The position numbers were made by a program, and so were the translations under genes. A stretch of 64,000 nucleotides of DNA, taken from Firmicutes bacterium HGW-Firmicutes-4 (lineage in GTDB: Bacteria; Bacillota; Clostridia; Eubacteriales; Eubacteriaceae). The stretch spans positions 1 to 64,000 of the forward strand of contig PGZR01000001.1 of NCBI GenBank assembly GCA_002841405.1. The letters are read 5' to 3'. Of this stretch, positions 1 to 64,000 are shown piece by piece (within the stretch, counting starts at the first letter, position 1; every line of letters begins with the position of its first letter). Below the pieces are notes generated by a model. That model searched no databases, was not told the origin of the DNA, and saw only the letters and a program-made list of their open reading frames with translations.

Positions 1-153
1 ATTTTAAATTATTTTCTAAAAATGAAAACACGACAAAATATTATCTTGTTTTTTTAAATTTATGGGGTACTATAAGTTAATAGCGGATTGGTTATTAACT
101 AAGAATCTAATCGCCCTTCCGATAATCATATTTCCAGAAAGCAAGGTGAAGTG

Positions 154-402
154 ATGAGCATGTTTGAAAACCATAAAACAATCGCATATAAGGAGTTCCG
201 AGAATTTGTAAATGAGTCTGTTCTTGAGTTGATTAAAAAAACAAAAGATAAAAAATGCAACGGCTGTATTGATTTTGTCTTTGATGAAGAAACCTCTACG
301 GGGCATTGCGAGGCACTGGAAACCACCTGGCCTGTTAAAAACCCCGATGCGGTCCAACGGCTGACTGATTGCTATATTTGCGATTTGAAAGCTATGAAAT
401 AA
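154..402 (+). CDS. Small Cys-containing protein of unknown function
   Basis: I do not recognise a family. The product is about 82 residues, acidic to neutral, with no signal peptide or membrane segment. Four cysteines stand out: a CNGC pair near the middle, one in GHCEAL and one in CYICDL near the end (the last pair is CxxC), which could bind a metal. An AAGGTGA ribosome binding site at 143-149 precedes three possible starts: GTG 151, ATG 154 and ATG 160. ATG 154 or 160 fits the spacing best. The gene stands alone and is followed at once by a terminator. It faces aroK convergently. Coding is supported only by the ribosome binding site, the terminator and the reading frame. Confidence 0.6.
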   Translation: MSMFENHKTIAYKEFREFVNESVLELIKKTKDKKCNGCIDFVFDEETSTGHCEALETTWPVKNPDAVQRLTDCYICDLKAMK

Positions 403-411
403 TAACTTGCA

Positions 412-437
412 ACACCGATCAACTGATCGGTGTATTA
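412..437. terminator. Intrinsic terminator between convergent genes
   Basis: A perfect 10-bp stem (acaccgatca / tgatcggtgt) is followed by a T-rich run on the plus strand. It lies 10 bases after the stop of the small Cys gene and about 25 bases beyond the end of aroK. It could serve both directions, but the T-run favours plus-strand transcripts. Confidence 0.75.
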
Positions 438-463
438 TTTTGTCCGGATTTCGCCATTATTCG

Positions 464-988
464 TTAGCCATTATTTTGATAGAAGGCTTTCTTAATCTTT
501 TGACAACATTCTTCGGCGGTCCAGGTTTCTGTAGAAATCTTAAAATCACAGACATCGTAATATACCTGGCGTTCGGCCAATATTTGTTTGATGCGCTGCA
601 GGGGATCGTTACACTTGAGTAAGGGTCTGGTGTCATCATCTTTGACTCGTCCATAGATGGTTTCTGGCTGAGCTGACAAACTGACCACAAAAGCCTGCTC
701 CGCCAATAATTTCCGGTTCCTTTTAAATAGAATAATCCCGCCGCCGGTGGAAAGGACGATTTTTTCCATGTTCAACGCCTTTTTTAAAGCTTCATGTTCG
801 GCATCCCGGAAGGCATCTTCCCCCAACTGGGCAAAAATCTCGGCTATCGTCATGCCCATGTCTGCTTCCACCATGGCATCCGTGTCAATAAAATCATATT
901 CCAGTTCCCGGGCCAGCAAGGGACCGATGGTAGATTTTCCGGTTGCCATAAAACCAATCAGAGCAATGCAATTCTTTTCACTTTTCAT
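464..988 (-). CDS. aroK: Shikimate kinase
   Basis: This cytoplasmic enzyme phosphorylates shikimate to shikimate 3-phosphate with ATP in the chorismate (aromatic amino acid) pathway. The 174-residue length is normal for AroK/AroL. A Walker A motif GFMATGKST sits near residues 12-20, the Mg/shikimate DTDxM motif near 35-38, and the conserved STGGG substrate-binding loop near 80. The DTRPLL segment matches the lid region. The start ATG lies 1 base beyond the aroE stop, and its GGAGG ribosome binding site is inside the end of aroE, so the two genes are translationally coupled. The last few residues (KKAFYQNNG) are unremarkable. Confidence 0.95.
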   Translation of the reverse strand: MKSEKNCIALIGFMATGKSTIGPLLARELEYDFIDTDAMVEADMGMTIAEIFAQLGEDAFRDAEHEALKKALNMEKIVLSTGGGIILFKRNRKLLAEQAFVVSLSAQPETIYGRVKDDDTRPLLKCNDPLQRIKQILAERQVYYDVCDFKISTETWTAEECCQKIKKAFYQNNG

Positions 989-989
989 T

Positions 990-1850
990 TTATTTTATTC
1001 CTTCCTCCAGTAATTTTTTCCCAACCACCGGATCCGGGAAAATTCCGGTCCATAATTCAAAGGCCAGCAGTCCCTGGTACAAAAGCATTTCCAACCCGTT
1101 TTCAATCTGAGCACCGATTGCCCTGGCATCTTTCATCAATTGGGTCACCGATGGACTGTAGATCATATCATAAACCAGCGCCTCTTTTTTTAGCAGCGCT
1201 TTGGGCAGAGGTGATTGTGAGGCGGTATCGGCCATTCCCAGACTGGTTCCATTAACCACCACTGTTGCCTCATCCATTGCTTTTTTCAGAGCATCAGGAG
1301 CCATTCCAATGGCTTGTGCCTGCCCCGGCCAGCTTTCGTTAATCTGGTGTGCCAGCTCTTCGGCTTTTGCTTCGGTGCGATTAGCGATGATGACTTTCTT
1401 GATGCCCCAATCGGCCAATGCCATAGCCACGGATTTAACCGCGCCCCCACACCCTAATATCAAAATGGTCAACCGCTCTTTGGGGACTTTCCCAATTTTT
1501 GATTCAAGCGATTTAATAAAGCCAAATCCGTCGGTGTTGTAGCCGACCATTTCGCCATCACGATAAACCACCGTATTAACTGCTCCAATTTTGACCGCCA
1601 GCGGATCCAACCGATCGAGATATTTCATGATTTCCATTTTATGGGGTTTAGTGATATTGAAACCGCCAAAATTCATCAGTCTGAAGCCAGCTACCAGCTT
1701 CTCCAAGTCCTCAGACTTGACCGCAATCGGCAGGTAGAGTGCATCCACTCCGGTTTCTTTAAATAATCCGTTGTGTAATTGGGGTGATAAGCTTTGGGCA
1801 ATAGGGTCACCGATGACGGCATATATTTTGGTATCAACTGAAATTCTCAT
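990..1850 (-). CDS. aroE: Shikimate dehydrogenase (NADP+)
   Basis: Reduces 3-dehydroshikimate to shikimate in the chorismate pathway. The 286-residue product is of normal length. It carries the N-terminal substrate motif IAQSLSPQLHN (shikimate-binding Ser-x-Ser), the catalytic Lys in NITKPHK near residue 70, the conserved GAVNT motif near 95, and the NADP-binding LGCGGAVKSVA glycine loop followed by IANRT (Asn-Arg-Thr is typical of NADP preference). The C-terminal GLEMLLYQG motif is also present. It is the first gene of a two-gene operon with aroK. An AAGGAG ribosome binding site lies 8-13 bases upstream of the ATG. Convergent to nothing; its promoter region is shared back to back with the uracil permease gene. 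Confidence 0.95.
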   Translation of the reverse strand: MRISVDTKIYAVIGDPIAQSLSPQLHNGLFKETGVDALYLPIAVKSEDLEKLVAGFRLMNFGGFNITKPHKMEIMKYLDRLDPLAVKIGAVNTVVYRDGEMVGYNTDGFGFIKSLESKIGKVPKERLTILILGCGGAVKSVAMALADWGIKKVIIANRTEAKAEELAHQINESWPGQAQAIGMAPDALKKAMDEATVVVNGTSLGMADTASQSPLPKALLKKEALVYDMIYSPSVTQLMKDARAIGAQIENGLEMLLYQGLLAFELWTGIFPDPVVGKKLLEEGIK

Positions 1851-1973
1851 TCACGCACTCCTTAAGTTTTATGGGTTTATCTGCATTGTAACACAGGTCG
1901 GAGGGCTGGTAAATAATCACAAACGGCCTTCTTCCTATTTTTTTATTATTATGCATTTAATTGTATAAAGTCT

Positions 1974-2001
1974 TTGCGGCTCACCATTCCTGTGTTATAA
2001 T
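1974..2001 (+). promoter_or_regulatory. Sigma-70 type promoter of the uracil permease gene
   Basis: TTGCGG at 1974-1979 and a perfect TATAAT at 1996-2001 are separated by 16 bases. Transcription would begin near 2008. This makes an ATG start at 1961 impossible and supports the TTG start at 2036. Confidence 0.65.
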
Positions 2002-2035
2002 TTCAAAGGAAAAAGAAAAGAACGGAGGATATGTT

Positions 2036-3376
2036 TTGGACAGTCGAAGAATTATACAAGTGGAGGAAAAGGTGCCATTGAAGATGCTCGTGCCATTAAG
2101 CTTGCAGCATATGTTTGCAATGTTTGGTGCATCGGTTTTAGTGCCTTTCCTCTTTGGAATCAACCCGGCCATCGTACTTTTTATGAATGGTGTGGGCACG
2201 TTATTATTTATGGTCATCACCAAGGGCAAGGCCCCGGCTTATTTGGGTTCCAGTTTTGCCTTTTTGGCGCCGGCCGGCATTGTTATTGCCACCTGGGGGT
2301 ATTCCTATGCGCTCGGCGGTTTTGTGGTCGTCGGTTTATGCGGCTGTATCCTGGCCGGGATTATTTATAAGTTTGGGATTGAGTGGATCAACGTGGTGCT
2401 CCCTCCGGCCGCGATGGGCCCGGTCGTCGCGCTGATTGGCCTGGAGTTGGCCGGCACAGCCGCCAGCACCGCCGGCATTATCAGCAGCACCAGTTATGTC
2501 CTCGACGAAGCTTCTGGCCTGTATGAACAGGTGGTCACCGCCATCATTCCGGAAAATGTCATTGTTTTTCTGGTAACTCTGGGCTTTGCGGTTTTTGGCT
2601 CGGTTATGTTTAAAAAATTTATGGCCGTTATTCCGATTCTGATCGCCATTGTGGCTGGTTACATCACCGCCTTGTTTACTGGCGTAGTTGGACCGGCTAC
2701 CTTTGAGGCCGTGGCTGAAGCGCCCTGGTTTTCATTGCCGAATTTCCAGTTCCCGCAATTTAATTTAGAAGCGATTATTATTATTTTGCCAGTTTTGCTG
2801 GTTATTGCTTCTGAGCATATTGGTCACCAGATTGTCACCAGTAAAGTCGTCGGACGGGATCTTTTAAAAGATCCGGGTTTACACCGCTCTTTGTTTGCCG
2901 ATAATTTTTCCACCATGTTATCGGGTTTAATCGGGTCCGTACCAACGACCACCTATGGTGAGAATATTGGCGTAATGGCGGTAACCAAGGTCTACTCAGT
3001 TCAGGTTATTGCCGGAGCAGCAATTATTTCCATTGTTTGCTCGTTTGTGGGTAAATTATCGATGCTGATCTCCACCATTCCCGGTCCGGTCATCGGCGGG
3101 ATTTCCTTCCTTTTATATGGGATGATCGGTGCTGCCGGTATCCGTATTCTGGTTGATGCCCAGGTTGATTATGGCAAATCCCGTAATCTGGCCCTAACCT
3201 CAGTGGTCTTTGTGGTCGGCTTGTCCGGCATCGCCGTGACCTTTGGCAGTATCCAACTCAAAGGCATGGTTCTGGCTGCCGTGGTCGGGATGATTTTAAG
3301 CCTGATCTTCTTTATCCTCGATAAACTGAACCTGACCAATGACCGCGAAGAAGAACACCTTTACGACCAACCTTAA
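2036..3376 (+). CDS. uraA: Uracil permease (NCS2 family)
   Basis: A proton-coupled nucleobase importer of the inner membrane. The 446-residue product has the length and roughly 14 hydrophobic segments of the NCS2 family. It keeps both substrate-binding signatures of UraA: a glutamate in ASEHIGHQI and a second in TTTYGENIGVM. The N-terminal QHMFAMFGASVLVP segment is the usual family start. An open frame extends back to ATG 1961, but the promoter and a GGAGG at 2024-2028, 7 bases before TTG 2036, show that TTG is the likely start. Xanthine or another pyrimidine is a possible substrate; the sequence around the second glutamate favours uracil. No PyrR-type attenuator was seen. Confidence 0.88.
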   Translation: MDSRRIIQVEEKVPLKMLVPLSLQHMFAMFGASVLVPFLFGINPAIVLFMNGVGTLLFMVITKGKAPAYLGSSFAFLAPAGIVIATWGYSYALGGFVVVGLCGCILAGIIYKFGIEWINVVLPPAAMGPVVALIGLELAGTAASTAGIISSTSYVLDEASGLYEQVVTAIIPENVIVFLVTLGFAVFGSVMFKKFMAVIPILIAIVAGYITALFTGVVGPATFEAVAEAPWFSLPNFQFPQFNLEAIIIILPVLLVIASEHIGHQIVTSKVVGRDLLKDPGLHRSLFADNFSTMLSGLIGSVPTTTYGENIGVMAVTKVYSVQVIAGAAIISIVCSFVGKLSMLISTIPGPVIGGISFLLYGMIGAAGIRILVDAQVDYGKSRNLALTSVVFVVGLSGIAVTFGSIQLKGMVLAAVVGMILSLIFFILDKLNLTNDREEEHLYDQP

Positions 3377-3394
3377 GTTAGTTGCTAATTGACC

Positions 3395-3535
3395 GTACCG
3401 ACCAATTGTTAATCTGTTGTTCGCCGCGCCAACTACAAGCAAGCTTGTGATTGGCGCGTTGCCTTCGCGCAGAATCGGACAGGCGATGCCTTGTCCGCTC
3501 CGATGGGTACAACATGATGTAACAATTGTCGGTAC
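3395..3535. other. Cloverleaf-like structured inverted-repeat element
   Basis: A long closing stem pairs 3395-3411 with 3520-3535 (one bulged base) and continues inward with 3412-3420 against 3509-3518. Inside it are two hairpins: 3425-3458 (arms cgcgccaa / ttggcgcg, with a further small stem in its loop) and 3476-3497 (arms cggacaggc / gccttgtccg, one bulge). It lies directly after the permease stop and before a normal terminator. It has no open reading frame of note. It could be a structured RNA, a MITE-like repeat, or part of the permease 3' UTR. I do not recognise a known family. Confidence 0.6.
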
Positions 3536-3564
3536 TACGTTAGTGCTTTATCTGCAACATCTAG

Positions 3565-3590
3565 ACTGATCATTATGATCAGTTTTTTTT
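3565..3590 (+). terminator. Intrinsic terminator after the uracil permease unit
   Basis: Perfect 8-bp stem actgatca / tgatcagt with a short loop, followed by eight T residues. Confidence 0.85.
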
Positions 3591-3604
3591 ATGGCGGCTG
3601 TCGG

Positions 3605-3633
3605 TTGTAAAATAGGGGGATTTCCATTATACT
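3605..3633 (+). promoter_or_regulatory. Promoter of the NYN-corA unit
   Basis: TTGTAA at 3605-3610 and TATACT at 3628-3633 with an optimal 17-base spacer. The GTG start of the NYN gene is at 3690. Confidence 0.6.
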
Positions 3634-3689
3634 GTTAGTAATAATAAGAACGAAAACAACTAATCGCTATAGAAATAGAAGGTAGAACC

Positions 3690-4139
3690 GTGAAAAATGA
3701 TATGAAAATTGCCGTCTTGATTGATGCAGATAATGTATCAGATAAGTATATCAAGTATATTTTTGATGAAATCTCCAACCTTGGCATGCCGACGTTTAAG
3801 CGCATCTACGGTGACTGGACCAAACCCCAGCTGGGGTCCTGGAAAACGGTCTTATTGAACTATTCCATTACCCCCATCCAGCAATACAGTTATACCACCG
3901 GAAAAAACGCCACCGATGCAGCGCTGATTATTGATGCCATGGATATTCTTTATTCCAATAACGTCGACGGATTCTGCATCGTCTCCAGTGACAGCGACTT
4001 CACCCGTCTGGCTACCCGACTCCCAAATATCTGGAAGTCCTGGCCAGTGATCCGGAAGCTGCTGCGGAGCAATCTGAAAGCGTCCAGAACGGAAAACAAG
4101 GTAATCAGAAAGAGGGCATGGCCAGCAAGAAAGAATTGA
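3690..4139 (+). CDS. NYN (PIN-like) domain protein, N-terminal part of a broken gene
   Basis: NYN domains are PIN-like ribonuclease folds, and family members of this LabA type often end in an OST-HTH/LOTUS RNA-binding domain. The opening IAVLIDADNVS, the GDWTKP segment and the acidic SSDSDFTRLATRL segment (metal-binding aspartates) are clear up to about residue 110. After that the frame is foreign: PNIWKSW replaces the expected turn and KTPKPF-type region. The correct C-terminal frame (reading PKYLEVLAS) resumes at once in another phase and runs into the OST-HTH fragment. About 25 codons are therefore missing and the phase is shifted. The start is GTG with a GAAGG ribosome binding site. Probably a pseudogene. 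Confidence 0.75.
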   Translation: MKNDMKIAVLIDADNVSDKYIKYIFDEISNLGMPTFKRIYGDWTKPQLGSWKTVLLNYSITPIQQYSYTTGKNATDAALIIDAMDILYSNNVDGFCIVSSDSDFTRLATRLPNIWKSWPVIRKLLRSNLKASRTENKVIRKRAWPARKN

Positions 4140-4375
4140 TTCAATCACTCAAAACCATTATCACGGAAAGCTCCGATGAAGACGGCTGGGCGAACCTGGG
4201 CGAGGTCGGCTCCCGGCTCAACAACCGCTATCCGGATTTTGATACCCGGAACTACGGTCACTCTAAACTGCGACCGCTGATTTTATCCCTCAATCAATTT
4301 GAAATTGAAGCACGCCGAACCAGCAAAAATCAGAATTCGCACTATGTTGTCCGCAACAAAGCAAAGCAAAGATAA
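4118..4375 (+). CDS. OST-HTH/LOTUS domain fragment, C-terminal part of the broken NYN gene
   Basis: The 85 residues match an OST-HTH (LOTUS) RNA-binding module: an N-terminal helix with KKELIQSLKTII, then EDGWANLGEVGSRLNNRYPDF and the pattern YGHSKLRPLI, and a final FEIEAR strand. The same reading frame is open further upstream and encodes the end of the NYN domain plus a Gln/Ala-rich linker. The ATG at 4118 is therefore only an internal methionine, with a GAGGG placed too close to it to be a good ribosome binding site. The fragment ends by overlapping the corA-like start by one base. Independent expression is doubtful. Confidence 0.7.
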   Translation: MASKKELIQSLKTIITESSDEDGWANLGEVGSRLNNRYPDFDTRNYGHSKLRPLILSLNQFEIEARRTSKNQNSHYVVRNKAKQR

Positions 4376-5301
4376 TGATAAGCAGTTATCGTCTTGAAAA
4401 TGAAGCCTTCACAACGGATTCCTTTGAACAAATTGATCCGAACAGTGATCAAATTCATCTTTGCATCCTTGACTTTCCGGCGCTGGCTGAAGCCAGTGCC
4501 AAGCTGGGAATTAGCGACCGACTGGTTGATGAATGTCTGAACAGTCGCTCATCAAAATTCGACAGCTATGATGGCTTTGATTTTATTACCATCATTCTTC
4601 CCGAAGCCATCTCCCAGGATCTCAAACCGCAGCGGATCTGTATCTATTTCCGGGCCGATTTACTGGTTTTTGTCTCGGATCGCAGTGGCTTTATCAATGG
4701 TATTGTCATCAACACCCAAACCGAAGGTATTAAGGTTCACAGTCTGGGAAAATTTTTCCATCTGTTTTTTGATAAACTCACCATCAATGACCGGGAGGTA
4801 TTAGTTGCTATTGAAGAGGAAATATCCAGTCTGGAAGAAGAATTTATTGTATCGATCAAAAATGATCTGGCGGATTACCTGATCACCTTCCGCAAGCGTC
4901 TGCTCAGTCTAAAACAGTATTATGAACAGCTTTTCGAGATTTCTGAGGCCATTGAAGAAAATGAAAATAATCTGATCGATAAAAGGGAACTCCGGTATTT
5001 TAAAATTCTCACCAATCGGATCAACCGGCTCTTTACCAATGTGCTGAACCTCCGGGATTATGGCACCCAGGTCCGGGAAGCCTACCAGGCCCAACTGGAC
5101 ATTAACCTGAATAACGTTATGAAAATTTTTACCGTAATTACTTCTATTTTCCTGCCGCTGACGCTGATCGTCGGCTGGTATGGCATGAACATCATGATGC
5201 CCGAGTTTCATTGGGAGTACGGTTATCCGTTTGTGATTATTTTATGTATTGTGGTTGCAGTCGGCACGCTGATCTATTTCAAAAAAAACAAGTGGTTTTA
5301 G
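4375..5301 (+). CDS. CorA-family divalent cation transporter
   Basis: CorA proteins form pentameric Mg2+/Co2+ channels in the inner membrane. The 308-residue product has the soluble N-terminal funnel, a long helical stretch (residues about 135-240) rich in charged residues, and two C-terminal membrane segments. The first membrane segment ends in the signature YGMN (WYGMNIMMPEF), and the product ends with a short basic tail KKNKWF. The loop MMPEFHWEYG replaces the MPE loop of classical CorA only slightly. The ATG overlaps the stop of the preceding OST-HTH fragment (taATG), so translation is coupled. It is last in the unit, with no strong terminator seen directly after it. Substrate (Mg2+, Co2+ or Zn2+) cannot be told from sequence. 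Confidence 0.88.
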   Translation: MISSYRLENEAFTTDSFEQIDPNSDQIHLCILDFPALAEASAKLGISDRLVDECLNSRSSKFDSYDGFDFITIILPEAISQDLKPQRICIYFRADLLVFVSDRSGFINGIVINTQTEGIKVHSLGKFFHLFFDKLTINDREVLVAIEEEISSLEEEFIVSIKNDLADYLITFRKRLLSLKQYYEQLFEISEAIEENENNLIDKRELRYFKILTNRINRLFTNVLNLRDYGTQVREAYQAQLDINLNNVMKIFTVITSIFLPLTLIVGWYGMNIMMPEFHWEYGYPFVIILCIVVAVGTLIYFKKNKWF

Positions 5302-5690
5302 GACCGCTTATTTCGCAGGTTGTCGTCAGGCTGGCCTTAATCTTTTTAATAAACGCTTGCATTATTATTCAGCATGTTGTATCATACCCACATGGTGGCA
5401 TCGTCAAGAGCTGCACATGATTAACGCTCAAACAAACTTTAATGCTTTATTATTTAATGCATTAAATAATAATCAATTAAAAACCTGCTCTAATCCCTGG
5501 TGATAGAGACTGAATAAAACCATGCCGTTTTGCATTTTTATAATGTAATGATAGGTCTTTTTGCAGTTGTTTATTTTCAGTGCAGAGGACCTTTTTTCTT
5601 TGCGCAAATTTAATCAGCCACAGGTTTGCGTGACATGTGTTTCACTGCTCTTTGCGGTCATAACCAAATACTACTTAACAGGTGAAATGC
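5302..5690 (+). promoter_or_regulatory. Intergenic leader region of the pantothenate cluster
   Basis: About 390 bases without a convincing gene. It contains a perfect 26-bp palindrome (described separately) and a TATAAT at about 5540-5545 that may be the -10 of the pan cluster, though no good -35 is obvious. Short open frames here lack ribosome binding sites. Confidence 0.35.
5447..5472. repeat. Perfect 26-bp AT-rich palindrome
   Basis: The arms 5447-5459 and 5460-5472 are exact reverse complements with no loop (centre TGCA). It is followed by no T-run long enough for a clear terminator. It could be an operator for a dimeric repressor or a weak terminator of the CorA unit. Confidence 0.6.
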
Positions 5691-6548
5691 ATGAAAATCG
5701 GATTTATTGGCGCCGGCAAAGTCGGCACCGCCCTGGGCATTTTTTTCAAACATAATAGTCTTTCCCTAACAGGTTACCTAAGCCGCAGCGAAACCTCGTC
5801 CCAATACGCGGCAAAAGCAACTGACTCCGCTGTTTTCTTCGACCTTCCCAGCCTTGTTACCGCAAGTGAAGTGATTTTTGTCACCACCGGGGATGATCAA
5901 ATTTCTGAGGTTATCAACCAACTCCTCCAAACCGCCTGCTTAACCGGGCATCATACGCTTGTCCATACCAGCGGCGCCCTGTCCACCGATCTTTTTGATC
6001 CGCTGTTAGCATCAGGGTGCGGTTTATGTTCACTTCACCCAATCATGAGTTTTTCTGATCCCTTCACTGCGTCTCAAAATTTAATGCAAACGGTTTTTAC
6101 CCTGGAAGGCAATGAAAAAGGTCGGGCTACTGCGCAAAAAATCCTTGCGATCACCGGTAATCCCTATTCCGTCATTGATAAAGACGATAAGGTTCTCTAC
6201 CATACCGCTGCCTGCATCCTTTCCAACTATCTGGTGACCCTGATAGATTCGGGTTTTGAACTGCTAAAGACCACCGGAATTGCCGCCGATGAAATCACCA
6301 GAGCCTTTATGCCGCTGATCACCGCCACCCTGGGCAACATCGAAAGATCCGGAACCGTTAACGCTCTCACCGGCCCGCTGGTCCGGGGGGATGAAAACAC
6401 TATCGGCAAACACATCGAAGCGATAAAAAAACAAACCCCGGAATTTCTGTCGCTCTACCAGACCATGGGCTTAGCCACCATTGAGATGATCAAAGACAAA
6501 CGAATTGATGCCGAAACCTATGAACATTTAGAAAACAAACTAAAATAA
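5691..6548 (+). CDS. Rossmann-like/DUF2520 dehydrogenase, candidate ketopantoate reductase
   Basis: The N-terminal Rossmann fold begins GFIGAGKVGTAL (NADP glycine loop) and the C-terminal half is the helical DUF2520 domain (LSNYLVTLIDSGFELL, then LTGPLVRGDENTIGKHIEA). The family is annotated as an oxidoreductase of unknown substrate. Its place directly in front of panB-panC-panD, with no panE in the cluster, makes a ketopantoate reductase role likely. I recall that PanG-type ketopantoate reductases, unrelated to PanE by close sequence, have been described in Firmicutes and Francisella. An AGGTGA ribosome binding site lies 6 bases before ATG 5691; a GTG at 5682 overlaps that site and is unlikely. 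panB follows 21 bases after the stop. Confidence 0.75.
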   Translation: MKIGFIGAGKVGTALGIFFKHNSLSLTGYLSRSETSSQYAAKATDSAVFFDLPSLVTASEVIFVTTGDDQISEVINQLLQTACLTGHHTLVHTSGALSTDLFDPLLASGCGLCSLHPIMSFSDPFTASQNLMQTVFTLEGNEKGRATAQKILAITGNPYSVIDKDDKVLYHTAACILSNYLVTLIDSGFELLKTTGIAADEITRAFMPLITATLGNIERSGTVNALTGPLVRGDENTIGKHIEAIKKQTPEFLSLYQTMGLATIEMIKDKRIDAETYEHLENKLK

Positions 6549-6569
6549 TAAAAATAAAGGAAGAAACTA

Positions 6570-7406
6570 ATGAAAAACAAATTTACTGTCAGCTCTTTTT
6601 TACAAGCCAAAGCAAACAAAGAAAAAATCACCATGCTAACGGCCTACGATTATTCAATGGCCAAAATCGTCAACGATGCCGGCATCGATACGATTCTGGT
6701 GGGCGATTCTCTGGGTATGGTAGTCCAGGGTTATGAATCCACTCTGGAAGTGACCATGGACGACATGGTATACCACTGCCGCGCCGTTGCCCGGGGTGCC
6801 GACAACGCCCTGGTCGTCGGCGACATGCCATTTTTATCCTATCACATTTCGGTAGAAGACGCCGTTCGCAATGCCGGCCGGTTGATTCAGGAAGGCAAAG
6901 CCCACGCTGTCAAGCTTGAAGGCGGCGTGGACCAGGTTGCCAATGTCAAAGCCATTGTCAAGGCGCAAATCCCGGTCATGGGCCATATCGGTCTGACGCC
7001 CCAATCCGTTAACATGTTCGGCGGATTTAAGGTTCAGGGTAAAGATACTGCTCAGGCCCAGAAAGTCATTGATGATGCCCTGGCGCTGGAAGCGGCGGGC
7101 GTCTTTGCTATTGTCCTGGAAGGGATTCCTGAAAAACTGGCAACCCTGATTACTGAAAAAATCTCCATACCCACCATCGGTATCGGTGCCGGTCGCTACT
7201 GCGACGGTCAGGTTCTGGTCATTCATGACCTGCTGGGCATGTATTCAGGTCAATCGCCCAAGTTCTCCAAGCGTTATGCGGCTCTGAATGAAACCATTAA
7301 GGATTCTGTCACCGCCTATGTCACCGAGGTGAAGACTGCGAAGTTCCCGGAAGAAAAACATACCTTCACCATTGATGATGCAGTTATCGCCGCCTTGCAA
7401 CAATAA
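6570..7406 (+). CDS. panB: 3-Methyl-2-oxobutanoate hydroxymethyltransferase
   Basis: Transfers the hydroxymethyl group of methylene-THF to 2-ketoisovalerate, giving ketopantoate, the first step of pantothenate synthesis. The 278 residues are full length. Seen are the opening [12 protein letters not shown], Mg-binding VGDSLGMV near 45-52, [20 protein letters not shown], and the catalytic Glu in FAIVLEGIP followed by [16 protein letters not shown]. The C-terminus [10 protein letters not shown] is typical. A good AAAGGAAG ribosome binding site lies upstream. It is followed by panC 4 bases after the stop. Confidence 0.96.
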
Positions 7407-7410
7407 GACC

Positions 7411-8253
7411 ATGAAGATTGCCAAAACAATAACGGAACTTAAGACCTGTCTTGAGGAAATCGGCAAGGATAAAACCATCGGCTTTGTCCCCACCATGGGC
7501 TATCTTCACGACGGTCATCTTTCGCTGATCAATGAAGCCCAAAGTCATAATGATGTGACAGTCGTGAGTATTTTTGTCAATCCCACCCAGTTTGCCCCGG
7601 GCGAGGATCTGGACGCCTACCCCCGGGATTTTGACCAGGATTCACTACTTGCTGAAGCTGCCGGAACCGATCTCCTGTTTTTTCCAGATCCGGGCGATAT
7701 CTATCCGGCGGGTGCCTCTACTTTTGTTGAAGTGGAAGGCGAGAGCACCAGGAAACTCTGCGGTCAGTCCCGGCCTACTCATTTTAAAGGAGTGACCACC
7801 GTAGTCAACATTTTATTCAACCTGATCCAGCCAACCAGAGCCTATTTTGGCCAGAAAGATGCCCAACAGGTGGTGGTAATTAAAAAAATGATCCGGGATT
7901 TACATCTGCCGGTTCAGCTTGTAGTCTGCCCGATTGTCAGGGAAGCCGATGGTTTGGCCCTGAGCTCCCGAAATGTGTTTCTAAATCCGGAGCAACGAAA
8001 CCAGGCCCTGGTTCTCAGCCAGTCACTGACTGCCGCCAAAGCGCTTTACCGAGCCGGTGAAGGCCGGGTTAAAATCCTAAAAGATCAGATTATCAGCCAC
8101 ATCAGCAACATGCCACTGGCGGTTATTGATTACGTTGATATTCTTGATTTTAAAACCCTGGCCGACATTGAAAACATCACCTCGCCGGCTCTGGTGGCGG
8201 TGGCAGTTCGCTTTGGAAGCACCCGACTGATTGATAATATCATTTTAGATTAA
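7411..8253 (+). CDS. panC: Pantothenate synthetase
   Basis: Condenses pantoate and beta-alanine with ATP through a pantoyl-adenylate. The 280-residue product carries the nucleotide-binding PTMGYLHDGHLSLI (HIGH-like), FVNPTQF, the Q-rich FGQKDAQQ and the KMSKS-like SSRN segment. The ATG at 7411 gives the family's usual N-terminus (MKIAKTITELK). An open frame runs back into panB but has no ribosome binding site and no family similarity. The gene itself has only a weak ribosome binding site, so it probably depends on translation through panB, 4 bases upstream. It requires beta-alanine, which the neighbouring panD product may be unable to make. Confidence 0.95.
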   Translation: MKIAKTITELKTCLEEIGKDKTIGFVPTMGYLHDGHLSLINEAQSHNDVTVVSIFVNPTQFAPGEDLDAYPRDFDQDSLLAEAAGTDLLFFPDPGDIYPAGASTFVEVEGESTRKLCGQSRPTHFKGVTTVVNILFNLIQPTRAYFGQKDAQQVVVIKKMIRDLHLPVQLVVCPIVREADGLALSSRNVFLNPEQRNQALVLSQSLTAAKALYRAGEGRVKILKDQIISHISNMPLAVIDYVDILDFKTLADIENITSPALVAVAVRFGSTRLIDNIILD

Positions 8254-8263
8254 GAGGTAAATT

Positions 8264-8602
8264 ATGTATATCACCCTATTTAAGTCAAAGCTCCATCGGG
8301 CAACCGTCACTGAAGCTAAACAGGCCGATATTCTTCCCGGTGAAAAGGTTCAGGTGGTGGATGTGAATAACGGCCAGCGCTTTGAAACCTATACCATTGT
8401 GGGTGAGCGCGGCAGCGGTATTATCTGTGTCAATGGCGCCGCGGCCCGGTTGGTTCACACCGGCGATCAGGTGATCATCATCGCCTATGCCATGATGGAA
8501 CGGCAGGAAGCTCTGGATTTTAAGCCCCGGGTCCTGATTCTCGATGATGAAAATCATGTAACCGCACTTAAGGACCATGAAGTTCATGGTCAGAGCCATT
8601 AG
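8264..8602 (+). CDS. panD: Aspartate 1-decarboxylase homologue lacking the cleavage segment
   Basis: PanD makes beta-alanine from aspartate with a pyruvoyl group formed by self-cleavage at a Gly-Ser bond in a segment of the form YxGSxxID. The product here is clearly Pan[13 protein letters not shown] at residues 7-18, [23 protein letters not shown] and the [12 protein letters not shown] strand all match. However, the protein goes straight from TVTEAKQ to [11 protein letters not shown]. About 15 residues are absent, including the Gly-Ser site and the tyrosine just before it. The frame stays open and the total is 112 rather than about 127 residues. The ribosome binding site AGAGG is good. As read, it cannot form the pyruvoyl cofactor. 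Confidence 0.88.
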
Positions 8603-8638
8603 TCCACTAGCATTAATTCTCAATTAACTTTGAACAAC

Positions 8639-8670
8639 AAAGCCAGGTATGATTTTTCATACCTGGCTTT
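8639..8670. terminator. Intrinsic terminator between panD and the glucan synthase gene
   Basis: A perfect 14-bp stem (arms 8639-8652 and 8657-8670) with a 4-base loop lies between convergent genes. The T-runs on both sides are short, so it may work in either direction. Confidence 0.75.
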
Positions 8671-8695
8671 AAGTTTGTTCAGTAACGCCGGTGCT

Positions 8696-10270
8696 TTATA
8701 ATCCCATTAAGACTTCAACCTGATGATTTACTTTGTCATTTACCAGATTGATAACATTTCTGGTTGAGATGATCCCATCTACCGAAATGGTTTTGACGCC
8801 TTTATTGGCTCCATCGGGGTTTTTTATATTGATCTGATAGTTTGTTTCTTGATAGTTATAGTTGATCTGATATTCTTTCATTTTGCCGGGAATGCATGGA
8901 TCAATGACAATGGTCTCGCCATTTTTCTGGAAGCCCAAAATATATTCCAACCCCGCCCGGTACATCCAGCCGGCCGCCCCGGTATACCAGGTCCAGCCAC
9001 CTCTGCCGGTATGAGGATAAGTGGAATAAACATCGGCAGCAAACACATAGGGTTCCACCTTATAGCGGGTGTAGTCGCGCATGTTGGTGGTATGGTTAAT
9101 CGGGTTAATCAGTTCAAACAGTTCCCAGGCTTTATCGCCATCCCCCATTTTAGCAAAGGCAATGATGGCCCAGGCCGCGGCATGGGTATATTGTCCGCCA
9201 TTTTCCCGGACGCCTGGGATATAACCCTTAATGTATCCCGGCTCCAGCTCGGACTTGTCAAAAGGTGGCGTCAGCAATTTGATCAGACCGTCTTCACGAC
9301 TGACCAGATAGTCTTCCAGTGAATTCATCGCCATACGTGAACGTTCGCTTTCCCCGGCTCCGGAAATTACCGACCAGCTTTGAGCAATGGAGTCGATTTT
9401 GCACTCGCTGTTCCCAGCCGACCCCAAAACATCGCCGTTGTCGAAATAAGCCCGGCGATACCAACTGCCGTCCCAGGCCGTTTTTTCGATGGCCGCCATG
9501 ATCTCCGCTTTGACGCTTTGATACTTTATGGCCCGTTCCAGGTCACCTTTTTCTTTACAAATGGGAATAAATAGGTCCAGATTGGCAATCAGGAACCAAC
9601 CTAACCAGACGCTTTCGCCCCGACCTTTATTACCGACGGTGTTCATCCCATCATTCCAATCCCCGGAACCCATCAGCGGCAGTCCATGTTTTCCAAATTT
9701 CAGAGAAATTTCAAGTGCCCGCAGACAATGCTCATATAAGGAAGCCGAGGTCTCAATTTTCCAGGGGCGGCCGCATTTTTCATCTTCAAATTCGCTTAAT
9801 TCCGGCTCTTCGATAAAGTTTACTTGTTCTTCCAGAATTTGCCGGTCTCCCGTGATGCGAATATATTCGGCAGTGACATAGGGCAACCATAATCGATCAT
9901 CGGAAAAATGAGTCCGAGTTCCCAAACCCATTGGTTCGTGCCACCAATGCTGAACATCACCTTGCTGATACTGGTGACTGGCATGGAGCAGGATTTGCGT
10001 CCGGGCGATTTCTGGCCATATGTTGGTAATCGATAAGGCATCCTGGAGCTGATCGCGGAACCCAAATGCGCCACCGGCCTGATAAAATCCTGATCTTCCC
10101 CATAGCCGGCAGGAAATAACCTGGTATTGCAGCCATCCATTGACCATCAGATTAATAGAATCCGTTGCTGTTTCCACCTGAATCACTCCCAGCTTACTTT
10201 TCCAGAAACCGATGACTTCATTTAAGGCATCCTGAACATTTCGCAGCTCACGATACTTCTGGGTTAGCAC
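8696..10270 (-). CDS. NdvB-like cyclic beta-1,2-glucan synthase, C-terminal fragment (GH94 domain)
   Basis: This is the last 524 residues of a roughly 2930-residue protein. It carries most of the (alpha/alpha)6 catalytic part of a GH94 phosphorylase-type domain: NGWLQYQVISCRLWGRSGFYQAGGAFGFRDQLQD, the acid motif GSGDWNDGMN, GQYTHAAAW and GRGGWTWYTGAAGWMYRA. In NdvB this domain trims and sets the chain length of the glucan. The frame immediately upstream continues to read sensibly (LGANERKDIAFLLG) into the end of the preceding fragment. The join needs one extra base in the C4 run at 10333-10336. The ATG/GTG used here is internal, so this is not a real gene start. Confidence 0.85.
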   Translation of the reverse strand: MLTQKYRELRNVQDALNEVIGFWKSKLGVIQVETATDSINLMVNGWLQYQVISCRLWGRSGFYQAGGAFGFRDQLQDALSITNIWPEIARTQILLHASHQYQQGDVQHWWHEPMGLGTRTHFSDDRLWLPYVTAEYIRITGDRQILEEQVNFIEEPELSEFEDEKCGRPWKIETSASLYEHCLRALEISLKFGKHGLPLMGSGDWNDGMNTVGNKGRGESVWLGWFLIANLDLFIPICKEKGDLERAIKYQSVKAEIMAAIEKTAWDGSWYRRAYFDNGDVLGSAGNSECKIDSIAQSWSVISGAGESERSRMAMNSLEDYLVSREDGLIKLLTPPFDKSELEPGYIKGYIPGVRENGGQYTHAAAWAIIAFAKMGDGDKAWELFELINPINHTTNMRDYTRYKVEPYVFAADVYSTYPHTGRGGWTWYTGAAGWMYRAGLEYILGFQKNGETIVIDPCIPGKMKEYQINYNYQETNYQINIKNPDGANKGVKTISVDGIISTRNVINLVNDKVNHQVEVLMGL

Positions 10271-10299
10271 ATTGACCTCATCATAATTATTGGCAGCGC

Positions 10300-13200
10300 C
10301 TAAAAGGAATGCGATATCTTTCCGCTCATTCGCCCCAGGGTAACCTTGACCTGAATCGCCCCGCAGGGATCAAAGCCAGCACCTAATGCCCCGTCAAGAC
10401 TTATATCGGCCAGGCTTTCCGGACAGGACATATCGCCATTTCCGAAAAAGGCTTTGCGATCACTGGTAACGGACCGCTGCGGGATTGATGCATCGATGAA
10501 TAGGATTTCTCCCGGAAACCCTTCATTATAGGGGTTTCTGATTAACAGCGCTCCGGATTCATCCTGATCAGCATTGATGTGCATGGCCGTGGCCTGATCA
10601 CTAACCCCAAGTACCGGCCGGATATAGTAGGTCAGGGTTACGTGTCGTTCCTGATTTGATTCATTTTTTAAATTAATCAGACTGATTTTTACGGCATCGG
10701 TTGTCGGCACAAACTGAATCATGCGTTGTTTGATGCCATGACTGGCATGTTCAAAATTGGTATAGCCAAAACCATGCTTAATCGTATAATCTTCCTCTTC
10801 CCGGATTGGTAGTGGGGTAATGGTCCAGGTTTCTCCGGTATCCCCATCACCCAGATAAATCACTTCTCCGGGCGGATCTGAGACCACATCATTTGACCAC
10901 GGCGTCAGTTTATTTTCCCGGCTGTTTTGATACCAACTATAGCCGGAGCCTGATTCCGAAACCATAAAGCCAAAGTTCTGATTGGCTATCACATTTACCC
11001 ATGGTGCTGGGGTATTTTCACCATCTTCCAGATGGATGATATACTCACTACCGTCTTTTTTAAATCCGCCAATGCCATTGTTGTACAAGCGTTCCGGTTC
11101 ATCATTAGGTGACACCGGATAATTTATGGGCTTGCTCAACATCACTATTTTTTCAGGACTCAATCTGGTTGTCGGTGTTTCTCGCACCCCTTCCAGCTGT
11201 TCTCGGAGAGTTCCCTTGCCGCCTTTTAAGATTACTCGGGCAACGGCATAGAGCAGCGGTATGTCTAGCACTGCGATTTTATTTTTTTCCAGAATAAAGA
11301 CATCTTCACTGGTATTTAAAATGTCATGGGTTTGTTTAGACAATACAATATCAGAAATTAGGGCATACAGGGGCAGTGAATAAGAATATTCCTCTTCACT
11401 TAAGATCACCAGATCCACGTTTAGCCCAATCAGTCGCCAGTATTCGTGGGCTTTTAAAACCTCGACCAATAGCTTGACCTGATCGACTTTACTTAGATCC
11501 ATTAGCACAATTGGGTTGTCACCGGAGATGCCATATTTCCATAAGGCCGACTGACCCTGAGTGTTTTCGCGGATTATTTCCTGACTCATCATCTTAACAG
11601 GGCTCATAAAAACAAGATGAGAGATCATATCCTGATAAAGCTCAGACTCGTCTGCATCCAGATTGAGGTATCGGGATTCTACCTGGCTCCTGGTTAAGGC
11701 CAGTTTGAAAGCACCTTCCACCGCACTGGGGGTTTTATATTTATCGATCAAATGAAGCATCGATTCTTTGCTTTCGCAGAAGGCGGTGACAAAGGAAAAC
11801 TGGGCGGTTTTACCGGCCTCGATGATCACCTTGATACGGGTACTCATGACTGGATCGAGCACTGGTCCGCTGGTGCCAGACAGCGGTTTATCCTGAGTGA
11901 TGACGACCGGATTTTTGGGATTATTACCCCGGCCGATCAACTGCATCCGATCGGTTTCGTACTGAATTTCGCCCTCGATATTGCCTTTGGTGACAACCGC
12001 ATTGGCCAGCCACATGTTTTTATCGCTGTCTGATCGGGGCCGCCGGTTGGCAATCAGGCATTTTCTACTATGTTCTATTTCCGTTTCAACGAAAAGATTG
12101 CCAAAAGCCGGATGAGCAATATCCCCAGCCTGGGATGCCATAACCAGTTCAAAATAGCTGGTTAATTCCAGGATGCAGGATTTTTTGCCGTTATTTTTCA
12201 GGCTGATCCGTCTAATTTCGACGTTGTCACCAGATGCTACAACCACCTCGGTTTTTGTCTCAATGTCGCCATCGGTGCGCGTGAAGGTGGCTTTGTCGGT
12301 GGTAAAAACCACCTCATATTTATCTGGTTTGTTATTCAGCGGGGCATAGGCAGCCGACCAGATGGCTTTGCTGCTTAAATTTTTCACATAGAAAAACATT
12401 CCGTATTGATCCAGGGTGCTATCTTCACGCCAGCGGGTTACGGCTGACATTTTACTTTTACTGTAACCGGTTCCCCGATCGGTAATCATTACCGAATAAT
12501 TGCCATTGGAAAGGATATGAGCTTTGGGAAGATTGGCATTGGGCTTTAGATAACGTCGTATGGCACTTCTTTCTCTGGTTATCTTGCCTTTGTAGGGCAC
12601 CAGTTTTTCCTTGGTTCCCTTGGTAAAGATCAGGTCGGAAGATACTTTTTCCTGAAGCAGCAATCGGGCTGCATGGATTTCCGGGTCATTATGGAAACGG
12701 GTCTGCATGATATTGTCATTGATACAATTATTCAGTGCCATTAAACTCATGCCCTGATGGTGAGCCATAAAACTTTTTACCACCGCCCGCTTTGTCTCAA
12801 AACCCAGCCGCTCCGGGGTATAATCGGCGGCTTCATAAAAACCGTAGGGTCCTTCCAGACCATCGGCTTTAAGCCGTTTAATATTCTTAATCGCTGCTTC
12901 CGGATCAATCATCAGTGCCAGGAAGGTGGCATAGGGCGCGGTCACGGCATCTTCAATTAAGCCCCGTTTAAGCCCCAACCAGGGCACCCCAATGGCCTTG
13001 TATTTGTAATCGTGGTGTTTATCCATGGCATTATAACCGGATTCCGATGTGCCCCAGGGCATTTCCCGCTGATTTCCGTATTTCATCTGACTCTTAATAA
13101 CAAAAGAATAGGTTTCATCCAGCAAGGTGTTCTGATAGCTTTTCATAATCAAAAGTGGCATTAAATATTCAAACATGGTGCCAGTCCAGGAAATCAGACC

Positions 13201-16140
13201 TTTGTAATGATCTACCGTCGTCAGTCCGCGGCCCAGTTTAAACCAATGGGACGCCGGGATCTTACCCTTAGCAATACAGATATAGCTGGTTTGACGGGCC
13301 TCTGAGGCCAGCAGGTCATAAAATGAATTGGTGAGCTTATTGTCTTCCAGATTAAAGCCGATACTGAAGAGCTCCTTCTTCTTGTCATAGAGGGGCAGAA
13401 ATTCCATCGCAGCGATAAGGGTATCAATCCGTTTGAGCAGTCGGTTGTACTGGTCGACAAAATTTCGGGTCGCAGTAGCGGCTGTGTTTAGAGTTTCGCT
13501 GGTTTCAGCCAGCCATGCCAGTAGCTCACCGTAATCATCCTGATCCCATTTTTTGACCGCCAATGCCAGTCGGTCGGCAATGGTGGCGGTTTCCTGATGC
13601 AGCTTTGGTAAATCAATCAAATCCGCATTATCCACTAAGCGGTTTTTGAGGCTGTTAATATCTGTGAATACCGCATCACTGGCAGCTTCTTTTTTGGCCG
13701 CTGACATATCCATCAAGCCGTCTGGGCTTTTATTAAGCAAATAAACGCCCGGCAGGAAGTTTACCATTTCGGCTCTAAACAGAGTAATCATCTCGATAAT
13801 TTTTGTTTTCCAGACCCCTTCATCGATATCTGTCAACGCATCTGACTTCATCAGGTTCTCCAGTGTTTGATGCCAAGCCATTGAATCCGCCGTTGTTTCC
13901 AAGCTGTCTCGCGAAGGGATTTTCCCATAGACAGCATAATCGGTTTTTCCGACACAATGGAGGGTGTCCCGGATTCCACTTGAAAACCGGGGATCAATCA
14001 GCGGGCTGTGAAGGTAGTCTGTAAGTCCTTGTTTCAGGGTGACCAGGTAGCAGAGAAAATTCCCGCTGTCGACTGTTGAAATATAGGCCGGTCGCAGCGG
14101 TTTTAGGGTCAGGGTATCGTACCAGTTAAGCAGATGACCCTGCCATTTTTCCAGGGCTTCAATGGTGCTAACGGTTTTATCAATGAGCGCCAGCATCCGC
14201 CCGGTGCTAATATAGCCAAAGTCTCTGGCGGTCAGTGGTGCCAGCAGACCCAGCCCGATATTGGTGGGCGATGTCCGCTGAGCAATTCCTCGAGGTGGGT
14301 CGGCCTGATAATTGTCGGGAATCAGGTAATGACTTTTAGCATTTGAAAAGTCCTCAAAATAACGCCAGGTTTTGCGGGTGATTCGACCGAGTTCAAGAAG
14401 CTCACTATCAGATAGTAAAAGCTCCTTTTCCTGGTGATCCCTGCTGATAAACCAGGCAATAACGGGACTACTGACCCACAAGGCAAAGAAAAACAGGCCG
14501 AGCAACAGTGCTTCCGGTTTAAAAAGCAGGGCCAGGATGACTGGTATCGGTGCCTGAAGTAGCGCAGCCTTCATGGTAAAAACATAACTGACCAGTGAAT
14601 TTTTCTGGAATTTTTCAGTATCATCCGCAGTTACCCATTCCAGCAGGTTTTTCCGGGTAACAAAAACCCGGGTCAGAGTTACCATGATCGCATGGCTCAT
14701 CAGCCAGGCCTGATAAGGCAAAAAGATCAGCACCAGCAAAAACTGCATCAGTACTGCTTTGAGGCCAAACATCACCGGCATGTACCGCTTGATCCGGTCG
14801 TTACCAATCCGGGCCGTAACAAGAAAACCGACGATCCCCATCACCAATGGAAATACCTGCGGCAGCAGGAAAAAACCTAACCAGAAAAAAACACTTCCGG
14901 GAAGAATTGAAAAACTCAAGAAGACTAATAACATCAGAGCCGGCGGTACCAGACTTCTTCTTAAATTATCAAACATTTTCCATTTGGACAGTCGCGAAAG
15001 AGGATTGAAGATTTTATCATGACGACGGTCAAAAATTTTCCGAAACAGAATCGGCACTAATTGCCAGTCCCCCCGGACCCAACGATGCAGCCGGGCTGAA
15101 AACGAATTATATTTTGACGGATAGGAATCTACCAGCTTTAGATCGGTGACCAGACCAGTTCGCACATACGAGCCCTCCAGTAGATCATGACTGAGAATGG
15201 TGTTATCAGGGATGGCATCGCGCATGATGGTCTGAAAGACCGCTAAATCATATATGCCCTTGCCGACAAAAATTCCTTCGCCAAAAAGATCCTGATAGAC
15301 ATCAGAAATGGCAGTGGCATAAGGATCAATGCCTTCCTGACCAGTGAAGATCCGGGAAAAAAGCGACTTGTTGGAACTTTCATTTTCTACTTCAATTCTA
15401 GGCTGCATCAAGCCATAGCCTTCCACTACCACTCCCCGTTCGCTGTCGATAACCGGTCGGTTCAGCGGGTGCGCCATGGTGGCAATCATTTTTTTTGCCA
15501 TCCCCATCGGCAGAATCGTATCGCTGTCCAGGGTGATCACATATTTGATATGGTCAAAGGGTGGTTTTTTAGCTGACACATAGGCAAAACTGGTATCGCC
15601 GGTGCCGAGAATCAGGTCATTGAATTCCATCAACGCCCCTCTTTTTCGTTCCCATCCAAACCATTTGTCATTCTTTTCATTGTATTGACTGTCGCGATGG
15701 AAAAAATAAAACTTATCGGTACCCACCGGGGCATATTTCTGATTAAGCTCGCTGATGCCGGCCAGAGCGGTTTCGATAATCCCGGGATCAGCCTTCATGG
15801 CTGATTTGTCGGCATCGCTGAATGCTCCAACCAGGGCAAAGTAAAGATTCTCTTCGCGGTTGGAAAGATAATGACTTTCCAGACCAGCCAGCAATTCCGT
15901 CACCCGTTTCTGATCAGAAAGCAGGGTTGGCACCGCAACAATGGTGCTCATGCTTTCGGGAATTCCCTCTCTTAATTGAAGTCGTGGAAAAAAAGCTGGC
16001 TTCAGGGCATTGCAAACAATCCAGTTGACCGCTTCCACAGCAATTTCCGATGCCGGGATCAGTACGGCTACAATAGCCAGAACCGAAAATAGTAACAGAT
16101 GTGAGGGCGCCGTAAAATTAGAGTAACGGATAGCCACCAA
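10300..16140 (-). CDS. NdvB-like cyclic beta-1,2-glucan synthase, central fragment (GT2-like plus GH94 N-terminal regions)
   Basis: The 1946 residues contain hydrophobic membrane segments near the start and around 430-590. Between them is a processive glycosyltransferase domain with the metal-binding aspartates in ITLDSDTILP, the SHDLLEGSYVRTGLV segment and the RWVRGDWQ motif. Further on are two copies of carbohydrate-binding/GH94-linked regions, with MPWGTSESGYNAMDKHHDYKYKA and SFMAHHQGMSLMALN. The product links UDP-glucose into a beta-1,2-glucan in NdvB proteins, at the inner membrane. The fragment's first residues MVAIRYSNF are in the middle of a membrane helix, and its last residues after VTLGR are out of frame. 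Both ends are frameshift junctions. Confidence 0.87.
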   Translation of the reverse strand: MVAIRYSNFTAPSHLLLFSVLAIVAVLIPASEIAVEAVNWIVCNALKPAFFPRLQLREGIPESMSTIVAVPTLLSDQKRVTELLAGLESHYLSNREENLYFALVGAFSDADKSAMKADPGIIETALAGISELNQKYAPVGTDKFYFFHRDSQYNEKNDKWFGWERKRGALMEFNDLILGTGDTSFAYVSAKKPPFDHIKYVITLDSDTILPMGMAKKMIATMAHPLNRPVIDSERGVVVEGYGLMQPRIEVENESSNKSLFSRIFTGQEGIDPYATAISDVYQDLFGEGIFVGKGIYDLAVFQTIMRDAIPDNTILSHDLLEGSYVRTGLVTDLKLVDSYPSKYNSFSARLHRWVRGDWQLVPILFRKIFDRRHDKIFNPLSRLSKWKMFDNLRRSLVPPALMLLVFLSFSILPGSVFFWLGFFLLPQVFPLVMGIVGFLVTARIGNDRIKRYMPVMFGLKAVLMQFLLVLIFLPYQAWLMSHAIMVTLTRVFVTRKNLLEWVTADDTEKFQKNSLVSYVFTMKAALLQAPIPVILALLFKPEALLLGLFFFALWVSSPVIAWFISRDHQEKELLLSDSELLELGRITRKTWRYFEDFSNAKSHYLIPDNYQADPPRGIAQRTSPTNIGLGLLAPLTARDFGYISTGRMLALIDKTVSTIEALEKWQGHLLNWYDTLTLKPLRPAYISTVDSGNFLCYLVTLKQGLTDYLHSPLIDPRFSSGIRDTLHCVGKTDYAVYGKIPSRDSLETTADSMAWHQTLENLMKSDALTDIDEGVWKTKIIEMITLFRAEMVNFLPGVYLLNKSPDGLMDMSAAKKEAASDAVFTDINSLKNRLVDNADLIDLPKLHQETATIADRLALAVKKWDQDDYGELLAWLAETSETLNTAATATRNFVDQYNRLLKRIDTLIAAMEFLPLYDKKKELFSIGFNLEDNKLTNSFYDLLASEARQTSYICIAKGKIPASHWFKLGRGLTTVDHYKGLISWTGTMFEYLMPLLIMKSYQNTLLDETYSFVIKSQMKYGNQREMPWGTSESGYNAMDKHHDYKYKAIGVPWLGLKRGLIEDAVTAPYATFLALMIDPEAAIKNIKRLKADGLEGPYGFYEAADYTPERLGFETKRAVVKSFMAHHQGMSLMALNNCINDNIMQTRFHNDPEIHAARLLLQEKVSSDLIFTKGTKEKLVPYKGKITRERSAIRRYLKPNANLPKAHILSNGNYSVMITDRGTGYSKSKMSAVTRWREDSTLDQYGMFFYVKNLSSKAIWSAAYAPLNNKPDKYEVVFTTDKATFTRTDGDIETKTEVVVASGDNVEIRRISLKNNGKKSCILELTSYFELVMASQAGDIAHPAFGNLFVETEIEHSRKCLIANRRPRSDSDKNMWLANAVVTKGNIEGEIQYETDRMQLIGRGNNPKNPVVITQDKPLSGTSGPVLDPVMSTRIKVIIEAGKTAQFSFVTAFCESKESMLHLIDKYKTPSAVEGAFKLALTRSQVESRYLNLDADESELYQDMISHLVFMSPVKMMSQEIIRENTQGQSALWKYGISGDNPIVLMDLSKVDQVKLLVEVLKAHEYWRLIGLNVDLVILSEEEYSYSLPLYALISDIVLSKQTHDILNTSEDVFILEKNKIAVLDIPLLYAVARVILKGGKGTLREQLEGVRETPTTRLSPEKIVMLSKPINYPVSPNDEPERLYNNGIGGFKKDGSEYIIHLEDGENTPAPWVNVIANQNFGFMVSESGSGYSWYQNSRENKLTPWSNDVVSDPPGEVIYLGDGDTGETWTITPLPIREEEDYTIKHGFGYTNFEHASHGIKQRMIQFVPTTDAVKISLINLKNESNQERHVTLTYYIRPVLGVSDQATAMHINADQDESGALLIRNPYNEGFPGEILFIDASIPQRSVTSDRKAFFGNGDMSCPESLADISLDGALGAGFDPCGAIQVKVTLGRMSGKISHSF

Positions 16141-17486
16141 TAAAAAAGCAGGGTGATCACACCCATGGAACCCAAATAAAGGACGCCCGGATTTTTTATC
16201 CCCATGCTGTCTGCTTTTGGTCTAAAGCTGTTGATTTTTTTTTCTTTGCTTTCCAGACTTCTGAGACCCTTGCCAATCAGGTAATAGCCGACATGCCAGG
16301 TTTTCTGGACAGCAGGATTTTCCAACTGGGTTTGATCTCGGCCGGTATAGGCTGCTTCAGCAAACTGAACCACCTCTTTAGCCAGATAAATTTCTGATAC
16401 CCCAAAGCCCAGGGCCAGTTCTTCGACTTTGGTTCGGTAGTAGCTGCGGGTGGCAATATCCATCAGTGGATAGGTTCCGTCAGGATCCTGTTTTAAAATC
16501 TGTTCGATCATACTTACCGATTCAAAGAGTTCGGACCAATCCAGGGAAGCGAAAAAATGAATACTGGTAATGGTATTTCCCATCGAAATGGTATTAACAG
16601 ATTGGGTTCCATGTTCTTTTTGGGTGATTTCCTCGGTCGTGGCGCCAAGCTTATTTAAGTTTTCGTCCATGGTGCGAAGGACTTCCACATAACTGCGACC
16701 GGAACGTCGGAGCCGATAGAATAAATGATCAACAAAGGATGGGTTGGCTTCGTCCAGACTTTGGAGACTGTCTTCAAACAGTTTGATTGTTTTCTTAGTA
16801 TCGTCGTCTTCGTTTTCCAGCCATTTGGTAAATATCTTATCCGCCTTATGCCACTGGTTCTGGGTGTTTTTTATTTCTTCACAGAGAACCCGGATGTTTT
16901 CAATCAGAGCCAGGGTAATCATCATTGGCAGCGCAACAATTTCCCGATCAAAAAGCACGGCATGAGACTGATAGGCCTTTAAGTAGTCGGTTAGGATCTT
17001 TTCGTCGATCTGACCATCGGTATGGGCGACAAGCTCCACGGCCACTGCAAAAATACGGATCTGTCCCTTGAGTGGGCCGGACTTAAGAATTGGCAAGCGG
17101 TTGTAAGCGGCTTTCTTTATGTCCCGTCGCATTCCTTTAACCTGTTTTTCAATGATATAGAAGTTGTCCAGCAGCCACTCTGAAGCCGGTGGTACAGCCG
17201 CCTTTTTTTGAAGATCTTCACTCAGGTCCCGATATACATTTAAAATGAATCGATAGTTTTCATTCATCCTGACAATGGGCGATTTGACCGATCTTTTCTT
17301 GATTGATACGGCATGCTCGATGGCAATTCTTTTGGCATGTCCTTCCAATTCCTCACTTGACAGCGATGCATCGCGCATGTTAAGTCGCGGTGATTTCCCC
17401 GATTTTATCAAAAATATCCATAATAAAAACAAGGTACAGCCAATCAGCACCGTGGCCTCAATTAATAATCTTAAATAAGCGTTCAT
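16068..17486 (-). CDS. NdvB-like cyclic beta-1,2-glucan synthase, N-terminal fragment
   Basis: The true start of the large glucan synthase gene: MNAYLRLLIEATVLIG is a membrane anchor, followed by a long soluble helical domain (GT84-associated region of NdvB) with WLLDNFYIIEKQV and NRLPILKSGPLKG. It ends in a second membrane helix (LYLGSMGVITLLF) where the reading frame is lost. In a T6/A6 run at 16142-16147 one extra base would continue the helix as LLFLLVAIRYSNF into the central fragment. With this and the 10333-10336 correction, 17486 to 8696 becomes one frame of 2931 codons. GAAAGG ribosome binding site upstream. A 14-bp palindrome, 17541-17554, lies in the promoter region. Confidence 0.85.
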   Translation of the reverse strand: MNAYLRLLIEATVLIGCTLFLLWIFLIKSGKSPRLNMRDASLSSEELEGHAKRIAIEHAVSIKKRSVKSPIVRMNENYRFILNVYRDLSEDLQKKAAVPPASEWLLDNFYIIEKQVKGMRRDIKKAAYNRLPILKSGPLKGQIRIFAVAVELVAHTDGQIDEKILTDYLKAYQSHAVLFDREIVALPMMITLALIENIRVLCEEIKNTQNQWHKADKIFTKWLENEDDDTKKTIKLFEDSLQSLDEANPSFVDHLFYRLRRSGRSYVEVLRTMDENLNKLGATTEEITQKEHGTQSVNTISMGNTITSIHFFASLDWSELFESVSMIEQILKQDPDGTYPLMDIATRSYYRTKVEELALGFGVSEIYLAKEVVQFAEAAYTGRDQTQLENPAVQKTWHVGYYLIGKGLRSLESKEKKINSFRPKADSMGIKNPGVLYLGSMGVITLLFYWWLSVTLILRRPHICYYFRFWLL

Positions 17487-17601
17487 TGATTCACAAATCC
17501 TTTCGTGATTTTAGCCTATTACAATAATAGGTAAAATCTTTATACTTAAGTATATACCTCTTGTATCGGTTATTAACCTTAAGATAGAAAAGAAATGCGA
17601 A

Positions 17602-17643
17602 AAGAGCCTGATTGCGCCGGTTTCAGCGTGCATCAGCCTCTTT
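17602..17643 (-). terminator. Intrinsic terminator of the aco operon
   Basis: A long imperfect stem (aagaggctgatgc... on the minus strand, pairing with gcaatcaggctctt) followed by TTTT lies just after the lpdA/acoL stop. It ends the acetoin dehydrogenase transcript. Confidence 0.7.
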
Positions 17644-17659
17644 TTACAGTTATTTCTAC

Positions 17660-19054
17660 TTATCTCATTAAATGGATCGCTTCGCCTTTGACGGCGTGGG
17701 CGGCTTCCATTAGGGCTTCGCCGACGGTGGGGTGGGCATGGATGGTGGACATCAGCTCGGCCACCGTTGCTTCCAGGCGAATCGCCAAGGCCCCTTCGAC
17801 AATCAGGTCGGTGGCCCGGGGACCGGCCATGTGCAGACCTAAAATTTCGCCGGTAGCAGCATCGGTAACGTATTTGACCACCCCGGTGGTTTCGCCCATG
17901 ATCATCGCTTTGCCATTGACAGCCATCGGAAAATTCCCGACTTTCACTTCATAGCCCTGATCTCTGGCCTGAGCCTCGGTCAACCCGACGCTGGCCAGTT
18001 CTGGTTTGGTATAGACGCAATAGGGAATAGTTTTAAAATCAATTTGCGATTTTATTCCCATAATGGTTTCAACCGCCACAATTCCTTCGGCCGATGCCAC
18101 ATGGGCAAGCATCACACCGCCATTGCAATCGCCCACCGCAAAAATATTACGTTTATTGGTCTGCATTTTTTGATTGACTTTAATGGCCCCTCTTGCAGTT
18201 TCAACGCCGACCTTATCCAGTTCCAATGTATCAAGCACAGGTTTTCGACCCACTGAGAGCAACACTTTTTGAGATGTAATAATTTTTTCCCCTGCTTCTG
18301 AACTGGTTGTAACCGCTAACCCTTCGGGTCCTTCCTGAATTGATTCGACCTTTGTTCTGATAAAAATTTCGACTCCCTCTTTAAGCAATTTCGCTTTCAA
18401 AGGTTTAACGATATCCTGGTCCATATTGGCCACAATTTCCGGTAACATTTCAATGATCGTAACCTTGCATCCAAAGGCATTATAGACACTGGCAAATTCA
18501 CAACCAATGACGCCGCCGCCAATGATACACATGCTAGCTGGAACAGCTTCCAATGACAAGGCCGCGTCGCTGGTGATCACATCCTGATGATCAGACCCTG
18601 GGATCGGCGGAATCACCGGTTTTGAACCGCTGGCAATGATGGCAAAATCAAAATCGACAACCATTGTTTGATCTTTATTTTCGGTGATGACCTTAATTTG
18701 ATGATCGTTAAGAAAAACACCAGTTCCCATTATTTTAGTAACGCTGTTATTCTTTAATAAGCCATTGACACCGGCAACCAATTTTTTGACAATTTTGGTT
18801 TTCCGGGCCTGTAGTTTTGTCCAGTTAGCTTCATAACCTGAAATTGAGATGCCCAGCTCTTTGGCATCATTTTCAAGGGCATCAATCAGTTCGGTGGTAT
18901 GTAGCAGCACCTTTGTGGGAATACATCCGACATTGAGACAGGTCCCACCTAAGTATTTGTTTTCAACCAGGGTCACCTCAGCGCCTAACTGAGCCGCCCG
19001 GATGGCCGCTACATATCCTCCCGGCCCTCCTCCTAATATTACAATCTTCATCAT
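17660..19054 (-). CDS. acoL: Dihydrolipoamide dehydrogenase of the acetoin dehydrogenase complex (E3)
   Basis: FAD enzyme that reoxidises the reduced lipoyl group of the E2 protein and passes electrons to NAD+. The 464-residue product starts with the FAD-binding VILGGGPGGYVAA, has the redox-active disulfide in GGTCLNVGCIPTK (near residue 40), the NAD-binding CIIGGGVIGCEFA, the FAD motif FAVGDCNGGVMLAHVA, and the C-terminal active-site base in TIHAHPTVGEALMEA. ATG 19054 (or the adjacent ATG 19051) follows GGAGG by 5-8 bases; the open frame to 19093 is not likely to be translated. It is the last gene of the operon. The whole system converts acetoin plus CoA to acetyl-CoA plus acetaldehyde. Confidence 0.93.
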   Translation of the reverse strand: MMKIVILGGGPGGYVAAIRAAQLGAEVTLVENKYLGGTCLNVGCIPTKVLLHTTELIDALENDAKELGISISGYEANWTKLQARKTKIVKKLVAGVNGLLKNNSVTKIMGTGVFLNDHQIKVITENKDQTMVVDFDFAIIASGSKPVIPPIPGSDHQDVITSDAALSLEAVPASMCIIGGGVIGCEFASVYNAFGCKVTIIEMLPEIVANMDQDIVKPLKAKLLKEGVEIFIRTKVESIQEGPEGLAVTTSSEAGEKIITSQKVLLSVGRKPVLDTLELDKVGVETARGAIKVNQKMQTNKRNIFAVGDCNGGVMLAHVASAEGIVAVETIMGIKSQIDFKTIPYCVYTKPELASVGLTEAQARDQGYEVKVGNFPMAVNGKAMIMGETTGVVKYVTDAATGEILGLHMAGPRATDLIVEGALAIRLEATVAELMSTIHAHPTVGEALMEAAHAVKGEAIHLMR

Positions 19055-19064
19055 TTTGCCTCCA

Positions 19065-20381
19065 TTACAATAACAACAATCCGGGTTTTTCAATCAGCTC
19101 TTTTAATCTGGCCACAAACTGAGCCGCTACTGAACCGTCCACCACCCGATGATCAGCCGTCAAGCTGAGGTTCATCATTGGTTTAATAACTACCTGTCCA
19201 TCAACTACCATGGGGGTGTCCATGATGGAATTAACTCCCAATATGGCAACCTCGGGCTGATTGATGATCGGCGTAAAGGATTCCATCCCAAACATACCGA
19301 TATTGGTAATGGTAAAGGTTCCCCCGGTAATTTCATCGGTTCCCAGTTCATTGTTTCTGGCCTTTTCTGCCAAAGCCTTAATTTCAGTCGAAATCGCGCC
19401 CAGCTCTTTTTTGTTGGCATATTTCAGTACCGGGACAATCAGTCCATCAGTTAGAGCCACAGCCACCCCAATATTTACATAATTTCGGGTCACAATGTCG
19501 GTGCCCACAATCGAGCTGTTCAGCAAGGGGAATTCCAACAAGGCTTTAGCTAATACCTTCACCAGAATATCGGTATAGGTTATTTTGGCAGTGCTTTTTA
19601 ATTCTTCTCGGAGCTGTTTCATCGCGGTGGTATCAACCCGTTGGTTGTAATTAACCGTGGCGGAGGTTTCCTGACTGGCGGACATCCGACTGGCAATAAT
19701 TTTACGCATCGCTGACATCGGCCTGGTGAAGTCCTGAGGGTCGGCAAATTTCAGGAAGTCGGCGTTTTGTTTAAAGTCCAGTACATCGGCCTTCATAATC
19801 CGCCCGTCCTTGTGAATCTGAGACGGATCAATGCCCAAACCGGCGGCAATAACCCCAGCCGTTGGAGATATTTTCGGCGGGGCAGTTTTTGCTTTTTCGG
19901 CAAATGCGGTAACATCTTGTTCGGTAATGGCGCCCTGAGGACCGGTACCGGGCACCTGAGAAATATCGATGTTTAAATCAGCGGCTATTTTTTTTGTTCG
20001 GGCGGAAGCTTTGACACGGCCGCCGGCTGCCGGTTGGGGCGAAGCCTGCTCGGTCTTTGGCAGTTCGGCAGCTGGCTGTTCCGCAGTGACCACTGGGCTG
20101 GCTGCGGTCTTTTCGGATTCTGCCAGCAGAGCTGAAATATCTTCGTCAGCCTTTCCGATAATAGCAATTGGTTTTAGCACCTCCACGGTGCCCTCTAAAA
20201 CCAATATCTTTCTGATAATTCCTTCTCCCGGTGATTCAAATTCTTTGGTTATTTTATCTGTTTCCACATCAAAAATAATTTCACCCATCTCAACGCCGTC
20301 GCCCTCTGCTTTTCGCCAATTGGCAATGTTCCCTTCGGTCATCGTCAGCCCAAGCTTGGGCATCACTAAAAACTTAGCCAT
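19065..20381 (-). CDS. acoC: Dihydrolipoamide acetyltransferase of the acetoin dehydrogenase complex (E2)
   Basis: Core of the complex; the lipoyl arm receives the acetyl group from E1 and passes it to CoA. A lipoyl domain covers residues 1-80 with lysine 43 in VETDKITKE as the expected lipoylation site. An Ala/Pro/Glu-rich linker follows. Two peripheral subunit-binding-like modules then appear (KASARTKKIAADL near 125, and SPTAGVIAAGLGIDPSQI near 175), which bind E1/E3. The catalytic acyltransferase domain has NYNQRV, the conserved TNIGMFG, and ADHRVVDGSVAA with His 411 and Asp 415. GGAGG ribosome binding site 8 bases before the ATG. acoL follows with a 10-base gap. Confidence 0.93.
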   Translation of the reverse strand: MAKFLVMPKLGLTMTEGNIANWRKAEGDGVEMGEIIFDVETDKITKEFESPGEGIIRKILVLEGTVEVLKPIAIIGKADEDISALLAESEKTAASPVVTAEQPAAELPKTEQASPQPAAGGRVKASARTKKIAADLNIDISQVPGTGPQGAITEQDVTAFAEKAKTAPPKISPTAGVIAAGLGIDPSQIHKDGRIMKADVLDFKQNADFLKFADPQDFTRPMSAMRKIIASRMSASQETSATVNYNQRVDTTAMKQLREELKSTAKITYTDILVKVLAKALLEFPLLNSSIVGTDIVTRNYVNIGVAVALTDGLIVPVLKYANKKELGAISTEIKALAEKARNNELGTDEITGGTFTITNIGMFGMESFTPIINQPEVAILGVNSIMDTPMVVDGQVVIKPMMNLSLTADHRVVDGSVAAQFVARLKELIEKPGLLLL

Positions 20382-20396
20382 AATGCAATCCTCCTT

Positions 20397-21398
20397 TTAT
20401 TCAGAAACCTTGAAAAATCCGTTTTTTTGTCCCACTTCGATGGCTTTTTTAACATCCACATGCCATGGCCCGTTCCGGCTGATTTTAAAGGTAAAGGTCT
20501 GATCCTGATGGAATTCGATTTCCCGTTCACCGTCCAGAGCAATGGTTCCCCGGCAATGGGTGGTCATCTCATATTTTTCATCAAAATTCAAAATCACCGG
20601 CTCACTGGTGCCAATCGGCAGAACGATCCCAGCCGCCATGGGGATCCGAATTTTGGGCGCATTGATATCAATGCTAACATAGGCGCCAAAGTCGTCAGCC
20701 TCGGTGATGATTGTTTTTCCCCCTACTACAGACGAAAAACCAATCGAAGCCGGATGACTGCGGGCCACAAATATTTTCTCGATATCCTCAACTTTCCAGA
20801 TGGCTCGGGATCCCACAAAGACATCCCGGGAAATCACCGCATCGATGAGGGCAATGTCCTTAAGCTGCCCCTCTGAGTATATCTCTATAATCTTATCTCT
20901 ATTTGAATAGACTTCTTTGTCAAATTTATGGGAAGCCACCACTGACGCGGCAATGCCGGCAATAGTCCCTTCGATCATGTCCGGATAGACATTGTTGGTA
21001 CCAGTGGAGATGGAAATCATTGGAATCTCTTTAATGTCTTTAGCCACCGCCCGATTGGTGCCATCTCCACCCAGGGTAACAATGCAACCTGCCTTTTTTT
21101 CATTCATCAATTGCACCGCCTTATAGGTATCTTCAACGGTGTCTTCCTTGTAAAAATCAAACACTTCAATCTCACATCTCAGCTCGCCGGAGGTTTTAAG
21201 CTTATCCTCCACCCGATATCCCATATTGTAGGGATCTGGCATCATATATATTTTTTTTACCCCATTCTGCTGGGCGCCCAAAATGATTCGCTCTACAATA
21301 TTAATCTTCTCGTTATTATCAATAACCGTTGCGTGAGAAACCAGTCGTCTGATGTCCTTTCCTGAAGCAGGATTGGCAATTATACCGATTGAATTCAT
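20397..21398 (-). CDS. acoX: AcoX family protein (NAD kinase-like)
   Basis: AcoX proteins are found with acetoin dehydrogenase genes and resemble ATP-NAD kinases; their exact role in acetoin catabolism is not settled. The product is 333 residues, opens with IGIIANPASGKDIRRLV, and has the kinase-fold GGDGTNRAVAKDI (near 130) and the STGTNNVYP nucleotide motif. This is the NAD kinase family core, with an AcoX-specific C-terminal part. Start supported by AGGTGG 9 bases before the ATG. The gene is separated from acoB by 115 bases containing a strong hairpin with T-run, so it may be expressed at a lower level than acoAB. Confidence 0.88.
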   Translation of the reverse strand: MNSIGIIANPASGKDIRRLVSHATVIDNNEKINIVERIILGAQQNGVKKIYMMPDPYNMGYRVEDKLKTSGELRCEIEVFDFYKEDTVEDTYKAVQLMNEKKAGCIVTLGGDGTNRAVAKDIKEIPMISISTGTNNVYPDMIEGTIAGIAASVVASHKFDKEVYSNRDKIIEIYSEGQLKDIALIDAVISRDVFVGSRAIWKVEDIEKIFVARSHPASIGFSSVVGGKTIITEADDFGAYVSIDINAPKIRIPMAAGIVLPIGTSEPVILNFDEKYEMTTHCRGTIALDGEREIEFHQDQTFTFKISRNGPWHVDVKKAIEVGQKNGFFKVSE

Positions 21399-21433
21399 AA
21401 GTCCACCACCTTTTTCTGTCTTTAGTATAAAAA

Positions 21434-21481
21434 GGTTCTGGAAATAATATCATCGCTTGTCACTCCATTATTTCCAAAACC
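21434..21481 (-). terminator. Hairpin with T-run inside the aco operon (acoB-acoX)
   Basis: On the minus strand a 15-bp stem (arms 21481-21467 and 21448-21434) has all bases paired, including one G-U pair, and is followed by TTTTTAT. The G-U pair only forms in the minus-strand RNA. It is an intrinsic terminator or 3' end stabiliser between acoB and acoX, with no obvious new promoter before acoX. Confidence 0.7.
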
Positions 21482-21513
21482 ATGGCACTTTCGGCCGGGT
21501 CAATTAATTTAGG

Positions 21514-22485
21514 TTAAAATAAAGATTTTATCGCCTGAACCACATCGTCGGCATTTGGCAACACGTATGCTTCCAGATTACCGGAAAATGGAATTGGGGT
21601 ATTGAGGGCGCAAACCCGTTTGATCGGGGCGTCACACTCGTAGAAACATTCATCAGCAATGATGGCGGCCAGTTCTCCGGCATAGCTGCCCCGTTTTGCT
21701 TCTTCAGAGACAATCACAACCTTATGGGTTTTCTTAACCGATTCAAAGATGGCTTCCGTATCCAGTGGATAGAGCGATCGCAAATCGATAACTTCCACAT
21801 CAATCCCATCTTTTTCCAGTATTTCAGCTGCTTTGAGGGAATCATAAACCTGTTTACCGTAGGTGATAATGGTGACATCACTGCCTTCCCGTTTGATATT
21901 GGCTTTTCCTAAAGGAATCGGTTTGACCTCATCTTCAACCTGACCGGCAACCGCATACAGGGTTTTATTTTCAAGATAGATAACCGGATTATCATCATCG
22001 ATGGCCGTCAGCATTAAACCAATCGCATCCTGCGCGTTTGATGGATACACAACCTTAAGACCAGGAACATGTGTAAACCATGCTTCCAGTGATTGGGAAT
22101 GCTGGGCTGCGGCAGCTACGCCGCCGCCTGAAGGCAAACGCACCACCATCGGTAGTTTTAGTTTCCCACCGAACATGTAGCGCATTTTAGCAGCCTGATT
22201 GACCAACTGATCCATCCCAACTGTCGCAAAGTCTACAAACATCAACTCTGGAATCGGCCGTAAACCAACGGCTGCAGCACCGACAGCGGCACCGATGATG
22301 GCCCCTTCTGAGATCGGCGTATCACGGACTCTTTTTTCTCCGAATTCTTCAAATAATCCAGCTGTTACTCCAAAGCATCCACCAAAGAGACCAACATCTT
22401 CTCCGAAAATGAATACGTCGGGGTTTTCCAACATTTTTATCCGCATACCTTCTTTGATTCCTTGACCATAAGTGAGCTCTCTCAT
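21514..22485 (-). CDS. acoB: Acetoin dehydrogenase E1 component, beta subunit
   Basis: Forms the TPP-dependent E1 with AcoA and cleaves acetoin. The 323-residue product is a transketolase-type beta chain: TYGQGIKEGMRIKM, GEDVGLFGGCFG (conserved Glu in the TPP-activating GEDVG), RDTPISEGAIIGAAVGAA, and MRYMFGG near 110, with the C-terminal domain reading VEVIDLRSLYPLD. The start overlaps the end of acoA by 4 bases (ATGA), so the two subunits are translationally coupled. It is close to pyruvate dehydrogenase beta; the acoX-acoC-acoL neighbours make acetoin the likely substrate. Confidence 0.92.
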   Translation of the reverse strand: MRELTYGQGIKEGMRIKMLENPDVFIFGEDVGLFGGCFGVTAGLFEEFGEKRVRDTPISEGAIIGAAVGAAAVGLRPIPELMFVDFATVGMDQLVNQAAKMRYMFGGKLKLPMVVRLPSGGGVAAAAQHSQSLEAWFTHVPGLKVVYPSNAQDAIGLMLTAIDDDNPVIYLENKTLYAVAGQVEDEVKPIPLGKANIKREGSDVTIITYGKQVYDSLKAAEILEKDGIDVEVIDLRSLYPLDTEAIFESVKKTHKVVIVSEEAKRGSYAGELAAIIADECFYECDAPIKRVCALNTPIPFSGNLEAYVLPNADDVVQAIKSLF

Positions 22486-23468
22486 CTTGATCGTCCCTCC
22501 TCTACTATATCGGTGTAAACATCTTCAACAGCGGATGATACATCTGGGAATTTACTGGCCTGCGCAAAATCAACGGCTTCTTCAACGAGAGCATCAATTT
22601 TCGCATTGAGTTTGTCTATTTCGTCCTGTGTCATGACCTGATTTTCGAGCATATATTTTTCTAATCTGGGAATTGGATCTTTTTTCTTCCATTGTTCCAA
22701 TTCACCTTCTGGCCGATAGACGGTTGGATCGCCTTCGAAATGCCCACGCCAGCGATAGGTTTTGCATTCAATTAAGGTTGGTCCCTGACCTTTCCGGGCT
22801 CTGGCAACCGCTTCTGAAACGGCTTCATAAACGGCAAAGACATCATTTCCATCGACGGTAATACCGGGAATATTGTAAGACACTGCCCGCTGGGAGATGT
22901 CGGTGATGTTCTGATGCCGGGCCTGGCTCACGGAGATTCCGTAACCATTATTTTCGCAAACAAAGACCACCGGCAATTTCCAGGTACTGGCCAGATTCAA
23001 CCCTTCATGGAAGGTACTCTGGTTGGTGGAGGCATCACCAAAGAAACAGGCACACACCTGATCGGTACCCTTGTATTGAATTCCCAGTGCGGCACCGGTA
23101 GCAATATTATGGCCGGCCCCGACTATCCCATTAGCACCGAGGATACCCTTGGTTGCATCAGCAATATGCATCGATCCGCCCTTGCCTTTGCAATATCCGG
23201 TATCTTTTCCATAGAGTTCGGCCATCATGTATTTTAAATCGCCGCCCTTAGCAATAATATGTCCATGACCACGATGGGTACTGGTGATGAAGTCATCTTC
23301 CCGTAAACCTTCACAGACGCCAGTTGCAACTGCCTCTTCACCAATATAAAGATGAACGAATCCGCCAAACTGACCTTCAGCAAAAAGATTCAGGGCCCTA
23401 TTTTCGAACTTCCTGATTTTCACCATTTTTTCATACATTTCAATGATCGTTTCGTTTGAAATTTTCAA
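22482..23468 (-). CDS. acoA: Acetoin dehydrogenase E1 component, alpha subunit
   Basis: TPP-binding alpha subunit. 328 residues, with the conserved STHRGHGHIIAKG, CKGKGGSMHIAD, and the TPP motif GDASTNQSTFHEGLNLAS (GDG-type, ending at N). The YGISVSQARHQ and TYRWRGHFEGDP segments are typical of E1 alpha. The start is a TTG at 23466-23468, 7-8 bases after a strong GGAGG; no ATG is closer. First catalytic gene of the operon after two small genes. The gap to the preceding Lin0512-family gene is 58 bases. Confidence 0.92.
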   Translation of the reverse strand: MKISNETIIEMYEKMVKIRKFENRALNLFAEGQFGGFVHLYIGEEAVATGVCEGLREDDFITSTHRGHGHIIAKGGDLKYMMAELYGKDTGYCKGKGGSMHIADATKGILGANGIVGAGHNIATGAALGIQYKGTDQVCACFFGDASTNQSTFHEGLNLASTWKLPVVFVCENNGYGISVSQARHQNITDISQRAVSYNIPGITVDGNDVFAVYEAVSEAVARARKGQGPTLIECKTYRWRGHFEGDPTVYRPEGELEQWKKKDPIPRLEKYMLENQVMTQDEIDKLNAKIDALVEEAVDFAQASKFPDVSSAVEDVYTDIVEEGRSR

Positions 23469-23526
23469 AATATTTCCTCCTTCGTATCTGCTTTATTTGC
23501 ATGGAATTCTCCACGCATAGCGTGAT

Positions 23527-23895
23527 TTATACACTAACGGTTACGCATACAATGGCTGCTTCAATGGTATTATCGGTATCGCCAAAACCGGGAAAGAAAA
23601 GACCGGCGGTTGTTAATCCTCCTTTCTCTGCTTTAATACTTACCTTGCCCACCGGGAACAGTTTTTTCAGCTCCTCTGTGTCTAAATCCTCCGGCCTGGA
23701 CACGCCGATAATTGCCTCAATCATCATTTTTTCTTCGAGATTTTCTTCTGTTAACCCATGGATCTCATTCAGGCCAATCAAACAGCTTCTAGAAATGGCA
23801 TCTTTGATCGCTTTTCCAGCCGCTTTATTAACGTCCTGCCCATGAAAATCCATCCCCATTCCAAATTCAATGATAAACTTTTTGATAAGGCTCAC
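23527..23895 (-). CDS. Lin0512 family protein
   Basis: A conserved small protein (122 residues) of unknown biochemical role. It has the family hallmarks KKFIIEFGMGMDFHGQDVNKAA and AISRSCLIGL near the start, and the LTTAGLFFPGFGDTD segment near the end. No signal peptide or membrane segment. A strong ribosome binding site (GGAGGTGAG) precedes it. It sits between the DUF6506 gene and acoA in the acetoin operon and shares the sigma-54 promoter. In this position it could assist assembly or cofactor supply for the acetoin complex; that is inference only. Confidence 0.72.
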   Translation of the reverse strand: MSLIKKFIIEFGMGMDFHGQDVNKAAGKAIKDAISRSCLIGLNEIHGLTEENLEEKMMIEAIIGVSRPEDLDTEELKKLFPVGKVSIKAEKGGLTTAGLFFPGFGDTDNTIEAAIVCVTVSV

Positions 23896-23943
23896 CTCCT
23901 GACCTTTTCCACCTGTTAGTAATAACCAGTACTTACTGTTTTT

Positions 23944-24246
23944 CTAAAAAATTTCGTCTCCGCTTTTATTCTCCAGACCGGGGTGAATATCGAATCGAAC
24001 CACGCCGACCGCTGCTTTTCCTTTAACGGCTTCACTGATCATTGCCGTCCCCCGGTTTCCAAACCCACCACAGAGCTCGAAGGCGACCACCCCTTCGTCC
24101 ACTAGCTTCAGGGCTGTTTCAACCGCGGTTTCGTAGGACGAAACGCCTACTGAGATGAGGGTAACTTGTTCGGTTTCAACCACAGACCGGTGAATGGCCG
24201 GATCTGCATTGGGGGCAATAAAAATAAATGCTGCCTTTAATGCCAT
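23944..24246 (-). CDS. DUF6506-like small protein, first gene of the aco operon
   Basis: 100 residues, cytoplasmic, compact alpha/beta pattern: MALKAAFIFIAP, the ELCGGFGNRGTAMISEAV centre (a conserved Cys-Gly-Gly-Phe-Gly) and VGVVRFDIHPGL near the end. I recall this as the DUF6506 family, function unknown; the assignment is from pattern recognition only. It is the first gene after the -24/-12 promoter (24292-24309), with a GGAGG ribosome binding site. It and the next gene are not part of classical aco operons such as that of Bacillus, as far as I know. Confidence 0.65.
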   Translation of the reverse strand: MALKAAFIFIAPNADPAIHRSVVETEQVTLISVGVSSYETAVETALKLVDEGVVAFELCGGFGNRGTAMISEAVKGKAAVGVVRFDIHPGLENKSGDEIF

Positions 24247-24291
24247 AGCAAACCTCCTTGTTTTCGTTTATTGATGTGTATTGTATATTAG

Positions 24292-24309
24292 TAGCAATAT
24301 TCATGCCAG
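24292..24309 (-). promoter_or_regulatory. Sigma-54 (-24/-12) promoter of the acetoin operon
   Basis: On the minus strand it reads TGGCATG-AATA-TTGCT: GG and GC are exactly 12 bases apart, with one mismatch in the -24 box. The predicted start is near 24282, 36 bases before the DUF6506 ATG. The -24/-12 spacing is exact. Confidence 0.8.
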
Positions 24310-24410
24310 AATCTATGAAACTGCCATAAATTTAAACGTTTACTTAAACGGTGTTAATGTCCAATTTTGAACAGCTGCCAGGGCCGTTCTCAACAAATAG
24401 TTCTGTGATT

Positions 24411-24446
24411 AATTCTCATTATGAGAATTAGAGTCTCAATATGAGA
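24411..24446. promoter_or_regulatory. Candidate activator sites (UAS) upstream of the acetoin promoter
   Basis: Two copies of TCTCA-N3-TGAGA: 24414-24426 (inside a 19-bp palindrome 24411-24429) and 24434-24446. They lie about 130-165 bases upstream of the predicted transcription start, a usual distance for enhancer-binding activators. Similar 13-bp sites occur in front of the thiamine-precursor transporter promoter. Confidence 0.6.
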
Positions 24447-24448
24447 AA

Positions 24449-24472
24449 AGCAGTCTCAAAAATGAGACTGCT
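24449..24472 (-). terminator. Intrinsic terminator of the ABC transporter operon
   Basis: On the minus strand a perfect 10-bp stem (AGCAGTCTCA / TGAGACTGCT) with a TTTT loop is followed by TTTT. The stem also contains a TCTCA-N4-TGAGA pattern that resembles the activator sites next to it, so one stretch may do two jobs. Confidence 0.75.
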
Positions 24473-24575
24473 GTGGGTAGGCGGTTGATTACCGCCGCGA
24501 CAAGATTCTATTCTACTTGTGTTATTCAATCAGACTGATTCGGGTTGTCGGGGCGAACATTACTCGCCGCCGGAT

Positions 24576-25328
24576 TCACAAGCGCTTTAAAATATCGCTG
24601 CGCAGCTGCCGCAATGCCTCGGAGGTCATCATTTCCTGGGGACTGGCATGTTTAACCGGTACGATCATTTCTTCGACAATATGGGCCGGCGATCCGTTAA
24701 TGATATAAATCCGGTCAGATAAGAAAATGGCCTCGTCGATATCATGGGTAATAAATAACACTGAACCCTTTATTTTTTTTAATATCTCCAGCAGATACTC
24801 CTGCATCTTCAGCCGGGTAATGGCATCCAATCCGCCGAATGGTTCGTCAAGCAGCATGATTTCTTTTGAAAACATGGTCGTTCGCAACAGCGAAACCCGC
24901 TGTTTCATCCCACCGGACAATTGGACGGGATACTTTTCACCATCGTCTTCCAGCTGAAAAACTGGTAGCATCGCTTTGACCTTTTCGCGGGCTTCTTTTT
25001 TAGGAATTCCCCGGATTTCCAGGGGTAAGATACCATTATCAATGACGTTGCGCCAGGGTAGCAGCAGATCCTTCTGATACATATAACTGACCACCCCTGT
25101 TTTCCCGGTGACGTCTTTATCATTGACAACGACCTTGCCTGCTTCTGGGGTCAGCAGTCCGGCAATGACATTGAAAAGGGTGCTTTTCCCACAGCCACTG
25201 GGGCCAAGAATGGAAACAAACTCGCCCTGATTCAAATGAATATGAATGTCTTCAATAATGTTCTTATGGTTATATTCCTGGGTTACCCCGGCAACCTGGA
25301 GCACGCATTTACTGTGGCAGGTATTCAT
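24576..25328 (-). CDS. ABC transporter ATP-binding protein (ThiZ-like)
   Basis: ATPase subunit of an importer with the substrate-binding and permease genes upstream. Walker A is GPSGCGKST, the signature LSGGMKQRVSLLR, Walker B MLLDEPFGGLD, and the switch His in ITHDIDEAI. The chosen ATG overlaps the end of the substrate-binding gene by 20 bases, with GAGG about 9 bases in front. The subfamily is that of nitrate/sulfonate/hydroxymethylpyrimidine transporters; neighbours with a thiamine-binding protein and an NMT1-type binding protein suggest a thiamine precursor. The operon terminator is about 100 bases downstream. Confidence 0.88.
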   Translation of the reverse strand: MNTCHSKCVLQVAGVTQEYNHKNIIEDIHIHLNQGEFVSILGPSGCGKSTLFNVIAGLLTPEAGKVVVNDKDVTGKTGVVSYMYQKDLLLPWRNVIDNGILPLEIRGIPKKEAREKVKAMLPVFQLEDDGEKYPVQLSGGMKQRVSLLRTTMFSKEIMLLDEPFGGLDAITRLKMQEYLLEILKKIKGSVLFITHDIDEAIFLSDRIYIINGSPAHIVEEMIVPVKHASPQEMMTSEALRQLRSDILKRL

Positions 25329-26283
25329 TGGTAAAGGCCTCATCGGCATTAAGCTGGTTCTCCAGCAAGCCCTGGTCATACATCCATTTCCCATAGTTTT
25401 CCCAGATATCCAGACTCATGATGCCCCATTTTTCGGCATCACTCTGATATTCTCCCGCCAGATATTTTTGTGAAGCCACCGCCAGCTCGCGGTCAATTTC
25501 GGGGTTGTCGACCAATATTAGATCGGCGGCCGCTTCGGGATTTTCGATCGCATATTGATAGCCTTTGGTAACGGCTCGCAAGAATTTTTCAGCCGTTTCC
25601 GGATTCTTGGCCAGATAGTCTTCATTGGCAATAATCACCGGGGTATAGTAATCCAGGTTCTTATCGACATCCTGAAGTTTTATAAAATTTATCGGCTCAT
25701 TTTTAAGTTCGGCCGAGACGCCATCCCAACCGTAAAAGATCCAGGTGAAATCGACATGGTCTTTAACTGCGGTAAAATAGTCCATGGCTCCGACGTCGAC
25801 GATTTCCAACTTGCTAAAATCAGCTTTGGCACCTTCCATCAGTCCCTTAAGGGTTGCTACCTCCATAGGTGAACCCCAACCGCCGTATTTTTTTCCTTCA
25901 AAATCTTTAGGGCTGACAATATTACGGTCCGCCGGTGAGGCAAATCCAGAGGTGTTATGCTGGATAATAGCGGCAATGGCTTTGATTGGTAAGGGATTAG
26001 CCGCGGTTCTAGCATAGGTAACCTGTTCCTGGTAGCTGACGCCAAATTCCCCCTGTCCAGCAGCAATCAGATCGGCAGAGCCGCCTTCGCTTGGTTGAAT
26101 AATCTCTACGTCCAGTCCTTCTTCTTCAAAATAGCCCAGTTCCTGGGCCGCATATAAACCGGTATGATTGGTATTTGGAACCCAATCGAGAACGACCGTT
26201 ATTTTTTCATTTTGTTTTGTAGTACACCCGGTTAATCCGATCATCAATAAACCGACTAAAATAATTACAGCTTTCTTTTTCAT
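25309..26283 (-). CDS. ABC transporter substrate-binding lipoprotein (NMT1/THI5-like, ThiY-type)
   Basis: Lipoprotein of 324 residues with a type II signal (MKKKAVIILVGLLMIGLTGC), so it is tethered outside the cell membrane. The mature part starts VLDWVPNTNHTGLYAAQELGYFEEEGLDVEII, the signature of NMT1/THI5-type proteins that bind pyrimidine precursors of thiamine. A QPSEGGSADLIAAGQGEFGVSYQEQ segment follows. ATG 26283 overlaps the permease stop by 4 bases (ATGA) and has GGAGG upstream; the longer open frame up to 26463 is inside the permease gene. Ligand (HMP, formylaminopyrimidine or another) cannot be fixed from sequence. Neighbours support a thiamine precursor. Confidence 0.85.
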   Translation of the reverse strand: MKKKAVIILVGLLMIGLTGCTTKQNEKITVVLDWVPNTNHTGLYAAQELGYFEEEGLDVEIIQPSEGGSADLIAAGQGEFGVSYQEQVTYARTAANPLPIKAIAAIIQHNTSGFASPADRNIVSPKDFEGKKYGGWGSPMEVATLKGLMEGAKADFSKLEIVDVGAMDYFTAVKDHVDFTWIFYGWDGVSAELKNEPINFIKLQDVDKNLDYYTPVIIANEDYLAKNPETAEKFLRAVTKGYQYAIENPEAAADLILVDNPEIDRELAVASQKYLAGEYQSDAEKWGIMSLDIWENYGKWMYDQGLLENQLNADEAFTNEYLPQ

Positions 26284-27053
26284 TCCAATTCCTCCTTTAA
26301 TTTCTCCCAGGGCATCAGGGCCCTTTGGATGCCGGCAATGCCGTAAAACAAGATGATCGATAAGATTACAATCACCAATATCGATGCAAAAACCAAATCC
26401 AGAGCAAAAGCATGCCTGGCTCTTAACATATAAACCCCAAGCCCGGCTTTCCCACCCAGCCATTCTCCGATTACTGCCCCCATAATGCTATAGGTGGCGG
26501 CAATTTTCAGGCCCGAAAAAAAATAAGGGAGGGCACTGGGAAACTTGATTTTAGCAAAAATCTGACTTTTTGTCGCGCCCATTGACCGAACCAGATTAAT
26601 TAGTTCTCCATCTACACTTTGGAGTCCTTCGATCAGGTTTACGGTAATCGGGAAAAAACAGACTAGCACCACTACAAATATTTTGGGGGCGATTCCAAAA
26701 CCAAACCACATCGCCAGTAGCGGGGCAATAACGATAATTGGCACTGTTTGGGAGATTACCAACACTGGATAAATGGCTTTTTTAACCACCGGAAACTGAT
26801 CCATCACAACCGCCATAATCAGCGATAAAAAAACGGCCACCAACAGACCTGTCATCCCTTCAAAAAAGGTTACCCAGGTGTGCATCATGATATCCGCCCA
26901 GTTCACTATCAGGGCATTGACGATATCCGTGGGTGATGGCAAAATGTACCGTTCCACCACCCCCAGGTTAACCACCAGTTCCCATAGGACGAGAATGGCT
27001 AGGATAAAGATAATCGGGATAAGCTTGTCACCGATATTTTGATACTTTCTCAT
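26280..27053 (-). CDS. ABC transporter permease (ThiX-like)
   Basis: Inner-membrane permease of 257 residues with about six hydrophobic segments and the ATPase-contact EAA loop (VRSMGATKSQIFAKIKFPSALPYFF). It belongs to the SsuC/TauC/ThiX type. ATG 27053 is chosen because the longer TTG start at 27083 is further inside the preceding gene; the overlap with the thiamine-binding gene is then 26 bases. It is followed by the substrate-binding gene with a 4-base overlap, a tightly coupled operon. Confidence 0.87.
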   Translation of the reverse strand: MRKYQNIGDKLIPIIFILAILVLWELVVNLGVVERYILPSPTDIVNALIVNWADIMMHTWVTFFEGMTGLLVAVFLSLIMAVVMDQFPVVKKAIYPVLVISQTVPIIVIAPLLAMWFGFGIAPKIFVVVLVCFFPITVNLIEGLQSVDGELINLVRSMGATKSQIFAKIKFPSALPYFFSGLKIAATYSIMGAVIGEWLGGKAGLGVYMLRARHAFALDLVFASILVIVILSIILFYGIAGIQRALMPWEKLKEELE

Positions 27054-27315
27054 TGATTGTGACGCCTTCTTCCTTGTAATCAATTTTTACGATTGAAACC
27101 ACCCGCTCGGCCCCATGCGCAATGCAGATTGACTGAGCTCGCTTAACAATATCCAGGAGTTCATCCAGTTCACCTTCAATCGATGTCTCAAAAGGACCCA
27201 CCACATATTCCAGGCCGGTTTGACTAATCATCTCAATCACCTGATCCACCACAAAATAAATTTCACTGTCCCGAACCACCGGTAATACCTGTAAGCTTAG
27301 ATTTACCTTTGCCAA
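27028..27315 (-). CDS. Thiamine-binding protein, MTH1187/YkoF-like
   Basis: About 95 residues of the small MTH1187 (Thiamine_BP) fold: VNLSLQVLPVV, the GLEYVVGPFETSIEGE segment and the C-terminal ERVVSIVKIDYK strand. These proteins bind thiamine or its pyrimidine part in the cytoplasm. TTG 27315 is 8 bases after GGAGG and gives the family's usual MAKVNLSLQ start; ATG 27330 overlaps that site and has none of its own. First gene of the operon, directly downstream of the 51-bp palindrome and sigma-54 promoter. Confidence 0.8.
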   Translation of the reverse strand: MAKVNLSLQVLPVVRDSEIYFVVDQVIEMISQTGLEYVVGPFETSIEGELDELLDIVKRAQSICIAHGAERVVSIVKIDYKEEGVTINEKVSKYR

Positions 27316-27332
27316 AATTCTCACCTCCATGA

Positions 27333-27383
27333 CTTATTTAAAATACAACGAATCAAATTTTGATTCGTTGTATTTTAAATAAG
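27333..27383. repeat. Perfect 51-bp palindrome in the promoter/leader of the transporter operon
   Basis: Arms 27333-27357 and 27359-27383 are exact reverse complements (25 bp each) around a single central base. The right arm reaches the -12 element of the sigma-54 promoter, and the predicted transcription start (about 27372) falls inside it. It is AT-rich with a GC-poor centre. Confidence 0.85.
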
Positions 27384-27398
27384 CAGTTTTTGTGCCAA
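27382..27398 (-). promoter_or_regulatory. Sigma-54 promoter of the thiamine-precursor transporter operon
   Basis: On the minus strand it reads TGGCAC-AAAAA-CTGCT, GG and GC 12 bases apart. The -24 box is perfect; the -12 box has CTGC instead of TTGC. Transcription would start near 27372. Confidence 0.72.
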
Positions 27399-27488
27399 CA
27401 ATTAATATTGACAGCTATTATTTTAACACATTTTTTGCATTACCGGTTTTATTCCCTCGATAGCTTCTCATTTTTGTCTCACAAAATT

Positions 27489-27520
27489 TCTCGAAATGAG
27501 AAATTAATCTCATTTCGAGA
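27489..27520. promoter_or_regulatory. Candidate activator sites (UAS) of the transporter promoter
   Basis: TCTCG-AAA-TGAGA at 27489-27501 and its exact reverse complement TCTCA-TTT-CGAGA at 27508-27520: the same 13-bp element in both orientations, about 95-125 bases upstream of the -24 box. Further TCTCA half-sites at 27467-27471 and 27477-27481. Confidence 0.6.
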
Positions 27521-27612
27521 AAAAAACATACTTAAACAAGTAAACGAATCATTGGCTTTTGGAATAATTATATCTGATCAATACGGCAAACATATTTGAC
27601 TCTCTTTACAAT

Positions 27613-28101
27613 TTATTCCGGATAAACTGAAACAGGTTCTGGCCATTCAAAACTTTCTTCAGGCCCATATAGCTCAACAATACATTTCAAATCATCACGG
27701 GTTTCCCTGTAATCATAATGGAAGTTATTTCCCCAGTAACCGTATTGAAGGGGTTTTAAATCATTTTTGTCGCAAAATCCCAGCGCACTTTGATATGATT
27801 CTGTATCCATCGCCACATGATGAATCCCTTCTCCATGTTCTCTCAAAAATCGTGCATAATCACTTATTTCATCCAATGGTTCAATCAATTCCCATTGTAC
27901 GCTTCCAACATCTGCAAGTGCGAGACGCATTGCATAATCGATGCGTTTACCGCCAACACTCATGTCCGCAACAGTATCTTTATTAAACTCATATATTTTC
28001 CAAGGTCCAATTCCATATTTGTCCGCGTATGTCCTAACTGTAGCATCCAGATCTTTCACAACAATACCAACTTGCAACAAATTCGTAAATACTGGGTTCA
28101 T
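27613..28101 (-). CDS. VOC (glyoxalase/epimerase-like) family protein
   Basis: 162 residues with two paired beta-alpha-beta modules. It begins LLQVGIVVKDLDATV (Gln where methylmalonyl-CoA epimerases have a metal-binding His), then GEGIHHVAMDT (His) and CIVELYGP (Glu), so a metal site is at least partly kept. The length is that of methylmalonyl-CoA epimerase relatives. The gene follows butanediol dehydrogenase by 36 bases and shares its sigma-54 promoter. Its substrate is unknown; interconversion of acetoin forms or disposal of a reactive dicarbonyl would fit the context but is only a guess. Confidence 0.75.
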   Translation of the reverse strand: MNPVFTNLLQVGIVVKDLDATVRTYADKYGIGPWKIYEFNKDTVADMSVGGKRIDYAMRLALADVGSVQWELIEPLDEISDYARFLREHGEGIHHVAMDTESYQSALGFCDKNDLKPLQYGYWGNNFHYDYRETRDDLKCIVELYGPEESFEWPEPVSVYPE

Positions 28102-28137
28102 TGGATTTTTCTCCTTTTCACCATAATAAACTTTTTA

Positions 28138-29196
28138 TCAATATGGTTTTACAATAATTTTAACATTCTCATCTTTTCGATTAACGAGCTCTTCAAATCC
28201 TTTTTCAATAATATCGTCAATATTTATTCTTCCTGTAACCAGCGGTGAAATATCAATTCGTCCGTCGGATACTAAATCAATTGCTGTTTTAAAATCCCCG
28301 GCATAAGCTAACGAGCCGATAACAGTCTTATCAGTGAATACAATCGTATTCATCTGGAGGCTTGTTTCTTTTTCATAGATCCCGCTGAGAATTATTTTCC
28401 CACCAGTTCGCGCAACTTCAATAGCTATTGGGGTTACCTTGTCACTTCCGATACATTCAAAAACAACATCTGGCCCAATACCATCTGTCAGTTCCAAAAT
28501 CCGTGCTTTTATGTCAATTTCAGTCGGATCGAGAACTTCGTGAGCACCCATTTTTGCTGCAAATTCTTTTCTGGCTTTTGCCACTTCCACTACATAGATT
28601 TTTCCAGCACCAGCGGCTCTGGCGGCCAGAAGTGTGCACAATCCAATCGTTCCTGCTCCAAAAATTACCACACTTTCTCCTTCAATAAGCGGACCTGAGC
28701 GTACTGCATGAATACCTACTGAAAGTGGTTCAATTAAAGCACCTGCTTCAAAAGACATATTATCTGGCATCTTATATAAGGTATAGTCTGGAACGACAAC
28801 ATATTCTGCAAAAGCGCCGTCCGTCATTAAGCCAGTAAATGCCAGTTTTTCGCACACATTGTACATTCCCAATTTACAGGGATTGCACTCGTGACAGACC
28901 CAACAAGCATCTGGAGCAACTCTATCCCCTACCTTAAATCCTTCTACTTTAGAGCCTGCTTCAACAATCGTACCTGAAAATTCATGACCAAGCGTAATCG
29001 GGGCTGTCCCGCCAGTTAACGGATGAGGTGTCGTAGTTGGTATAAAGATTGGTCCTGCAAGATACTCATGTAAATCGGAACCACAAATTCCACACCACTC
29101 AACTTTAATTTTTACAAAATTTTCTCCCGGTAACTTGGGCTCAGAAACATCCATAACTCTGACATCTTTTTTTCCATACCATACTGCGGCTTTCAT
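28138..29196 (-). CDS. (R,R)-butanediol/acetoin dehydrogenase, zinc-dependent MDR family
   Basis: 352 residues, a medium-chain zinc alcohol dehydrogenase: catalytic zinc ligand Cys in EWCGICGSDLHEY and GHEFSG, structural zinc cysteines in CWVCHECNPCKLGMYNVC, and the NAD fold GAGTIGLCTLLAA. The DLHEYLAGPIFIP stretch is typical of 2,3-butanediol dehydrogenases. It oxidises butanediol to acetoin (or the reverse) with NAD. AAAGGAG ribosome binding site. A strong -24/-12 promoter lies 106 bases upstream of the ATG. Sorbitol or threonine dehydrogenase would be alternatives; the aco neighbours favour butanediol. Confidence 0.87.
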   Translation of the reverse strand: MKAAVWYGKKDVRVMDVSEPKLPGENFVKIKVEWCGICGSDLHEYLAGPIFIPTTTPHPLTGGTAPITLGHEFSGTIVEAGSKVEGFKVGDRVAPDACWVCHECNPCKLGMYNVCEKLAFTGLMTDGAFAEYVVVPDYTLYKMPDNMSFEAGALIEPLSVGIHAVRSGPLIEGESVVIFGAGTIGLCTLLAARAAGAGKIYVVEVAKARKEFAAKMGAHEVLDPTEIDIKARILELTDGIGPDVVFECIGSDKVTPIAIEVARTGGKIILSGIYEKETSLQMNTIVFTDKTVIGSLAYAGDFKTAIDLVSDGRIDISPLVTGRINIDDIIEKGFEELVNRKDENVKIIVKPY

Positions 29197-29301
29197 TATA
29201 TTCTCCTTTCAATCTGATCTTTCACCTAAATCCAATAACCAAATCTAAATAATCTCAACCTCCATTCTAGTTCTTTTGAAATTAAATTTAAGTTTAAATA
29301 T

Positions 29302-29318
29302 AGCAATTATTGTGCCAG
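29302..29318 (-). promoter_or_regulatory. Sigma-54 promoter of the butanediol dehydrogenase unit
   Basis: On the minus strand it reads TGGCACA-ATAA-TTGCT, both elements matching the consensus. The leader to the ATG is about 95 bases. It overlaps the region directly after the activator gene's stop. Confidence 0.82.
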
Positions 29319-29337
29319 ATTTTAAGGCAATGAAATT

Positions 29338-30729
29338 TCAAATGCTACGGACATGTATATCATAGGCTTTAATTTTTCGATAAATGGTTGCCTTGCTGAT
29401 GCTGAGCTCTTCGGCAGCCTTGACGGCATTCCCTTTATTAAGCAATAACGCATGCTCAATACTGTTTTTTTCGAGGTCTCTCAGCGTCTCGCCTTCACTC
29501 TCATTAAAAATGGTTTGCTCATCTTTTTCTTTTACCAGCGCTTCGATATCATCAATCTGATCACCCATTGACATATAGTACCCTCGCTGGACGATATTTT
29601 TGAGTTCCCTCACATTTCCTTCCCACTTGTATTCCTGAAGCTTTTCGGCAAATTTTTCAGTAAAATATTTATTAGCACCACTATTTTCCTGATTTAATTG
29701 TTGCAGAAAGTATTGACCTAATACCATTATGTCTTCTCGTCTTCTTTTAAGTGGAACCAATCTCAGGTTTATAACATTAAGCCTGAAATACAGATCCTGC
29801 CTGAAGGCATCCTTGGACATTTCATTAAGAAGATTTCGGTTGGTTGCTGCAATAATTCGGACATCAAGCTTTCTTTCATAATTTCCGCCAATTCGCATCA
29901 CTTTATTTTCATCCAATACTCTTAATAATTTCGGTTGCATCTCCATTGGAATTTCTCCGATTTCGTCGAGAAACAGGGTTCCGCCATTAGCCAGTTCAAA
30001 TTTTCCGGGCATTCCCCCTTTGACGGCACCGGTAAATGAACCGGTTTCATAGCCAAAGAACTCACTCTCAACCAGCTCCTTGGGAATGGCTGCACAATTA
30101 ATCGCAATAAAGGGACCGTTGCGCCGCTGGCTTTCGTTGTGAATGGATTGGGCAAACAGTTCCTTGCCGGTCCCGCTTTCGCCTTCGATTAGAACCGAAC
30201 AATTCGTTTTGGAAATTCGCTTAGCCGTATTAATCAGCTCCAGCATGGTCTTATTCTTAGTAATAATCTTGTCAAAGGTATAGTTGGCCCGAAAGCCAGC
30301 CAGTTTGTTGATCTCTTTACGAACCTGTTTAGACTCCCGAATAACCAGTACCGCTCCCATAACTTTCTCGTTGGATGCGACCGGGGTAATATCCAGAAAA
30401 CAGTCGATTTTTCGGGGTCCGACAAAAAGGGTAATATCGGAATAAGAGAATTTTCGTTTGTTTATCAGAATATTGTCAACCACATCAATGTCTGTTAATA
30501 CATCACTCATATCCAGCTTTAAAATATCTTCTTCGCTCATTTGAAATAGCTCGGAAATCTTATGGTTAAACTTTTTCACGCGCAACTCGGTATCAATGAT
30601 CATCAGCCCGTTGAGAATTGAATCCAGAGCTACATCCATTAATAGGTATGAATCGACAATTTCATGCCGCATTTCCCGGGTTAGCGCATCTCCGTTTTTC
30701 AATTTTGCCATCAGAGTCTTTATTTCCAT
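29338..30729 (-). CDS. Sigma-54-dependent transcriptional activator (AcoR-like)
   Basis: 463 residues. A PAS-type sensor domain (about 35-135: LDSILNGLMIIDTELRVKKFN) precedes the AAA+ domain: Walker A GESGTGKE, the sigma-54 contact loop GSFTGA (usually GAFTGA), Walker B GTLFLDEIGE, and the arginine-finger region. A Fis-type helix-turn-helix (GNAVKAAEELSISKATIYRKI) ends it. It is shorter than classical AcoR and lacks the GAF domain, so the inducer sensor differs. ATG 30729 follows GGAGG by 8 bases. Position among three -24/-12 promoters makes it the likely activator of aco, transporter and butanediol genes. Confidence 0.9.
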   Translation of the reverse strand: MEIKTLMAKLKNGDALTREMRHEIVDSYLLMDVALDSILNGLMIIDTELRVKKFNHKISELFQMSEEDILKLDMSDVLTDIDVVDNILINKRKFSYSDITLFVGPRKIDCFLDITPVASNEKVMGAVLVIRESKQVRKEINKLAGFRANYTFDKIITKNKTMLELINTAKRISKTNCSVLIEGESGTGKELFAQSIHNESQRRNGPFIAINCAAIPKELVESEFFGYETGSFTGAVKGGMPGKFELANGGTLFLDEIGEIPMEMQPKLLRVLDENKVMRIGGNYERKLDVRIIAATNRNLLNEMSKDAFRQDLYFRLNVINLRLVPLKRRREDIMVLGQYFLQQLNQENSGANKYFTEKFAEKLQEYKWEGNVRELKNIVQRGYYMSMGDQIDDIEALVKEKDEQTIFNESEGETLRDLEKNSIEHALLLNKGNAVKAAEELSISKATIYRKIKAYDIHVRSI

Positions 30730-30862
30730 GAATTTTACCTCCAAATGAATCACCAATTCTACCATAATATTCTATGTTATAGCCACGATGCGGCTTTCCT
30801 GACAGACATCAGATGATTTGCATAGCTGGTTACTTATGGAATATCCGGCGCTGCTGCCTTTC

Positions 30863-32371
30863 CTATTTTTCCGACATCGATGAGGTTATACTTACCCGCA
30901 GTTCACCATTATAAGAACCACTGGGTAAGTGTTCGGTGCGGCCATTGAAAATTTGCTGGGCGGCCACCGCATAGGACCGGGCAATGCTGGCGAAGGATCC
31001 TTGTTTGACAGTGGGGTTGATATTTTTAGTGATAATTGAAATGGTCCGGTCTGCGTTTTTCAAGATTTCAAAGACTCGAAAATTCTGAGGATAATCGCGG
31101 AGCGATGCCGTTTCAACCACCCAAAACCCACGTTCTGGCTGATCCGGATCCGGGGATATTATCGGGGTAATGGTATTGCGGTGACGATGCCCGGCGACCC
31201 AAAGGATCAGATTGGGATAAGACTGCAGTTTTTCAATTAGTTCCATTTCCGACACCGGGGAAATCGTACTCCAGGACATAAAAGGTCTGGTTAAGGGTTC
31301 CTGGTATTCCACCCCAATGGGGATATGAGCGGCGATAATCATTATCTGACCGGCTTGTTGACCGGCCTCCAATTCTGCCACCAGCCAGTCAAAACGCGAC
31401 CGATCCAAGGAGCCATGGGCATAACCCTGAACGTTGGGCTCGTCATCCCGTTGGGTATTATCAAGCACAATGACCTTGATAGAAACCCCTTCTTTGGGCT
31501 CAAAGCTGTAACAGGCAAAACCAGTTTCCAGATGTTCATCGGTGAATCCATGACCGATGGGATGGGTTTCGGTATTGAAAAATTCCTTCATCCATTCCAC
31601 CCGGGACAGAAACCGCCGGTCGGGATCTTCAGAAACTGCTTTCTGCGGTTTATCCGGCCAGATATGATCATGGTTACCAATAATCTGATACCAGGGGATC
31701 TGCTGATTCAGTCCCACCGCCATAAATTCGTCATAAAAATCTTTCCGGGGGCCAATCCGGGGATTGGCATTGATGCCAAAATCCAGATTTATTTCTTTGC
31801 CATCAAAAATATCGATCGACCAGCGGAGTTCGTTATACATGGCATTGTTGGTGTTATCACCCATCGATAAACCGAAATCGAGGGGATTTTGGTGATGAAT
31901 GGCATTAACTGAATGAATGGCCCCATCTAATACGTGGGTGGTATAATGCATCATCTCTGAATACACTGACACAATGCCGCCGCCGCATTTTGAATAAATT
32001 CCGTGGGCCGGAAACTCCCCGTCGGTGATGTGGATATCGGTTATGGCAAAAAAATGGAGCAGCTGTTCGGGCTGATTTCCGACGGGATGCTGATAACCAA
32101 CCGGCATCAGATCCAGACGCAATTCCGGTTCGAGATCAGACACGATGGTCCATCCGCCATAGCCTTCTTGTGCATATCGGATGATTTCAGTGTCCTCCAC
32201 CTGAGGTGAGGTGGCGATTACCGGATCCAGAAAAAAGGTATAGCTTTCTTTTTCAGAATGGAAGTCGCTTTCTTCTTCAGTTACTGGCACCGCAACAGGG
32301 CTAATCAGGTGTTCTATTTCTTTAAGCTGCTTTGATAAGCGATTTGCTTTTTTTGAACGTTTATTTCCCAT
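30863..32371 (-). CDS. Metallophosphoesterase, TIGR03768-like
   Basis: 502 residues with the calcineurin-type metal motifs in order: ITDIHITD (DxH), SMGDNTNN (GD), IGNHDHI (GNHD), AAHIPIG and GHRHRNTI. The N-terminal 50 residues are polar and there is no signal peptide. The large spacing and the extra C-terminal part match a family I recall as TIGR03768 metallophosphoesterases, whose natural substrate is unknown. It is 9 bases downstream of the AmrS-like gene, so likely co-transcribed with it. No terminator was found after it. Confidence 0.8.
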   Translation of the reverse strand: MGNKRSKKANRLSKQLKEIEHLISPVAVPVTEEESDFHSEKESYTFFLDPVIATSPQVEDTEIIRYAQEGYGGWTIVSDLEPELRLDLMPVGYQHPVGNQPEQLLHFFAITDIHITDGEFPAHGIYSKCGGGIVSVYSEMMHYTTHVLDGAIHSVNAIHHQNPLDFGLSMGDNTNNAMYNELRWSIDIFDGKEINLDFGINANPRIGPRKDFYDEFMAVGLNQQIPWYQIIGNHDHIWPDKPQKAVSEDPDRRFLSRVEWMKEFFNTETHPIGHGFTDEHLETGFACYSFEPKEGVSIKVIVLDNTQRDDEPNVQGYAHGSLDRSRFDWLVAELEAGQQAGQIMIIAAHIPIGVEYQEPLTRPFMSWSTISPVSEMELIEKLQSYPNLILWVAGHRHRNTITPIISPDPDQPERGFWVVETASLRDYPQNFRVFEILKNADRTISIITKNINPTVKQGSFASIARSYAVAAQQIFNGRTEHLPSGSYNGELRVSITSSMSEK

Positions 32372-32380
32372 TGGTCTGCC

Positions 32381-33211
32381 TCAACAATTTCCAGCATAGA
32401 CAAAGTCCAGCGATTCTCTGGCAATATCTGCCAAATGATAAACCTGCGCAACATCGGTGGCATCTCGATCCATCATTTCATATCGGGGAAAAAAGCGGGA
32501 CAGGTGGAGGGGGATTGTTCGCCCCACCGAACCCAGCCACTGAGACAAGGTCCGGATTTCCGCTTCACTGTCATTCTCGCCAGGAACAATCAGGGTGGTC
32601 ACTTCCACATGACAGGTTTCACTGGCAATTCTGATGGCCTGTTTGACCGTTTCCAGATCGCCGTTGATTTTTTTATAAAATTTTTCATTGAATGCTTTTA
32701 AATCGATGTTCAGGGCATCGATATCGGGGAGAATTTCCCGCAACGGTTCTTCACAAAAACAGCCATTAGTCACCAGTACATTTTTTAAGCCGTTCTTTTT
32801 GGCCTCCTGGGCGCAATCCCGGACAAATTCATAACCGACCAGGGGCTCGTTATAGGTATAGGCCAGACCAATATTCCCCTCACCCACCAGTCTGAGGGCA
32901 TTGGCCACCAGGCTTTGGGGAGTCATTCGGCGACCATGGGCTTCTTCCCTGCCGGCCATCGAAATTTCGTAGTTCTGACAAAATGAACATCTTAAATTGC
33001 AGCCGAAACTGCCCACCGACAAAATCCGCGAGCCCGGATAAAAATGCCGCAACGGTTTTTTTTCAATGGGATCGAGGGCAATGGCCGTAACTACTCCATA
33101 ATTCAAATCTTCAATGACATCTGACCGGTTAATCCGAGCCCGGCAAAATCCAACCTCCGCCTCATCCAGTTTGCAATGATGGGGACAGAGCCGACATGCT
33201 ATTTTACTCAC
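32381..33211 (-). CDS. AmmeMemoRadiSam-type radical SAM protein (AmrS-like)
   Basis: 276 residues with the iron-sulfur motif CNLRCSFC (CxxxCxxC) after GSFGCN, and an N-terminal pair CRLCPHHC plus CRARINR. These are hallmarks of AmrS, found in a conserved system with AmmeMemoRadiSam partners whose biochemical task is not settled. The partner genes are not in the window. The GTG start (33211) follows GGGTGG by 7 bases and gives the family's usual start (SKIACRLCPHHCKLDEAEVGFC); the longer frame from 33250 lacks a ribosome binding site. It precedes the metallophosphoesterase. Confidence 0.85.
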   Translation of the reverse strand: MSKIACRLCPHHCKLDEAEVGFCRARINRSDVIEDLNYGVVTAIALDPIEKKPLRHFYPGSRILSVGSFGCNLRCSFCQNYEISMAGREEAHGRRMTPQSLVANALRLVGEGNIGLAYTYNEPLVGYEFVRDCAQEAKKNGLKNVLVTNGCFCEEPLREILPDIDALNIDLKAFNEKFYKKINGDLETVKQAIRIASETCHVEVTTLIVPGENDSEAEIRTLSQWLGSVGRTIPLHLSRFFPRYEMMDRDATDVAQVYHLADIARESLDFVYAGNC

Positions 33212-33289
33212 AGTTTTTCCACCCTTCGTTGATTTGCACAACCAAACCATCCCTCATTTCAGAGTTATGGACGTTTGTATGCAATAAAA

Positions 33290-33315
33290 AAGGAAAACTT
33301 CATGATGTCTTCCTT
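33290..33315 (-). terminator. Intrinsic terminator of the NAD operon
   Basis: On the minus strand AAGGAAGAC pairs with GTTTTCCTT (nine pairs, one G-U) and is followed by six T residues, about 45 bases after the niaR stop. Confidence 0.7.
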
Positions 33316-33361
33316 CATTTTATATGCTATTCTTTTCATACCCACATCCTGGGTTTAAAAA

Positions 33362-33874
33362 TCACTCTCCAGTGATTAAATATCCTTTTTCATGCAAACT
33401 TTTTTCGACAGCACGAAGAATGCTATCCGCTTCGGCTTCGACGGTATGATAATGATACTTGTTGGTGAGTTTCATCAATGGGCTGGTCTTTTTTTCTTTC
33501 AGTCCAGCCACAAAGGCATCCACGTCTTCCCGGGTGGCCAGAAATAAATCGACCTGAATCTTTCCGTAGATGTCATGAATAATAAAAACATCCTTTACCA
33601 CCCCCCCGGCGTCAACGATGGTGTAAAGTTCATCACCGATTTCTTCGTGACTGTGATACACTTTGAATATTTTCTCCTTAGGTGCCGGATCGACGATGAT
33701 ATAGCCTTTATTCGTCGAAATGATATTGTAATTAGCAGCCTTCAGGAGGGCAATATCCTGGACTATACTTTGCCGGCTGACCTGGAAAATTTCGGATAAG
33801 GTGGTTCCTGAAACCGGTTCTCGGGAAGACCGGAGTGTCTTGACAATATCTTCCTGTCGTTGCTGTTTTTTCAT
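33362..33874 (-). CDS. niaR: Niacin-responsive repressor NiaR
   Basis: 170 residues: N-terminal HTH_11 domain (IVKTLRSSREPVSGTTLSEIFQVSRQSIVQDI) and a C-terminal 3H domain with the histidines in KVYHSHEEI, IIHDIYG and NKYHYHTVE. NiaR represses NAD biosynthesis and niacin uptake genes when nicotinate is present. It is the last gene of nadA-nadB-nadC-niaR, about 37 bases after nadC, so it would control its own operon. A GAGTG ribosome binding site lies upstream. Confidence 0.9.
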   Translation of the reverse strand: MKKQQRQEDIVKTLRSSREPVSGTTLSEIFQVSRQSIVQDIALLKAANYNIISTNKGYIIVDPAPKEKIFKVYHSHEEIGDELYTIVDAGGVVKDVFIIHDIYGKIQVDLFLATREDVDAFVAGLKEKKTSPLMKLTNKYHYHTVEAEADSILRAVEKSLHEKGYLITGE

Positions 33875-33911
33875 GATTTACACTCCTCGTATAATATGTT
33901 TGGTGCAATTC

Positions 33912-34760
33912 TTATAAAATCCGTAGGTCTTTCATCGATAAATCAAGAATCGGCGAGGAATGGGTCAGGGCCCCGCAGGAGATAAAATCCACTCCGATCT
34001 CACCAAGCTCTTTTAACCGCGCTTCGGTCACATTCCCGGAACATTCGGTTATTGCTCTGGCCTTGACAATTTTAATGGCGGTCTTCATGGTCTCCACATC
34101 CATATTATCCAGCATGATGATGTCTGCCCCAGCTTCCAGAGCTTCACTGAGCATCTCCAGATTTTCAACTTCAACTTCAATCTTGCGAACAAAAGGAGCA
34201 TATTTTTTTGTCGCAGCAATGGCTTCTTTTAACCCACCGGCAGCATTGATATGATTATCTTTGATCAGAATGCCATCGGATAAATTATAGCGGTGGTTAT
34301 AACCACCGCCGACCGTAACGGCATATTTTTCGAAAATCCGCATATTTGGTGTGGTTTTTCGGGTGTCCAGCAATCTGGTTTGGGTGCCAGTTAAATAACC
34401 CACCAACTTCCGGGTATGGGTGGCGATACCGCTCATCCGCTGCAGATAATTCAAGGCAGTTCGCTCGCCGGAAAGCAGGGTTCGGGCATCGGCTGTCACA
34501 ACCGCCAAAAGATCACCTGGTTTAACGGTATCGCCATCGCTGACATATTTTTCTACTGTGGCACTGCCATCCAGGAGTTCAAAGGTTCGCTGGTAAACCG
34601 CCAGACCGGCAATAATGCCCGCCTCTTTGGCAATCAGATTTACCTGGGCTTTGACCCCCGCTTTGATGACCGCATTGGTGGTGATATCCTCACTGGTAAT
34701 ATCCTCCTGCAGCGCCTGTAAAATAAGAGGGTCCATATTAAGCTTTATCAATTCGTTCAA
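33912..34760 (-). CDS. nadC: Nicotinate-nucleotide pyrophosphorylase (quinolinate phosphoribosyltransferase)
   Basis: Converts quinolinate and PRPP to nicotinate mononucleotide with CO2 release. 282 residues, with ALQEDITSEDITTNAV, the PRPP-binding RMSGIATHTRKLV, TRKTTPNMRIFEKYAV, GGGYNHRYNLSDGILIKDNHI and GADIIMLDNM. The frame starts at TTG 34760, 8-9 bases after GGAG, overlapping nadB by 23 bases. ATG 34736 is the alternative start, beyond the nadB stop. Confidence 0.94.
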   Translation of the reverse strand: MNELIKLNMDPLILQALQEDITSEDITTNAVIKAGVKAQVNLIAKEAGIIAGLAVYQRTFELLDGSATVEKYVSDGDTVKPGDLLAVVTADARTLLSGERTALNYLQRMSGIATHTRKLVGYLTGTQTRLLDTRKTTPNMRIFEKYAVTVGGGYNHRYNLSDGILIKDNHINAAGGLKEAIAATKKYAPFVRKIEVEVENLEMLSEALEAGADIIMLDNMDVETMKTAIKIVKARAITECSGNVTEARLKELGEIGVDFISCGALTHSSPILDLSMKDLRIL

Positions 34761-36036
34761 TGACTTTGCTCCTTTCTATTTCGTCCAGGATAATTGTTTT
34801 ATAGTCGGCTCTCAACTGCTCCAGATCCAGGTAGTTATCCAGGTTCAGCGTAGGTTGATAAACCTCGTTAATTTCATAATGCACGTGGGTATCTTTAGCT
34901 GCTCTTTTGGCAAAGACCAGGCTTTCAAGCAGCGAGTTGCTGGCCAGTCGGTTGGCTCCGTGAACGCGATTGCAGCTGATTTCACCGATGGCATAGAGAT
35001 GTGCCATGGAAGTGCGGCTATCCAGATCGACTTTAATGCCGCCCATAAAATAATGCTGGGCGGGGGTCACCGGGATACATTCCCGGGTAATATCATAGCC
35101 TTCTTCCAGACAATGTTTAAAGATATTGGGAAAACGATGGGTGATCACATCACTGCCCATATCCTGCATCGACAACCAGACAAAATCACTTTCATCCTGC
35201 TCCATTTGCTTGTGAATAGCCTTGGTCAGCAAATCACGAGGTAACAGTTCATCCACAAACCGCTGCATTTTACGGTTATAGAGCACTGCTCCTTCACCCC
35301 GAACCGATTCGGAAATCAGAAAACGGCGCCCGGGCTTTTGGGAATAGAGGGTTGTTGGATGAATTTGAATATAGCTGATGTTCTCCAGCTCGATCTGATG
35401 CTTTAAAGCGATGGCAATGGCGTCTCCGGTGAGATGGGCTAAATTAGTGGAGCTGTGAAACAGCCCACCCAATCCCCCGGTGGCCAGAACCACGTAATCG
35501 GAGTAGTACAAGTGAATGACACCCGCCCCGTCACTGGCCACAACCCCGGTGCAGCAGTTATCCTGACAGATCAGATCGACCATGACCATATTTTCGATGA
35601 TGGTAATATTGGGTCGCTGCTTAACTTGGGCCAATAATTTGCTGGTAATTTCTTTGCCAGTGAGATCTTCGTGATAAAGAATCCGGGCCCGGGAATGGGC
35701 CCCTTCTCTGGTATAGGCCAGTTCGCCATTCTTCTTTTCAAACTCCACACCGAGATCGATCAGATCGGTGATGATTTCCGGCGAGCTGCGGATCATCACA
35801 TCCACCGATGCCCGATCATTTTCATAGTGTCCTGCTTTTAAGGTATCCTCAAAAAAACTATCATAATCATCCTCATCCCTTAAGACGCAGATCCCGCCCT
35901 GGGCCAGGTAAGAATCACTTTCATCCACGGTTGTTTTGGTGATCATCAGAATTTCTTTGGTTTGGGGTATGTTCAGGGCATAAAACAAACCAGAAGCACC
36001 GGTGCCAACCACAATAATATCGGTTTTGCCGTTCAT
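34738..36036 (-). CDS. nadB: L-aspartate oxidase
   Basis: FAD enzyme oxidising aspartate to iminosuccinate for quinolinate synthesis. The 432-residue product has the FAD start IIVVGTGASGLFYAL, SDSYLAQGGICV, the active-site REGAHSRARILY, HPTTLYSQ, LISESVRGEGAVLYN, and the HGANRLASNSLLESLVFA FAD/catalytic segment. It is about 100 residues shorter than the E. coli enzyme because the C-terminal helical domain is missing, as in many clostridia. In an anaerobe the electron acceptor is more likely fumarate than oxygen. Starts 13 bases after nadA. Confidence 0.93.
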   Translation of the reverse strand: MNGKTDIIVVGTGASGLFYALNIPQTKEILMITKTTVDESDSYLAQGGICVLRDEDDYDSFFEDTLKAGHYENDRASVDVMIRSSPEIITDLIDLGVEFEKKNGELAYTREGAHSRARILYHEDLTGKEITSKLLAQVKQRPNITIIENMVMVDLICQDNCCTGVVASDGAGVIHLYYSDYVVLATGGLGGLFHSSTNLAHLTGDAIAIALKHQIELENISYIQIHPTTLYSQKPGRRFLISESVRGEGAVLYNRKMQRFVDELLPRDLLTKAIHKQMEQDESDFVWLSMQDMGSDVITHRFPNIFKHCLEEGYDITRECIPVTPAQHYFMGGIKVDLDSRTSMAHLYAIGEISCNRVHGANRLASNSLLESLVFAKRAAKDTHVHYEINEVYQPTLNLDNYLDLEQLRADYKTIILDEIERSKVIERIDKA

Positions 36037-36049
36037 TTCAAGTGCTCCT

Positions 36050-36958
36050 TCATTTGGCCAGTAGCAGCATTTTTTCCAGCGCTAAAACTGCCTTGGTCCG
36101 GGTTTCATCATCAACTTCCATCTGATTGATGCCGTTCTCCAGGGCATAGGCCACCTTAGCAAGGGTGATCTTTTTCATGTTAGGGCAGATCTGGTTTTTA
36201 TTGATGGTATAGAACTTTTTATCGGGATTGTTTTTCTTGAGTTGATAGAGAATACCAATTTCGGTACCAATAATAAATTCGTCGGCGTCGCTGGCGGTGG
36301 CATAATCAATAATCCCCGCCGTACTCCCCACATAATCCGCGGCGCCAATCACGGTCATCGTACATTCGGGATGCACCAGCACCTTGGCCTCGGGATGAGC
36401 GGCTTTGGCATCTTCCAGTTCGTCGATCATGATTTCGTCGTGGACATGACAATAGCCATCATTAAAAATAAAATGCTTTTCCGGAACTTGGCTGGCGATG
36501 TATTGACCCAGGTTTTGATCCGGTACAAAATAAATATTCTGTTGGGGCAAAGCCCTGACGATTTTTAGCGCATTAGACGAGGTCACACAGACATCCACAA
36601 CTTTTTTGATTTCGGCGGTTGAATTGATATAGCAAACCACCGCCAGATCATCGTAATTTTCCCGGACCTCGGCAATCTTATCAATGGCCGCCATATGAGC
36701 CATCGGACAATCGGCAAGGGCTTCCGGCATGATCACGGTTTTTTCGGGACTGAGAATTTTGGCACTTTCACCCATAAAGGTAACCCCACAAAAGACGATC
36801 ACTTTTTGGGGCAGCTCAACAGCAATTTTGCTGAGATAATAAGAATCACCGACATAATCGGCAATCTCCTGAATTTCATCATTGACATAGTAATGGGCTA
36901 AAATAACCGCATCTTTTTCTTTTTTCAGTTTTTCTATTTTTAACAAGATCTCTTTCAT
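36050..36958 (-). CDS. nadA: Quinolinate synthase
   Basis: 4Fe-4S enzyme condensing iminosuccinate with dihydroxyacetone phosphate to quinolinate. 302 residues; the three cluster cysteines are seen in FCGVTFMGESAK, HPECTMTV and NQICPNMKK. The AHYYVNDEIQEIADYVGDSY and PDQNLGQYIA segments are typical. First gene of the operon, with a good ribosome binding site (GGAGG) and the sigma-70 promoter 37000-37028 immediately upstream. Confidence 0.95.
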   Translation of the reverse strand: MKEILLKIEKLKKEKDAVILAHYYVNDEIQEIADYVGDSYYLSKIAVELPQKVIVFCGVTFMGESAKILSPEKTVIMPEALADCPMAHMAAIDKIAEVRENYDDLAVVCYINSTAEIKKVVDVCVTSSNALKIVRALPQQNIYFVPDQNLGQYIASQVPEKHFIFNDGYCHVHDEIMIDELEDAKAAHPEAKVLVHPECTMTVIGAADYVGSTAGIIDYATASDADEFIIGTEIGILYQLKKNNPDKKFYTINKNQICPNMKKITLAKVAYALENGINQMEVDDETRTKAVLALEKMLLLAK

Positions 36959-36999
36959 TTTTTATGCCTCCTACTTTTAACCGGGTTTTGATGATTAAA

Positions 37000-37028
37000 A
37001 GTATAGCACTTATCTTTACACCTGACAA
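37000..37028 (-). promoter_or_regulatory. Sigma-70 promoter of the nad operon
   Basis: On the minus strand TTGTCA (37028-37023) and TATACT (37005-37000) with a 17-base spacer. The transcript starts about 36993. The spacer contains GGTGTAAAG, and the region may hold a NiaR operator, but I could not match it to a consensus with confidence. Confidence 0.7.
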
Positions 37029-37042
37029 GCTGACTGTAAAGT

Positions 37043-38002
37043 TTATTTAATAAACTTCCTGATCTTGCGATTGCCTGCCATCATCTGCCAACCGATGATA
37101 ATGCCGGCCTGGTAGTGGAGTTCGCAGTCAGCGCTGGCGGCGACAAGCTGTTCCAGCAATTGCTGGTTGGCAAAGACATCATGGTAATAGCCCAGATCAT
37201 CCTGCATTTTTTCAAACGCATCCATCGATTTGCGGGTCTTCCGGTCAAGAATGGTTGACAGCTGTTCGATGACGTAGCGGAGTTTTTTGCTCTTGATGCG
37301 AACCCGGTGAACAGCCTGTTGATCTTTTACATCCAGACTTTTCATGCTCCGCCTGATTTTTTTTAGCCAATTTTCAATATGCTTGTCCGTATATTCCTTG
37401 ATTGATAATTGTAAATCCGGTGCCCCCGCTTCCCAGGGATCATTGAGTTTCCAAACCCAAATGTCCAGCAAATCCAGCGCAAAGACATCGGTTTTAAGAC
37501 TTGTCCATAACTGTTCAAAGGCCATTTCACGTTTCCCTTGAAGATGATCTTTGAACTTCCCGAAATCACTGCTCTCCAGGCTTGCGTTTTTTTCGATTTC
37601 AGCAATTCCGGAAAGCAGAACATCCAGTTGCCGGACTTCACCAAATTGCTGCCCCATTTTCCGCAGCGTATCCTGTTGTAGCTGATAACTTTCAGCTTTG
37701 AATAGTGGTTTGAAAAAAGCCAGGATCGCCCGAAACTTACGGATGCGAACCCGGACCTGATGAACCCCTTCCGGATCGCTCTGATTTTCAAAGAATCGAT
37801 CATAAGCATTTAGAATTTCATTAAATCCGCTATTTATGATGATCTCCACCGCTACGACCACCTTCTTTTTTGCTTTAATATTCATGTTTGATTGACTAAC
37901 AACCCGTACTGATTTTATCGGCGGTATCTGGGGCTGCCGTAAACCTTTTTCATAGCGCCCCTGATTTTCCATTAATAAGATCGCCAGCTTTTCCATCATC
38001 AT
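37043..38002 (-). CDS. CHAD domain protein
   Basis: 319 residues. The CHAD (conserved histidine alpha-helical) domain fills residues 50-310 with the two half-motifs GVHQVRVRIRKFRAIL and AVHRVRIKSKKLRYVI, in which a histidine is followed by a basic helix. CHAD proteins bind polyphosphate or are found with polyphosphate-related enzymes. No CYTH domain is attached and no such enzyme gene is adjacent. Highly basic. Stands alone, with AAAGG upstream of a triple ATG, the first at 38002. Confidence 0.85.
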   Translation of the reverse strand: MMMEKLAILLMENQGRYEKGLRQPQIPPIKSVRVVSQSNMNIKAKKKVVVAVEIIINSGFNEILNAYDRFFENQSDPEGVHQVRVRIRKFRAILAFFKPLFKAESYQLQQDTLRKMGQQFGEVRQLDVLLSGIAEIEKNASLESSDFGKFKDHLQGKREMAFEQLWTSLKTDVFALDLLDIWVWKLNDPWEAGAPDLQLSIKEYTDKHIENWLKKIRRSMKSLDVKDQQAVHRVRIKSKKLRYVIEQLSTILDRKTRKSMDAFEKMQDDLGYYHDVFANQQLLEQLVAASADCELHYQAGIIIGWQMMAGNRKIRKFIK

Positions 38003-38104
38003 CGCTATTTTCCAACCTTTCAGGTTAATTATTTTATCTTTTTATTTATATACCCACCGATGCCTTAAACCCATGATTAAAGTGATTGTTTTTTAGAAAA
38101 CAAA

Positions 38105-38155
38105 AACAGGAAATCAACGATGCTGATTTCCTATCGTAGATTTCCTGTTTTTTAT
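38105..38155 (-). terminator. Intrinsic terminator of the molybdate transporter operon
   Basis: A long stem with arms containing aacaggaaatc / gatttcctgtt and a branched middle, then a T-run on the minus strand. It lies about 25 bases after the modC stop. Confidence 0.65.
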
Positions 38156-38177
38156 TATGAGACAATGGTGGTTAAAT

Positions 38178-39251
38178 TTATTGATCAACAAAGAACGCAA
38201 ATTCCGGATTGATATAAATGATAAATGGTTCACTGAGATTCTTTAAGTGGTTGCGTTCTTCCCTGCTGATTTCGCACTGAATATGAAAATCCTGTATTGA
38301 TTCCGGTCGGGCACCTATTTTTAAATAAAGTGATGTTCGAAAAGGACCATCGCTTTCATCAGCGATCCAGACCTTAAAACAGTTTTCTTGCTGGCTATTC
38401 GGTTCGTCCACCAGTTTAACCTGATTGGCTCTGATCCCCAAATAACCGTTATCGTGTTCGATTTTCATGACCGTGGTCAGTGAAATATGCCACTGCGGGA
38501 CGTGCAGGCGGTTTTCAGCCAGCCGAGTTGCTGCCACAATATTTTTGCAGCCAGTTATTTTGGCGGTCTCCAACGATGCTGGCCATTTGAAGATAGCATC
38601 TTTCTGCCCATAGATTTCCACCTTACCCGTATTAAACACCGCGATATAGTCAGCCAAGCGGTAAGCTTCCTCGCGATTATGGGTGACAAAGAGAGTCAAT
38701 CCCTGGAAGTCTTTCAATAATTCTGACATTTCTCGCATCATGTGATTGCGGAGATGCACATCCAGGGCTGAGAACGGCTCATCCAATAAAAGCATATCCG
38801 GTTCAACCGCCACCGCTCGGGCCAGAGCCACCCGTTGCTGCTGTCCCCCGGATATTTGGGTGGGGTAACGTTTGCCAATATCACCCAGATGGTATTTTTC
38901 CATCAAGGCGCTGACCCGGTTGTTTTTTTCTGTCTTCGACAGCTTGTCGAGTCCGAAAGCAATATTTTCCTCAATCGTCATATTGGGGAAAAGGGCATAG
39001 TTCTGAAATAGGAAACCCACTTTTCTTTCCCGCATTGTCAGGTTAATCTTTTTTTCTGAGTCAAAAAATGTTTTCCCATTAATAATAATTTGGCCTTCGT
39101 CGGGCTTAACCAATCCGGCGATACACCGCAACAGCATACTTTTTCCTGAACCGGAAGCGCCTAATATTCCAATAGTATCTTCCTTTGACTGGAGTTTTAC
39201 ATCCAGTTGAAAATCATATAGTTTCTTTTTGATATCAATAATAAACTCCAT
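38178..39251 (-). CDS. modC: Molybdate ABC transporter ATP-binding protein
   Basis: 357 residues: Walker A GASGSGKS, Q-loop FLFQNYALFPNM, signature ISGGQQQRVALARA, Walker B MLLLDEPFSALD, switch FVTHNREEA. The C-terminal 130 residues match the regulatory region of ModC/PotA-type ATPases with a MOP/TOBE-like segment. Overlaps no gene; the start is 3 bases after the modB stop. Its partners modA-modB identify the substrate as molybdate or tungstate. Confidence 0.9.
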   Translation of the reverse strand: MEFIIDIKKKLYDFQLDVKLQSKEDTIGILGASGSGKSMLLRCIAGLVKPDEGQIIINGKTFFDSEKKINLTMRERKVGFLFQNYALFPNMTIEENIAFGLDKLSKTEKNNRVSALMEKYHLGDIGKRYPTQISGGQQQRVALARAVAVEPDMLLLDEPFSALDVHLRNHMMREMSELLKDFQGLTLFVTHNREEAYRLADYIAVFNTGKVEIYGQKDAIFKWPASLETAKITGCKNIVAATRLAENRLHVPQWHISLTTVMKIEHDNGYLGIRANQVKLVDEPNSQQENCFKVWIADESDGPFRTSLYLKIGARPESIQDFHIQCEISREERNHLKNLSEPFIIYINPEFAFFVDQ

Positions 39252-39254
39252 CGA

Positions 39255-39938
39255 TTACCCTCCAAACCCCCGTTGCTGGTTCTTTTTGCGGCTTTCCCAG
39301 TAATTGTTGATAACCAGCACCGTTAACGAAATGGCAAAAATGATCAGCACCCAAATCAGGGCTACTTGCATCTCACCACCCTGGGTGGCAAAATAGATGG
39401 CAATCGGGATGGTTTCGGTTTTTCCGGGAATGCTGCCGGCCACCATCAGGGTCGCGCCAAATTCGCCGAGACAACGGGCAAAGGTCAGGGCTGTGGCGGC
39501 GGCGATCCCCGGTCGGGCCACCGGTACGGCCACCCGCCAGAATACTTTGACTTCTGAGGCCCCCAGGGTTCTGGCAGCACTGAGAATATTGGGGTCGATT
39601 TGTTCAAAGGCCCCCATGGTCGTTTTATACATCAGCGGAAAGGACACCACAATGGCGGCAATCACGGCAGCATACCAGGAAAAGATGATGTTGACCCCAA
39701 ATATTTCCAGAAAATTTCCGATTGGTCCATTCTTACCGATCAGCAGCAGAATCCCAAACCCGGCGACAGTTGGCGGTAAAACCAGCGGGAGTGTTAATAT
39801 GCCATCGATTAAACCCTTCCAGCGGCCATTATATTTTGTCATCAGCCAGGCCATAATGAGACCCAGAAAAAAGACAATGACCGTGGCTGTCAAGGTAACC
39901 TTGATTGAAATCCACGCCGGCGATAAATCGAAATTCAT
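39255..39938 (-). CDS. modB: Molybdate ABC transporter permease
   Basis: 227 residues with five to six membrane segments and the ATPase-contact loop AARTLGASEVKVFWRVAVPVARPG (EAA motif). The TLPLVLPPTVAGFGILL segment is typical of ModB. It lies between modA and modC, with GGGAG upstream. Role: channel for molybdate (or tungstate, used by acetogenic formate dehydrogenases). Confidence 0.93.
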   Translation of the reverse strand: MNFDLSPAWISIKVTLTATVIVFFLGLIMAWLMTKYNGRWKGLIDGILTLPLVLPPTVAGFGILLLIGKNGPIGNFLEIFGVNIIFSWYAAVIAAIVVSFPLMYKTTMGAFEQIDPNILSAARTLGASEVKVFWRVAVPVARPGIAAATALTFARCLGEFGATLMVAGSIPGKTETIPIAIYFATQGGEMQVALIWVLIIFAISLTVLVINNYWESRKKNQQRGFGG

Positions 39939-39995
39939 TGAATCACTCCCTTCCTTCGTTATTTTGTTTATTGATTTAATGCTCGGAGTATTATT

Positions 39996-40790
39996 TTACA
40001 GGGTGGTGAACCCATATTTGACAAAAACGGCTTTGGCAGCATCACTGCTTAAAAAGTCGACAAAGGCGGCCGCCGGATCCGGGTTTTTGCTGGCTTTGAT
40101 GACAGCCGCCGGATAGACAATCGCTTTATGAGATGCGGCCGGAGCGGTTGCAATAACCTTGACGCCCGTCGAGACTTTCGCATCGGTTGAGTATACCACA
40201 CCGGCATCCACATTGCCAGTTTCCACCCAGGTTAGTACTTCTTTAACATCTTTACCATAAACGATTTTTTCCGTGATCTGATCCATCACGTTATAATACT
40301 TAAACACATCAACGGCATATTGACCAACTGGTACACTGCTTGGTTCACCCAAGCCCAGTTTAGTGATCGATGGGTCAACCACCTGGGCAAAGTCGGTAAT
40401 GGTTAATTGGGAATCTTTAGGTACAATCAGAACCACTTCATTGCCCAGGATGTTTTTGAGGGTATCATCGTTTAATAATCCAGCATCTTTTAAGGTCGTC
40501 ATATCCTTTGATGAGGCTGGCATAAACACATCAACATCAGCACCTTGCTGAATCTGCTGGGCCAGGGATCCCGATGATCCAAAATTCAGGGTCAAGGTTG
40601 TGTCGGGCTCTTCTTTTAAATACAGGGTCTGGATTTCGGTCATGGCATCTTTCAAGCTGGCTGCCGCGGAAATGGTCAATGCCACCGGTTCAGACTTCAC
40701 TTCCTCTTTGGCTGCTGATTGACAGCCAGCCAGGGCAAAAACGATTGACAACAATGCAAGCAGGATAATTCCTCTTTTTAAAAAATCCAT
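39996..40790 (-). CDS. modA: Molybdate-binding lipoprotein
   Basis: 264 residues. A lipoprotein signal (LLALLSIVFALAGC) precedes the mature protein. It matches ModA: TISAAASLKDAMTEI, the anion-binding LNFGSSGSLAQQIQQGADVDVFMPAS, and LTWVETGNVDAGVVYSTDA. First gene of modABC. A leader of about 75 bases with an ACGT-rich repeat array precedes it. Confidence 0.94.
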   Translation of the reverse strand: MDFLKRGIILLALLSIVFALAGCQSAAKEEVKSEPVALTISAAASLKDAMTEIQTLYLKEEPDTTLTLNFGSSGSLAQQIQQGADVDVFMPASSKDMTTLKDAGLLNDDTLKNILGNEVVLIVPKDSQLTITDFAQVVDPSITKLGLGEPSSVPVGQYAVDVFKYYNVMDQITEKIVYGKDVKEVLTWVETGNVDAGVVYSTDAKVSTGVKVIATAPAASHKAIVYPAAVIKASKNPDPAAAFVDFLSSDAAKAVFVKYGFTTL

Positions 40791-40808
40791 CTCTTTCTCC
40801 TTAATAAA

Positions 40809-40851
40809 ATTCGTTACGTTACGTTACGTATAACATCGTTACGTAACGAAT
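40809..40851. promoter_or_regulatory. Repeat array in the modA leader, candidate operator
   Basis: Contains ATTCGTTACGT (40809-40819), further TACGTTACGTA units, and ACGTAACGAAT (40841-40851), the exact inverse of the first. ModE operators have CGTTATAT-type half-sites; here they read CGTTACGT. It lies just downstream of the modA transcription start, where a bound protein would block transcription. Confidence 0.6.
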
Positions 40852-40869
40852 TTGTGGTTATTTTTCCTT

Positions 40870-40898
40870 ATTATACTCGCTTTCATCACGTTTGTCAA
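40870..40898 (-). promoter_or_regulatory. Consensus sigma-70 promoter of modABC
   Basis: TTGACA (40898-40893) and TATAAT (40875-40870) on the minus strand with a 17-base spacer: both boxes are perfect. The spacer contains AACGTGATGAAA, the same word as in the divergent regulator promoter. Confidence 0.85.
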
Positions 40899-40937
40899 CT
40901 AATCCAAAGCAATTTATAATTGTCAAACGTGATGAAA
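40881..40937. promoter_or_regulatory. Inverted repeat shared by the two divergent promoters
   Basis: Arms 40881-40894 (tttcatcacgtttg) and 40924-40937 are exact reverse complements of 14 bp with a 29-base spacer. Each arm occupies the -35/-10 spacer of one promoter, so one regulator could repress both. Confidence 0.65.
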
Positions 40938-40948
40938 CGTGTTATAAT
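40920..40948 (+). promoter_or_regulatory. Sigma-70 promoter of the molybdate regulator
   Basis: TTGTCA (40920-40925) and TATAAT (40943-40948), 17-base spacer. The start is near 40955, so translation must start at ATG 40980 and not at TTG 40920. Confidence 0.8.
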
Positions 40949-40979
40949 TCACTTAATTATTAACGACATGGAGATGAAT

Positions 40980-41933
40980 ATGGAAAATAACACCGCTTTA
41001 ACCGCTCAGGATGTCGCTGATATCCTGAAAATCGCTAAGAATACTGTTTATGAATTGATCAAACGAGGCGAATTGAATTCCTATAAGGTTGGCCGAAAGG
41101 TTCGCTTCACGCTCAGCGATGTCGAGGAGTATATTGCCCGCTCCAAGAGTATTCAAAAGCCCCTGATCGAATCCGTTGTCACGCCTTCCCAACCACCTTT
41201 AAACAATACGAATCCGACGGTTTCCGGAAATGATTTCATTATCTGCGGTCAGGATTTGATGCTGGATGTTTTATCCAGTTATATTGAAAAGCTGGCTCCA
41301 GGAACCCGCACCCTGCGCTCTTATATTGGTAGCTATAACAGCCTGGTCGCCCTATATCAGGGACATGTTCAGGTTGCCACAGCTCATCTCTGGGATGGCG
41401 ATACCGGGAACTACAATGTTCCCTATGTGCGACGACTGCTTCCGGGAATTCCCACCATTATTATCCATCTGACCTCCCGAATTCAGGGTTTTTATGTGCC
41501 AAAAGGCAACCCTAAAAACATCCACACCTGGTCAGATCTGGCTCAGCCAGATCTGACTATTATCAACCGGGAAAAGGGTTCCGGTTCCCGAATCCTTTTA
41601 GATGAGCACCTGCGTCTCCTGGGCATCCACGGCCCCTCAATTAACGGCTATCTGCGGGAGAGTCAATCTCACTTTGCCGTGGCCAGCACCGTTAGCCGAG
41701 GCGGAGCAGATGTAGCCGTGGGACAGGAAAAAGTGGCCAGTCAGATTAAAGACATTGATTTTATTCCGCTGCAAAAAGAACGTTATGAACTGGTCATTAA
41801 AAAAGAAGATTACCACACGGCACCGGTTCAGGCAATTCTTGAAATTCTCCGTTCTGAAGAATTCCGGTTGGAGTTTGAAGGCATCGACGGCTATTACATT
41901 GAGGAAATGGGAAATATTATTGCCGAAATATAA
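40980..41933 (+). CDS. HTH (excisionase-type) plus periplasmic-binding-like regulator, probable molybdate-responsive
   Basis: 317 residues. The N-terminal winged helix of the MerR/excisionase type (LTAQDVADILKIAKNTVYELIKRGELNSYKVGRKVRFTLSDVEEYI) binds DNA; the C-terminal 200 residues are a PBP-like ligand domain (starting ICGQDLMLDVLSSYIEKLAPG, with NREKGSGSRILLDEHL) that resembles ModA/PBP_like. Such one-component proteins are predicted to sense oxyanions or molybdopterin-related ligands. Divergent to modABC with shared inverted repeats. GGAG 6 bases before ATG 40980. A terminator follows at once. Confidence 0.82.
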   Translation: MENNTALTAQDVADILKIAKNTVYELIKRGELNSYKVGRKVRFTLSDVEEYIARSKSIQKPLIESVVTPSQPPLNNTNPTVSGNDFIICGQDLMLDVLSSYIEKLAPGTRTLRSYIGSYNSLVALYQGHVQVATAHLWDGDTGNYNVPYVRRLLPGIPTIIIHLTSRIQGFYVPKGNPKNIHTWSDLAQPDLTIINREKGSGSRILLDEHLRLLGIHGPSINGYLRESQSHFAVASTVSRGGADVAVGQEKVASQIKDIDFIPLQKERYELVIKKEDYHTAPVQAILEILRSEEFRLEFEGIDGYYIEEMGNIIAEI

Positions 41934-41957
41934 AAAACGGCTTACGCCGTTTTTTAT
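41933..41957. terminator. Bidirectional intrinsic terminator between the regulator and dxs
   Basis: AAAACGGC-TTAC-GCCGTTTT-type stem with an A-run on one side and T-run on the other. It overlaps the dxs stop. Confidence 0.85.
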
Positions 41958-43855
41958 TTATTTCCCAATATTCCAATAATTTCGTCAGCAATTTGCGCTG
42001 GCAAAAATCCGCAGTAGTCATACAACGCTGGGAGATCGCCCTGTTCCATCAGGGGGTTTTCAATGGCGTGAATGCGGATCTTACCGGGCTTAAGGTGGTC
42101 ATCCTGGGCGATTGCGGCGGCCAGTTTTTCGCCAATTCCGCCGCTTCTGATTCCTTCTTCCAGAACATAAAAAAGCTTAGGCTGTCCTATTAGTGACCGA
42201 ATTTTTTCCAGCTGTAGCGGGTAAACCTTGACCAGTTTGATTAACCGGATTGGGTTGTTTGCTTTTAATAATTGAATTGCCTCATAAGCGTTTTTGGTAA
42301 TCCGGCCATAGGTTAGGATCACAATTTCCGGTTGCTCAGAATCTTTACCGGCTTCTGAAAAATCTTGATAGCTGAGATCACCATCATGAATAAAACCGCT
42401 GCGGTCGTATTGCTGTTGGGCTCCTTTTGGGTAGCGGATAACAGCCAGATTTTTATTCTCAAAGCTCTGCTTAAAACTCTGTCTCATTTCGTCATAGGTT
42501 TCCGGACTGAAAATTTCCATTCCCGGGATAGAAGACAGATAGGAACAGTCGTAAATGCCCTGATGGGTAATCCCGTCTCCCGGCACCAGACCACAACGAT
42601 CAAGAGCCATAATCAGTGGCAACTTTTGAATCGCGGCATCATGGATCAGTTGATCATAGACGCGTTGAACAAAGGTTGAATAAATGGCACAGACCGGAGT
42701 CTTGCCATTGGCCGAAAGGCCGGCCGCAAAGGTAACGGCATGTTCTTCGGCAATCCCCACATCATAAAAACGCTCAGGATGAGTTTGGCTAAATTTATCC
42801 AGGCCGGTGCCACCGGTCATGGCCGCGGTAATGGCACAAATGGAAGCGTTGGTGTTGGCCGCTTCTACCATAATTTTTCCAAATGCGGCTGAAAAGTTGT
42901 TCTCTGATTCTTTTTTTTCAATCCCTTTGGCCTGGTCAAAAGGACCCGACGAGTGATACATTTCCGGATGTTCCTCGGCATCGAGATAACCCTTTCCTTT
43001 AACCGTGTGGACATGAACCAGGCAGCAGCTGGTTTTACTTTTTGCTTCACCAAGCACTGATTCGAGTTTTTTGAGATCACAGCCATCGACCGGCCCCAGA
43101 TAGTCCAGACCCAGATGTTCGAAAAAGTTCTCGGCTACTACCCGTTTTTTAAGATGCTTTTTAAATTTTCGGGTTCCTTCAATCAGACCCTCCCCGACTA
43201 AGGGTATTCTGTGTAAAAGTGACTGGGTCTGATGCTTTAAATTAAAATAATTCTGACTGTTTCTGATTTTTGATAAATAATTTGACAAGCCGCCAACATT
43301 TTCCGAAATCGACATTTCATTATCATTCAGGATAATAATCAGTCGCAGGTTTTTTTTATTGCAATTATTCAAGGCTTCGTAAATCATCCCATTGGTGAAT
43401 GATCCATCACCGACTACGGCAATCACATAATTATCCTTATTATCCAACTGATTGGCCATGGCCAGACCCAGCGCCGCTGAAATCGAGGTGCCGCTGTGAC
43501 CGGCTCCAAAAGCATCTTTTTCACTCTCTTTGCGATTGGTGAAACCGGAGATTCCGTTCCACTGACGGAGGGTGTCAAATTCCTGCTGTCGCCCAGTTAA
43601 TAATTTATGAGCATAGCATTGGTGACCGACATCAAAAACAATTTGATCATCGGGGTTGTTAAAAACCCGGTGGATGGCCAGCGTCGTTTCGACGATACCG
43701 AGATTCGAAGCCAGGTGTCCACCATTTTTTGATACTGTTTCTAAAATTCTATGGCGTAGCTCCCCCGTCAGATTTTGGAGCTCGGCTTCCGACAGATTTT
43801 TTAAATCCTGGGGCGATAATATATTTTTTAATTGCTTCAATTTGAATCCTTTCAC
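41954..43855 (-). CDS. dxs: 1-Deoxy-D-xylulose-5-phosphate synthase
   Basis: TPP-dependent first enzyme of the MEP isoprenoid pathway, joining pyruvate and glyceraldehyde 3-phosphate. The product of about 633 residues is full length: HLASNLGIVETTLAIH, FDVGHQCYAHKLLTGR, GAGHSGTSISAALGLA, the TPP motif VVGDGSFTNGMIYEALN, DVGIAEEHAVTFAAGLS and a C-terminal transketolase domain. The GTG at 43855 is 8 bases after a GAGGGG and is chosen; TTG 43840, with AAAGG, is the alternative. The longer ATG frame to 43882 has no ribosome binding site. Monocistronic. Confidence 0.9.
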   Translation of the reverse strand: MKGFKLKQLKNILSPQDLKNLSEAELQNLTGELRHRILETVSKNGGHLASNLGIVETTLAIHRVFNNPDDQIVFDVGHQCYAHKLLTGRQQEFDTLRQWNGISGFTNRKESEKDAFGAGHSGTSISAALGLAMANQLDNKDNYVIAVVGDGSFTNGMIYEALNNCNKKNLRLIIILNDNEMSISENVGGLSNYLSKIRNSQNYFNLKHQTQSLLHRIPLVGEGLIEGTRKFKKHLKKRVVAENFFEHLGLDYLGPVDGCDLKKLESVLGEAKSKTSCCLVHVHTVKGKGYLDAEEHPEMYHSSGPFDQAKGIEKKESENNFSAAFGKIMVEAANTNASICAITAAMTGGTGLDKFSQTHPERFYDVGIAEEHAVTFAAGLSANGKTPVCAIYSTFVQRVYDQLIHDAAIQKLPLIMALDRCGLVPGDGITHQGIYDCSYLSSIPGMEIFSPETYDEMRQSFKQSFENKNLAVIRYPKGAQQQYDRSGFIHDGDLSYQDFSEAGKDSEQPEIVILTYGRITKNAYEAIQLLKANNPIRLIKLVKVYPLQLEKIRSLIGQPKLFYVLEEGIRSGGIGEKLAAAIAQDDHLKPGKIRIHAIENPLMEQGDLPALYDYCGFLPAQIADEIIGILGNK

Positions 43856-43993
43856 CGTTTCTTCCCCTCTATGCCATAGCACAAGGGATCATCGAAACAA
43901 TTGCCTCAATCACAGCATTTTTTATTTAGGCAGATTCCTGTTTTGTGAATCTGACTTAAGATATAATCATACCATATGAAGTATTATTTTTCT

Positions 43994-46714
43994 TTAATCC
44001 ACTCTGTCCCTGATCTTTTCCATTAACAACATTTCAAAGTCCTTTACCAACAATGGTTTATGGAAATAATACCCCTGTATTTCCTGACAGTGGTTTTCTT
44101 TTAAAAACAAAAATTGTTCCTGCGTTTCAACGCCCTCGGCAATCACATTTATATCCATTTGAGCGGCCAGATTGAGAATCGTTTTGGCAATGTTTCCGGT
44201 ATCGTTCTGCGGATAATCTTTAATAAATTCCCGATCAATTTTCAGTTTGTCAAAGTTGAAATTCTGCAGGTATTTTAATGATGAATATCCGGTTCCGAAA
44301 TCATCGATGGCCACCTTCACCCCCTGGGCTTTGATCTTCTCCAGCTGCGAGCTGGTTCCTTGCATATTTTCCACCAGAATACCTTCCGTAATCTCGATTT
44401 CCAATAATTCGGCCGGCATTTGGTATTTTTCCAGAAGCTCTTTAATAATTTGTGGCAGATCTGATCTTTTAAATTGGATGGGTGACAAATTTACCGCTAC
44501 CACAATTTTTTTGTTCGATATATCGCACCACTTTTTGTTTTGTTTTATGGCTTCTTCCAAAACCCAATTCCCGATCGGGATGATTAAATCGGTTCTTTCT
44601 GCCACTGGGATAAATTGCCCCGGGCTTATCGGTCCCAAATTTTCATTATTCCATCGCAGCAGTGCCTCACTGGCAATAATTGCTCCCGTTTCGACCTGCA
44701 CCTGGGGCTGATAAACTAAACTGAGTTCATTCTTTTCAAGCGCACTACGTAATTCCGTTTCCAGCTTCAGATTATTAAGATAGTTTTCCTTGATTTCTTT
44801 CTCATAAAAAACATAGGTGTTATCGCCGGTTTGAAGGGCATAGTTTTTAGCAATATTTGCGTATTCAATGAGTTTTTCCAGATCAGCGCTGTCCTCCTGG
44901 AAAACAGCGATGCCAATCGACACATTTAAATAAACCTTCTCATTTTCAATTTCAACTGGCTCTTTGAGATAGGTCATCATTTTATTGATTAAATGTCCCA
45001 TTTCCAGTTTGTCATTGCTGTTGATCCGGGCGATGATGAATTGGTCTTTGTGGAGAATCCCCAGAAGATCTTCCGCTTTTAAAAATGTCTGAATCCGCTC
45101 AGATACTTCCCGGATTAAGATATTTCCAGATTTTTTTCCTAAATAATCATACAGGGCATTAAAGTTGGTAACCTGAAGGATAATGATTGTCAGGTTATCA
45201 TATTGTTTGATGAATTCCCGGGTTTTAAGTTCAAAAAGCACCTGGGTTGGCAATCCAGTAACCTCATCGTAATGCTTAATTTTATTGATCGCCTCTTCAG
45301 TAATCCTGATATTGGTTAAATCTTCAAAAACCTCCAGATAATTGCTTAAGGTATCGCTTTTGCTGTCAAATATCTTTGAAATGGTAATATATTTGGGATA
45401 GGTGGTCCCATCTTTTCTAGCATCGACAATTTCGCCCTGCCAATTGCCTTCTTCATTGACGTTTTCCCAGATATTGCGATAGACCTCTCTGAGCTGTTCC
45501 CCTGACTTGAAATCAATCGGTTTTCGGCCCATGACTTCATCTTCGAGATAGCCGGTGATCGTCGAAAAGGCCTTATTAATATAGACAATCCGCATTTCAG
45601 CATCCATAATCATGATGCCTTCTTTGGAGTTCTTGAAAATGCCGTCGGTTATCTTTTCTCGCGAACTGGCTTCTTTCTTGATCAACAACAACCTCGAAAC
45701 AACTAAGCTGATGATACCTAAAATCAGAATCAACAGAACGGCGATGAGCACGATGGTCCGGTTGTCCTCGTTGGTAAAAACACCGAGAACCTCTAATGGC
45801 GCCGCACCAACCAGTACCCAATGCAGATTACGATAACCTTGCAGTGGATAAAGGGGGGTATAAAAGTAAAGATCTTTTCCATCATCAAAATAGCCGCTGC
45901 CATTATTTAAGATAGCCTGCCAGATTTCCGGATTTTCCTGACTGAATGCCCCCCCCATCTGATCACCGTACATAAATGAAAAGTCTTTGTTACTGTTCTC
46001 ACTCAACAAATAATAGCCTTCATCATTTAACAGCAGGATTTTCATATCCATATTGCTTTTAGAATCACTTTCTATCTGCTCCAACATATTTTGGGCCAGA
46101 TAATTTAAAACCAGAATTCCCTGACGTTCATTTTTATCATTAAACACCGGTAACACCAGGCGCATCAACGGTTTGACCGGCGTTTCGACTTCGCCGCCTT
46201 TGATACTCAAATCCATCGCTGAAATATAAATTTCACCGGAATTAAGCTTCATCCCTTCCACAAAATAGCTCTGATCGTCTTTGGATTCTAATTCACTGTC
46301 GGCTACGGCCATCGTAACATTATCACCATCATTCACGCGAACCTTTTCGTCGCCATCAACACCGACAAACTGGATCGAATCATAGATTTTTTTGCTGGTC
46401 ATCATATTGGAAAAAATTCGTTTGAGTTCATTTTGATTATTGGGCTCCGCTGAATTGCCAACGTAAGCCTTTATTTCACTGGAATTTAAAATAATATTTC
46501 CATCTGAATTAATATCTTCAAAGATTGAGTTGACATTGACACCGACGATCTCGCTGTTATTCAACTGTCTAATTTTGATAATATTTTTGCCGTTTTCGAT
46601 ATTAATATTAATAAAGATCCCAGAAAAAACCGTTATTATAAAAAATCCAGGCATAAAGATCATGACAAAATTCTTGATCATTTTTTTTATTCGTCTATTT
46701 TTTAAATCCATCAT
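43994..46714 (-). CDS. Membrane cyclic-di-GMP phosphodiesterase (dCACHE-PAS-GGDEF-EAL)
   Basis: 906 residues. A membrane helix near residue 15-35 and a second near 325-345 bracket an extracellular CACHE-type sensor. A PAS domain (about 365-470), a degenerate GGDEF domain (the signature is HKDQF, so no diguanylate cyclase activity is expected) and an EAL domain follow. The EAL part keeps EALLRW, NLSPIQF, EITEG, DDFGTGYSSL and VIAEGVET, the metal and catalytic residues. It probably degrades cyclic-di-GMP in response to an external signal. Downstream of the giant surface protein, with its own AAAGGG ribosome binding site. Confidence 0.9.
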   Translation of the reverse strand: MMDLKNRRIKKMIKNFVMIFMPGFFIITVFSGIFININIENGKNIIKIRQLNNSEIVGVNVNSIFEDINSDGNIILNSSEIKAYVGNSAEPNNQNELKRIFSNMMTSKKIYDSIQFVGVDGDEKVRVNDGDNVTMAVADSELESKDDQSYFVEGMKLNSGEIYISAMDLSIKGGEVETPVKPLMRLVLPVFNDKNERQGILVLNYLAQNMLEQIESDSKSNMDMKILLLNDEGYYLLSENSNKDFSFMYGDQMGGAFSQENPEIWQAILNNGSGYFDDGKDLYFYTPLYPLQGYRNLHWVLVGAAPLEVLGVFTNEDNRTIVLIAVLLILILGIISLVVSRLLLIKKEASSREKITDGIFKNSKEGIMIMDAEMRIVYINKAFSTITGYLEDEVMGRKPIDFKSGEQLREVYRNIWENVNEEGNWQGEIVDARKDGTTYPKYITISKIFDSKSDTLSNYLEVFEDLTNIRITEEAINKIKHYDEVTGLPTQVLFELKTREFIKQYDNLTIIILQVTNFNALYDYLGKKSGNILIREVSERIQTFLKAEDLLGILHKDQFIIARINSNDKLEMGHLINKMMTYLKEPVEIENEKVYLNVSIGIAVFQEDSADLEKLIEYANIAKNYALQTGDNTYVFYEKEIKENYLNNLKLETELRSALEKNELSLVYQPQVQVETGAIIASEALLRWNNENLGPISPGQFIPVAERTDLIIPIGNWVLEEAIKQNKKWCDISNKKIVVAVNLSPIQFKRSDLPQIIKELLEKYQMPAELLEIEITEGILVENMQGTSSQLEKIKAQGVKVAIDDFGTGYSSLKYLQNFNFDKLKIDREFIKDYPQNDTGNIAKTILNLAAQMDINVIAEGVETQEQFLFLKENHCQEIQGYYFHKPLLVKDFEMLLMEKIRDRVD

Positions 46715-46806
46715 AACCGCCCTTTCAGTTTTACTTACAAATCATTATACTAGACTAACTGAAGTGATGCAATCAAATACACAACCCTTAAAAAGCAAAT
46801 TAATAA

Positions 46807-46839
46807 AAGCATCCATGACCTTTTTCGTCATGGATGCTT
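46807..46839 (-). terminator. Intrinsic terminator of the giant surface protein gene
   Basis: A perfect 13-bp stem (arms 46807-46819 and 46827-46839) with a 7-base loop and a T-rich tail on the minus strand. It lies 20 bases after the stop. Confidence 0.85.
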
Positions 46840-46858
46840 AATCTGTTAATGAGAAATT

Positions 46859-49800
46859 TTACTTATTTCTACCTCGATGGGGAAGACCAGGGTGAGGACG
46901 ACTTGGACCATCACTGTCAGACAGCGGAATCGTCGAAAAATGAGCTTCCGCATCGATCGATTCGGTGGCATCAAAGGCCCAGCTGGCAGCGGTGCTGACG
47001 CTCGTTCCGCCCACAAACCAACCGTCAAATTGATACCCGGTATTGGCAACGGCCATTAACGTGACGGCCTCTTCCTGGCCGAATGATCCGCCTCCAGAAA
47101 CCGTTCCTCCCTGTTCAGGTACCGCTTTTGCGGTGATGCTGTATTTACCCTGGACAAAATGGGCCGTATAGGTTTTACTGCCATTAACCGTCGTTTTAAA
47201 GACCGGCGAGATCGCCCCTTTTATCCGGCCGTTTTCATCGGACCAGTAGCCAAAGATATAACCAAGCTCCGTGGGGATGGCAGTTAAGGTTGCCGTATCC
47301 CCGTAAGCATAGGTTTGCTGCCCGGTGATATAACCGGCTCCGTGGGGATCCACATTGGCGCTGATATCATGGGTTGTTTTTTCAAACACTGCCGTTAAGG
47401 TCGTATCTTCATAAATTCTGAATGGGTAACTTCTGGCATTTGAAAGTTTTAAACCGTTCTGGTTGACCCAATGGAGGAATTTGTAACCCGGGTAGGCCAC
47501 TGCATAAGCCATTACATATTGACCCGATTCGACGGTCTTTTCGCCGGCAATCAGATCACCAACCAGGAGCGCTTTACCTTGTAACACCGATTGTTCAGTG
47601 ACCGAAAGTTTTACCGTTGCATTTGATTTGAAATGAGCGATCAGAACGGTGTCTCCGGTAACGGTAAAGGTGTAGACCGCCTCCGGACTGACGACATTCC
47701 CTTTAACATCGGTCCAGTTCGTAAATTCATAGCCATAACCGGGGATGGCTTCTACTGTAGTCTGATTCCCAGCGGTGGCATCCAGATGGTAGCCTCTGGC
47801 GATATTGCCACGAAGGTACTCTTCGGCCAGCGGAATAATCAGGGCCCCTTTAGTATTTTTAAAGGTGGCGGAAATTGTGATGGGCGCCAGATTAATCCAG
47901 TCTTCATTTAAGGTGAAGGTATAATCCCCGTCTGATGAAATACAAGACTGCGTTCCCTGGGCATCGGTTATCATCCAACCGGCAAAGCTATAGCCGTCTT
48001 TGGCAGTAGCCGATAAATTCACGGTGTCTCCAAAATTGTAATAGCCGTTCCCGGCGGCGTTACCACCGTCGCCAACAGTCAACTCGACCTGATATACATT
48101 GGGTGTAAAGACCGCAGTTAGGTTAGTGTCTTTTGTCAGCGTAATGGCATCACTACTTAAGGTTGAGACCTGTTCTCCGGTGTCAGCATCCATCCAGGCA
48201 GTAAAGGAATAGCCTGGCAAGGCAACCGCTGCAATACTGGCCTGATCGGCCTCAGAGGATGGATTGTAGCCGCCCTCACCAGATAAGGTTCCACCGGTAA
48301 CCGGGTCAGCCATTAAAGTCAGGACAAATTCTTCGTTACTGAAATCGGCTTCCAGATTGCGGTCGGCGGTTGCTGTGAAGCTATAGTTGGGTGTCTGACT
48401 CACGCATTGGCCGTTTTCAAACCACCCCACAAATTGTGAACCGCTGGCGGGTGAAGCCTTAAGTGAAACCACGGCGCCTGCCGGATAGACCTCATCCGAA
48501 TCGCTATTAGCAACCGTCCCCAGGGCCGGATCATTAACGGTGGTGGTCATGGTATAGGTTTGGGGGGAGAAACTGGCAGTCAGGTCTGCCTCCGCCCGCA
48601 GGGTAAAGACATAAACAGCATCGGAACTCAACCGGTTTCCAGTGGCATCCATAAAGCCATTAAAAATATACCCTTCTTCCGGGGTGGCCGTTAAGGTGAC
48701 TGCCGTTCCATAATCATAGGTTCCCGTTCCGGATACCGTGCCGCCGCCATCTGGAGTGATACCAACATTCACGGCAACTTGTTCAAGCTTGAATTTGGCA
48801 AAAAGCACTCGCGAATAATAGGCCACAAAATCATATTCCGGGGTATCACAGACTTTTATTCCGGCAATATCATACCAGCCCACAAATTCATAGCCGGTAA
48901 ATGGCACGGCGTTGAGATAAAATTCATCCTTTGTTTCAGAAGTCTGGTAAACCTTATAAACCCGTCCGCCTTCAAGGGGGTCCGGAAAAGCCAGTGCCAT
49001 GATTCCTTTGTGAGAAAAAGCGGCGACCAGGGTCCGGTCTTTTGCAGCGGTAAAGGTATAGGCATCCTTCTTCTCGACTTCTTTGCCGTTTTCATACCAG
49101 CCTTCAAACTCATAGCCTTTCTTTTCTTCGGCTTTTAAGGTGACCGACTCGCCATTTGTAATGACCAGTCCAGTTTCTGGTATATCTTTATCGTCTGAAG
49201 TCACTGTACCGCCCTCCACATAATCGCATTGGACTTGAATGGTGACCGCCGGTTCGGCTTCAAAATTGGCAGTTAATGTTGTATTTTCAGTGACATCAAA
49301 AGTATAATCGGCAGTTTTGGTGACCACGGCACTGTTTTCATCGGTCCAGTTGGCAAAGGAGTAGCCCTTTTCTATAACTGCACTCACGGTTACCGAATCC
49401 GACAGCTTATAGGGACTGGTTCCGGTTTGGGTAACCGTTCCCTGGGTTTCGTCAGCTGATTTTGCCGTCACGGTAAAGGCATTTTCCTGATAACTGGCAA
49501 TATAGCTGACATCTGCGGTCAAGTCAAAGGTATAGGTTTCTGAAGTAGAAGCCGGCACGTCATCCGTCAATGCGCTAAACCAGCCTTTAAAGATATAATT
49601 ATCTGTCTCCGCATCATCCAGGGTTGCGGTGATGGTATGTTCACCCATTTGGGATAATCCATTTCCGGTCAAGGTCACTAGCGACTCCATTGTGGTCGGA
49701 TCAGCCGTCAGGGCTACATTGGCACCTAATTCAAATTGGGCAGTGAGACTATGATCGGCTGCAACCGCCGTCAGGGTATAGCTTTCGTCCTCGGAAACCT

Positions 49801-52800
49801 GGGCTTCACCTTCATACCAGCCATCAAAAACATAGCCTTCATTTGGCGTTGCTGTGACAGTCGCATCATTGCCAACCGTGACCTGTTGAGACGGGCTAAC
49901 CGTTCCCCCCTCTTCCGGGGTGGCACTGGTGGTGATGGTATATTGTTCACTATAACTGGCAATATAACTGGTGTCTGCGGTTAGGTTAAAGGTGTAGCTT
50001 TCTTCGGTTGACACCGGTTCCAGGTCAGCCAGATTCACATACCAACCATTAAAGACATAATTTTCGGTTTCGGTATCGATTAAGGTGGCGGTAATCGTAT
50101 GTTCCCCGGTTTGGGATAATCCGTTTCCAGTAAAGGTCACCAGGGTATCCATCGCCACCGGATCTGCCGTCAGGGTGACATTGAATCCCGCTTCAAACTG
50201 AGCAGTGAGACTATGATCAGCGGCCACTGCTTCCAGGGTATAGGTTTCTTCGGTTGATACCTGGACGCCATTTTCATACCAGCCGTCAAAGAGATAACCC
50301 TCATTGGCGGTGGCTGTCACGGTGGCCGTTCCGCCGGCGATCACCTGCTCGGTTGGGGTAACCGTCCCGCCTTCTGCTGGCGTGGCACTGGTGGTAATGG
50401 TGTACTGTTCACTATAACTGGCAATGTAACTGGTGTCTGCGGTTATGTTGAAGGTATAGGTTTCATCGGCTGACACTGGTGCCGGGTCAGTCAGATTGAC
50501 ATACCAGCCATTAAAGACATAATTTTCAGCTTCGGCACCCAATAGGGCAGCGGTGATGGTATGTTCTCCGGCTTTGGATAATCCATTGCCGGTAAAAGTC
50601 ACCAGCGTATCCATCGCCACCGGATCAGCAATCAGAGTTACCTCAAATCCTGCTTCAAATTGGGCGGTAAGATTGTGATCAGCCGCCACCGCTTCAAGAG
50701 TATAGGATTCTTCTGTAGAAACCTGAACCCCATTTTCATACCAGCCGTTAAAGAGATAACCTTCATTAGGAGTGGCCGTCACGATGGCCGTTTTACCACT
50801 GACAACTTTTTCTGTGGGGGTAATTGTTCCCCCAATTTCCGGGGTGGCACTGGTGGTAATCGTGAATTCCTGTTTGAAGTGAGCGGTTAAAACGGAACCT
50901 TCGTCGGCTTCATCAACCAGAAATGAAATACTCTTTGCCTCCGGATCATCAATTACCACGGCACCCTCACTGCTCCAGTTTTCAAAAACCCAGCCCGGGT
51001 TGGCGGTGGCTTTTAAGACCGCCATTTCACCAACGCGATATGTTTCGCCGCCAATTGCCGTTCCTGCGTCTACCGGCGAAGCGGCGGCGGTAATCAGGAT
51101 ATCCGTTTTATCATCGGGATTATCGGGATCTGGGTCCGGATCCGGCGGATTATGATCAACGACGCCACCAGCCACTTCACCCAGATCTTCTAATGCTACC
51201 TCTGCTAAATCCAAAGCACCGTCAGCCAACAGCTCATCACCGCCAAAATAGATGGCCGCAGCGATACCGGCGGCAATGGCGGCAGCCGTAGCAGCGGCGG
51301 CGGCGATTTTCACGATTCTTTGGGCTTCACTGCCACTACTTTCTTTATAAACCGCCACAACGGTTGTATTTCCGGTCATATAGAGAGTCAGTGTGCCTGC
51401 CTTGGTATTGGAGGTCACACTTTTCAAGGTATTGCCGTTGCTGTCTTCAAAATGGGAGAAAGCATACCCGGCCTGATTGCCCTGGGAGATGGTCACCAGC
51501 GTTCCATAGGGATAATATCCCGATGGGGCTGCCTGGCCGCCGCCTTTGGGACTGACATTCAAGGTCAGGTAACAGGCATTCGGCGAATAATTGGCCTGAA
51601 TCGGGGGTGCATCGATTCCAGGTTGTCCCGCGACCGTGTAGTTAAAGCTGGTTTTCTTACTCAGGGTGGTACTGCCCTGAGTCCAATTTTCAAAACTGTA
51701 ATTAGCATCCACGGTGCTGCTGATATTAACGGATTCCCCAACATTTCGATAACCGCTGCCGGATACCTCACCGCCGTTTAAATCTACGCCGGGAATGGTC
51801 TGATCAGCAACGTAGGCATTTTCCACCAAAATTCCAATGTCCTTTAAATGCAGCCTGGCCACCAGCGGGGTGCTATCCAGTAGCTGATAGTTGAAGGACG
51901 GCGCACTGCTGACTAAAATAGGGGTTTCCTCATCGGTATACCAACCATCAAAAACCAGATTGGGATCCACCGTTCCGTAGTTAAGGGTAATGGAATCCTT
52001 GAAATTCCCGGTAACGCCTGAATTAGGAAACTGGGTTACCTGGGGAACCACCCCGGGCAGCAGGTTTCGTTGATAATTATCCGTCCACTCGGCTGAAACC
52101 GGAACCGTTACCGTGTATTCCTGGACAAAGTCATACTGAATTGCCAGCGACTCGGTGATGGCGTCGATGGTATAAACTGCATCATAGGAGATCAGGGTGC
52201 CCGTGCTATCCAGATAATCTTTAAATATCACATTCGGCATGGTTTGATTGGCGGTGGCGGTTAAGACCACCTTATCGCCGTACTCTGGGATGGTTCCAGC
52301 TGGTGCCAATACCCCATTTTCATAGACAGCCATGGCCACGCTGCCATAAACAGACCGGCCTGGATCCACTGGGGTCAGAGTTACCGGGCATTGTAATACA
52401 TCAAAGTTGGCCGTGTAAATGACATCATTTGCCACATTCACCACCAATTCCGAAGTGGTTATAACTGTATCATCCAGATTATTGGTCCAGTTGACAAATT
52501 CAAAACCGGTATTAGGGATGGCCGTGAGGGTTGCCTGGGTCCGATAGGCATAGGTTCCGCCTCCGTTGACGGTGCCCATCGTCGTTGGGTTTGCCGCAGC
52601 GCCAATGCTATTCTGGCTGGTGTGGAATTGGGCGGTCAGGGTATCATTTCCCGTCACTGTAACATCAAAGGTACTGTCCATCGAAACGATGTCTCCCAGA
52701 GCATTGACCCAGCCATCAAAGACATAGTTAGCATCTGGGGTGGCTACGGCTGTGATCACATCCCCATAAAAAGGACCATCGGTCGGGTAATTGGTCCAGG

Positions 52801-55800
52801 CGGCGGTTCCACCGCCGCTTGCTGCGGTATTAATACCCACGGTATAGGCAATCGGAGCAAAATTTGCCTGAAGTGACATATTGGCATCCGGTTGCAAAAT
52901 CCAGTTGGCATCGGTGCTTAAAACAGCTCCGGGCTGAGGATCTGCCAGGGCATCGGTCCAACTCACAAAAGTGTATCCCATATCCGGGGTTGCCGTTACG
53001 GTTAGCGATTGCCCATAAAGTACTGAAGCCTGAGACTGGCTCACGGTTCCGCCGGGGGTTTGGCCGGCTGCTACAACCGTAAATGTTTTCGGGGTATAGT
53101 GGGCCACATAGGTTACCACCAGATCCGGTCCGATGGTAACATCAAATGTATCATCCGGATAGACAATTCCAGCGGCATCGGTCCAATTGGTAAAATCGTA
53201 ATTGGGCGAGGTTTCAGCCGAAATGGTTTTGGTCGTATTTTTAGGGCCAATCAGAATATCTGTCTTTTTCGCCGCCGCGGGATCGCCTTGGGTGATAATC
53301 GCGCCGTAATCCGTAACAAAGACAGCCACCAGATTGGTCGCTTGTGTTACGGTATAATTAAAATCTGCGGTTTTACTGATCAGCTTGCCATCCTCAAACC
53401 AGCCAAGAAACAGAATTTCTGTATTGGTGGTATTGGCCGCCATATTTAGAACCGTTCCATAGCTGTAGATGTCCTTTGCGGGACTCACTGATACCTGATC
53501 TTCAATGGATTTCTGAGCGACCATTGAAATATTCACCAGATAAGTTTCCGGTGCAAAAACCGCCGTGTACTGCCCCTGGCTGGCTTCACTGGCGGTAAAG
53601 GTATATTGGGGATTGGTACTCACGGCTAAATCCGAATCCCCCTGGGTCCACCGAATAAAATTATAATTGGCATTGGGAATGGCCGTTAAGGTCACACTTG
53701 CGCCATCCTCAAAAGTACCGCCACCAGCGACGGTTCCGCCTGTTGCTGGAGAAGGCGTAACCGTAATGGGATACTGCACCGCCGAAAAATTAGCCGTTAA
53801 CGCCTGGTTGCCAGTAATCGTGATGCTGGCATCAGGCTTGTTGGATACGGTGTTCCCTGATCCATCCACCCAACCGCTAAAAACATAGCCGTCCGCCGGG
53901 GAGGCCTGAATATTTACCACTTGACCGTAAACCAGATTGGTTCCCCCGCTACTGACGGTTCCGCCATTTGTCGGATTGGCTGTCAGACTCAGGGTATACC
54001 CTTGCTGGGAAAAATTGGCAATCAGGCGAGTATTCTTGCTGGGCTCAAAAACGTAGGTCTGATCTGTACTGACGCTTTGACCGGTATCCCCATCGGTCCA
54101 GCCGGTAAAACTGTAGCCATTGGCTGGTGTAGCCACAACGGTGGCGGTTTTGCCATAGGTAATGGAAGTTGCCGAGGTTACCTGAGCGGTTCCTCCCGGA
54201 GTTGGGGTTGCCGCCACCGAGATGGTGAATGTTTTGGGGGTTACATTGGCAATAAAAGTCTGCAACCCTTTTTGCACCTGCACCGTGAGATTAGGATCAG
54301 TACTCACAACCTTACCGGCACTGTTGGTCCAGTTAATGAAATCATAGGTATCCGAGGAACCGTTAAAACTCAGGTTGGTTCCAATCGGTTGAACTTCAAT
54401 ATCCACGTTTCTTGATGAAAACGGGTTTCCCAGAACAATCACCGAACCCCAATTGGTACCAAAAACAGCATTAATCAATACGGGTTCAGTGACCGTATAA
54501 GAAAAGGCCGGCGATTTAGATAATAAGATGCCGTTTGCATACCAGCCTGAGAACGTTACCCCGGAATCGGTACTGCCGGCACTCAAAGCTAACACCGTTC
54601 CACTGGCATAGTTACCGCTTACCGGGGTTACGGTAATGGTCTGAAGAGCGGCCGGTGAGGCAATGGTTGAAATTTTCACCGGAATCTGAGTTGCCTGAAA
54701 CACCGCTGCATAGATCCCGGCGGTAGCATCGCTGGCAGTAAATGCGTAACTGGCCTTCTTACTGACAACCGCCTGGGATTCGCTATTAATCCAATTAACA
54801 AAGGTATAACCGGCGGTCGGGGTCGCAGTCAGGGTCACTGTCGCTCCGCTGACATAAGTGCCATCGCCACTCACCGTGCCGCCACTGGTCGGAGTTCCTG
54901 AAACCTGAATCACCACGGTATCCGGAATAAAGCTGGCCGTATAGGTTATGTTATCCGTCACCGGGATATTCAGAGTTGCACTGGTTCCCACCACCGCATT
55001 GTTTTGATCGGTCCATTGGCTGAACTTATAGCCGGAATCCGGGGTGGCCGTGAGCGTTACCTTTGATCCATTGGCGACATTCCCCCCACCGGTTACAGTT
55101 CCGTTGCCATCACTGACCACCGCAACACTACACATTGTCGGCTCAAAAATCATTTGATAGGTACCGGATTCCGTTACCGGCACATTTACCGGCTGGGTAT
55201 ATGGTGTGTAGGAGCTGTAATTATTGGGGTCAGTAAAATAATAACCATTACATTCATAGCCGGGGTTAGGCATGGCATATAAATAAATACTATCCAGCAG
55301 GCTATATGAACCACTTTCATTAAACACAGTTCCTCTGGTTGGGTCGGAGCTTTCCACAACAATATTATAAGCCCCTTCGAAAGAAAAGGAGATAATTACG
55401 TCATCATGTAAAATAAAATCGGCGGTTGGTTGATTATCAACTTCCTGACTGGTGCCATCAGCAAAGGCTGCTGTAATACTAGTAACCTTAAAACCATTAA
55501 CGGGTGTCACATTAATATTTAATGTGGATCCGGTGGGATAAGCGCCATTCCCGGTTTGTCCATTTGCTCCGCTGAAGGTTACATTACCTAAAGTGGGGTT
55601 GAGGTCTTCCACCTGAACCTCTACGGTGCTGACCGGCGGTGGTGTAACCGCATAAAAGGTCACTGAAATGACGGTATCATCAGTTAAGTTAAACGTAGTT
55701 GGTGTCAGCGGGGTTTCATAGATCAGTCCCCCCATTGATGCCGAAATCAGATAAACCGCATAGCCGGGGTTAGCTACGGCATCAACTTTTAGAACAGATC

Positions 55801-56014
55801 CCTGGGGATAGGCTCCTGGTCCGGTTTGACTAGTGCCAGTGAGGGTGACCGTTCCGAAAGCTGGATCAACATCGGCCAGGGTAACATTGACGGTAGACCC
55901 ATTTGTTCCTAAACTGTTATTCGCCGTTTGCGCGAAAACCGCGGCCTGGGGTAGGATGGTATTTAATACCAATACCAATGAAAGTACGACTGCCAGGTTC
56001 TTAAATTTTTTCAT
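46859..56014 (-). CDS. Giant InlB-B-repeat (Flg_new_2) surface protein, 3051 residues
   Basis: A Sec signal peptide (about 1-30, ending AAVFAQ) precedes more than 30 repeats of an InlB-B-like fold. Each repeats the pattern GGTVxGxGxYxxGxxVTLTAxPxxGYxFxxWxxxxG (typical units 65-80 residues). These domains are known from adhesins and cell-surface proteins. No LPxTG anchor is present; the tail is basic (HPGLPHRGRNK). An Ala-rich hydrophobic segment near 1568-1590 and an Asp-Pro-rich linker near 1620-1635 divide it into two halves. A 154-residue tandem repeat occurs in the second half. RBS GGAGAG upstream. Ligand unknown. Confidence 0.9.
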   Translation of the reverse strand: MKKFKNLAVVLSLVLVLNTILPQAAVFAQTANNSLGTNGSTVNVTLADVDPAFGTVTLTGTSQTGPGAYPQGSVLKVDAVANPGYAVYLISASMGGLIYETPLTPTTFNLTDDTVISVTFYAVTPPPVSTVEVQVEDLNPTLGNVTFSGANGQTGNGAYPTGSTLNINVTPVNGFKVTSITAAFADGTSQEVDNQPTADFILHDDVIISFSFEGAYNIVVESSDPTRGTVFNESGSYSLLDSIYLYAMPNPGYECNGYYFTDPNNYSSYTPYTQPVNVPVTESGTYQMIFEPTMCSVAVVSDGNGTVTGGGNVANGSKVTLTATPDSGYKFSQWTDQNNAVVGTSATLNIPVTDNITYTASFIPDTVVIQVSGTPTSGGTVSGDGTYVSGATVTLTATPTAGYTFVNWINSESQAVVSKKASYAFTASDATAGIYAAVFQATQIPVKISTIASPAALQTITVTPVSGNYASGTVLALSAGSTDSGVTFSGWYANGILLSKSPAFSYTVTEPVLINAVFGTNWGSVIVLGNPFSSRNVDIEVQPIGTNLSFNGSSDTYDFINWTNSAGKVVSTDPNLTVQVQKGLQTFIANVTPKTFTISVAATPTPGGTAQVTSATSITYGKTATVVATPANGYSFTGWTDGDTGQSVSTDQTYVFEPSKNTRLIANFSQQGYTLSLTANPTNGGTVSSGGTNLVYGQVVNIQASPADGYVFSGWVDGSGNTVSNKPDASITITGNQALTANFSAVQYPITVTPSPATGGTVAGGGTFEDGASVTLTAIPNANYNFIRWTQGDSDLAVSTNPQYTFTASEASQGQYTAVFAPETYLVNISMVAQKSIEDQVSVSPAKDIYSYGTVLNMAANTTNTEILFLGWFEDGKLISKTADFNYTVTQATNLVAVFVTDYGAIITQGDPAAAKKTDILIGPKNTTKTISAETSPNYDFTNWTDAAGIVYPDDTFDVTIGPDLVVTYVAHYTPKTFTVVAAGQTPGGTVSQSQASVLYGQSLTVTATPDMGYTFVSWTDALADPQPGAVLSTDANWILQPDANMSLQANFAPIAYTVGINTAASGGGTAAWTNYPTDGPFYGDVITAVATPDANYVFDGWVNALGDIVSMDSTFDVTVTGNDTLTAQFHTSQNSIGAAANPTTMGTVNGGGTYAYRTQATLTAIPNTGFEFVNWTNNLDDTVITTSELVVNVANDVIYTANFDVLQCPVTLTPVDPGRSVYGSVAMAVYENGVLAPAGTIPEYGDKVVLTATANQTMPNVIFKDYLDSTGTLISYDAVYTIDAITESLAIQYDFVQEYTVTVPVSAEWTDNYQRNLLPGVVPQVTQFPNSGVTGNFKDSITLNYGTVDPNLVFDGWYTDEETPILVSSAPSFNYQLLDSTPLVARLHLKDIGILVENAYVADQTIPGVDLNGGEVSGSGYRNVGESVNISSTVDANYSFENWTQGSTTLSKKTSFNYTVAGQPGIDAPPIQANYSPNACYLTLNVSPKGGGQAAPSGYYPYGTLVTISQGNQAGYAFSHFEDSNGNTLKSVTSNTKAGTLTLYMTGNTTVVAVYKESSGSEAQRIVKIAAAAATAAAIAAGIAAAIYFGGDELLADGALDLAEVALEDLGEVAGGVVDHNPPDPDPDPDNPDDKTDILITAAASPVDAGTAIGGETYRVGEMAVLKATANPGWVFENWSSEGAVVIDDPEAKSISFLVDEADEGSVLTAHFKQEFTITTSATPEIGGTITPTEKVVSGKTAIVTATPNEGYLFNGWYENGVQVSTEESYTLEAVAADHNLTAQFEAGFEVTLIADPVAMDTLVTFTGNGLSKAGEHTITAALLGAEAENYVFNGWYVNLTDPAPVSADETYTFNITADTSYIASYSEQYTITTSATPAEGGTVTPTEQVIAGGTATVTATANEGYLFDGWYENGVQVSTEETYTLEAVAADHSLTAQFEAGFNVTLTADPVAMDTLVTFTGNGLSQTGEHTITATLIDTETENYVFNGWYVNLADLEPVSTEESYTFNLTADTSYIASYSEQYTITTSATPEEGGTVSPSQQVTVGNDATVTATPNEGYVFDGWYEGEAQVSEDESYTLTAVAADHSLTAQFELGANVALTADPTTMESLVTLTGNGLSQMGEHTITATLDDAETDNYIFKGWFSALTDDVPASTSETYTFDLTADVSYIASYQENAFTVTAKSADETQGTVTQTGTSPYKLSDSVTVSAVIEKGYSFANWTDENSAVVTKTADYTFDVTENTTLTANFEAEPAVTIQVQCDYVEGGTVTSDDKDIPETGLVITNGESVTLKAEEKKGYEFEGWYENGKEVEKKDAYTFTAAKDRTLVAAFSHKGIMALAFPDPLEGGRVYKVYQTSETKDEFYLNAVPFTGYEFVGWYDIAGIKVCDTPEYDFVAYYSRVLFAKFKLEQVAVNVGITPDGGGTVSGTGTYDYGTAVTLTATPEEGYIFNGFMDATGNRLSSDAVYVFTLRAEADLTASFSPQTYTMTTTVNDPALGTVANSDSDEVYPAGAVVSLKASPASGSQFVGWFENGQCVSQTPNYSFTATADRNLEADFSNEEFVLTLMADPVTGGTLSGEGGYNPSSEADQASIAAVALPGYSFTAWMDADTGEQVSTLSSDAITLTKDTNLTAVFTPNVYQVELTVGDGGNAAGNGYYNFGDTVNLSATAKDGYSFAGWMITDAQGTQSCISSDGDYTFTLNEDWINLAPITISATFKNTKGALIIPLAEEYLRGNIARGYHLDATAGNQTTVEAIPGYGYEFTNWTDVKGNVVSPEAVYTFTVTGDTVLIAHFKSNATVKLSVTEQSVLQGKALLVGDLIAGEKTVESGQYVMAYAVAYPGYKFLHWVNQNGLKLSNARSYPFRIYEDTTLTAVFEKTTHDISANVDPHGAGYITGQQTYAYGDTATLTAIPTELGYIFGYWSDENGRIKGAISPVFKTTVNGSKTYTAHFVQGKYSITAKAVPEQGGTVSGGGSFGQEEAVTLMAVANTGYQFDGWFVGGTSVSTAASWAFDATESIDAEAHFSTIPLSDSDGPSRPHPGLPHRGRNK
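49489..50874 (-). repeat. Three tandem 462-bp (154-residue) units within the surface protein gene
   Basis: The same sequence start recurs at 49489, 49951 and 50413, spacing exactly 462 bases (154 codons). The units encode two InlB-like modules each, with nearly identical wording such as VTATxNEGYLFDGWYENGVQVS. The conservation at DNA level shows recent duplication; copy number may vary among strains. Confidence 0.85.
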
Positions 56015-56463
56015 TTTCTCTCCTCTGTTTCCGATGGACTGATTTGGGGGATAACATGACTGAAATTAAACGTTTCTTTTTTCTGCCTTTTCATTCTTTG
56101 TTAGCGACTTGGTCAAGACCATAAGCAGAGGTGTTCACCCTGCCAGATCAATTTTATTCACAAATTTTCTTACCCGGTTTTAAATACTGGAAACACCGTA
56201 AATCAATAGACTGTATAAATCTGCAAAAGACAGCTTATCTTTATTTCATCGACATAACGATACCTTTGCTTAAGTGTTTTACTGCCTATTTAAATAATAT
56301 TGAACTTCTTGTCTACAATTATTCCTCTGCACCCGATCGCTACATCGATCAATCTCTTTAATAAAAAGTCGTTGCGCAAATACAAATAGCCACCTCTCAT
56401 TTCTGATCGGTGGCTATTTGTATTAAATATAATACTGATATGATGCTTTCGGAACATTCTAGA
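56015..56463. other. Upstream region of the giant surface protein gene
   Basis: About 450 bases with no convincing gene. It must contain the promoter of the surface protein; I could not fix one. No cyclic-di-GMP or other known riboswitch pattern was found. A terminator for the permease gene occupies 56379-56424. Confidence 0.5.
56379..56424 (-). terminator. Hairpin after the APC permease gene
   Basis: Perfect 16-bp stem (arms 56379-56394 and 56409-56424) with a 14-base loop, about 40 bases downstream of the permease stop on the minus strand. The T-run is weak, but the stem is strong. Confidence 0.65.
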
Positions 56464-57888
56464 CTAACGGGGTTCGATGATCACATTCGTATTTTTAATT
56501 CCCATTCCAGCTTCTGTTTGTGATCTTAAATTCATTTCATGAACATCTGCTGTTTCGAACAACGATACTTTTTTAATCACTTTTACCCAGATCACTGAGT
56601 AGGCAATCAGTACGGCAAACAATCCAAAGAATATTTTGTAGACCAGAATTCTGGCATCACCTTCGGCAATATGCCAGATCATATAGACGTTACCAACGAT
56701 ACATAGAATCTGCGGTATCCCAAAGAGGGTCAACTTTTTATTGCGACCAGGCATGTCTGGATATTTTTTTCGCAGTACCAGCACTGAAATATTGACAAGA
56801 ATATATGAGGTCAACCAGAAACATGATGCCGCCAGCAGAATCGTCGCCAACCCTGAAGACTCGGTAAATCCGGTCACCATCATCGCCAGATCGCCAACAA
56901 AAATCAGTACCAGACCAGCTACAGGGATATTGTTTTTATTCTTTTTGACAAAAATTTTCGGCATCATATCATCTTGCGCCATTCCCGACAGAATTTTACT
57001 CACACTGCCCAGTACCGTATTGGCGGTACTGATACCAGCCAACAGGGTCACAATCCCCATCCAATAAAGACCAATATCGCCCAACAGGTTTTCGGCAAAT
57101 AACATATGCGGCATCGGCGAACTTGCCAGGGCTTCCAGAGTCACATAATGAGTCATCCCGACACCAAGCATGGCTTGAACAGCAAACAGTAAGATCAGGC
57201 CAAGAATCATTGACAGAGTCACATCACGTTTTGGGTTTTTCAAATCTTTGGCCATTGGGATAACAAATTCAATTCCAATGAACAACCAAAATGCCAAAGC
57301 TGCCAGAGAAGCATAACCACTGATCCCGGTCACCGGCGGTGGGGTTTGTTGAGCGGCTGTAATCACTGTCCCGGTCCCCAGATTAAAGAAACTGATAATT
57401 CCCAGAGCAATCAATGAACCAATTAGTAATACAACCACCACATTCTGAACCTTGGCAAAAATATCCACACCATTGTAATTAACAAAAAATAAAATAGCCA
57501 GTAACAAAACACTGATAATGGGTGCTGGGATCATCGGCAAAAAGATCTGATTGATCACCATCCCGCACATCGCCATTTCTACCGATGATGCCAGAATCAT
57601 GGTAATTACATAGGCTGACAAGTTAGAAATAATCGAAGCCACTGGACCAAGTCCCGCCAGCGTATACTGGCCAAGGCCACCTTCCACATCTGGCATAATC
57701 GCATGAAGTTCGCCAAATGTCAGTGATAGCATCACATTCAAAAAAAGTACAATGCCTAACGAAATAATAAATCCAGAACCTGCTAAACCCATTCCCTGAC
57801 CCAGTAACAGCAAACAGCTTGTTGCGACAATCAGACCAACACAGACCGATACCGCAGAGCCTAAACCTAATTTTTTTTGATTCTCCAT
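56464..57888 (-). CDS. APC family amino acid/amine permease
   Basis: 474 residues with about 12 hydrophobic segments. Starts SAVSVCVGLIVATSCLLLLGQGMGLAG, the first helix of APC transporters, with the usual helix-break GxG, and ends with a polar tail. Substrate unknown. It lies beside a one-carbon methyltransferase cluster, so a methylated amine or an amino acid acting as methyl donor may be imported. That is inference. AAGGAG ribosome binding site. A structured leader of about 150 bases precedes it. Confidence 0.85.
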   Translation of the reverse strand: MENQKKLGLGSAVSVCVGLIVATSCLLLLGQGMGLAGSGFIISLGIVLFLNVMLSLTFGELHAIMPDVEGGLGQYTLAGLGPVASIISNLSAYVITMILASSVEMAMCGMVINQIFLPMIPAPIISVLLLAILFFVNYNGVDIFAKVQNVVVVLLIGSLIALGIISFFNLGTGTVITAAQQTPPPVTGISGYASLAALAFWLFIGIEFVIPMAKDLKNPKRDVTLSMILGLILLFAVQAMLGVGMTHYVTLEALASSPMPHMLFAENLLGDIGLYWMGIVTLLAGISTANTVLGSVSKILSGMAQDDMMPKIFVKKNKNNIPVAGLVLIFVGDLAMMVTGFTESSGLATILLAASCFWLTSYILVNISVLVLRKKYPDMPGRNKKLTLFGIPQILCIVGNVYMIWHIAEGDARILVYKIFFGLFAVLIAYSVIWVKVIKKVSLFETADVHEMNLRSQTEAGMGIKNTNVIIEPR

Positions 57889-57969
57889 AATAATCTCCTT
57901 CTAATGTTTCTTCGCACTTTACTTCTTCATTGAAAAAAGTGCCTTGATGGTGTTCTATTAACTATATAA

Positions 57970-58121
57970 AAAGATGCTCAAATATCACATCTGGATATCT
58001 GAGCATCTTTGCTCCCATTTTTATTCAGCTAGCACGATCCTAAAATATGATGAGAAACACCTATTTGTATTTCTCATCACTGCCCGGAAAACCGCCGCCC
58101 ACACGCAAGCTTAGTTTTCCG
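57970..58121 (-). promoter_or_regulatory. Structured leader of the APC permease gene (possible attenuator or riboswitch)
   Basis: Three stems in order along the minus strand: 58121-58085 (CGGAAAAC / GTTTTCCG), 58078-58049 (12 bp, GATGAGAAATAC / GTGTTTCTCATC, with a U-G pair that only forms in the minus-strand RNA), and 58010-57970 (AAAGATGCTCA / TGAGCATCTTT), which is followed by TTTT. The last is an intrinsic terminator placed upstream of the permease start. I do not recognise a known riboswitch class. Confidence 0.6.
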
Positions 58122-58131
58122 ATAAAAATAA

Positions 58132-58182
58132 AAAGACAAGACAGTTGATTCCCCAATGGAAAATCAGACTGCTTTGTCTTTC
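58132..58182 (-). terminator. Intrinsic terminator of the lipoprotein gene
   Basis: On the minus strand a stem of GAAAGACAAAGCAGTCTGATT type pairs with its reverse, with a mismatch, and a TTTTTATTTTTAT tail follows. Confidence 0.7.
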
Positions 58183-58253
58183 TGATATTACTATACTCTA
58201 TTTTGTTTGGCTTTTATTGTAAAAATCGGAACACATTAAAAAATTTGCACTTT

Positions 58254-58784
58254 TTATTCAATCGGAATCCTAATCTGTGCAATCTCTCTTCCCTTTCCTC
58301 TGATAAAGGTAACGTTGAGATTTTTACTATCTGTTTCCAGGCCATAGGCAATGCTGGCTGAGCAGCTGGCGCCAATGGGTGTTTCCTGAATCATCCGGTT
58401 GGGATCTTTGATATTATATGTCTCCAGAATATTACCTTCCTCATCTGTTACGACAAAGTCTCCCTGGGCTAAAAAGAACTCCATATTATTTCTTTTTTCA
58501 TAACTGATATTTTCGTAGCTGAAATCCAGAAACACCACCTGTTTAGGATCAGACGCTGAGTTTGCATTTCTTTCTGGGGTTGATCTTGCCCCGTTAATGG
58601 TGAGACTATAATCGCCATTGACTGTGGTTACCAAAAAAGGCTCATTTAAGACCATTTCCGGCAATTTCTTTGCAGTACTTGGGATATCATTCCCTTGATT
58701 ATTGAAGGACGCTTCTATTCCACAGCCGGTGAATTCGAAAACCACTAAACCTAAAACCAGAAGCATTATACCTATTTTTTTCAT
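58254..58784 (-). CDS. Lipoprotein, DUF4352-like
   Basis: 176 residues. A type II signal peptide (MKKIGIMLLVLGLVVFEFTGC) is followed by a beta-rich domain. The pattern QVVFLDFSYENISYEKRNNMEFF and the later TYNIKD and GASCSASIAYGLE resemble small immunoglobulin-like lipoproteins of the DUF4352/DUF5067 type, but I am not certain of the family. Monocistronic, with its own terminator. No functional link to the neighbours is seen. Confidence 0.75.
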   Translation of the reverse strand: MKKIGIMLLVLGLVVFEFTGCGIEASFNNQGNDIPSTAKKLPEMVLNEPFLVTTVNGDYSLTINGARSTPERNANSASDPKQVVFLDFSYENISYEKRNNMEFFLAQGDFVVTDEEGNILETYNIKDPNRMIQETPIGASCSASIAYGLETDSKNLNVTFIRGKGREIAQIRIPIE

Positions 58785-58869
58785 TCTCGACCTCCGTATG
58801 CCTAAATTATAGCCCCGTTGAAAGCGGAAGGCAAGGAGAAAACAGTCATTGCTACGGCGCTGAAACTAA

Positions 58870-58916
58870 AAAATCACCCTTAGCAACGATGATTTTTCGT
58901 AATCCAGGGTGATTTT
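58870..58916 (-). terminator. Intrinsic terminator of the methyltransferase gene at 58956
   Basis: Stem aaaatcaccct / agggtgatttt (11 bp) with a branched interior, and a T/A-rich tail on both sides. It lies about 40 bases after the stop of the methyl-THF:corrinoid methyltransferase gene. Confidence 0.7.
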
Positions 58917-58955
58917 ATTTTTCATTCCATTGAGTGCTTTATTTGTTATCTTGTC

Positions 58956-59762
58956 TTACTTTGGCATCGCACCGATTTTGCCAGCCCGGTAGGCCTTACT
59001 GTATTTTCGGCAATGTTTATCATGACCCAACAAAGCTTCAGTAGCAAAAATGGTTCCCATCATGTCACGATTCATGGGATCCATCACAGCTGAATCCATA
59101 CCGGCCTGAATGGCAAACGCCATGGCATTTTTATTGATCAGTGCACGGACGGGTAAGCCAAAAGAAATATTGCTGATGGCACCGGTCACATGAATGGTCG
59201 GGTATAGCGCTTTGATGGCAGCAATTTCTGCAACAAAATTTAATAAGGATTGATTGTCGGTTGACAATGCCATTACACAGGGGTCAATATGCATCCGATC
59301 CGGATTAATACCATATTTAGCGGCTTTTTCAACCATGCTTTTGGTAATGTCCAGCTTTGTCTGCAAATCAGTAGGAATTCCGTTATTATCGCAGGTCAGT
59401 CCCACCACTTCCCAGCTATTGCCTTCCATTAACGGTAGCAGTACCTCACATTTTTCGCCTTCTTCAGAGATGGAATTAAGCATCCCTGGTTTGTTGGCAT
59501 ATTTTATAACCGCCTCAATCACCCGGGGATTGGGACTATCAATACATAAGGGTGTATCGGTGGCATCCTGCACCACTTCCATCAACCATTTAAGGGTTTC
59601 GATTTCGTATTCCGGGGCCGTGCTGGCACACACGTCGATAAAATCTGCTCCGGCCTCGGTCTGTTTTACGGCCCGATCGGCGATAAAGGCCGCATCTCTT
59701 TTTTCAATGGCTTCCTTCACAGCGGGAATGGTGCCATTAATTTTTTCTCCAATAATAATCAT
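58956..59762 (-). CDS. Methyltetrahydrofolate:corrinoid protein methyltransferase (MtgA/MtvA type)
   Basis: 268 residues of the pterin-binding TIM-barrel family: MIIIGEKINGTIPAV, ADFIDVCASTAPEYE, CIDSPNPRVIEAV (Asp and Asn of the pterin site), NSISEEGEKCEVLLPLM and AISNISFGLPVRALIN. It transfers a methyl group between the corrinoid protein and tetrahydrofolate in methyl-donor metabolism of acetogens. Probably acts with the corrinoid protein at 63228 and the UroD-type enzyme at 60797. Starts after GGAG. CobW-like gene follows upstream. Confidence 0.9.
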   Translation of the reverse strand: MIIIGEKINGTIPAVKEAIEKRDAAFIADRAVKQTEAGADFIDVCASTAPEYEIETLKWLMEVVQDATDTPLCIDSPNPRVIEAVIKYANKPGMLNSISEEGEKCEVLLPLMEGNSWEVVGLTCDNNGIPTDLQTKLDITKSMVEKAAKYGINPDRMHIDPCVMALSTDNQSLLNFVAEIAAIKALYPTIHVTGAISNISFGLPVRALINKNAMAFAIQAGMDSAVMDPMNRDMMGTIFATEALLGHDKHCRKYSKAYRAGKIGAMPK

Positions 59763-59815
59763 CTGTATCTCCTTGTCTTTGTTTATCCAAATCTCTCTTC
59801 GCTTAAATTTTGGTT

Positions 59816-60733
59816 TTAAATACTCACCGGAGTATCTCCCAAATACTTTTTCCAGAGTTTGAGCAAATCGCTGATCATCCGGATTCCCACCGCTGAAATC
59901 AGTACAATTTCTGTTTGTTCAACGGGTTTCGTCCAGGGCTTCAGTACCGCCAACTTATTGACGCAACTCACTTCAAAAATACCCTGATCAGTTTTAACAA
60001 AACCTTTGATCCGATGAGTCGAACCTTTGATTTCATTTATAAATTGCTCAAATATATCTAAGTCGAGGACGGCTTCTGTTTTTAAAATACAGCTATGGGG
60101 ACGACTTTCCCAGGTGTTTTCCGAAGGCCTGGCTACTAATTCTGCGCTTTTCATCGTCTTCACCAGCTCAGCCAAAGGCACCTCGCAAAAAGAGGTCGGA
60201 TAGATCTCCGCCGCCGAATTGATACTCTGAATTTTTTCCGCAATTGCCTGAAGGGTTTCGGCATTTTGCAGATCGGCTTTATTGATAATGACCTTGCTGG
60301 CATAGATGATCTGTTTTTCCAGTGCGGCGATCACTTCAAACTGTTTGAGAAAATAAACCCCATCCACAATACAGATGGAACCGGCATAATCATAGGCTTT
60401 ACCCGAAATTTTTGTCACCGTCTCGAGGATAACCCCCATATTGGAAGGATCTGCCACCCCAGAAGATTCCACAAACACCACTTCCAATGGATGATTTAAA
60501 AATTCCGCCAGGCCTTTGATGAAATTTTCTTTGAGACAGGCACAGAAAACCGAACCATTATTTAATTCAATCAGATCAAAATCTTCGGTTTTGATCAATT
60601 GTCCATCAATCCCAGTCTCCCCAAATTCATTCATCAGAACGCCGATTTTTCGACCTTCATATTCACGTAAAAGTTTTTTCAACAGCGTGGTTTTTCCGGC
60701 ACCCAAAAATCCGGTCAATAAGATCAGCTTCAT
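59816..60733 (-). CDS. CobW/G3E-family GTP-binding protein
   Basis: 305 residues: Walker A TGFLGAGKTTLLKKLL, switch II-like EFGETGIDG, the CxxC-type segment NGSVFCACLKENF, SSGVADPSNMG and the guanine motif INKADLQNAE. CobW C-terminal domain about 215-305. G3E GTPases deliver metals or insert them in target enzymes; here a zinc or cobalamin-related role for the neighbouring methyltransferases is likely by context. ATG 60733 follows GAGGAG by 7 bases; TTG 60748 overlaps it. Lies between the two methyltransferase genes. Confidence 0.85.
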   Translation of the reverse strand: MKLILLTGFLGAGKTTLLKKLLREYEGRKIGVLMNEFGETGIDGQLIKTEDFDLIELNNGSVFCACLKENFIKGLAEFLNHPLEVVFVESSGVADPSNMGVILETVTKISGKAYDYAGSICIVDGVYFLKQFEVIAALEKQIIYASKVIINKADLQNAETLQAIAEKIQSINSAAEIYPTSFCEVPLAELVKTMKSAELVARPSENTWESRPHSCILKTEAVLDLDIFEQFINEIKGSTHRIKGFVKTDQGIFEVSCVNKLAVLKPWTKPVEQTEIVLISAVGIRMISDLLKLWKKYLGDTPVSI

Positions 60734-60796
60734 TCTCTTTCTCCTCAACAGTCATCAGAAAAGCAGCGTTTGCTTTCGATTCAATCGCAATTTTGA

Positions 60797-62146
60797 TTAT
60801 AGATATTGTTTCACTGCTTCAATTAATTCCTGCTTGCTGGGAATAATCGATGACCACTGCAGTTTCCCATTTATATAAGTGGAAGGCAAATGTTGAACCC
60901 CCATTTTTTTGGTTCGGGCAATATCCACTTTATTGGTATATTTATATTCTTTAATCTCAATCTGATCGCCAAACTCTTCTTCAGCCAGGTAGATGCCCTT
61001 GACCATGTAGGTACAGGCCGCACATGTGGCTGAGTCCAGGGTAAAGATTTCAATCAGGGGTTTCACCAGTTTGTCATAATCCGGCAGTTCCACTGGGATA
61101 TCTTCATCGACGGCCTCATAGTTTTCGATCATTTTTCGGACTGTTTCGGTTTGCTTAATCGCCTGAACGGTGGCCACGGTATTATCGATGGGAACATTGT
61201 AAGGCATGTCACAACCGGGGCTGACAATCAGATTATGATGGTCAATCTGATCTAACATCTCAACAACAAATTTCATATTGTCCTGCTGATTACCGAACAG
61301 CAACGTGGTTGTCAGGGGGATATTTCCACCGATGGTGATATTATACTGATCCGTGATTTTTTTGGCTTCGTAAATATTGACATTCTCATCAATGGAGATT
61401 CCGTCGGGATTGGTTCGGCACATCACCTCCATCTGAACCGTCGCATCGCCGCAAACAAAGAAACTGCTTAATGCCCCTTTGCTGCGGATAAAATCAAAGG
61501 CTGCCTGGAAGGGTTCCAGAAATAGTGCCTCAATTGATTTCGGTGAAATCTGGCTGATCAGCGGATCCACCAGGGCGATCACATCCATGCCCGCATCGAT
61601 GTAGTAGGAGGACATGGCATTACAGACTTCCACGCAGAATCCCACCAGTTCTTTGACAAACTCCGGATACATCACAATGTCCATAAAGAACTCGCTGCCG
61701 CGGATGTGGGAGGCCAGGGTGACCGGTCCGCAAATCAGACCATACAGGGCGGTATCTTCCCCGACCGCCGCTTTCACCCGTTTCATCACATCCACCACCA
61801 TCGGTATGCGACCTTCGGTAATTTTGGGAATCTTGCATTTACAAGGTACCTTCAACTCACCGGCATAGGGATGACTCATCACCGATGGTGGATTATCTTC
61901 GGCCCATAACAACTCACAACCGAGAATCTCAGCTTCAATTTGAAGATCGAAGATCACCGGCATCCCATCCGGGGTATAAAGCTTATGAACTTCCATTAGT
62001 GAATCAAATAATTTATCACCGTCGGTTAATACTTCCCGGGCGGTATAACCTTTCAGAAAACCTGCATGGACTCCACTGAAAGGAACCCAAGGTACCTCGT
62101 CAACCATTTCGTGTCTTAATGTCTTTATAATTAGATCTTTTCCCAT
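60797..62146 (-). CDS. UroD-type corrinoid methyltransferase fused to a thioredoxin-like domain
   Basis: 449 residues. Residues 1-345 have the uroporphyrinogen-decarboxylase/MtaA fold: VPWVPFSGVHAGFL, YGLICGPVTLA, ALVDPLISQISP, and cysteines C232 (FFVCGDAT) and C312 (SPGCDMPYN), which match two zinc-ligand positions of MtaA-type methyltransferases; the third, a His two before C232, is Phe230. Residues 362-449 form a thioredoxin-like domain with C375-AA-C378 (CAAC). This end may be a redox partner. Likely a methyl donor:corrinoid or corrinoid:acceptor transferase. GAGG ribosome binding site. Confidence 0.85.
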   Translation of the reverse strand: MGKDLIIKTLRHEMVDEVPWVPFSGVHAGFLKGYTAREVLTDGDKLFDSLMEVHKLYTPDGMPVIFDLQIEAEILGCELLWAEDNPPSVMSHPYAGELKVPCKCKIPKITEGRIPMVVDVMKRVKAAVGEDTALYGLICGPVTLASHIRGSEFFMDIVMYPEFVKELVGFCVEVCNAMSSYYIDAGMDVIALVDPLISQISPKSIEALFLEPFQAAFDFIRSKGALSSFFVCGDATVQMEVMCRTNPDGISIDENVNIYEAKKITDQYNITIGGNIPLTTTLLFGNQQDNMKFVVEMLDQIDHHNLIVSPGCDMPYNVPIDNTVATVQAIKQTETVRKMIENYEAVDEDIPVELPDYDKLVKPLIEIFTLDSATCAACTYMVKGIYLAEEEFGDQIEIKEYKYTNKVDIARTKKMGVQHLPSTYINGKLQWSSIIPSKQELIEAVKQYL

Positions 62147-62241
62147 TTCTTACCTCTTTTAGTTCTAAATTTGTTTTTCATTGTCTAAATACTACGCAGC
62201 AATTAATAATGCTGGCCGAAATTCTTAACAAAGTCGCTATT

Positions 62242-63126
62242 TCAATCCCGAACCGACAAAGGCTCGGAATCGGCTGTTCGACTGACAAGAATCACCGACA
62301 CCAGCATCAACCCTGCTCCAGCAACCGTATTGCCATTCCATGGTTCACCGTATAATAAAATACCCATTACTAAGGTCACCACCGCCTCAAAGGCAATAAT
62401 CAGTGAGGTTTGGGTTGATCCGATTTTTTTGATCGCGAAGGTTACCATCTGCAAAACAAAGATGGTAATCCCTCCCAATGCCAGAGTGAAGACGATTCCT
62501 TTTACCGGCAATACTAAAAAGTTAGAATCACCTGAAAAAAGCCAACCCTGGATCCCGAAAAATGCAGCACTGATTCCTCCCAGGTAAAATATAATCACCC
62601 GGTTTTCAAGTTTTTTAAGGTTGCTTTTCTGGAGACTGACCAGATACATTCCATAGGCCAGACCCGATCCCAATGCCAACACACTACCCAAATTGACAAG
62701 ATCAAAATCGAAATTCATCAGGAACAGGATTCCGGTAATGGCAATGACCAGCGCAATCATTTTTGTCTGGTTAGGCTTTTCTTTAAAAACCAGGCCCATA
62801 ATCACCACCACAAAAAGTGGATACGAAAAATACAGCATGGTAGCCAGGCCCATCGGCATATAATTAAAGGACTGGGCCAATAAAAAGGTGGAACCACCAT
62901 ATCCAAATATCGAAAAGACAAAGAGTTCCAAAGCCTGTCTTGAGGTTACTCTGATCTTTTCTTTTTTTAGTATAAAGGTTAGTCCCAAGCCGATAAAAAC
63001 AACGGCATACCGATAAAATAAAATGGTGGTGGCATCCAATCCATCCAGCATTAAAGCCTTGGTTAATACCGGAATGAGACCTGCGGCCAATGCGGCTGCA
63101 ACGGCCGCAATGATTCCAGTTGACAT
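62242..63126 (-). CDS. EamA family transporter
   Basis: 294 residues with about ten hydrophobic segments in two EamA repeats (first repeat: VAAALAAGLIPVLTKALML; second: GLAYGMYLVSLQKSNLKKLEN onward). The drug/metabolite exporter family; substrate unknown. It has its own terminator-separated context: the corrinoid gene's terminator lies upstream. Could export a metabolite or import a methyl donor. Confidence 0.88.
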   Translation of the reverse strand: MSTGIIAAVAAALAAGLIPVLTKALMLDGLDATTILFYRYAVVFIGLGLTFILKKEKIRVTSRQALELFVFSIFGYGGSTFLLAQSFNYMPMGLATMLYFSYPLFVVVIMGLVFKEKPNQTKMIALVIAITGILFLMNFDFDLVNLGSVLALGSGLAYGMYLVSLQKSNLKKLENRVIIFYLGGISAAFFGIQGWLFSGDSNFLVLPVKGIVFTLALGGITIFVLQMVTFAIKKIGSTQTSLIIAFEAVVTLVMGILLYGEPWNGNTVAGAGLMLVSVILVSRTADSEPLSVRD

Positions 63127-63162
63127 ATTTGCCTCGTTTTTTCTAAATCCATATTTTTAAAA

Positions 63163-63184
63163 AGCACTCCTAAACCGGAGTGCT
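63163..63184 (-). terminator. Intrinsic terminator of the corrinoid protein gene
   Basis: Perfect 8-bp stem agcactcc / ggagtgct with a short loop, followed by a T-run on the minus strand, about 45 bases after the stop. Confidence 0.8.
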
Positions 63185-63227
63185 CTATCTGTCACAATCT
63201 TTAATGTCTCCGTCTATTTTTGCTTAA

Positions 63228-63851
63228 CTATGCTGTTAATGCTTTAGCGGTATCCACTGCTCCAGAAGCGTCAGCAGCATAAATTGCCCCTAATTTTTCG
63301 CTGTATGCCGGCGATAACGGCGCTCCACCAACCAGATATTGAACCGTTAACCCTTCATCCTGACAGGCTTTGATAACTTCCTGCATATAGGTCATGGTGG
63401 TTGTCAGCATCGCTGACATCCCGACGATATCGGCGTTATGTTCTTTAACAGCGGCTACGAATTGTTCTACTTTTGCATCAATTCCCAGATCAATGACCTT
63501 GAAGCCAGCGCTTTCCAGCATCATCACCACCAGGTTTTTACCAATGTCATGTAAATCCCCTTTAACGGTTCCAATGACGATGGTTCCCAGGCTGGGCATA
63601 TCTTTATCAGCAATCAGCGGTTTGACAATATCCATTCCAGCATTCATCGCCCGGGCGGCCATCAGCACTTCAGGAACAAACATATCCCCAGCTTTAAATT
63701 TTTCGCCAACTACATTCATCCCACTTAATAAACCTTCATTGATAATCGCAATGGGATCGGCTTTAGCTTCAACCAGAAGATTGACATTTTCAATGATCCC
63801 TGGTTCATTTCCATCGATTACAAATTGTCCTAAATCTGCTATATTCAACAT
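63228..63851 (-). CDS. Corrinoid protein (methyl carrier)
   Basis: 207 residues: an N-terminal helical cap (about 1-85) and a B12-binding domain with GTVKGDLHDIGKNLV (DxHxxG, the lower-ligand histidine), GMSAMLTTTMTYMQ and YLVGGAPLSPAYSEK. It carries the methyl group as methylcob(III)amide between the methyl donor enzyme and the methyl-THF transferase. Probably co-transcribed with the PanB-like gene upstream. Start supported by AAGGG. Confidence 0.92.
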   Translation of the reverse strand: MLNIADLGQFVIDGNEPGIIENVNLLVEAKADPIAIINEGLLSGMNVVGEKFKAGDMFVPEVLMAARAMNAGMDIVKPLIADKDMPSLGTIVIGTVKGDLHDIGKNLVVMMLESAGFKVIDLGIDAKVEQFVAAVKEHNADIVGMSAMLTTTMTYMQEVIKACQDEGLTVQYLVGGAPLSPAYSEKLGAIYAADASGAVDTAKALTA

Positions 63852-63876
63852 TTCTTTTCACCCTTTTCCGTTTTTT

Positions 63877-64000
63877 TTATTTAATTTCTGCTAACAGTTT
63901 TTCCAGTTCAGCGGCTTCTTCTTCAGCGATCACGTAGGTATGCACCCCATCATCTGGAAAAGCGCCATTGCGTACTTCCTCACAGAAGGCAGTAAATCCT
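63877..64000 (-). CDS. PanB-like protein, C-terminal part (cut by the window edge)
   Basis: The window ends inside this gene; 41 codons are seen. The readable tail is FCEEVRNGAFPDDGVHTYVI, which resembles the end of ketopantoate hydroxymethyltransferase (compare [18 protein letters not shown] of the panB product at 6570). The residues after it (AEEEAAELEKLLAEIK) are helical. It precedes the corrinoid gene by about 25 bases. Could instead be another methylene-THF enzyme; the short stretch limits certainty. Confidence 0.45.
   Translation of the reverse strand, partial: GFTAFCEEVRNGAFPDDGVHTYVIAEEEAAELEKLLAEIK

Follow-up and report, generated by a model that had tools for sequence, protein, structure and literature searches.

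The inverted repeat at 3395-3535 of the window (the whole stretch of 64,000 nucleotides that was analysed) is probably a copy of a non-autonomous palindromic MITE of Acetobacterium, mobilised at stem-loops by an IS1182-type transposase. It belongs to a genus-specific MITE family whose target mode duplicates the target hairpin and is apparently directed by structure. The copy in the window is unremarkable and has partly decayed; what makes the case interesting is the family together with the IS1182 clade.

The segment 3395-3535 starts with GTACCGAC and ends with GTCGGTAC; in its fold, about 25 pairs form a closing stem that encloses two hairpins. An earlier note on this DNA had described here a cloverleaf-like inverted repeat with a closing stem of more than 20 pairs around two hairpins, and recomputing the fold bore out both the structure and its position. 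The fold energy of the region 3380-3600 (221 nt) was -89.1 kcal/mol compared to -58.5 +/- 4.5 kcal/mol in shuffled sequences (z = -6.74) and none of the 200 shuffles was equally stable; a chance origin of the fold is thus ruled out, as that note had judged from its regularity. The element is preceded by the stop codon (3374-3376) of a uracil/xanthine permease gene and followed by an intrinsic terminator, from which the repeat had rightly been said to be distinct, the terminator having a separate stem (3563-3585) followed by a T run. Judged from the best-preserved family members, the full element is slightly wider than the inverted repeat and covers about 3375-3560; its parts are listed in Table 1.

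Table 1. Coordinates of the window copy, its parts and its neighbours
Feature	Coordinates	Strand	Basis and remarks
Uracil/xanthine permease gene	2036..3376	+	PF00860, E 3e-90; ORF end 3376, element directly 3'; start codon uncertain, the listed ORF starts at 1961
Left outer end, degraded; its first two bases are also the final two of the stop codon	3375..3394	+	Family boundary, -20 to -1
Closing stem, left arm	3395..3420	+	Fold; family consensus
First inner hairpin, arms 1 and 2 of the three-arm form fused by the 47-nt deletion	3425..3458	+	Comparison with L010
Deletion junction within the first inner hairpin	near 3426	+	Comparison with L010
Second inner hairpin, GGACAGGC type, arm common to the 98-nt form	3476..3497	+	Fold, alignments
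Closing stem, right arm	3510..3535	+	Fold
Right outer end, closest to type B (5 of 22 mismatches, hand count)	3536..3560	+	Family boundary +25, end types
Intrinsic terminator with the element at its 5' foot, presumed target	3563..3590	+	Terminator scan

Reading of the window sequence revealed no recognisable GAGGTTGTC end at the left outer position. As the outer ends of the window copy are poor and the terminator hairpin is not duplicated, this copy was placed by its membership of the family; it probably goes back to an older insertion downstream of the permease stop codon and upstream of the terminator of that gene. At the orthologous site of a sister species (L010, flanks about 95% identical) the 188-nt form with three hairpins is present; the window copy derives from that form by a 47-nt deletion, the lost segment being bordered on both sides by CGCCA. 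In another species (L070), a 98-nt form occupies the same site (about 1150-1247) and runs in the opposite direction, the result of either a second insertion or an inversion by way of the long arms. In the species of locus L132 the site is empty, and the terminator is present there as well. Two further regions of the window were noted in passing. An NYN domain (3690-4139) and an OST-HTH/LOTUS domain (4118-4375) occupy two overlapping frames at 3690-4375, as if a single NYN-OST-HTH gene had been split by a frameshift or a small deletion. In the region 47000-55100, diverged direct repeats are numerous, spaced for instance by 222, 462 and 915 nt; the region is probably, as a guess, a minus-strand gene for a long, repetitive surface protein.

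Looking for more copies, a check proposed by the earlier note, gave 77 matches in the window's own genome (40 of the 84 candidates were scored), which were merged by hand to 40 copies; a single-copy RNA gene was rejected on this ground. Allowing at most 3 mismatches, 58 left and 56 right arms were counted in this draft genome, 54 and 53 in the complete genome G011, 52 and 44 in G009, 25 and 14 in G010, and none of either in G014. The family was found in 18 of the 19 Acetobacterium genomes, namely the window's own and 17 of the 18 other congeners. It was absent from 42 genomes of other genera in a first query; in a second one, 18 of the 67 genomes of the order were positive, all of them Acetobacterium, with none of the 48 outside the genus. 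One complete congener, G014, carries no MITE copy, though a broken copy of the insertion sequence described below (L195, L227) is present. Plasmid, phage and viral collections gave no match (0 viral contigs), and a plasmid or phage origin was rejected accordingly. No Rfam family reached its gathering score, the best being a plant-type microRNA model with 36.5 bits for a cut-off of 245. The repeat is a genus-wide MITE-like family, restricted to Acetobacterium among the genomes searched. Two of the possibilities raised earlier, a MITE-like element and a repeat family, the latter extending to the genus, were thereby upheld; a third, a structured RNA, was neither established nor excluded.

The fetched loci yielded 178 distinct full copies, non-coding, with a core of 67-211 nt. 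These copies are not independent, orthologues being counted, and the rise from 162 to 178 came largely from loci picked by a type-A right end, which inflates type A. Measured between the terminal GTAC motifs, the size classes were 67 nt (7 copies), 98-100 nt (102), 115-119 nt (9), 130-132 nt (9), 141 nt (1, the window copy), 169 nt (1), 181-190 nt (42) and 200-211 nt (7). They correspond to a closing stem with zero to three inner hairpins, the 188-nt form being a three-arm cloverleaf. The size class differs in 16 of the 24 orthologous pairs of the same orientation (10 sites by hand count), with flanks that align. Deletion between short repeats explains some of these module changes and exchange with other copies may be behind others. 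Conservation of the core stays high in copies with degraded outer ends, the window copy being one of these, indicating that selection or homogenisation acts on the core.

Some irregular copies were also seen. An extra AGGGTCTGACCCCTAGGTC piece is present near the right arm of some copies (L085, L150, L159, L142, L073, L104, L105), and a few have a matching GGGGTCAGACCC piece in place of the left arm, which looks like another small palindrome nested within the stem. Loci L182, L188 and L192 are short scars with the left outer end joined to GTCGGTACTGGG beside a terminator, the element having apparently been deleted between TTGTCG repeats. An autonomous copy with inner arms was not found in the complete genome G011, where no arm pair was more than about 211 nt apart in lists scanned by eye, and the outer ends at 30 examined loci all belonged to the MITE or its scars. 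No other carrier of duplicated hairpins, 0.3-6 kb apart, was detected in the loci fetched by then. In locus L152, the sequences AAAGCACAAG...CTTGTGCTTT (5911-7059) form an exact 32-nt palindrome pair with a distance of 1148 nt; the sequence next to them does not resemble the MITE family.

In copies with a type-A right end, conservation spans from 20 nt before to 25 nt after the core and then stops; the outer ends of the family lie at -20 and +25 around the GTAC...GTAC core. The closing stem constitutes the terminal inverted repeats (96.2% of the cells pair in 65 distinct 98-nt copies) and the outermost 20-25 nt are imperfectly inverted. Just outside the type-A limits stand two near-identical copies of one terminator hairpin. 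With duplication called at a direct-repeat score of at least 24, the hairpin was duplicated in 28 of 156 copies before type-A selection compared to 0.86 expected from mispaired flanks. After addition of the type-A-chosen loci, the figure was 34 of 172 copies compared to 0.57 expected (6 of the 178 copies were dropped for short flanks). Duplication was found in 26 of 44 copies with a type-A right end, 4 of 13 with type B and 4 of 115 with an unrecognised end; it was found in 24 of 36 copies when both ends were good and in 1 of 53 when both were poor. The duplicated unit is about 18-39 nt long and its length is not fixed. Empty orthologous sites carry one hairpin (L166 compared to L283, L285, L286, L287 and L288; L172 to L278; L148 to L049; L084 to L076), indicating that the duplicated unit is the whole stem-loop. 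Several older insertions compared to empty sites showed no clear duplication. The copies sit at gene ends: according to a simple longest-ORF script, 100 of the 178 lie between tandem genes, 47 between convergent genes, 8 between divergent genes and 2 within an ORF, and 21 have no neighbouring gene in the DNA that was fetched, compared to 225 tandem, 62 convergent and 71 divergent gaps among 358 element-free ones.

In the available parts of two reports, IS1272 of the IS1182 family targets stem-loops or terminators and the hairpin is lost (PMC5678879, PMC4923244); some IS1182 members target palindromes (Siguier et al., as cited in the available parts of PMC5678879, PMC4923244, PMC3281130 and PMC2267715). 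Because of the stem-loop targeting reported for IS1272, the genus was searched for the IS1182-type domain PF05598. The domain is present in 14 of the 19 Acetobacterium genomes, and no IS1182-type match was found in the window's own genome (86% complete). One group of insertion sequences, consisting of L225 (= L197), L226 (= L198) and L227 (= L195), has ends CAGACTGTCAAAAAAG and CAGACTGTCAAAGAACC. The end CAGACTGTCAAAAAAG (L197/L225) equals the reverse-complemented right end of the MITE over its first 16 bases, and the left end of the MITE matches the IS of the genus only partly. The transposase of the L225 group matches NF033551 (IS1182 family) with 362.6 bits for a cut-off of 270 and contains DUF772 and DDE_Tnp_1_6. 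Duplicated hairpins flank L225 and L226. Five other genomes, including the window's own, have an unoccupied L225 site with a single hairpin.

Relatives of this transposase (E <= 1e-60) occur in 15 of 291 genomes of Clostridia. The 28 loci examined represent 24 distinct IS copies by hand count; both ends were located in 12 of them, seven by the end pattern and five by comparing copies in G238, and no pair of ends was found in the other 12. The whole hairpin is duplicated in 9 of the 12 (L225, L226, L255, L256, L263, L270, L274, L275, L276). Two different hairpins flank the remaining three (L227, L261, L259), which are possibly recombination products. A second IS1182-type group with ends GGGACCTGTGAAAAAG was observed at L204, L205, L210 and L220; its flanks resemble the two halves of a REP-like palindrome (GACACAAGGGGACGGTTC...), possibly a loop duplication.

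For the hairpin duplication and the IS end shared by the MITE, we infer the following steps. An IS1182-type transposase would mobilise the MITE in trans and recognise an extruded stem-loop by its shape; on both strands, the 3' ends of the element would be joined to the hairpin at its 5' feet, and subsequent repair would leave a copy of the hairpin on either side of the element. DDE transposases join the 3' ends of the element to the target, and the available part of the same report drew both pathways, 5'-foot and 3'-foot joining, and assigned IS1272 to 3'-foot joining, with the stem-loop lost (PMC5678879). Joining at the 5' feet of an extruded cruciform followed by gap repair would duplicate the stem-loop, and joining at the 3' feet would lose it. 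The present data match what would be predicted by the 5'-foot pathway, the hypothetical pathway b in the available part of PMC5678879. We lean towards a wider rule, in which the IS1182 clade of Clostridia and its MITEs would read the target by DNA shape alone and join both 5' feet of a terminator cruciform, so that the duplication would be one hairpin of any sequence or length. As terminators are common stem-loops, the element would build up just after genes without breaking them, and each insertion would leave a terminator on both sides, which would explain dozens of copies without harm to genes. Several points stand against a MITE moved by IS1182: the window copy has poor outer ends and lacks a duplicated hairpin, right ends are unrecognised in 115 of 172 copies (duplication in only 4 of these), two different hairpins flank 3 of the 12 IS copies, the left end of the MITE agrees with the IS of the genus only in part, no IS1182-type match was found in the window's own genome, and G014 has a broken IS and no MITE.

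The covariation check suggested by the earlier note gave changes on both sides in 12 of 42 pairs of the 98-nt alignment and in 74 cells, shuffles giving 5.5 and 21.4, respectively; the outcome named there as contrary, a single copy without conserved pairing, did not occur. In a cloverleaf alignment of 35 sequences, compensation was seen in 14 of 66 predicted pairs. Such compensation argues for structure at one level or another; RNA, single-stranded DNA or a cruciform, and palindrome correction would each be compatible with the covariation. A rival reading sees the cloverleaf core above all as a structured RNA with a function of its own (a processed small RNA, an attenuator or a 3'-UTR stabiliser), spread by mobility and kept by RNA-level selection. 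Besides the compensatory changes in both alignments, this is favoured by the conservation of the core where outer ends are degraded and by the position of tandem copies at a median of 22 nt after the upstream stop, which makes it likely that the element is in the transcript. However, at fixed sites the inner modules vary freely (16 of 24 pairs), copies are oriented both with the gene (59) and against it (41), and G-U cells show no clear excess over A-C cells (22 vs 14, or 13 vs 10 distinct events). Furthermore, one complete congener (G014) is devoid of any copy, and palindrome correction or copy-to-copy exchange could also yield compensation. Combined, these observations make a primary role as RNA unlikely.

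Target replacement as for IS1272 would have the element take the place of a hairpin, the flanking hairpins being independent terminators of convergent genes. The IS family is the same, IS1272 removes hairpins according to the available parts of PMC5678879 and PMC4923244, and three IS copies have two different hairpins; nevertheless, the flanking hairpins are near-identical, loop included, in 9 of the 12 IS copies and in many MITE copies, and empty sites carry one hairpin of that sequence. Replacement is already strongly disfavoured and we consider it highly improbable. We give hardly any credence to a REP/BIME-type element moved by a Y1 (RAYT) transposase via single-stranded DNA, since whole hairpins are duplicated and the outer end is common to a DDE-type IS1182 element, even if the palindromic nature, the extragenic location at gene ends and the many copies would suit it. 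Single-strand transposition is not known to duplicate targets. Integron attC sites and group IIC introns came into consideration too, and neither was adopted.

If the preferred reading of an IS1182-mobilised MITE is true, secondary structure can direct transposition and set the target duplication. The family would then provide genomic evidence for a pathway that the available part of PMC5678879 only sketched as a possibility, and, save for this hypothetical pathway b, a partial collection of the literature contained no description of the family or of hairpin-length target duplication. It would also provide a rule for target choice that is testable and independent of sequence, as well as a mobile element sparing coding regions, and a conspicuous repeat class of an acetogen genus would be explained. 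It would further serve as a warning that strong covariation in a repeat family need not imply a functional RNA.

Bacterial MITEs are short, non-coding, bounded by terminal inverted repeats, present in many copies and have an end in common with an IS. The Acetobacterium family shares these features, with one end shared with an IS; it differs from usual MITEs in that the duplication is one target hairpin without fixed length and the interior is built as a modular cloverleaf. BOX elements of Streptococcus pneumoniae have constant ends and variable inner modules and are intergenic with many copies. The likeness is limited to the modular plan, the modules of the Acetobacterium family being hairpin arms inside one closing stem. 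REP/BIME elements are extragenic palindromes at gene ends; compared to them, the Acetobacterium element is larger, duplicates a target hairpin and has a DDE-type candidate mobiliser. The closest likeness in mode is to IS1272/TnSha1 of staphylococci, which, in the available parts of the reports, have an IS1182-family transposase and target stem-loops, often terminators, of unrelated sequence just after genes (PMC5678879, PMC4923244). According to the same parts, IS1272 deletes the stem-loop without target duplication (PMC5678879, PMC4923244), whereas the elements of Acetobacterium and other Clostridia duplicate the whole stem-loop. Unlike IS1272/TnSha1, Acetobacterium has a non-coding derivative in dozens of copies.

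Follow-up and report, generated by a model that had tools for sequence, protein, structure and literature searches.

PanD and its unprocessed forms

In the published chemistry of PanD, the protein is self-cleaved between Gly24 and Ser25; without Ser25 no pyruvoyl group is formed and therefore no aspartate is decarboxylated. Activation of the Escherichia coli enzyme is abolished in the S25A and T57V mutants (PMC4410942; PMC3496974). S25A (PDB 1pqe) and other unprocessed E. coli mutants carry small changes, and they fold and crystallise. Pantothenate genes are also found without panD: Rhizobium etli has panB and panC, no panD, and obtains beta-alanine through a beta-alanine synthase (PMC7142369).

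The window, i.e., the whole 64,000-nt stretch of contig PGZR01000001.1 of Firmicutes bacterium HGW-Firmicutes-4 analysed here, carries at 8264..8602 (+) a panD gene from which 15 internal codons are missing in frame. Its product shares with the PanD family (TIGR00223, PF02261) the sequence, the panB-panC-panD gene order, and the equivalents of Lys9, Arg54, Thr57, Tyr58, and Asn72 (K9, R39, T42, Y43, and N57 in the window protein), but it is devoid of residues 19-33, and thus of the cleavage site and of a pyruvoyl precursor. Like S25A it has no serine for the cofactor; in contrast to the E. coli mutants, it loses 15 residues of the fold.

The reading judged probable is that this panD is a loss-of-function allele which arose by one recent 45-nt deletion and entails a requirement for beta-alanine (or pantothenate). 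A single event would have removed codons 19-33, with the Gly24-Ser25 self-cleavage site and Tyr22, leaving the rest of panD intact, and in the absence of Ser25 both pyruvoyl formation and aspartate decarboxylation would be lost. The deletion is taken to be real in the organism and young, and the cell would import beta-alanine or pantothenate, the former presumably being enough since panB and panC look functional.

The panD gene and the 45-nt deletion

The panD frame starts with ATG, ends with TAG, and encodes 112 residues with no internal stop. The product scores 130.4 bits with the TIGR00223 (panD) profile (curated cut-off 106) and 131.2 bits with PF02261 (cut-off 25); being above both family cut-offs and encoded in a panB-panC-panD operon, it is PanD by descent. 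In a whole-genome search with TIGR00223, it aligned only from profile position 34 onward, and all other Acetobacterium PanD proteins from position 1.

Alignment of the DNA with that of 11 relatives reveals one clean gap of 45 nt (15 codons) in the window panD. The missing nucleotides, which encode NLNYVGSITIDENLL in A. dehalogenans, correspond to residues 19-33 of PanD of A. dehalogenans DSM 11527 and include Tyr22, Gly24, and Ser25. The first-pass annotation had reported that about 15 residues, among them the Gly-Ser bond and the neighbouring tyrosine, were absent from an otherwise open frame, and in all these points it proved exact. At the junction the window reads GAAGCT joined to AAACAGGC, and the junction codon (AAA, Lys19) lies at 8318..8320 (+). 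This first codon past the gap, codon 34 in the relative, specifies Lys in the window and Glu in A. dehalogenans, a replacement explained as a by-product of the deletion junction.

The breakpoints are uncertain by 1 nt, and no direct repeat beyond this single nucleotide of microhomology was found at the deletion ends; there is therefore no repeat to mislead a k-mer assembler, and a repeat-mediated misassembly was rejected. When about 59 kb of window ORFs were compared with four relatives, the gap was seen against each of them, and no other large in-frame gap was common to the four. The missing panD segment was found neither elsewhere in the 64-kb window nor in the assembly, so that its relocation was rejected, and so was a second panD copy, since the assembly contains a single panD match.

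The explanation that survives best after a genuine deletion, although it is unlikely, is that the gap is an artefact of assembly or consensus calling, or that the assembler picked a minority strain variant, the usual panD being intact. In favour of it speak the state of the assembly (a draft of 225 contigs, 86% complete), the restriction of the gap to this one draft genome, and two 1-nt frame breaks within about 8 kb, in the neighbouring giant gene, which indicate either more decay or sequence errors in the contig and in this respect also count against the deletion reading. Opposed to it are the breakpoints devoid of repeats, the lack of any further large in-frame gap that recurs with every relative in the ORFs compared, the absence of a second panD fragment from the assembly, and the gap length, an exact multiple of three. 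The last point cuts both ways, as decay of a dead gene need not give an in-frame length, which arises by chance in one case in three.

Occurrence among relatives

The Acetobacterium sample comprised 19 genomes, 13 of which have panD, the window genome included. The full panD segment is present in all 12 of the other panD-bearing genomes, and the Y-x-G-S motif is kept in 80 of 80 homologues retrieved from a collection of species-level genomes. Relatives with the full segment had been named in the first-pass annotation as an argument against the deletion; they do exist among the related species, but the deletion is not thereby false, and the comparison shows only that it is private to the window genome.

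Of the named relatives found, A. dehalogenans is the nearest (ca. 81-91% nucleotide identity over aligned blocks, mostly 86-90%) and not A. woodii, which we take to need pantothenate. Both panC and panD are missing from six of the 19 Acetobacterium genomes, among them G017, presumed to be that of A. woodii DSM 1030. A pantothenate need of that organism would therefore stem from loss of the pathway and not from the deletion seen in the window, so the tie to the vitamin need of A. woodii drawn in the first-pass annotation fails, and an A. woodii origin with its vitamin need was rejected as an explanation. None of the papers available to the literature search was found to state a pantothenate requirement of Acetobacterium; one media recipe includes pantothenate, which proves nothing.

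Elsewhere in the same order panD is broken in other ways. In G021 (L164:134-487) codon 9 of panD is a stop codon and Gly-Ser is replaced by Arg-Cys, panC being intact, and in G046 (L162:5131-5425) panD lacks about 30 residues in frame, farther downstream, and panC is shortened. These two genomes resemble the window genome in that panD is inactivated and other pan genes or their remnants persist, but their lesions differ from that of the window and represent independent events. Together with the six genomes devoid of panC and panD they indicate that the pathway is dispensable in the group; loss of panD and its pathway has thus occurred repeatedly in this genus and order, a pattern which the window deletion fits.

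The window and most congeners have a spacing of 10 nt between panC and panD; the two genes are separated by ca. 280 nt of additional sequence in A. dehalogenans and A. wieringae CSMB_175 (L021 and L023, upstream of position 6001).

Pathway context and the predicted requirement

Directly upstream of panD lie panC, coding for pantoate-beta-alanine ligase (7411..8253, +; 280 aa from the ATG at 7411), and panB, coding for ketopantoate hydroxymethyltransferase (6570..7406, +), and both look intact. Ketopantoate reductase candidates are present, and a Rossmann/DUF2520 dehydrogenase encoded next to panB on its upstream side (5682..6548, +) is proposed for this function from position and gene order only. 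The predicted need for pantothenate or beta-alanine, put forward in the first-pass annotation, is kept as the likeliest outcome; since panB and panC look intact it can be sharpened, rescue being expected from beta-alanine as well as from pantothenate.

The same annotation held that synthesis of beta-alanine should be lost. The available assembly yielded no other route, but it covers only 86% of the genome: a pyridoxal-type decarboxylase (PF00282) is missing from it, and dihydropyrimidinase is represented only by sub-threshold relatives, none over the cut-off, both being weak negatives at this completeness. The missing 14% may hold an intact panD or a different source of beta-alanine, which counts against the requirement. 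It is accordingly conceivable, if rather improbable and less probable than an artefact, that panD is dead and the organism is not auxotrophic, another beta-alanine enzyme being encoded in the missing part or being of another kind. The R. etli precedent and the retention of panB and panC in the window genome agree with such an enzyme; against it stand the two negatives and the nearly complete genome of A. dehalogenans, which has neither the PF00282 decarboxylase nor a dihydropyrimidinase over the cut-off and has an intact PanD.

Predicted effect on the enzyme and probable age of the deletion

By analogy with the unactivated E. coli S25A and T57V mutants, the window product has almost certainly lost its decarboxylase activity, and the proposal that it cannot self-process by known PanD chemistry is supported. 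AlphaFold2, run on both proteins with the same set of sequences, gave pLDDT 91 and pTM 0.84 for A. dehalogenans PanD and pLDDT 70 and pTM 0.63 for the window protein. The window model is devoid of strand 17-19, strand 26-29, and helix 30-35 of the A. dehalogenans model, and further strands are unassigned. It still matches PanD structures, with TM-scores of about 0.75-0.82 to precursor forms, and a partly folded product is thus possible according to the model, which says nothing for activity.

The dN/dS ratio of the window panD compared with that of A. dehalogenans is 0.12. Outside the gap, the window branch, delimited with outgroups, has accumulated ca. 4 synonymous and 3 non-synonymous changes besides the junction codon. 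These counts are small; so few changes would fit a deletion late on the branch, and they do not demonstrate continued selection on the shortened panD.

A shortened PanD kept for a pyruvoyl-free function, e.g., the binding of another subunit or ligand, is highly improbable: the open frame, the conserved downstream part, and the low dN/dS could be cited for it, but the ratio is explained by constraint predating a recent deletion, the fold model drops in confidence, no second genome carries the shortened form, and the damaged panD genes elsewhere in the order carry a stop or a different deletion. Hardly any credence is given either to a PanD that is kept and still made as a non-catalytic protein, beta-alanine coming from a hitherto unknown route or from partners.

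If the loss-of-function deletion is real, a vitamin pathway has been caught early in its loss, with one deletion ending beta-alanine synthesis and the other genes looking functional. Pathway loss of this sort is an already known kind of event, and the case is ordinary in kind; its use lies in the warning that a family score does not reveal the loss of an active site. A broken PanD passes the curated cut-off, and annotation by score only would call the genome beta-alanine-competent. A check for the presence of Y-x-G-S could be used for metabolic predictions in general.

Other features of the window

Downstream of panD, one-base deletions near 10334 and 16142 divide a giant cyclic-glucan-synthase-like gene with GH94 and glucoamylase domains (8696-17486, -) into three ORFs. 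In the relative G002 its frame is uninterrupted over 2941 codons, A. dehalogenans has no such gene in the syntenic stretch, and the E21 copy is broken differently. The frame breaks reflect either gene decay or sequence errors. Frame errors across the whole contig were rejected, the single-base breaks that stood out being confined to this one gene. An ORF of 3051 codons (46859-56014, -) lies in a stretch that has no counterpart in the syntenic region of A. dehalogenans.

A second panB-type gene, 49% identical to panB, is located at 63877-64734 in a cluster which occupies 60797-64000 (-) of the window and continues to G000:C97:68183. The cluster also codes for a URO-D-type (MtaA-like) protein, an EamA transporter, a corrinoid-binding protein, an octopine-dehydrogenase-like reductase, and a BCCT transporter. 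This second type of panB is also present in G005 and G017, both without panC and panD, and the enzyme, run backwards, might supply the Wood-Ljungdahl pathway with one-carbon units.
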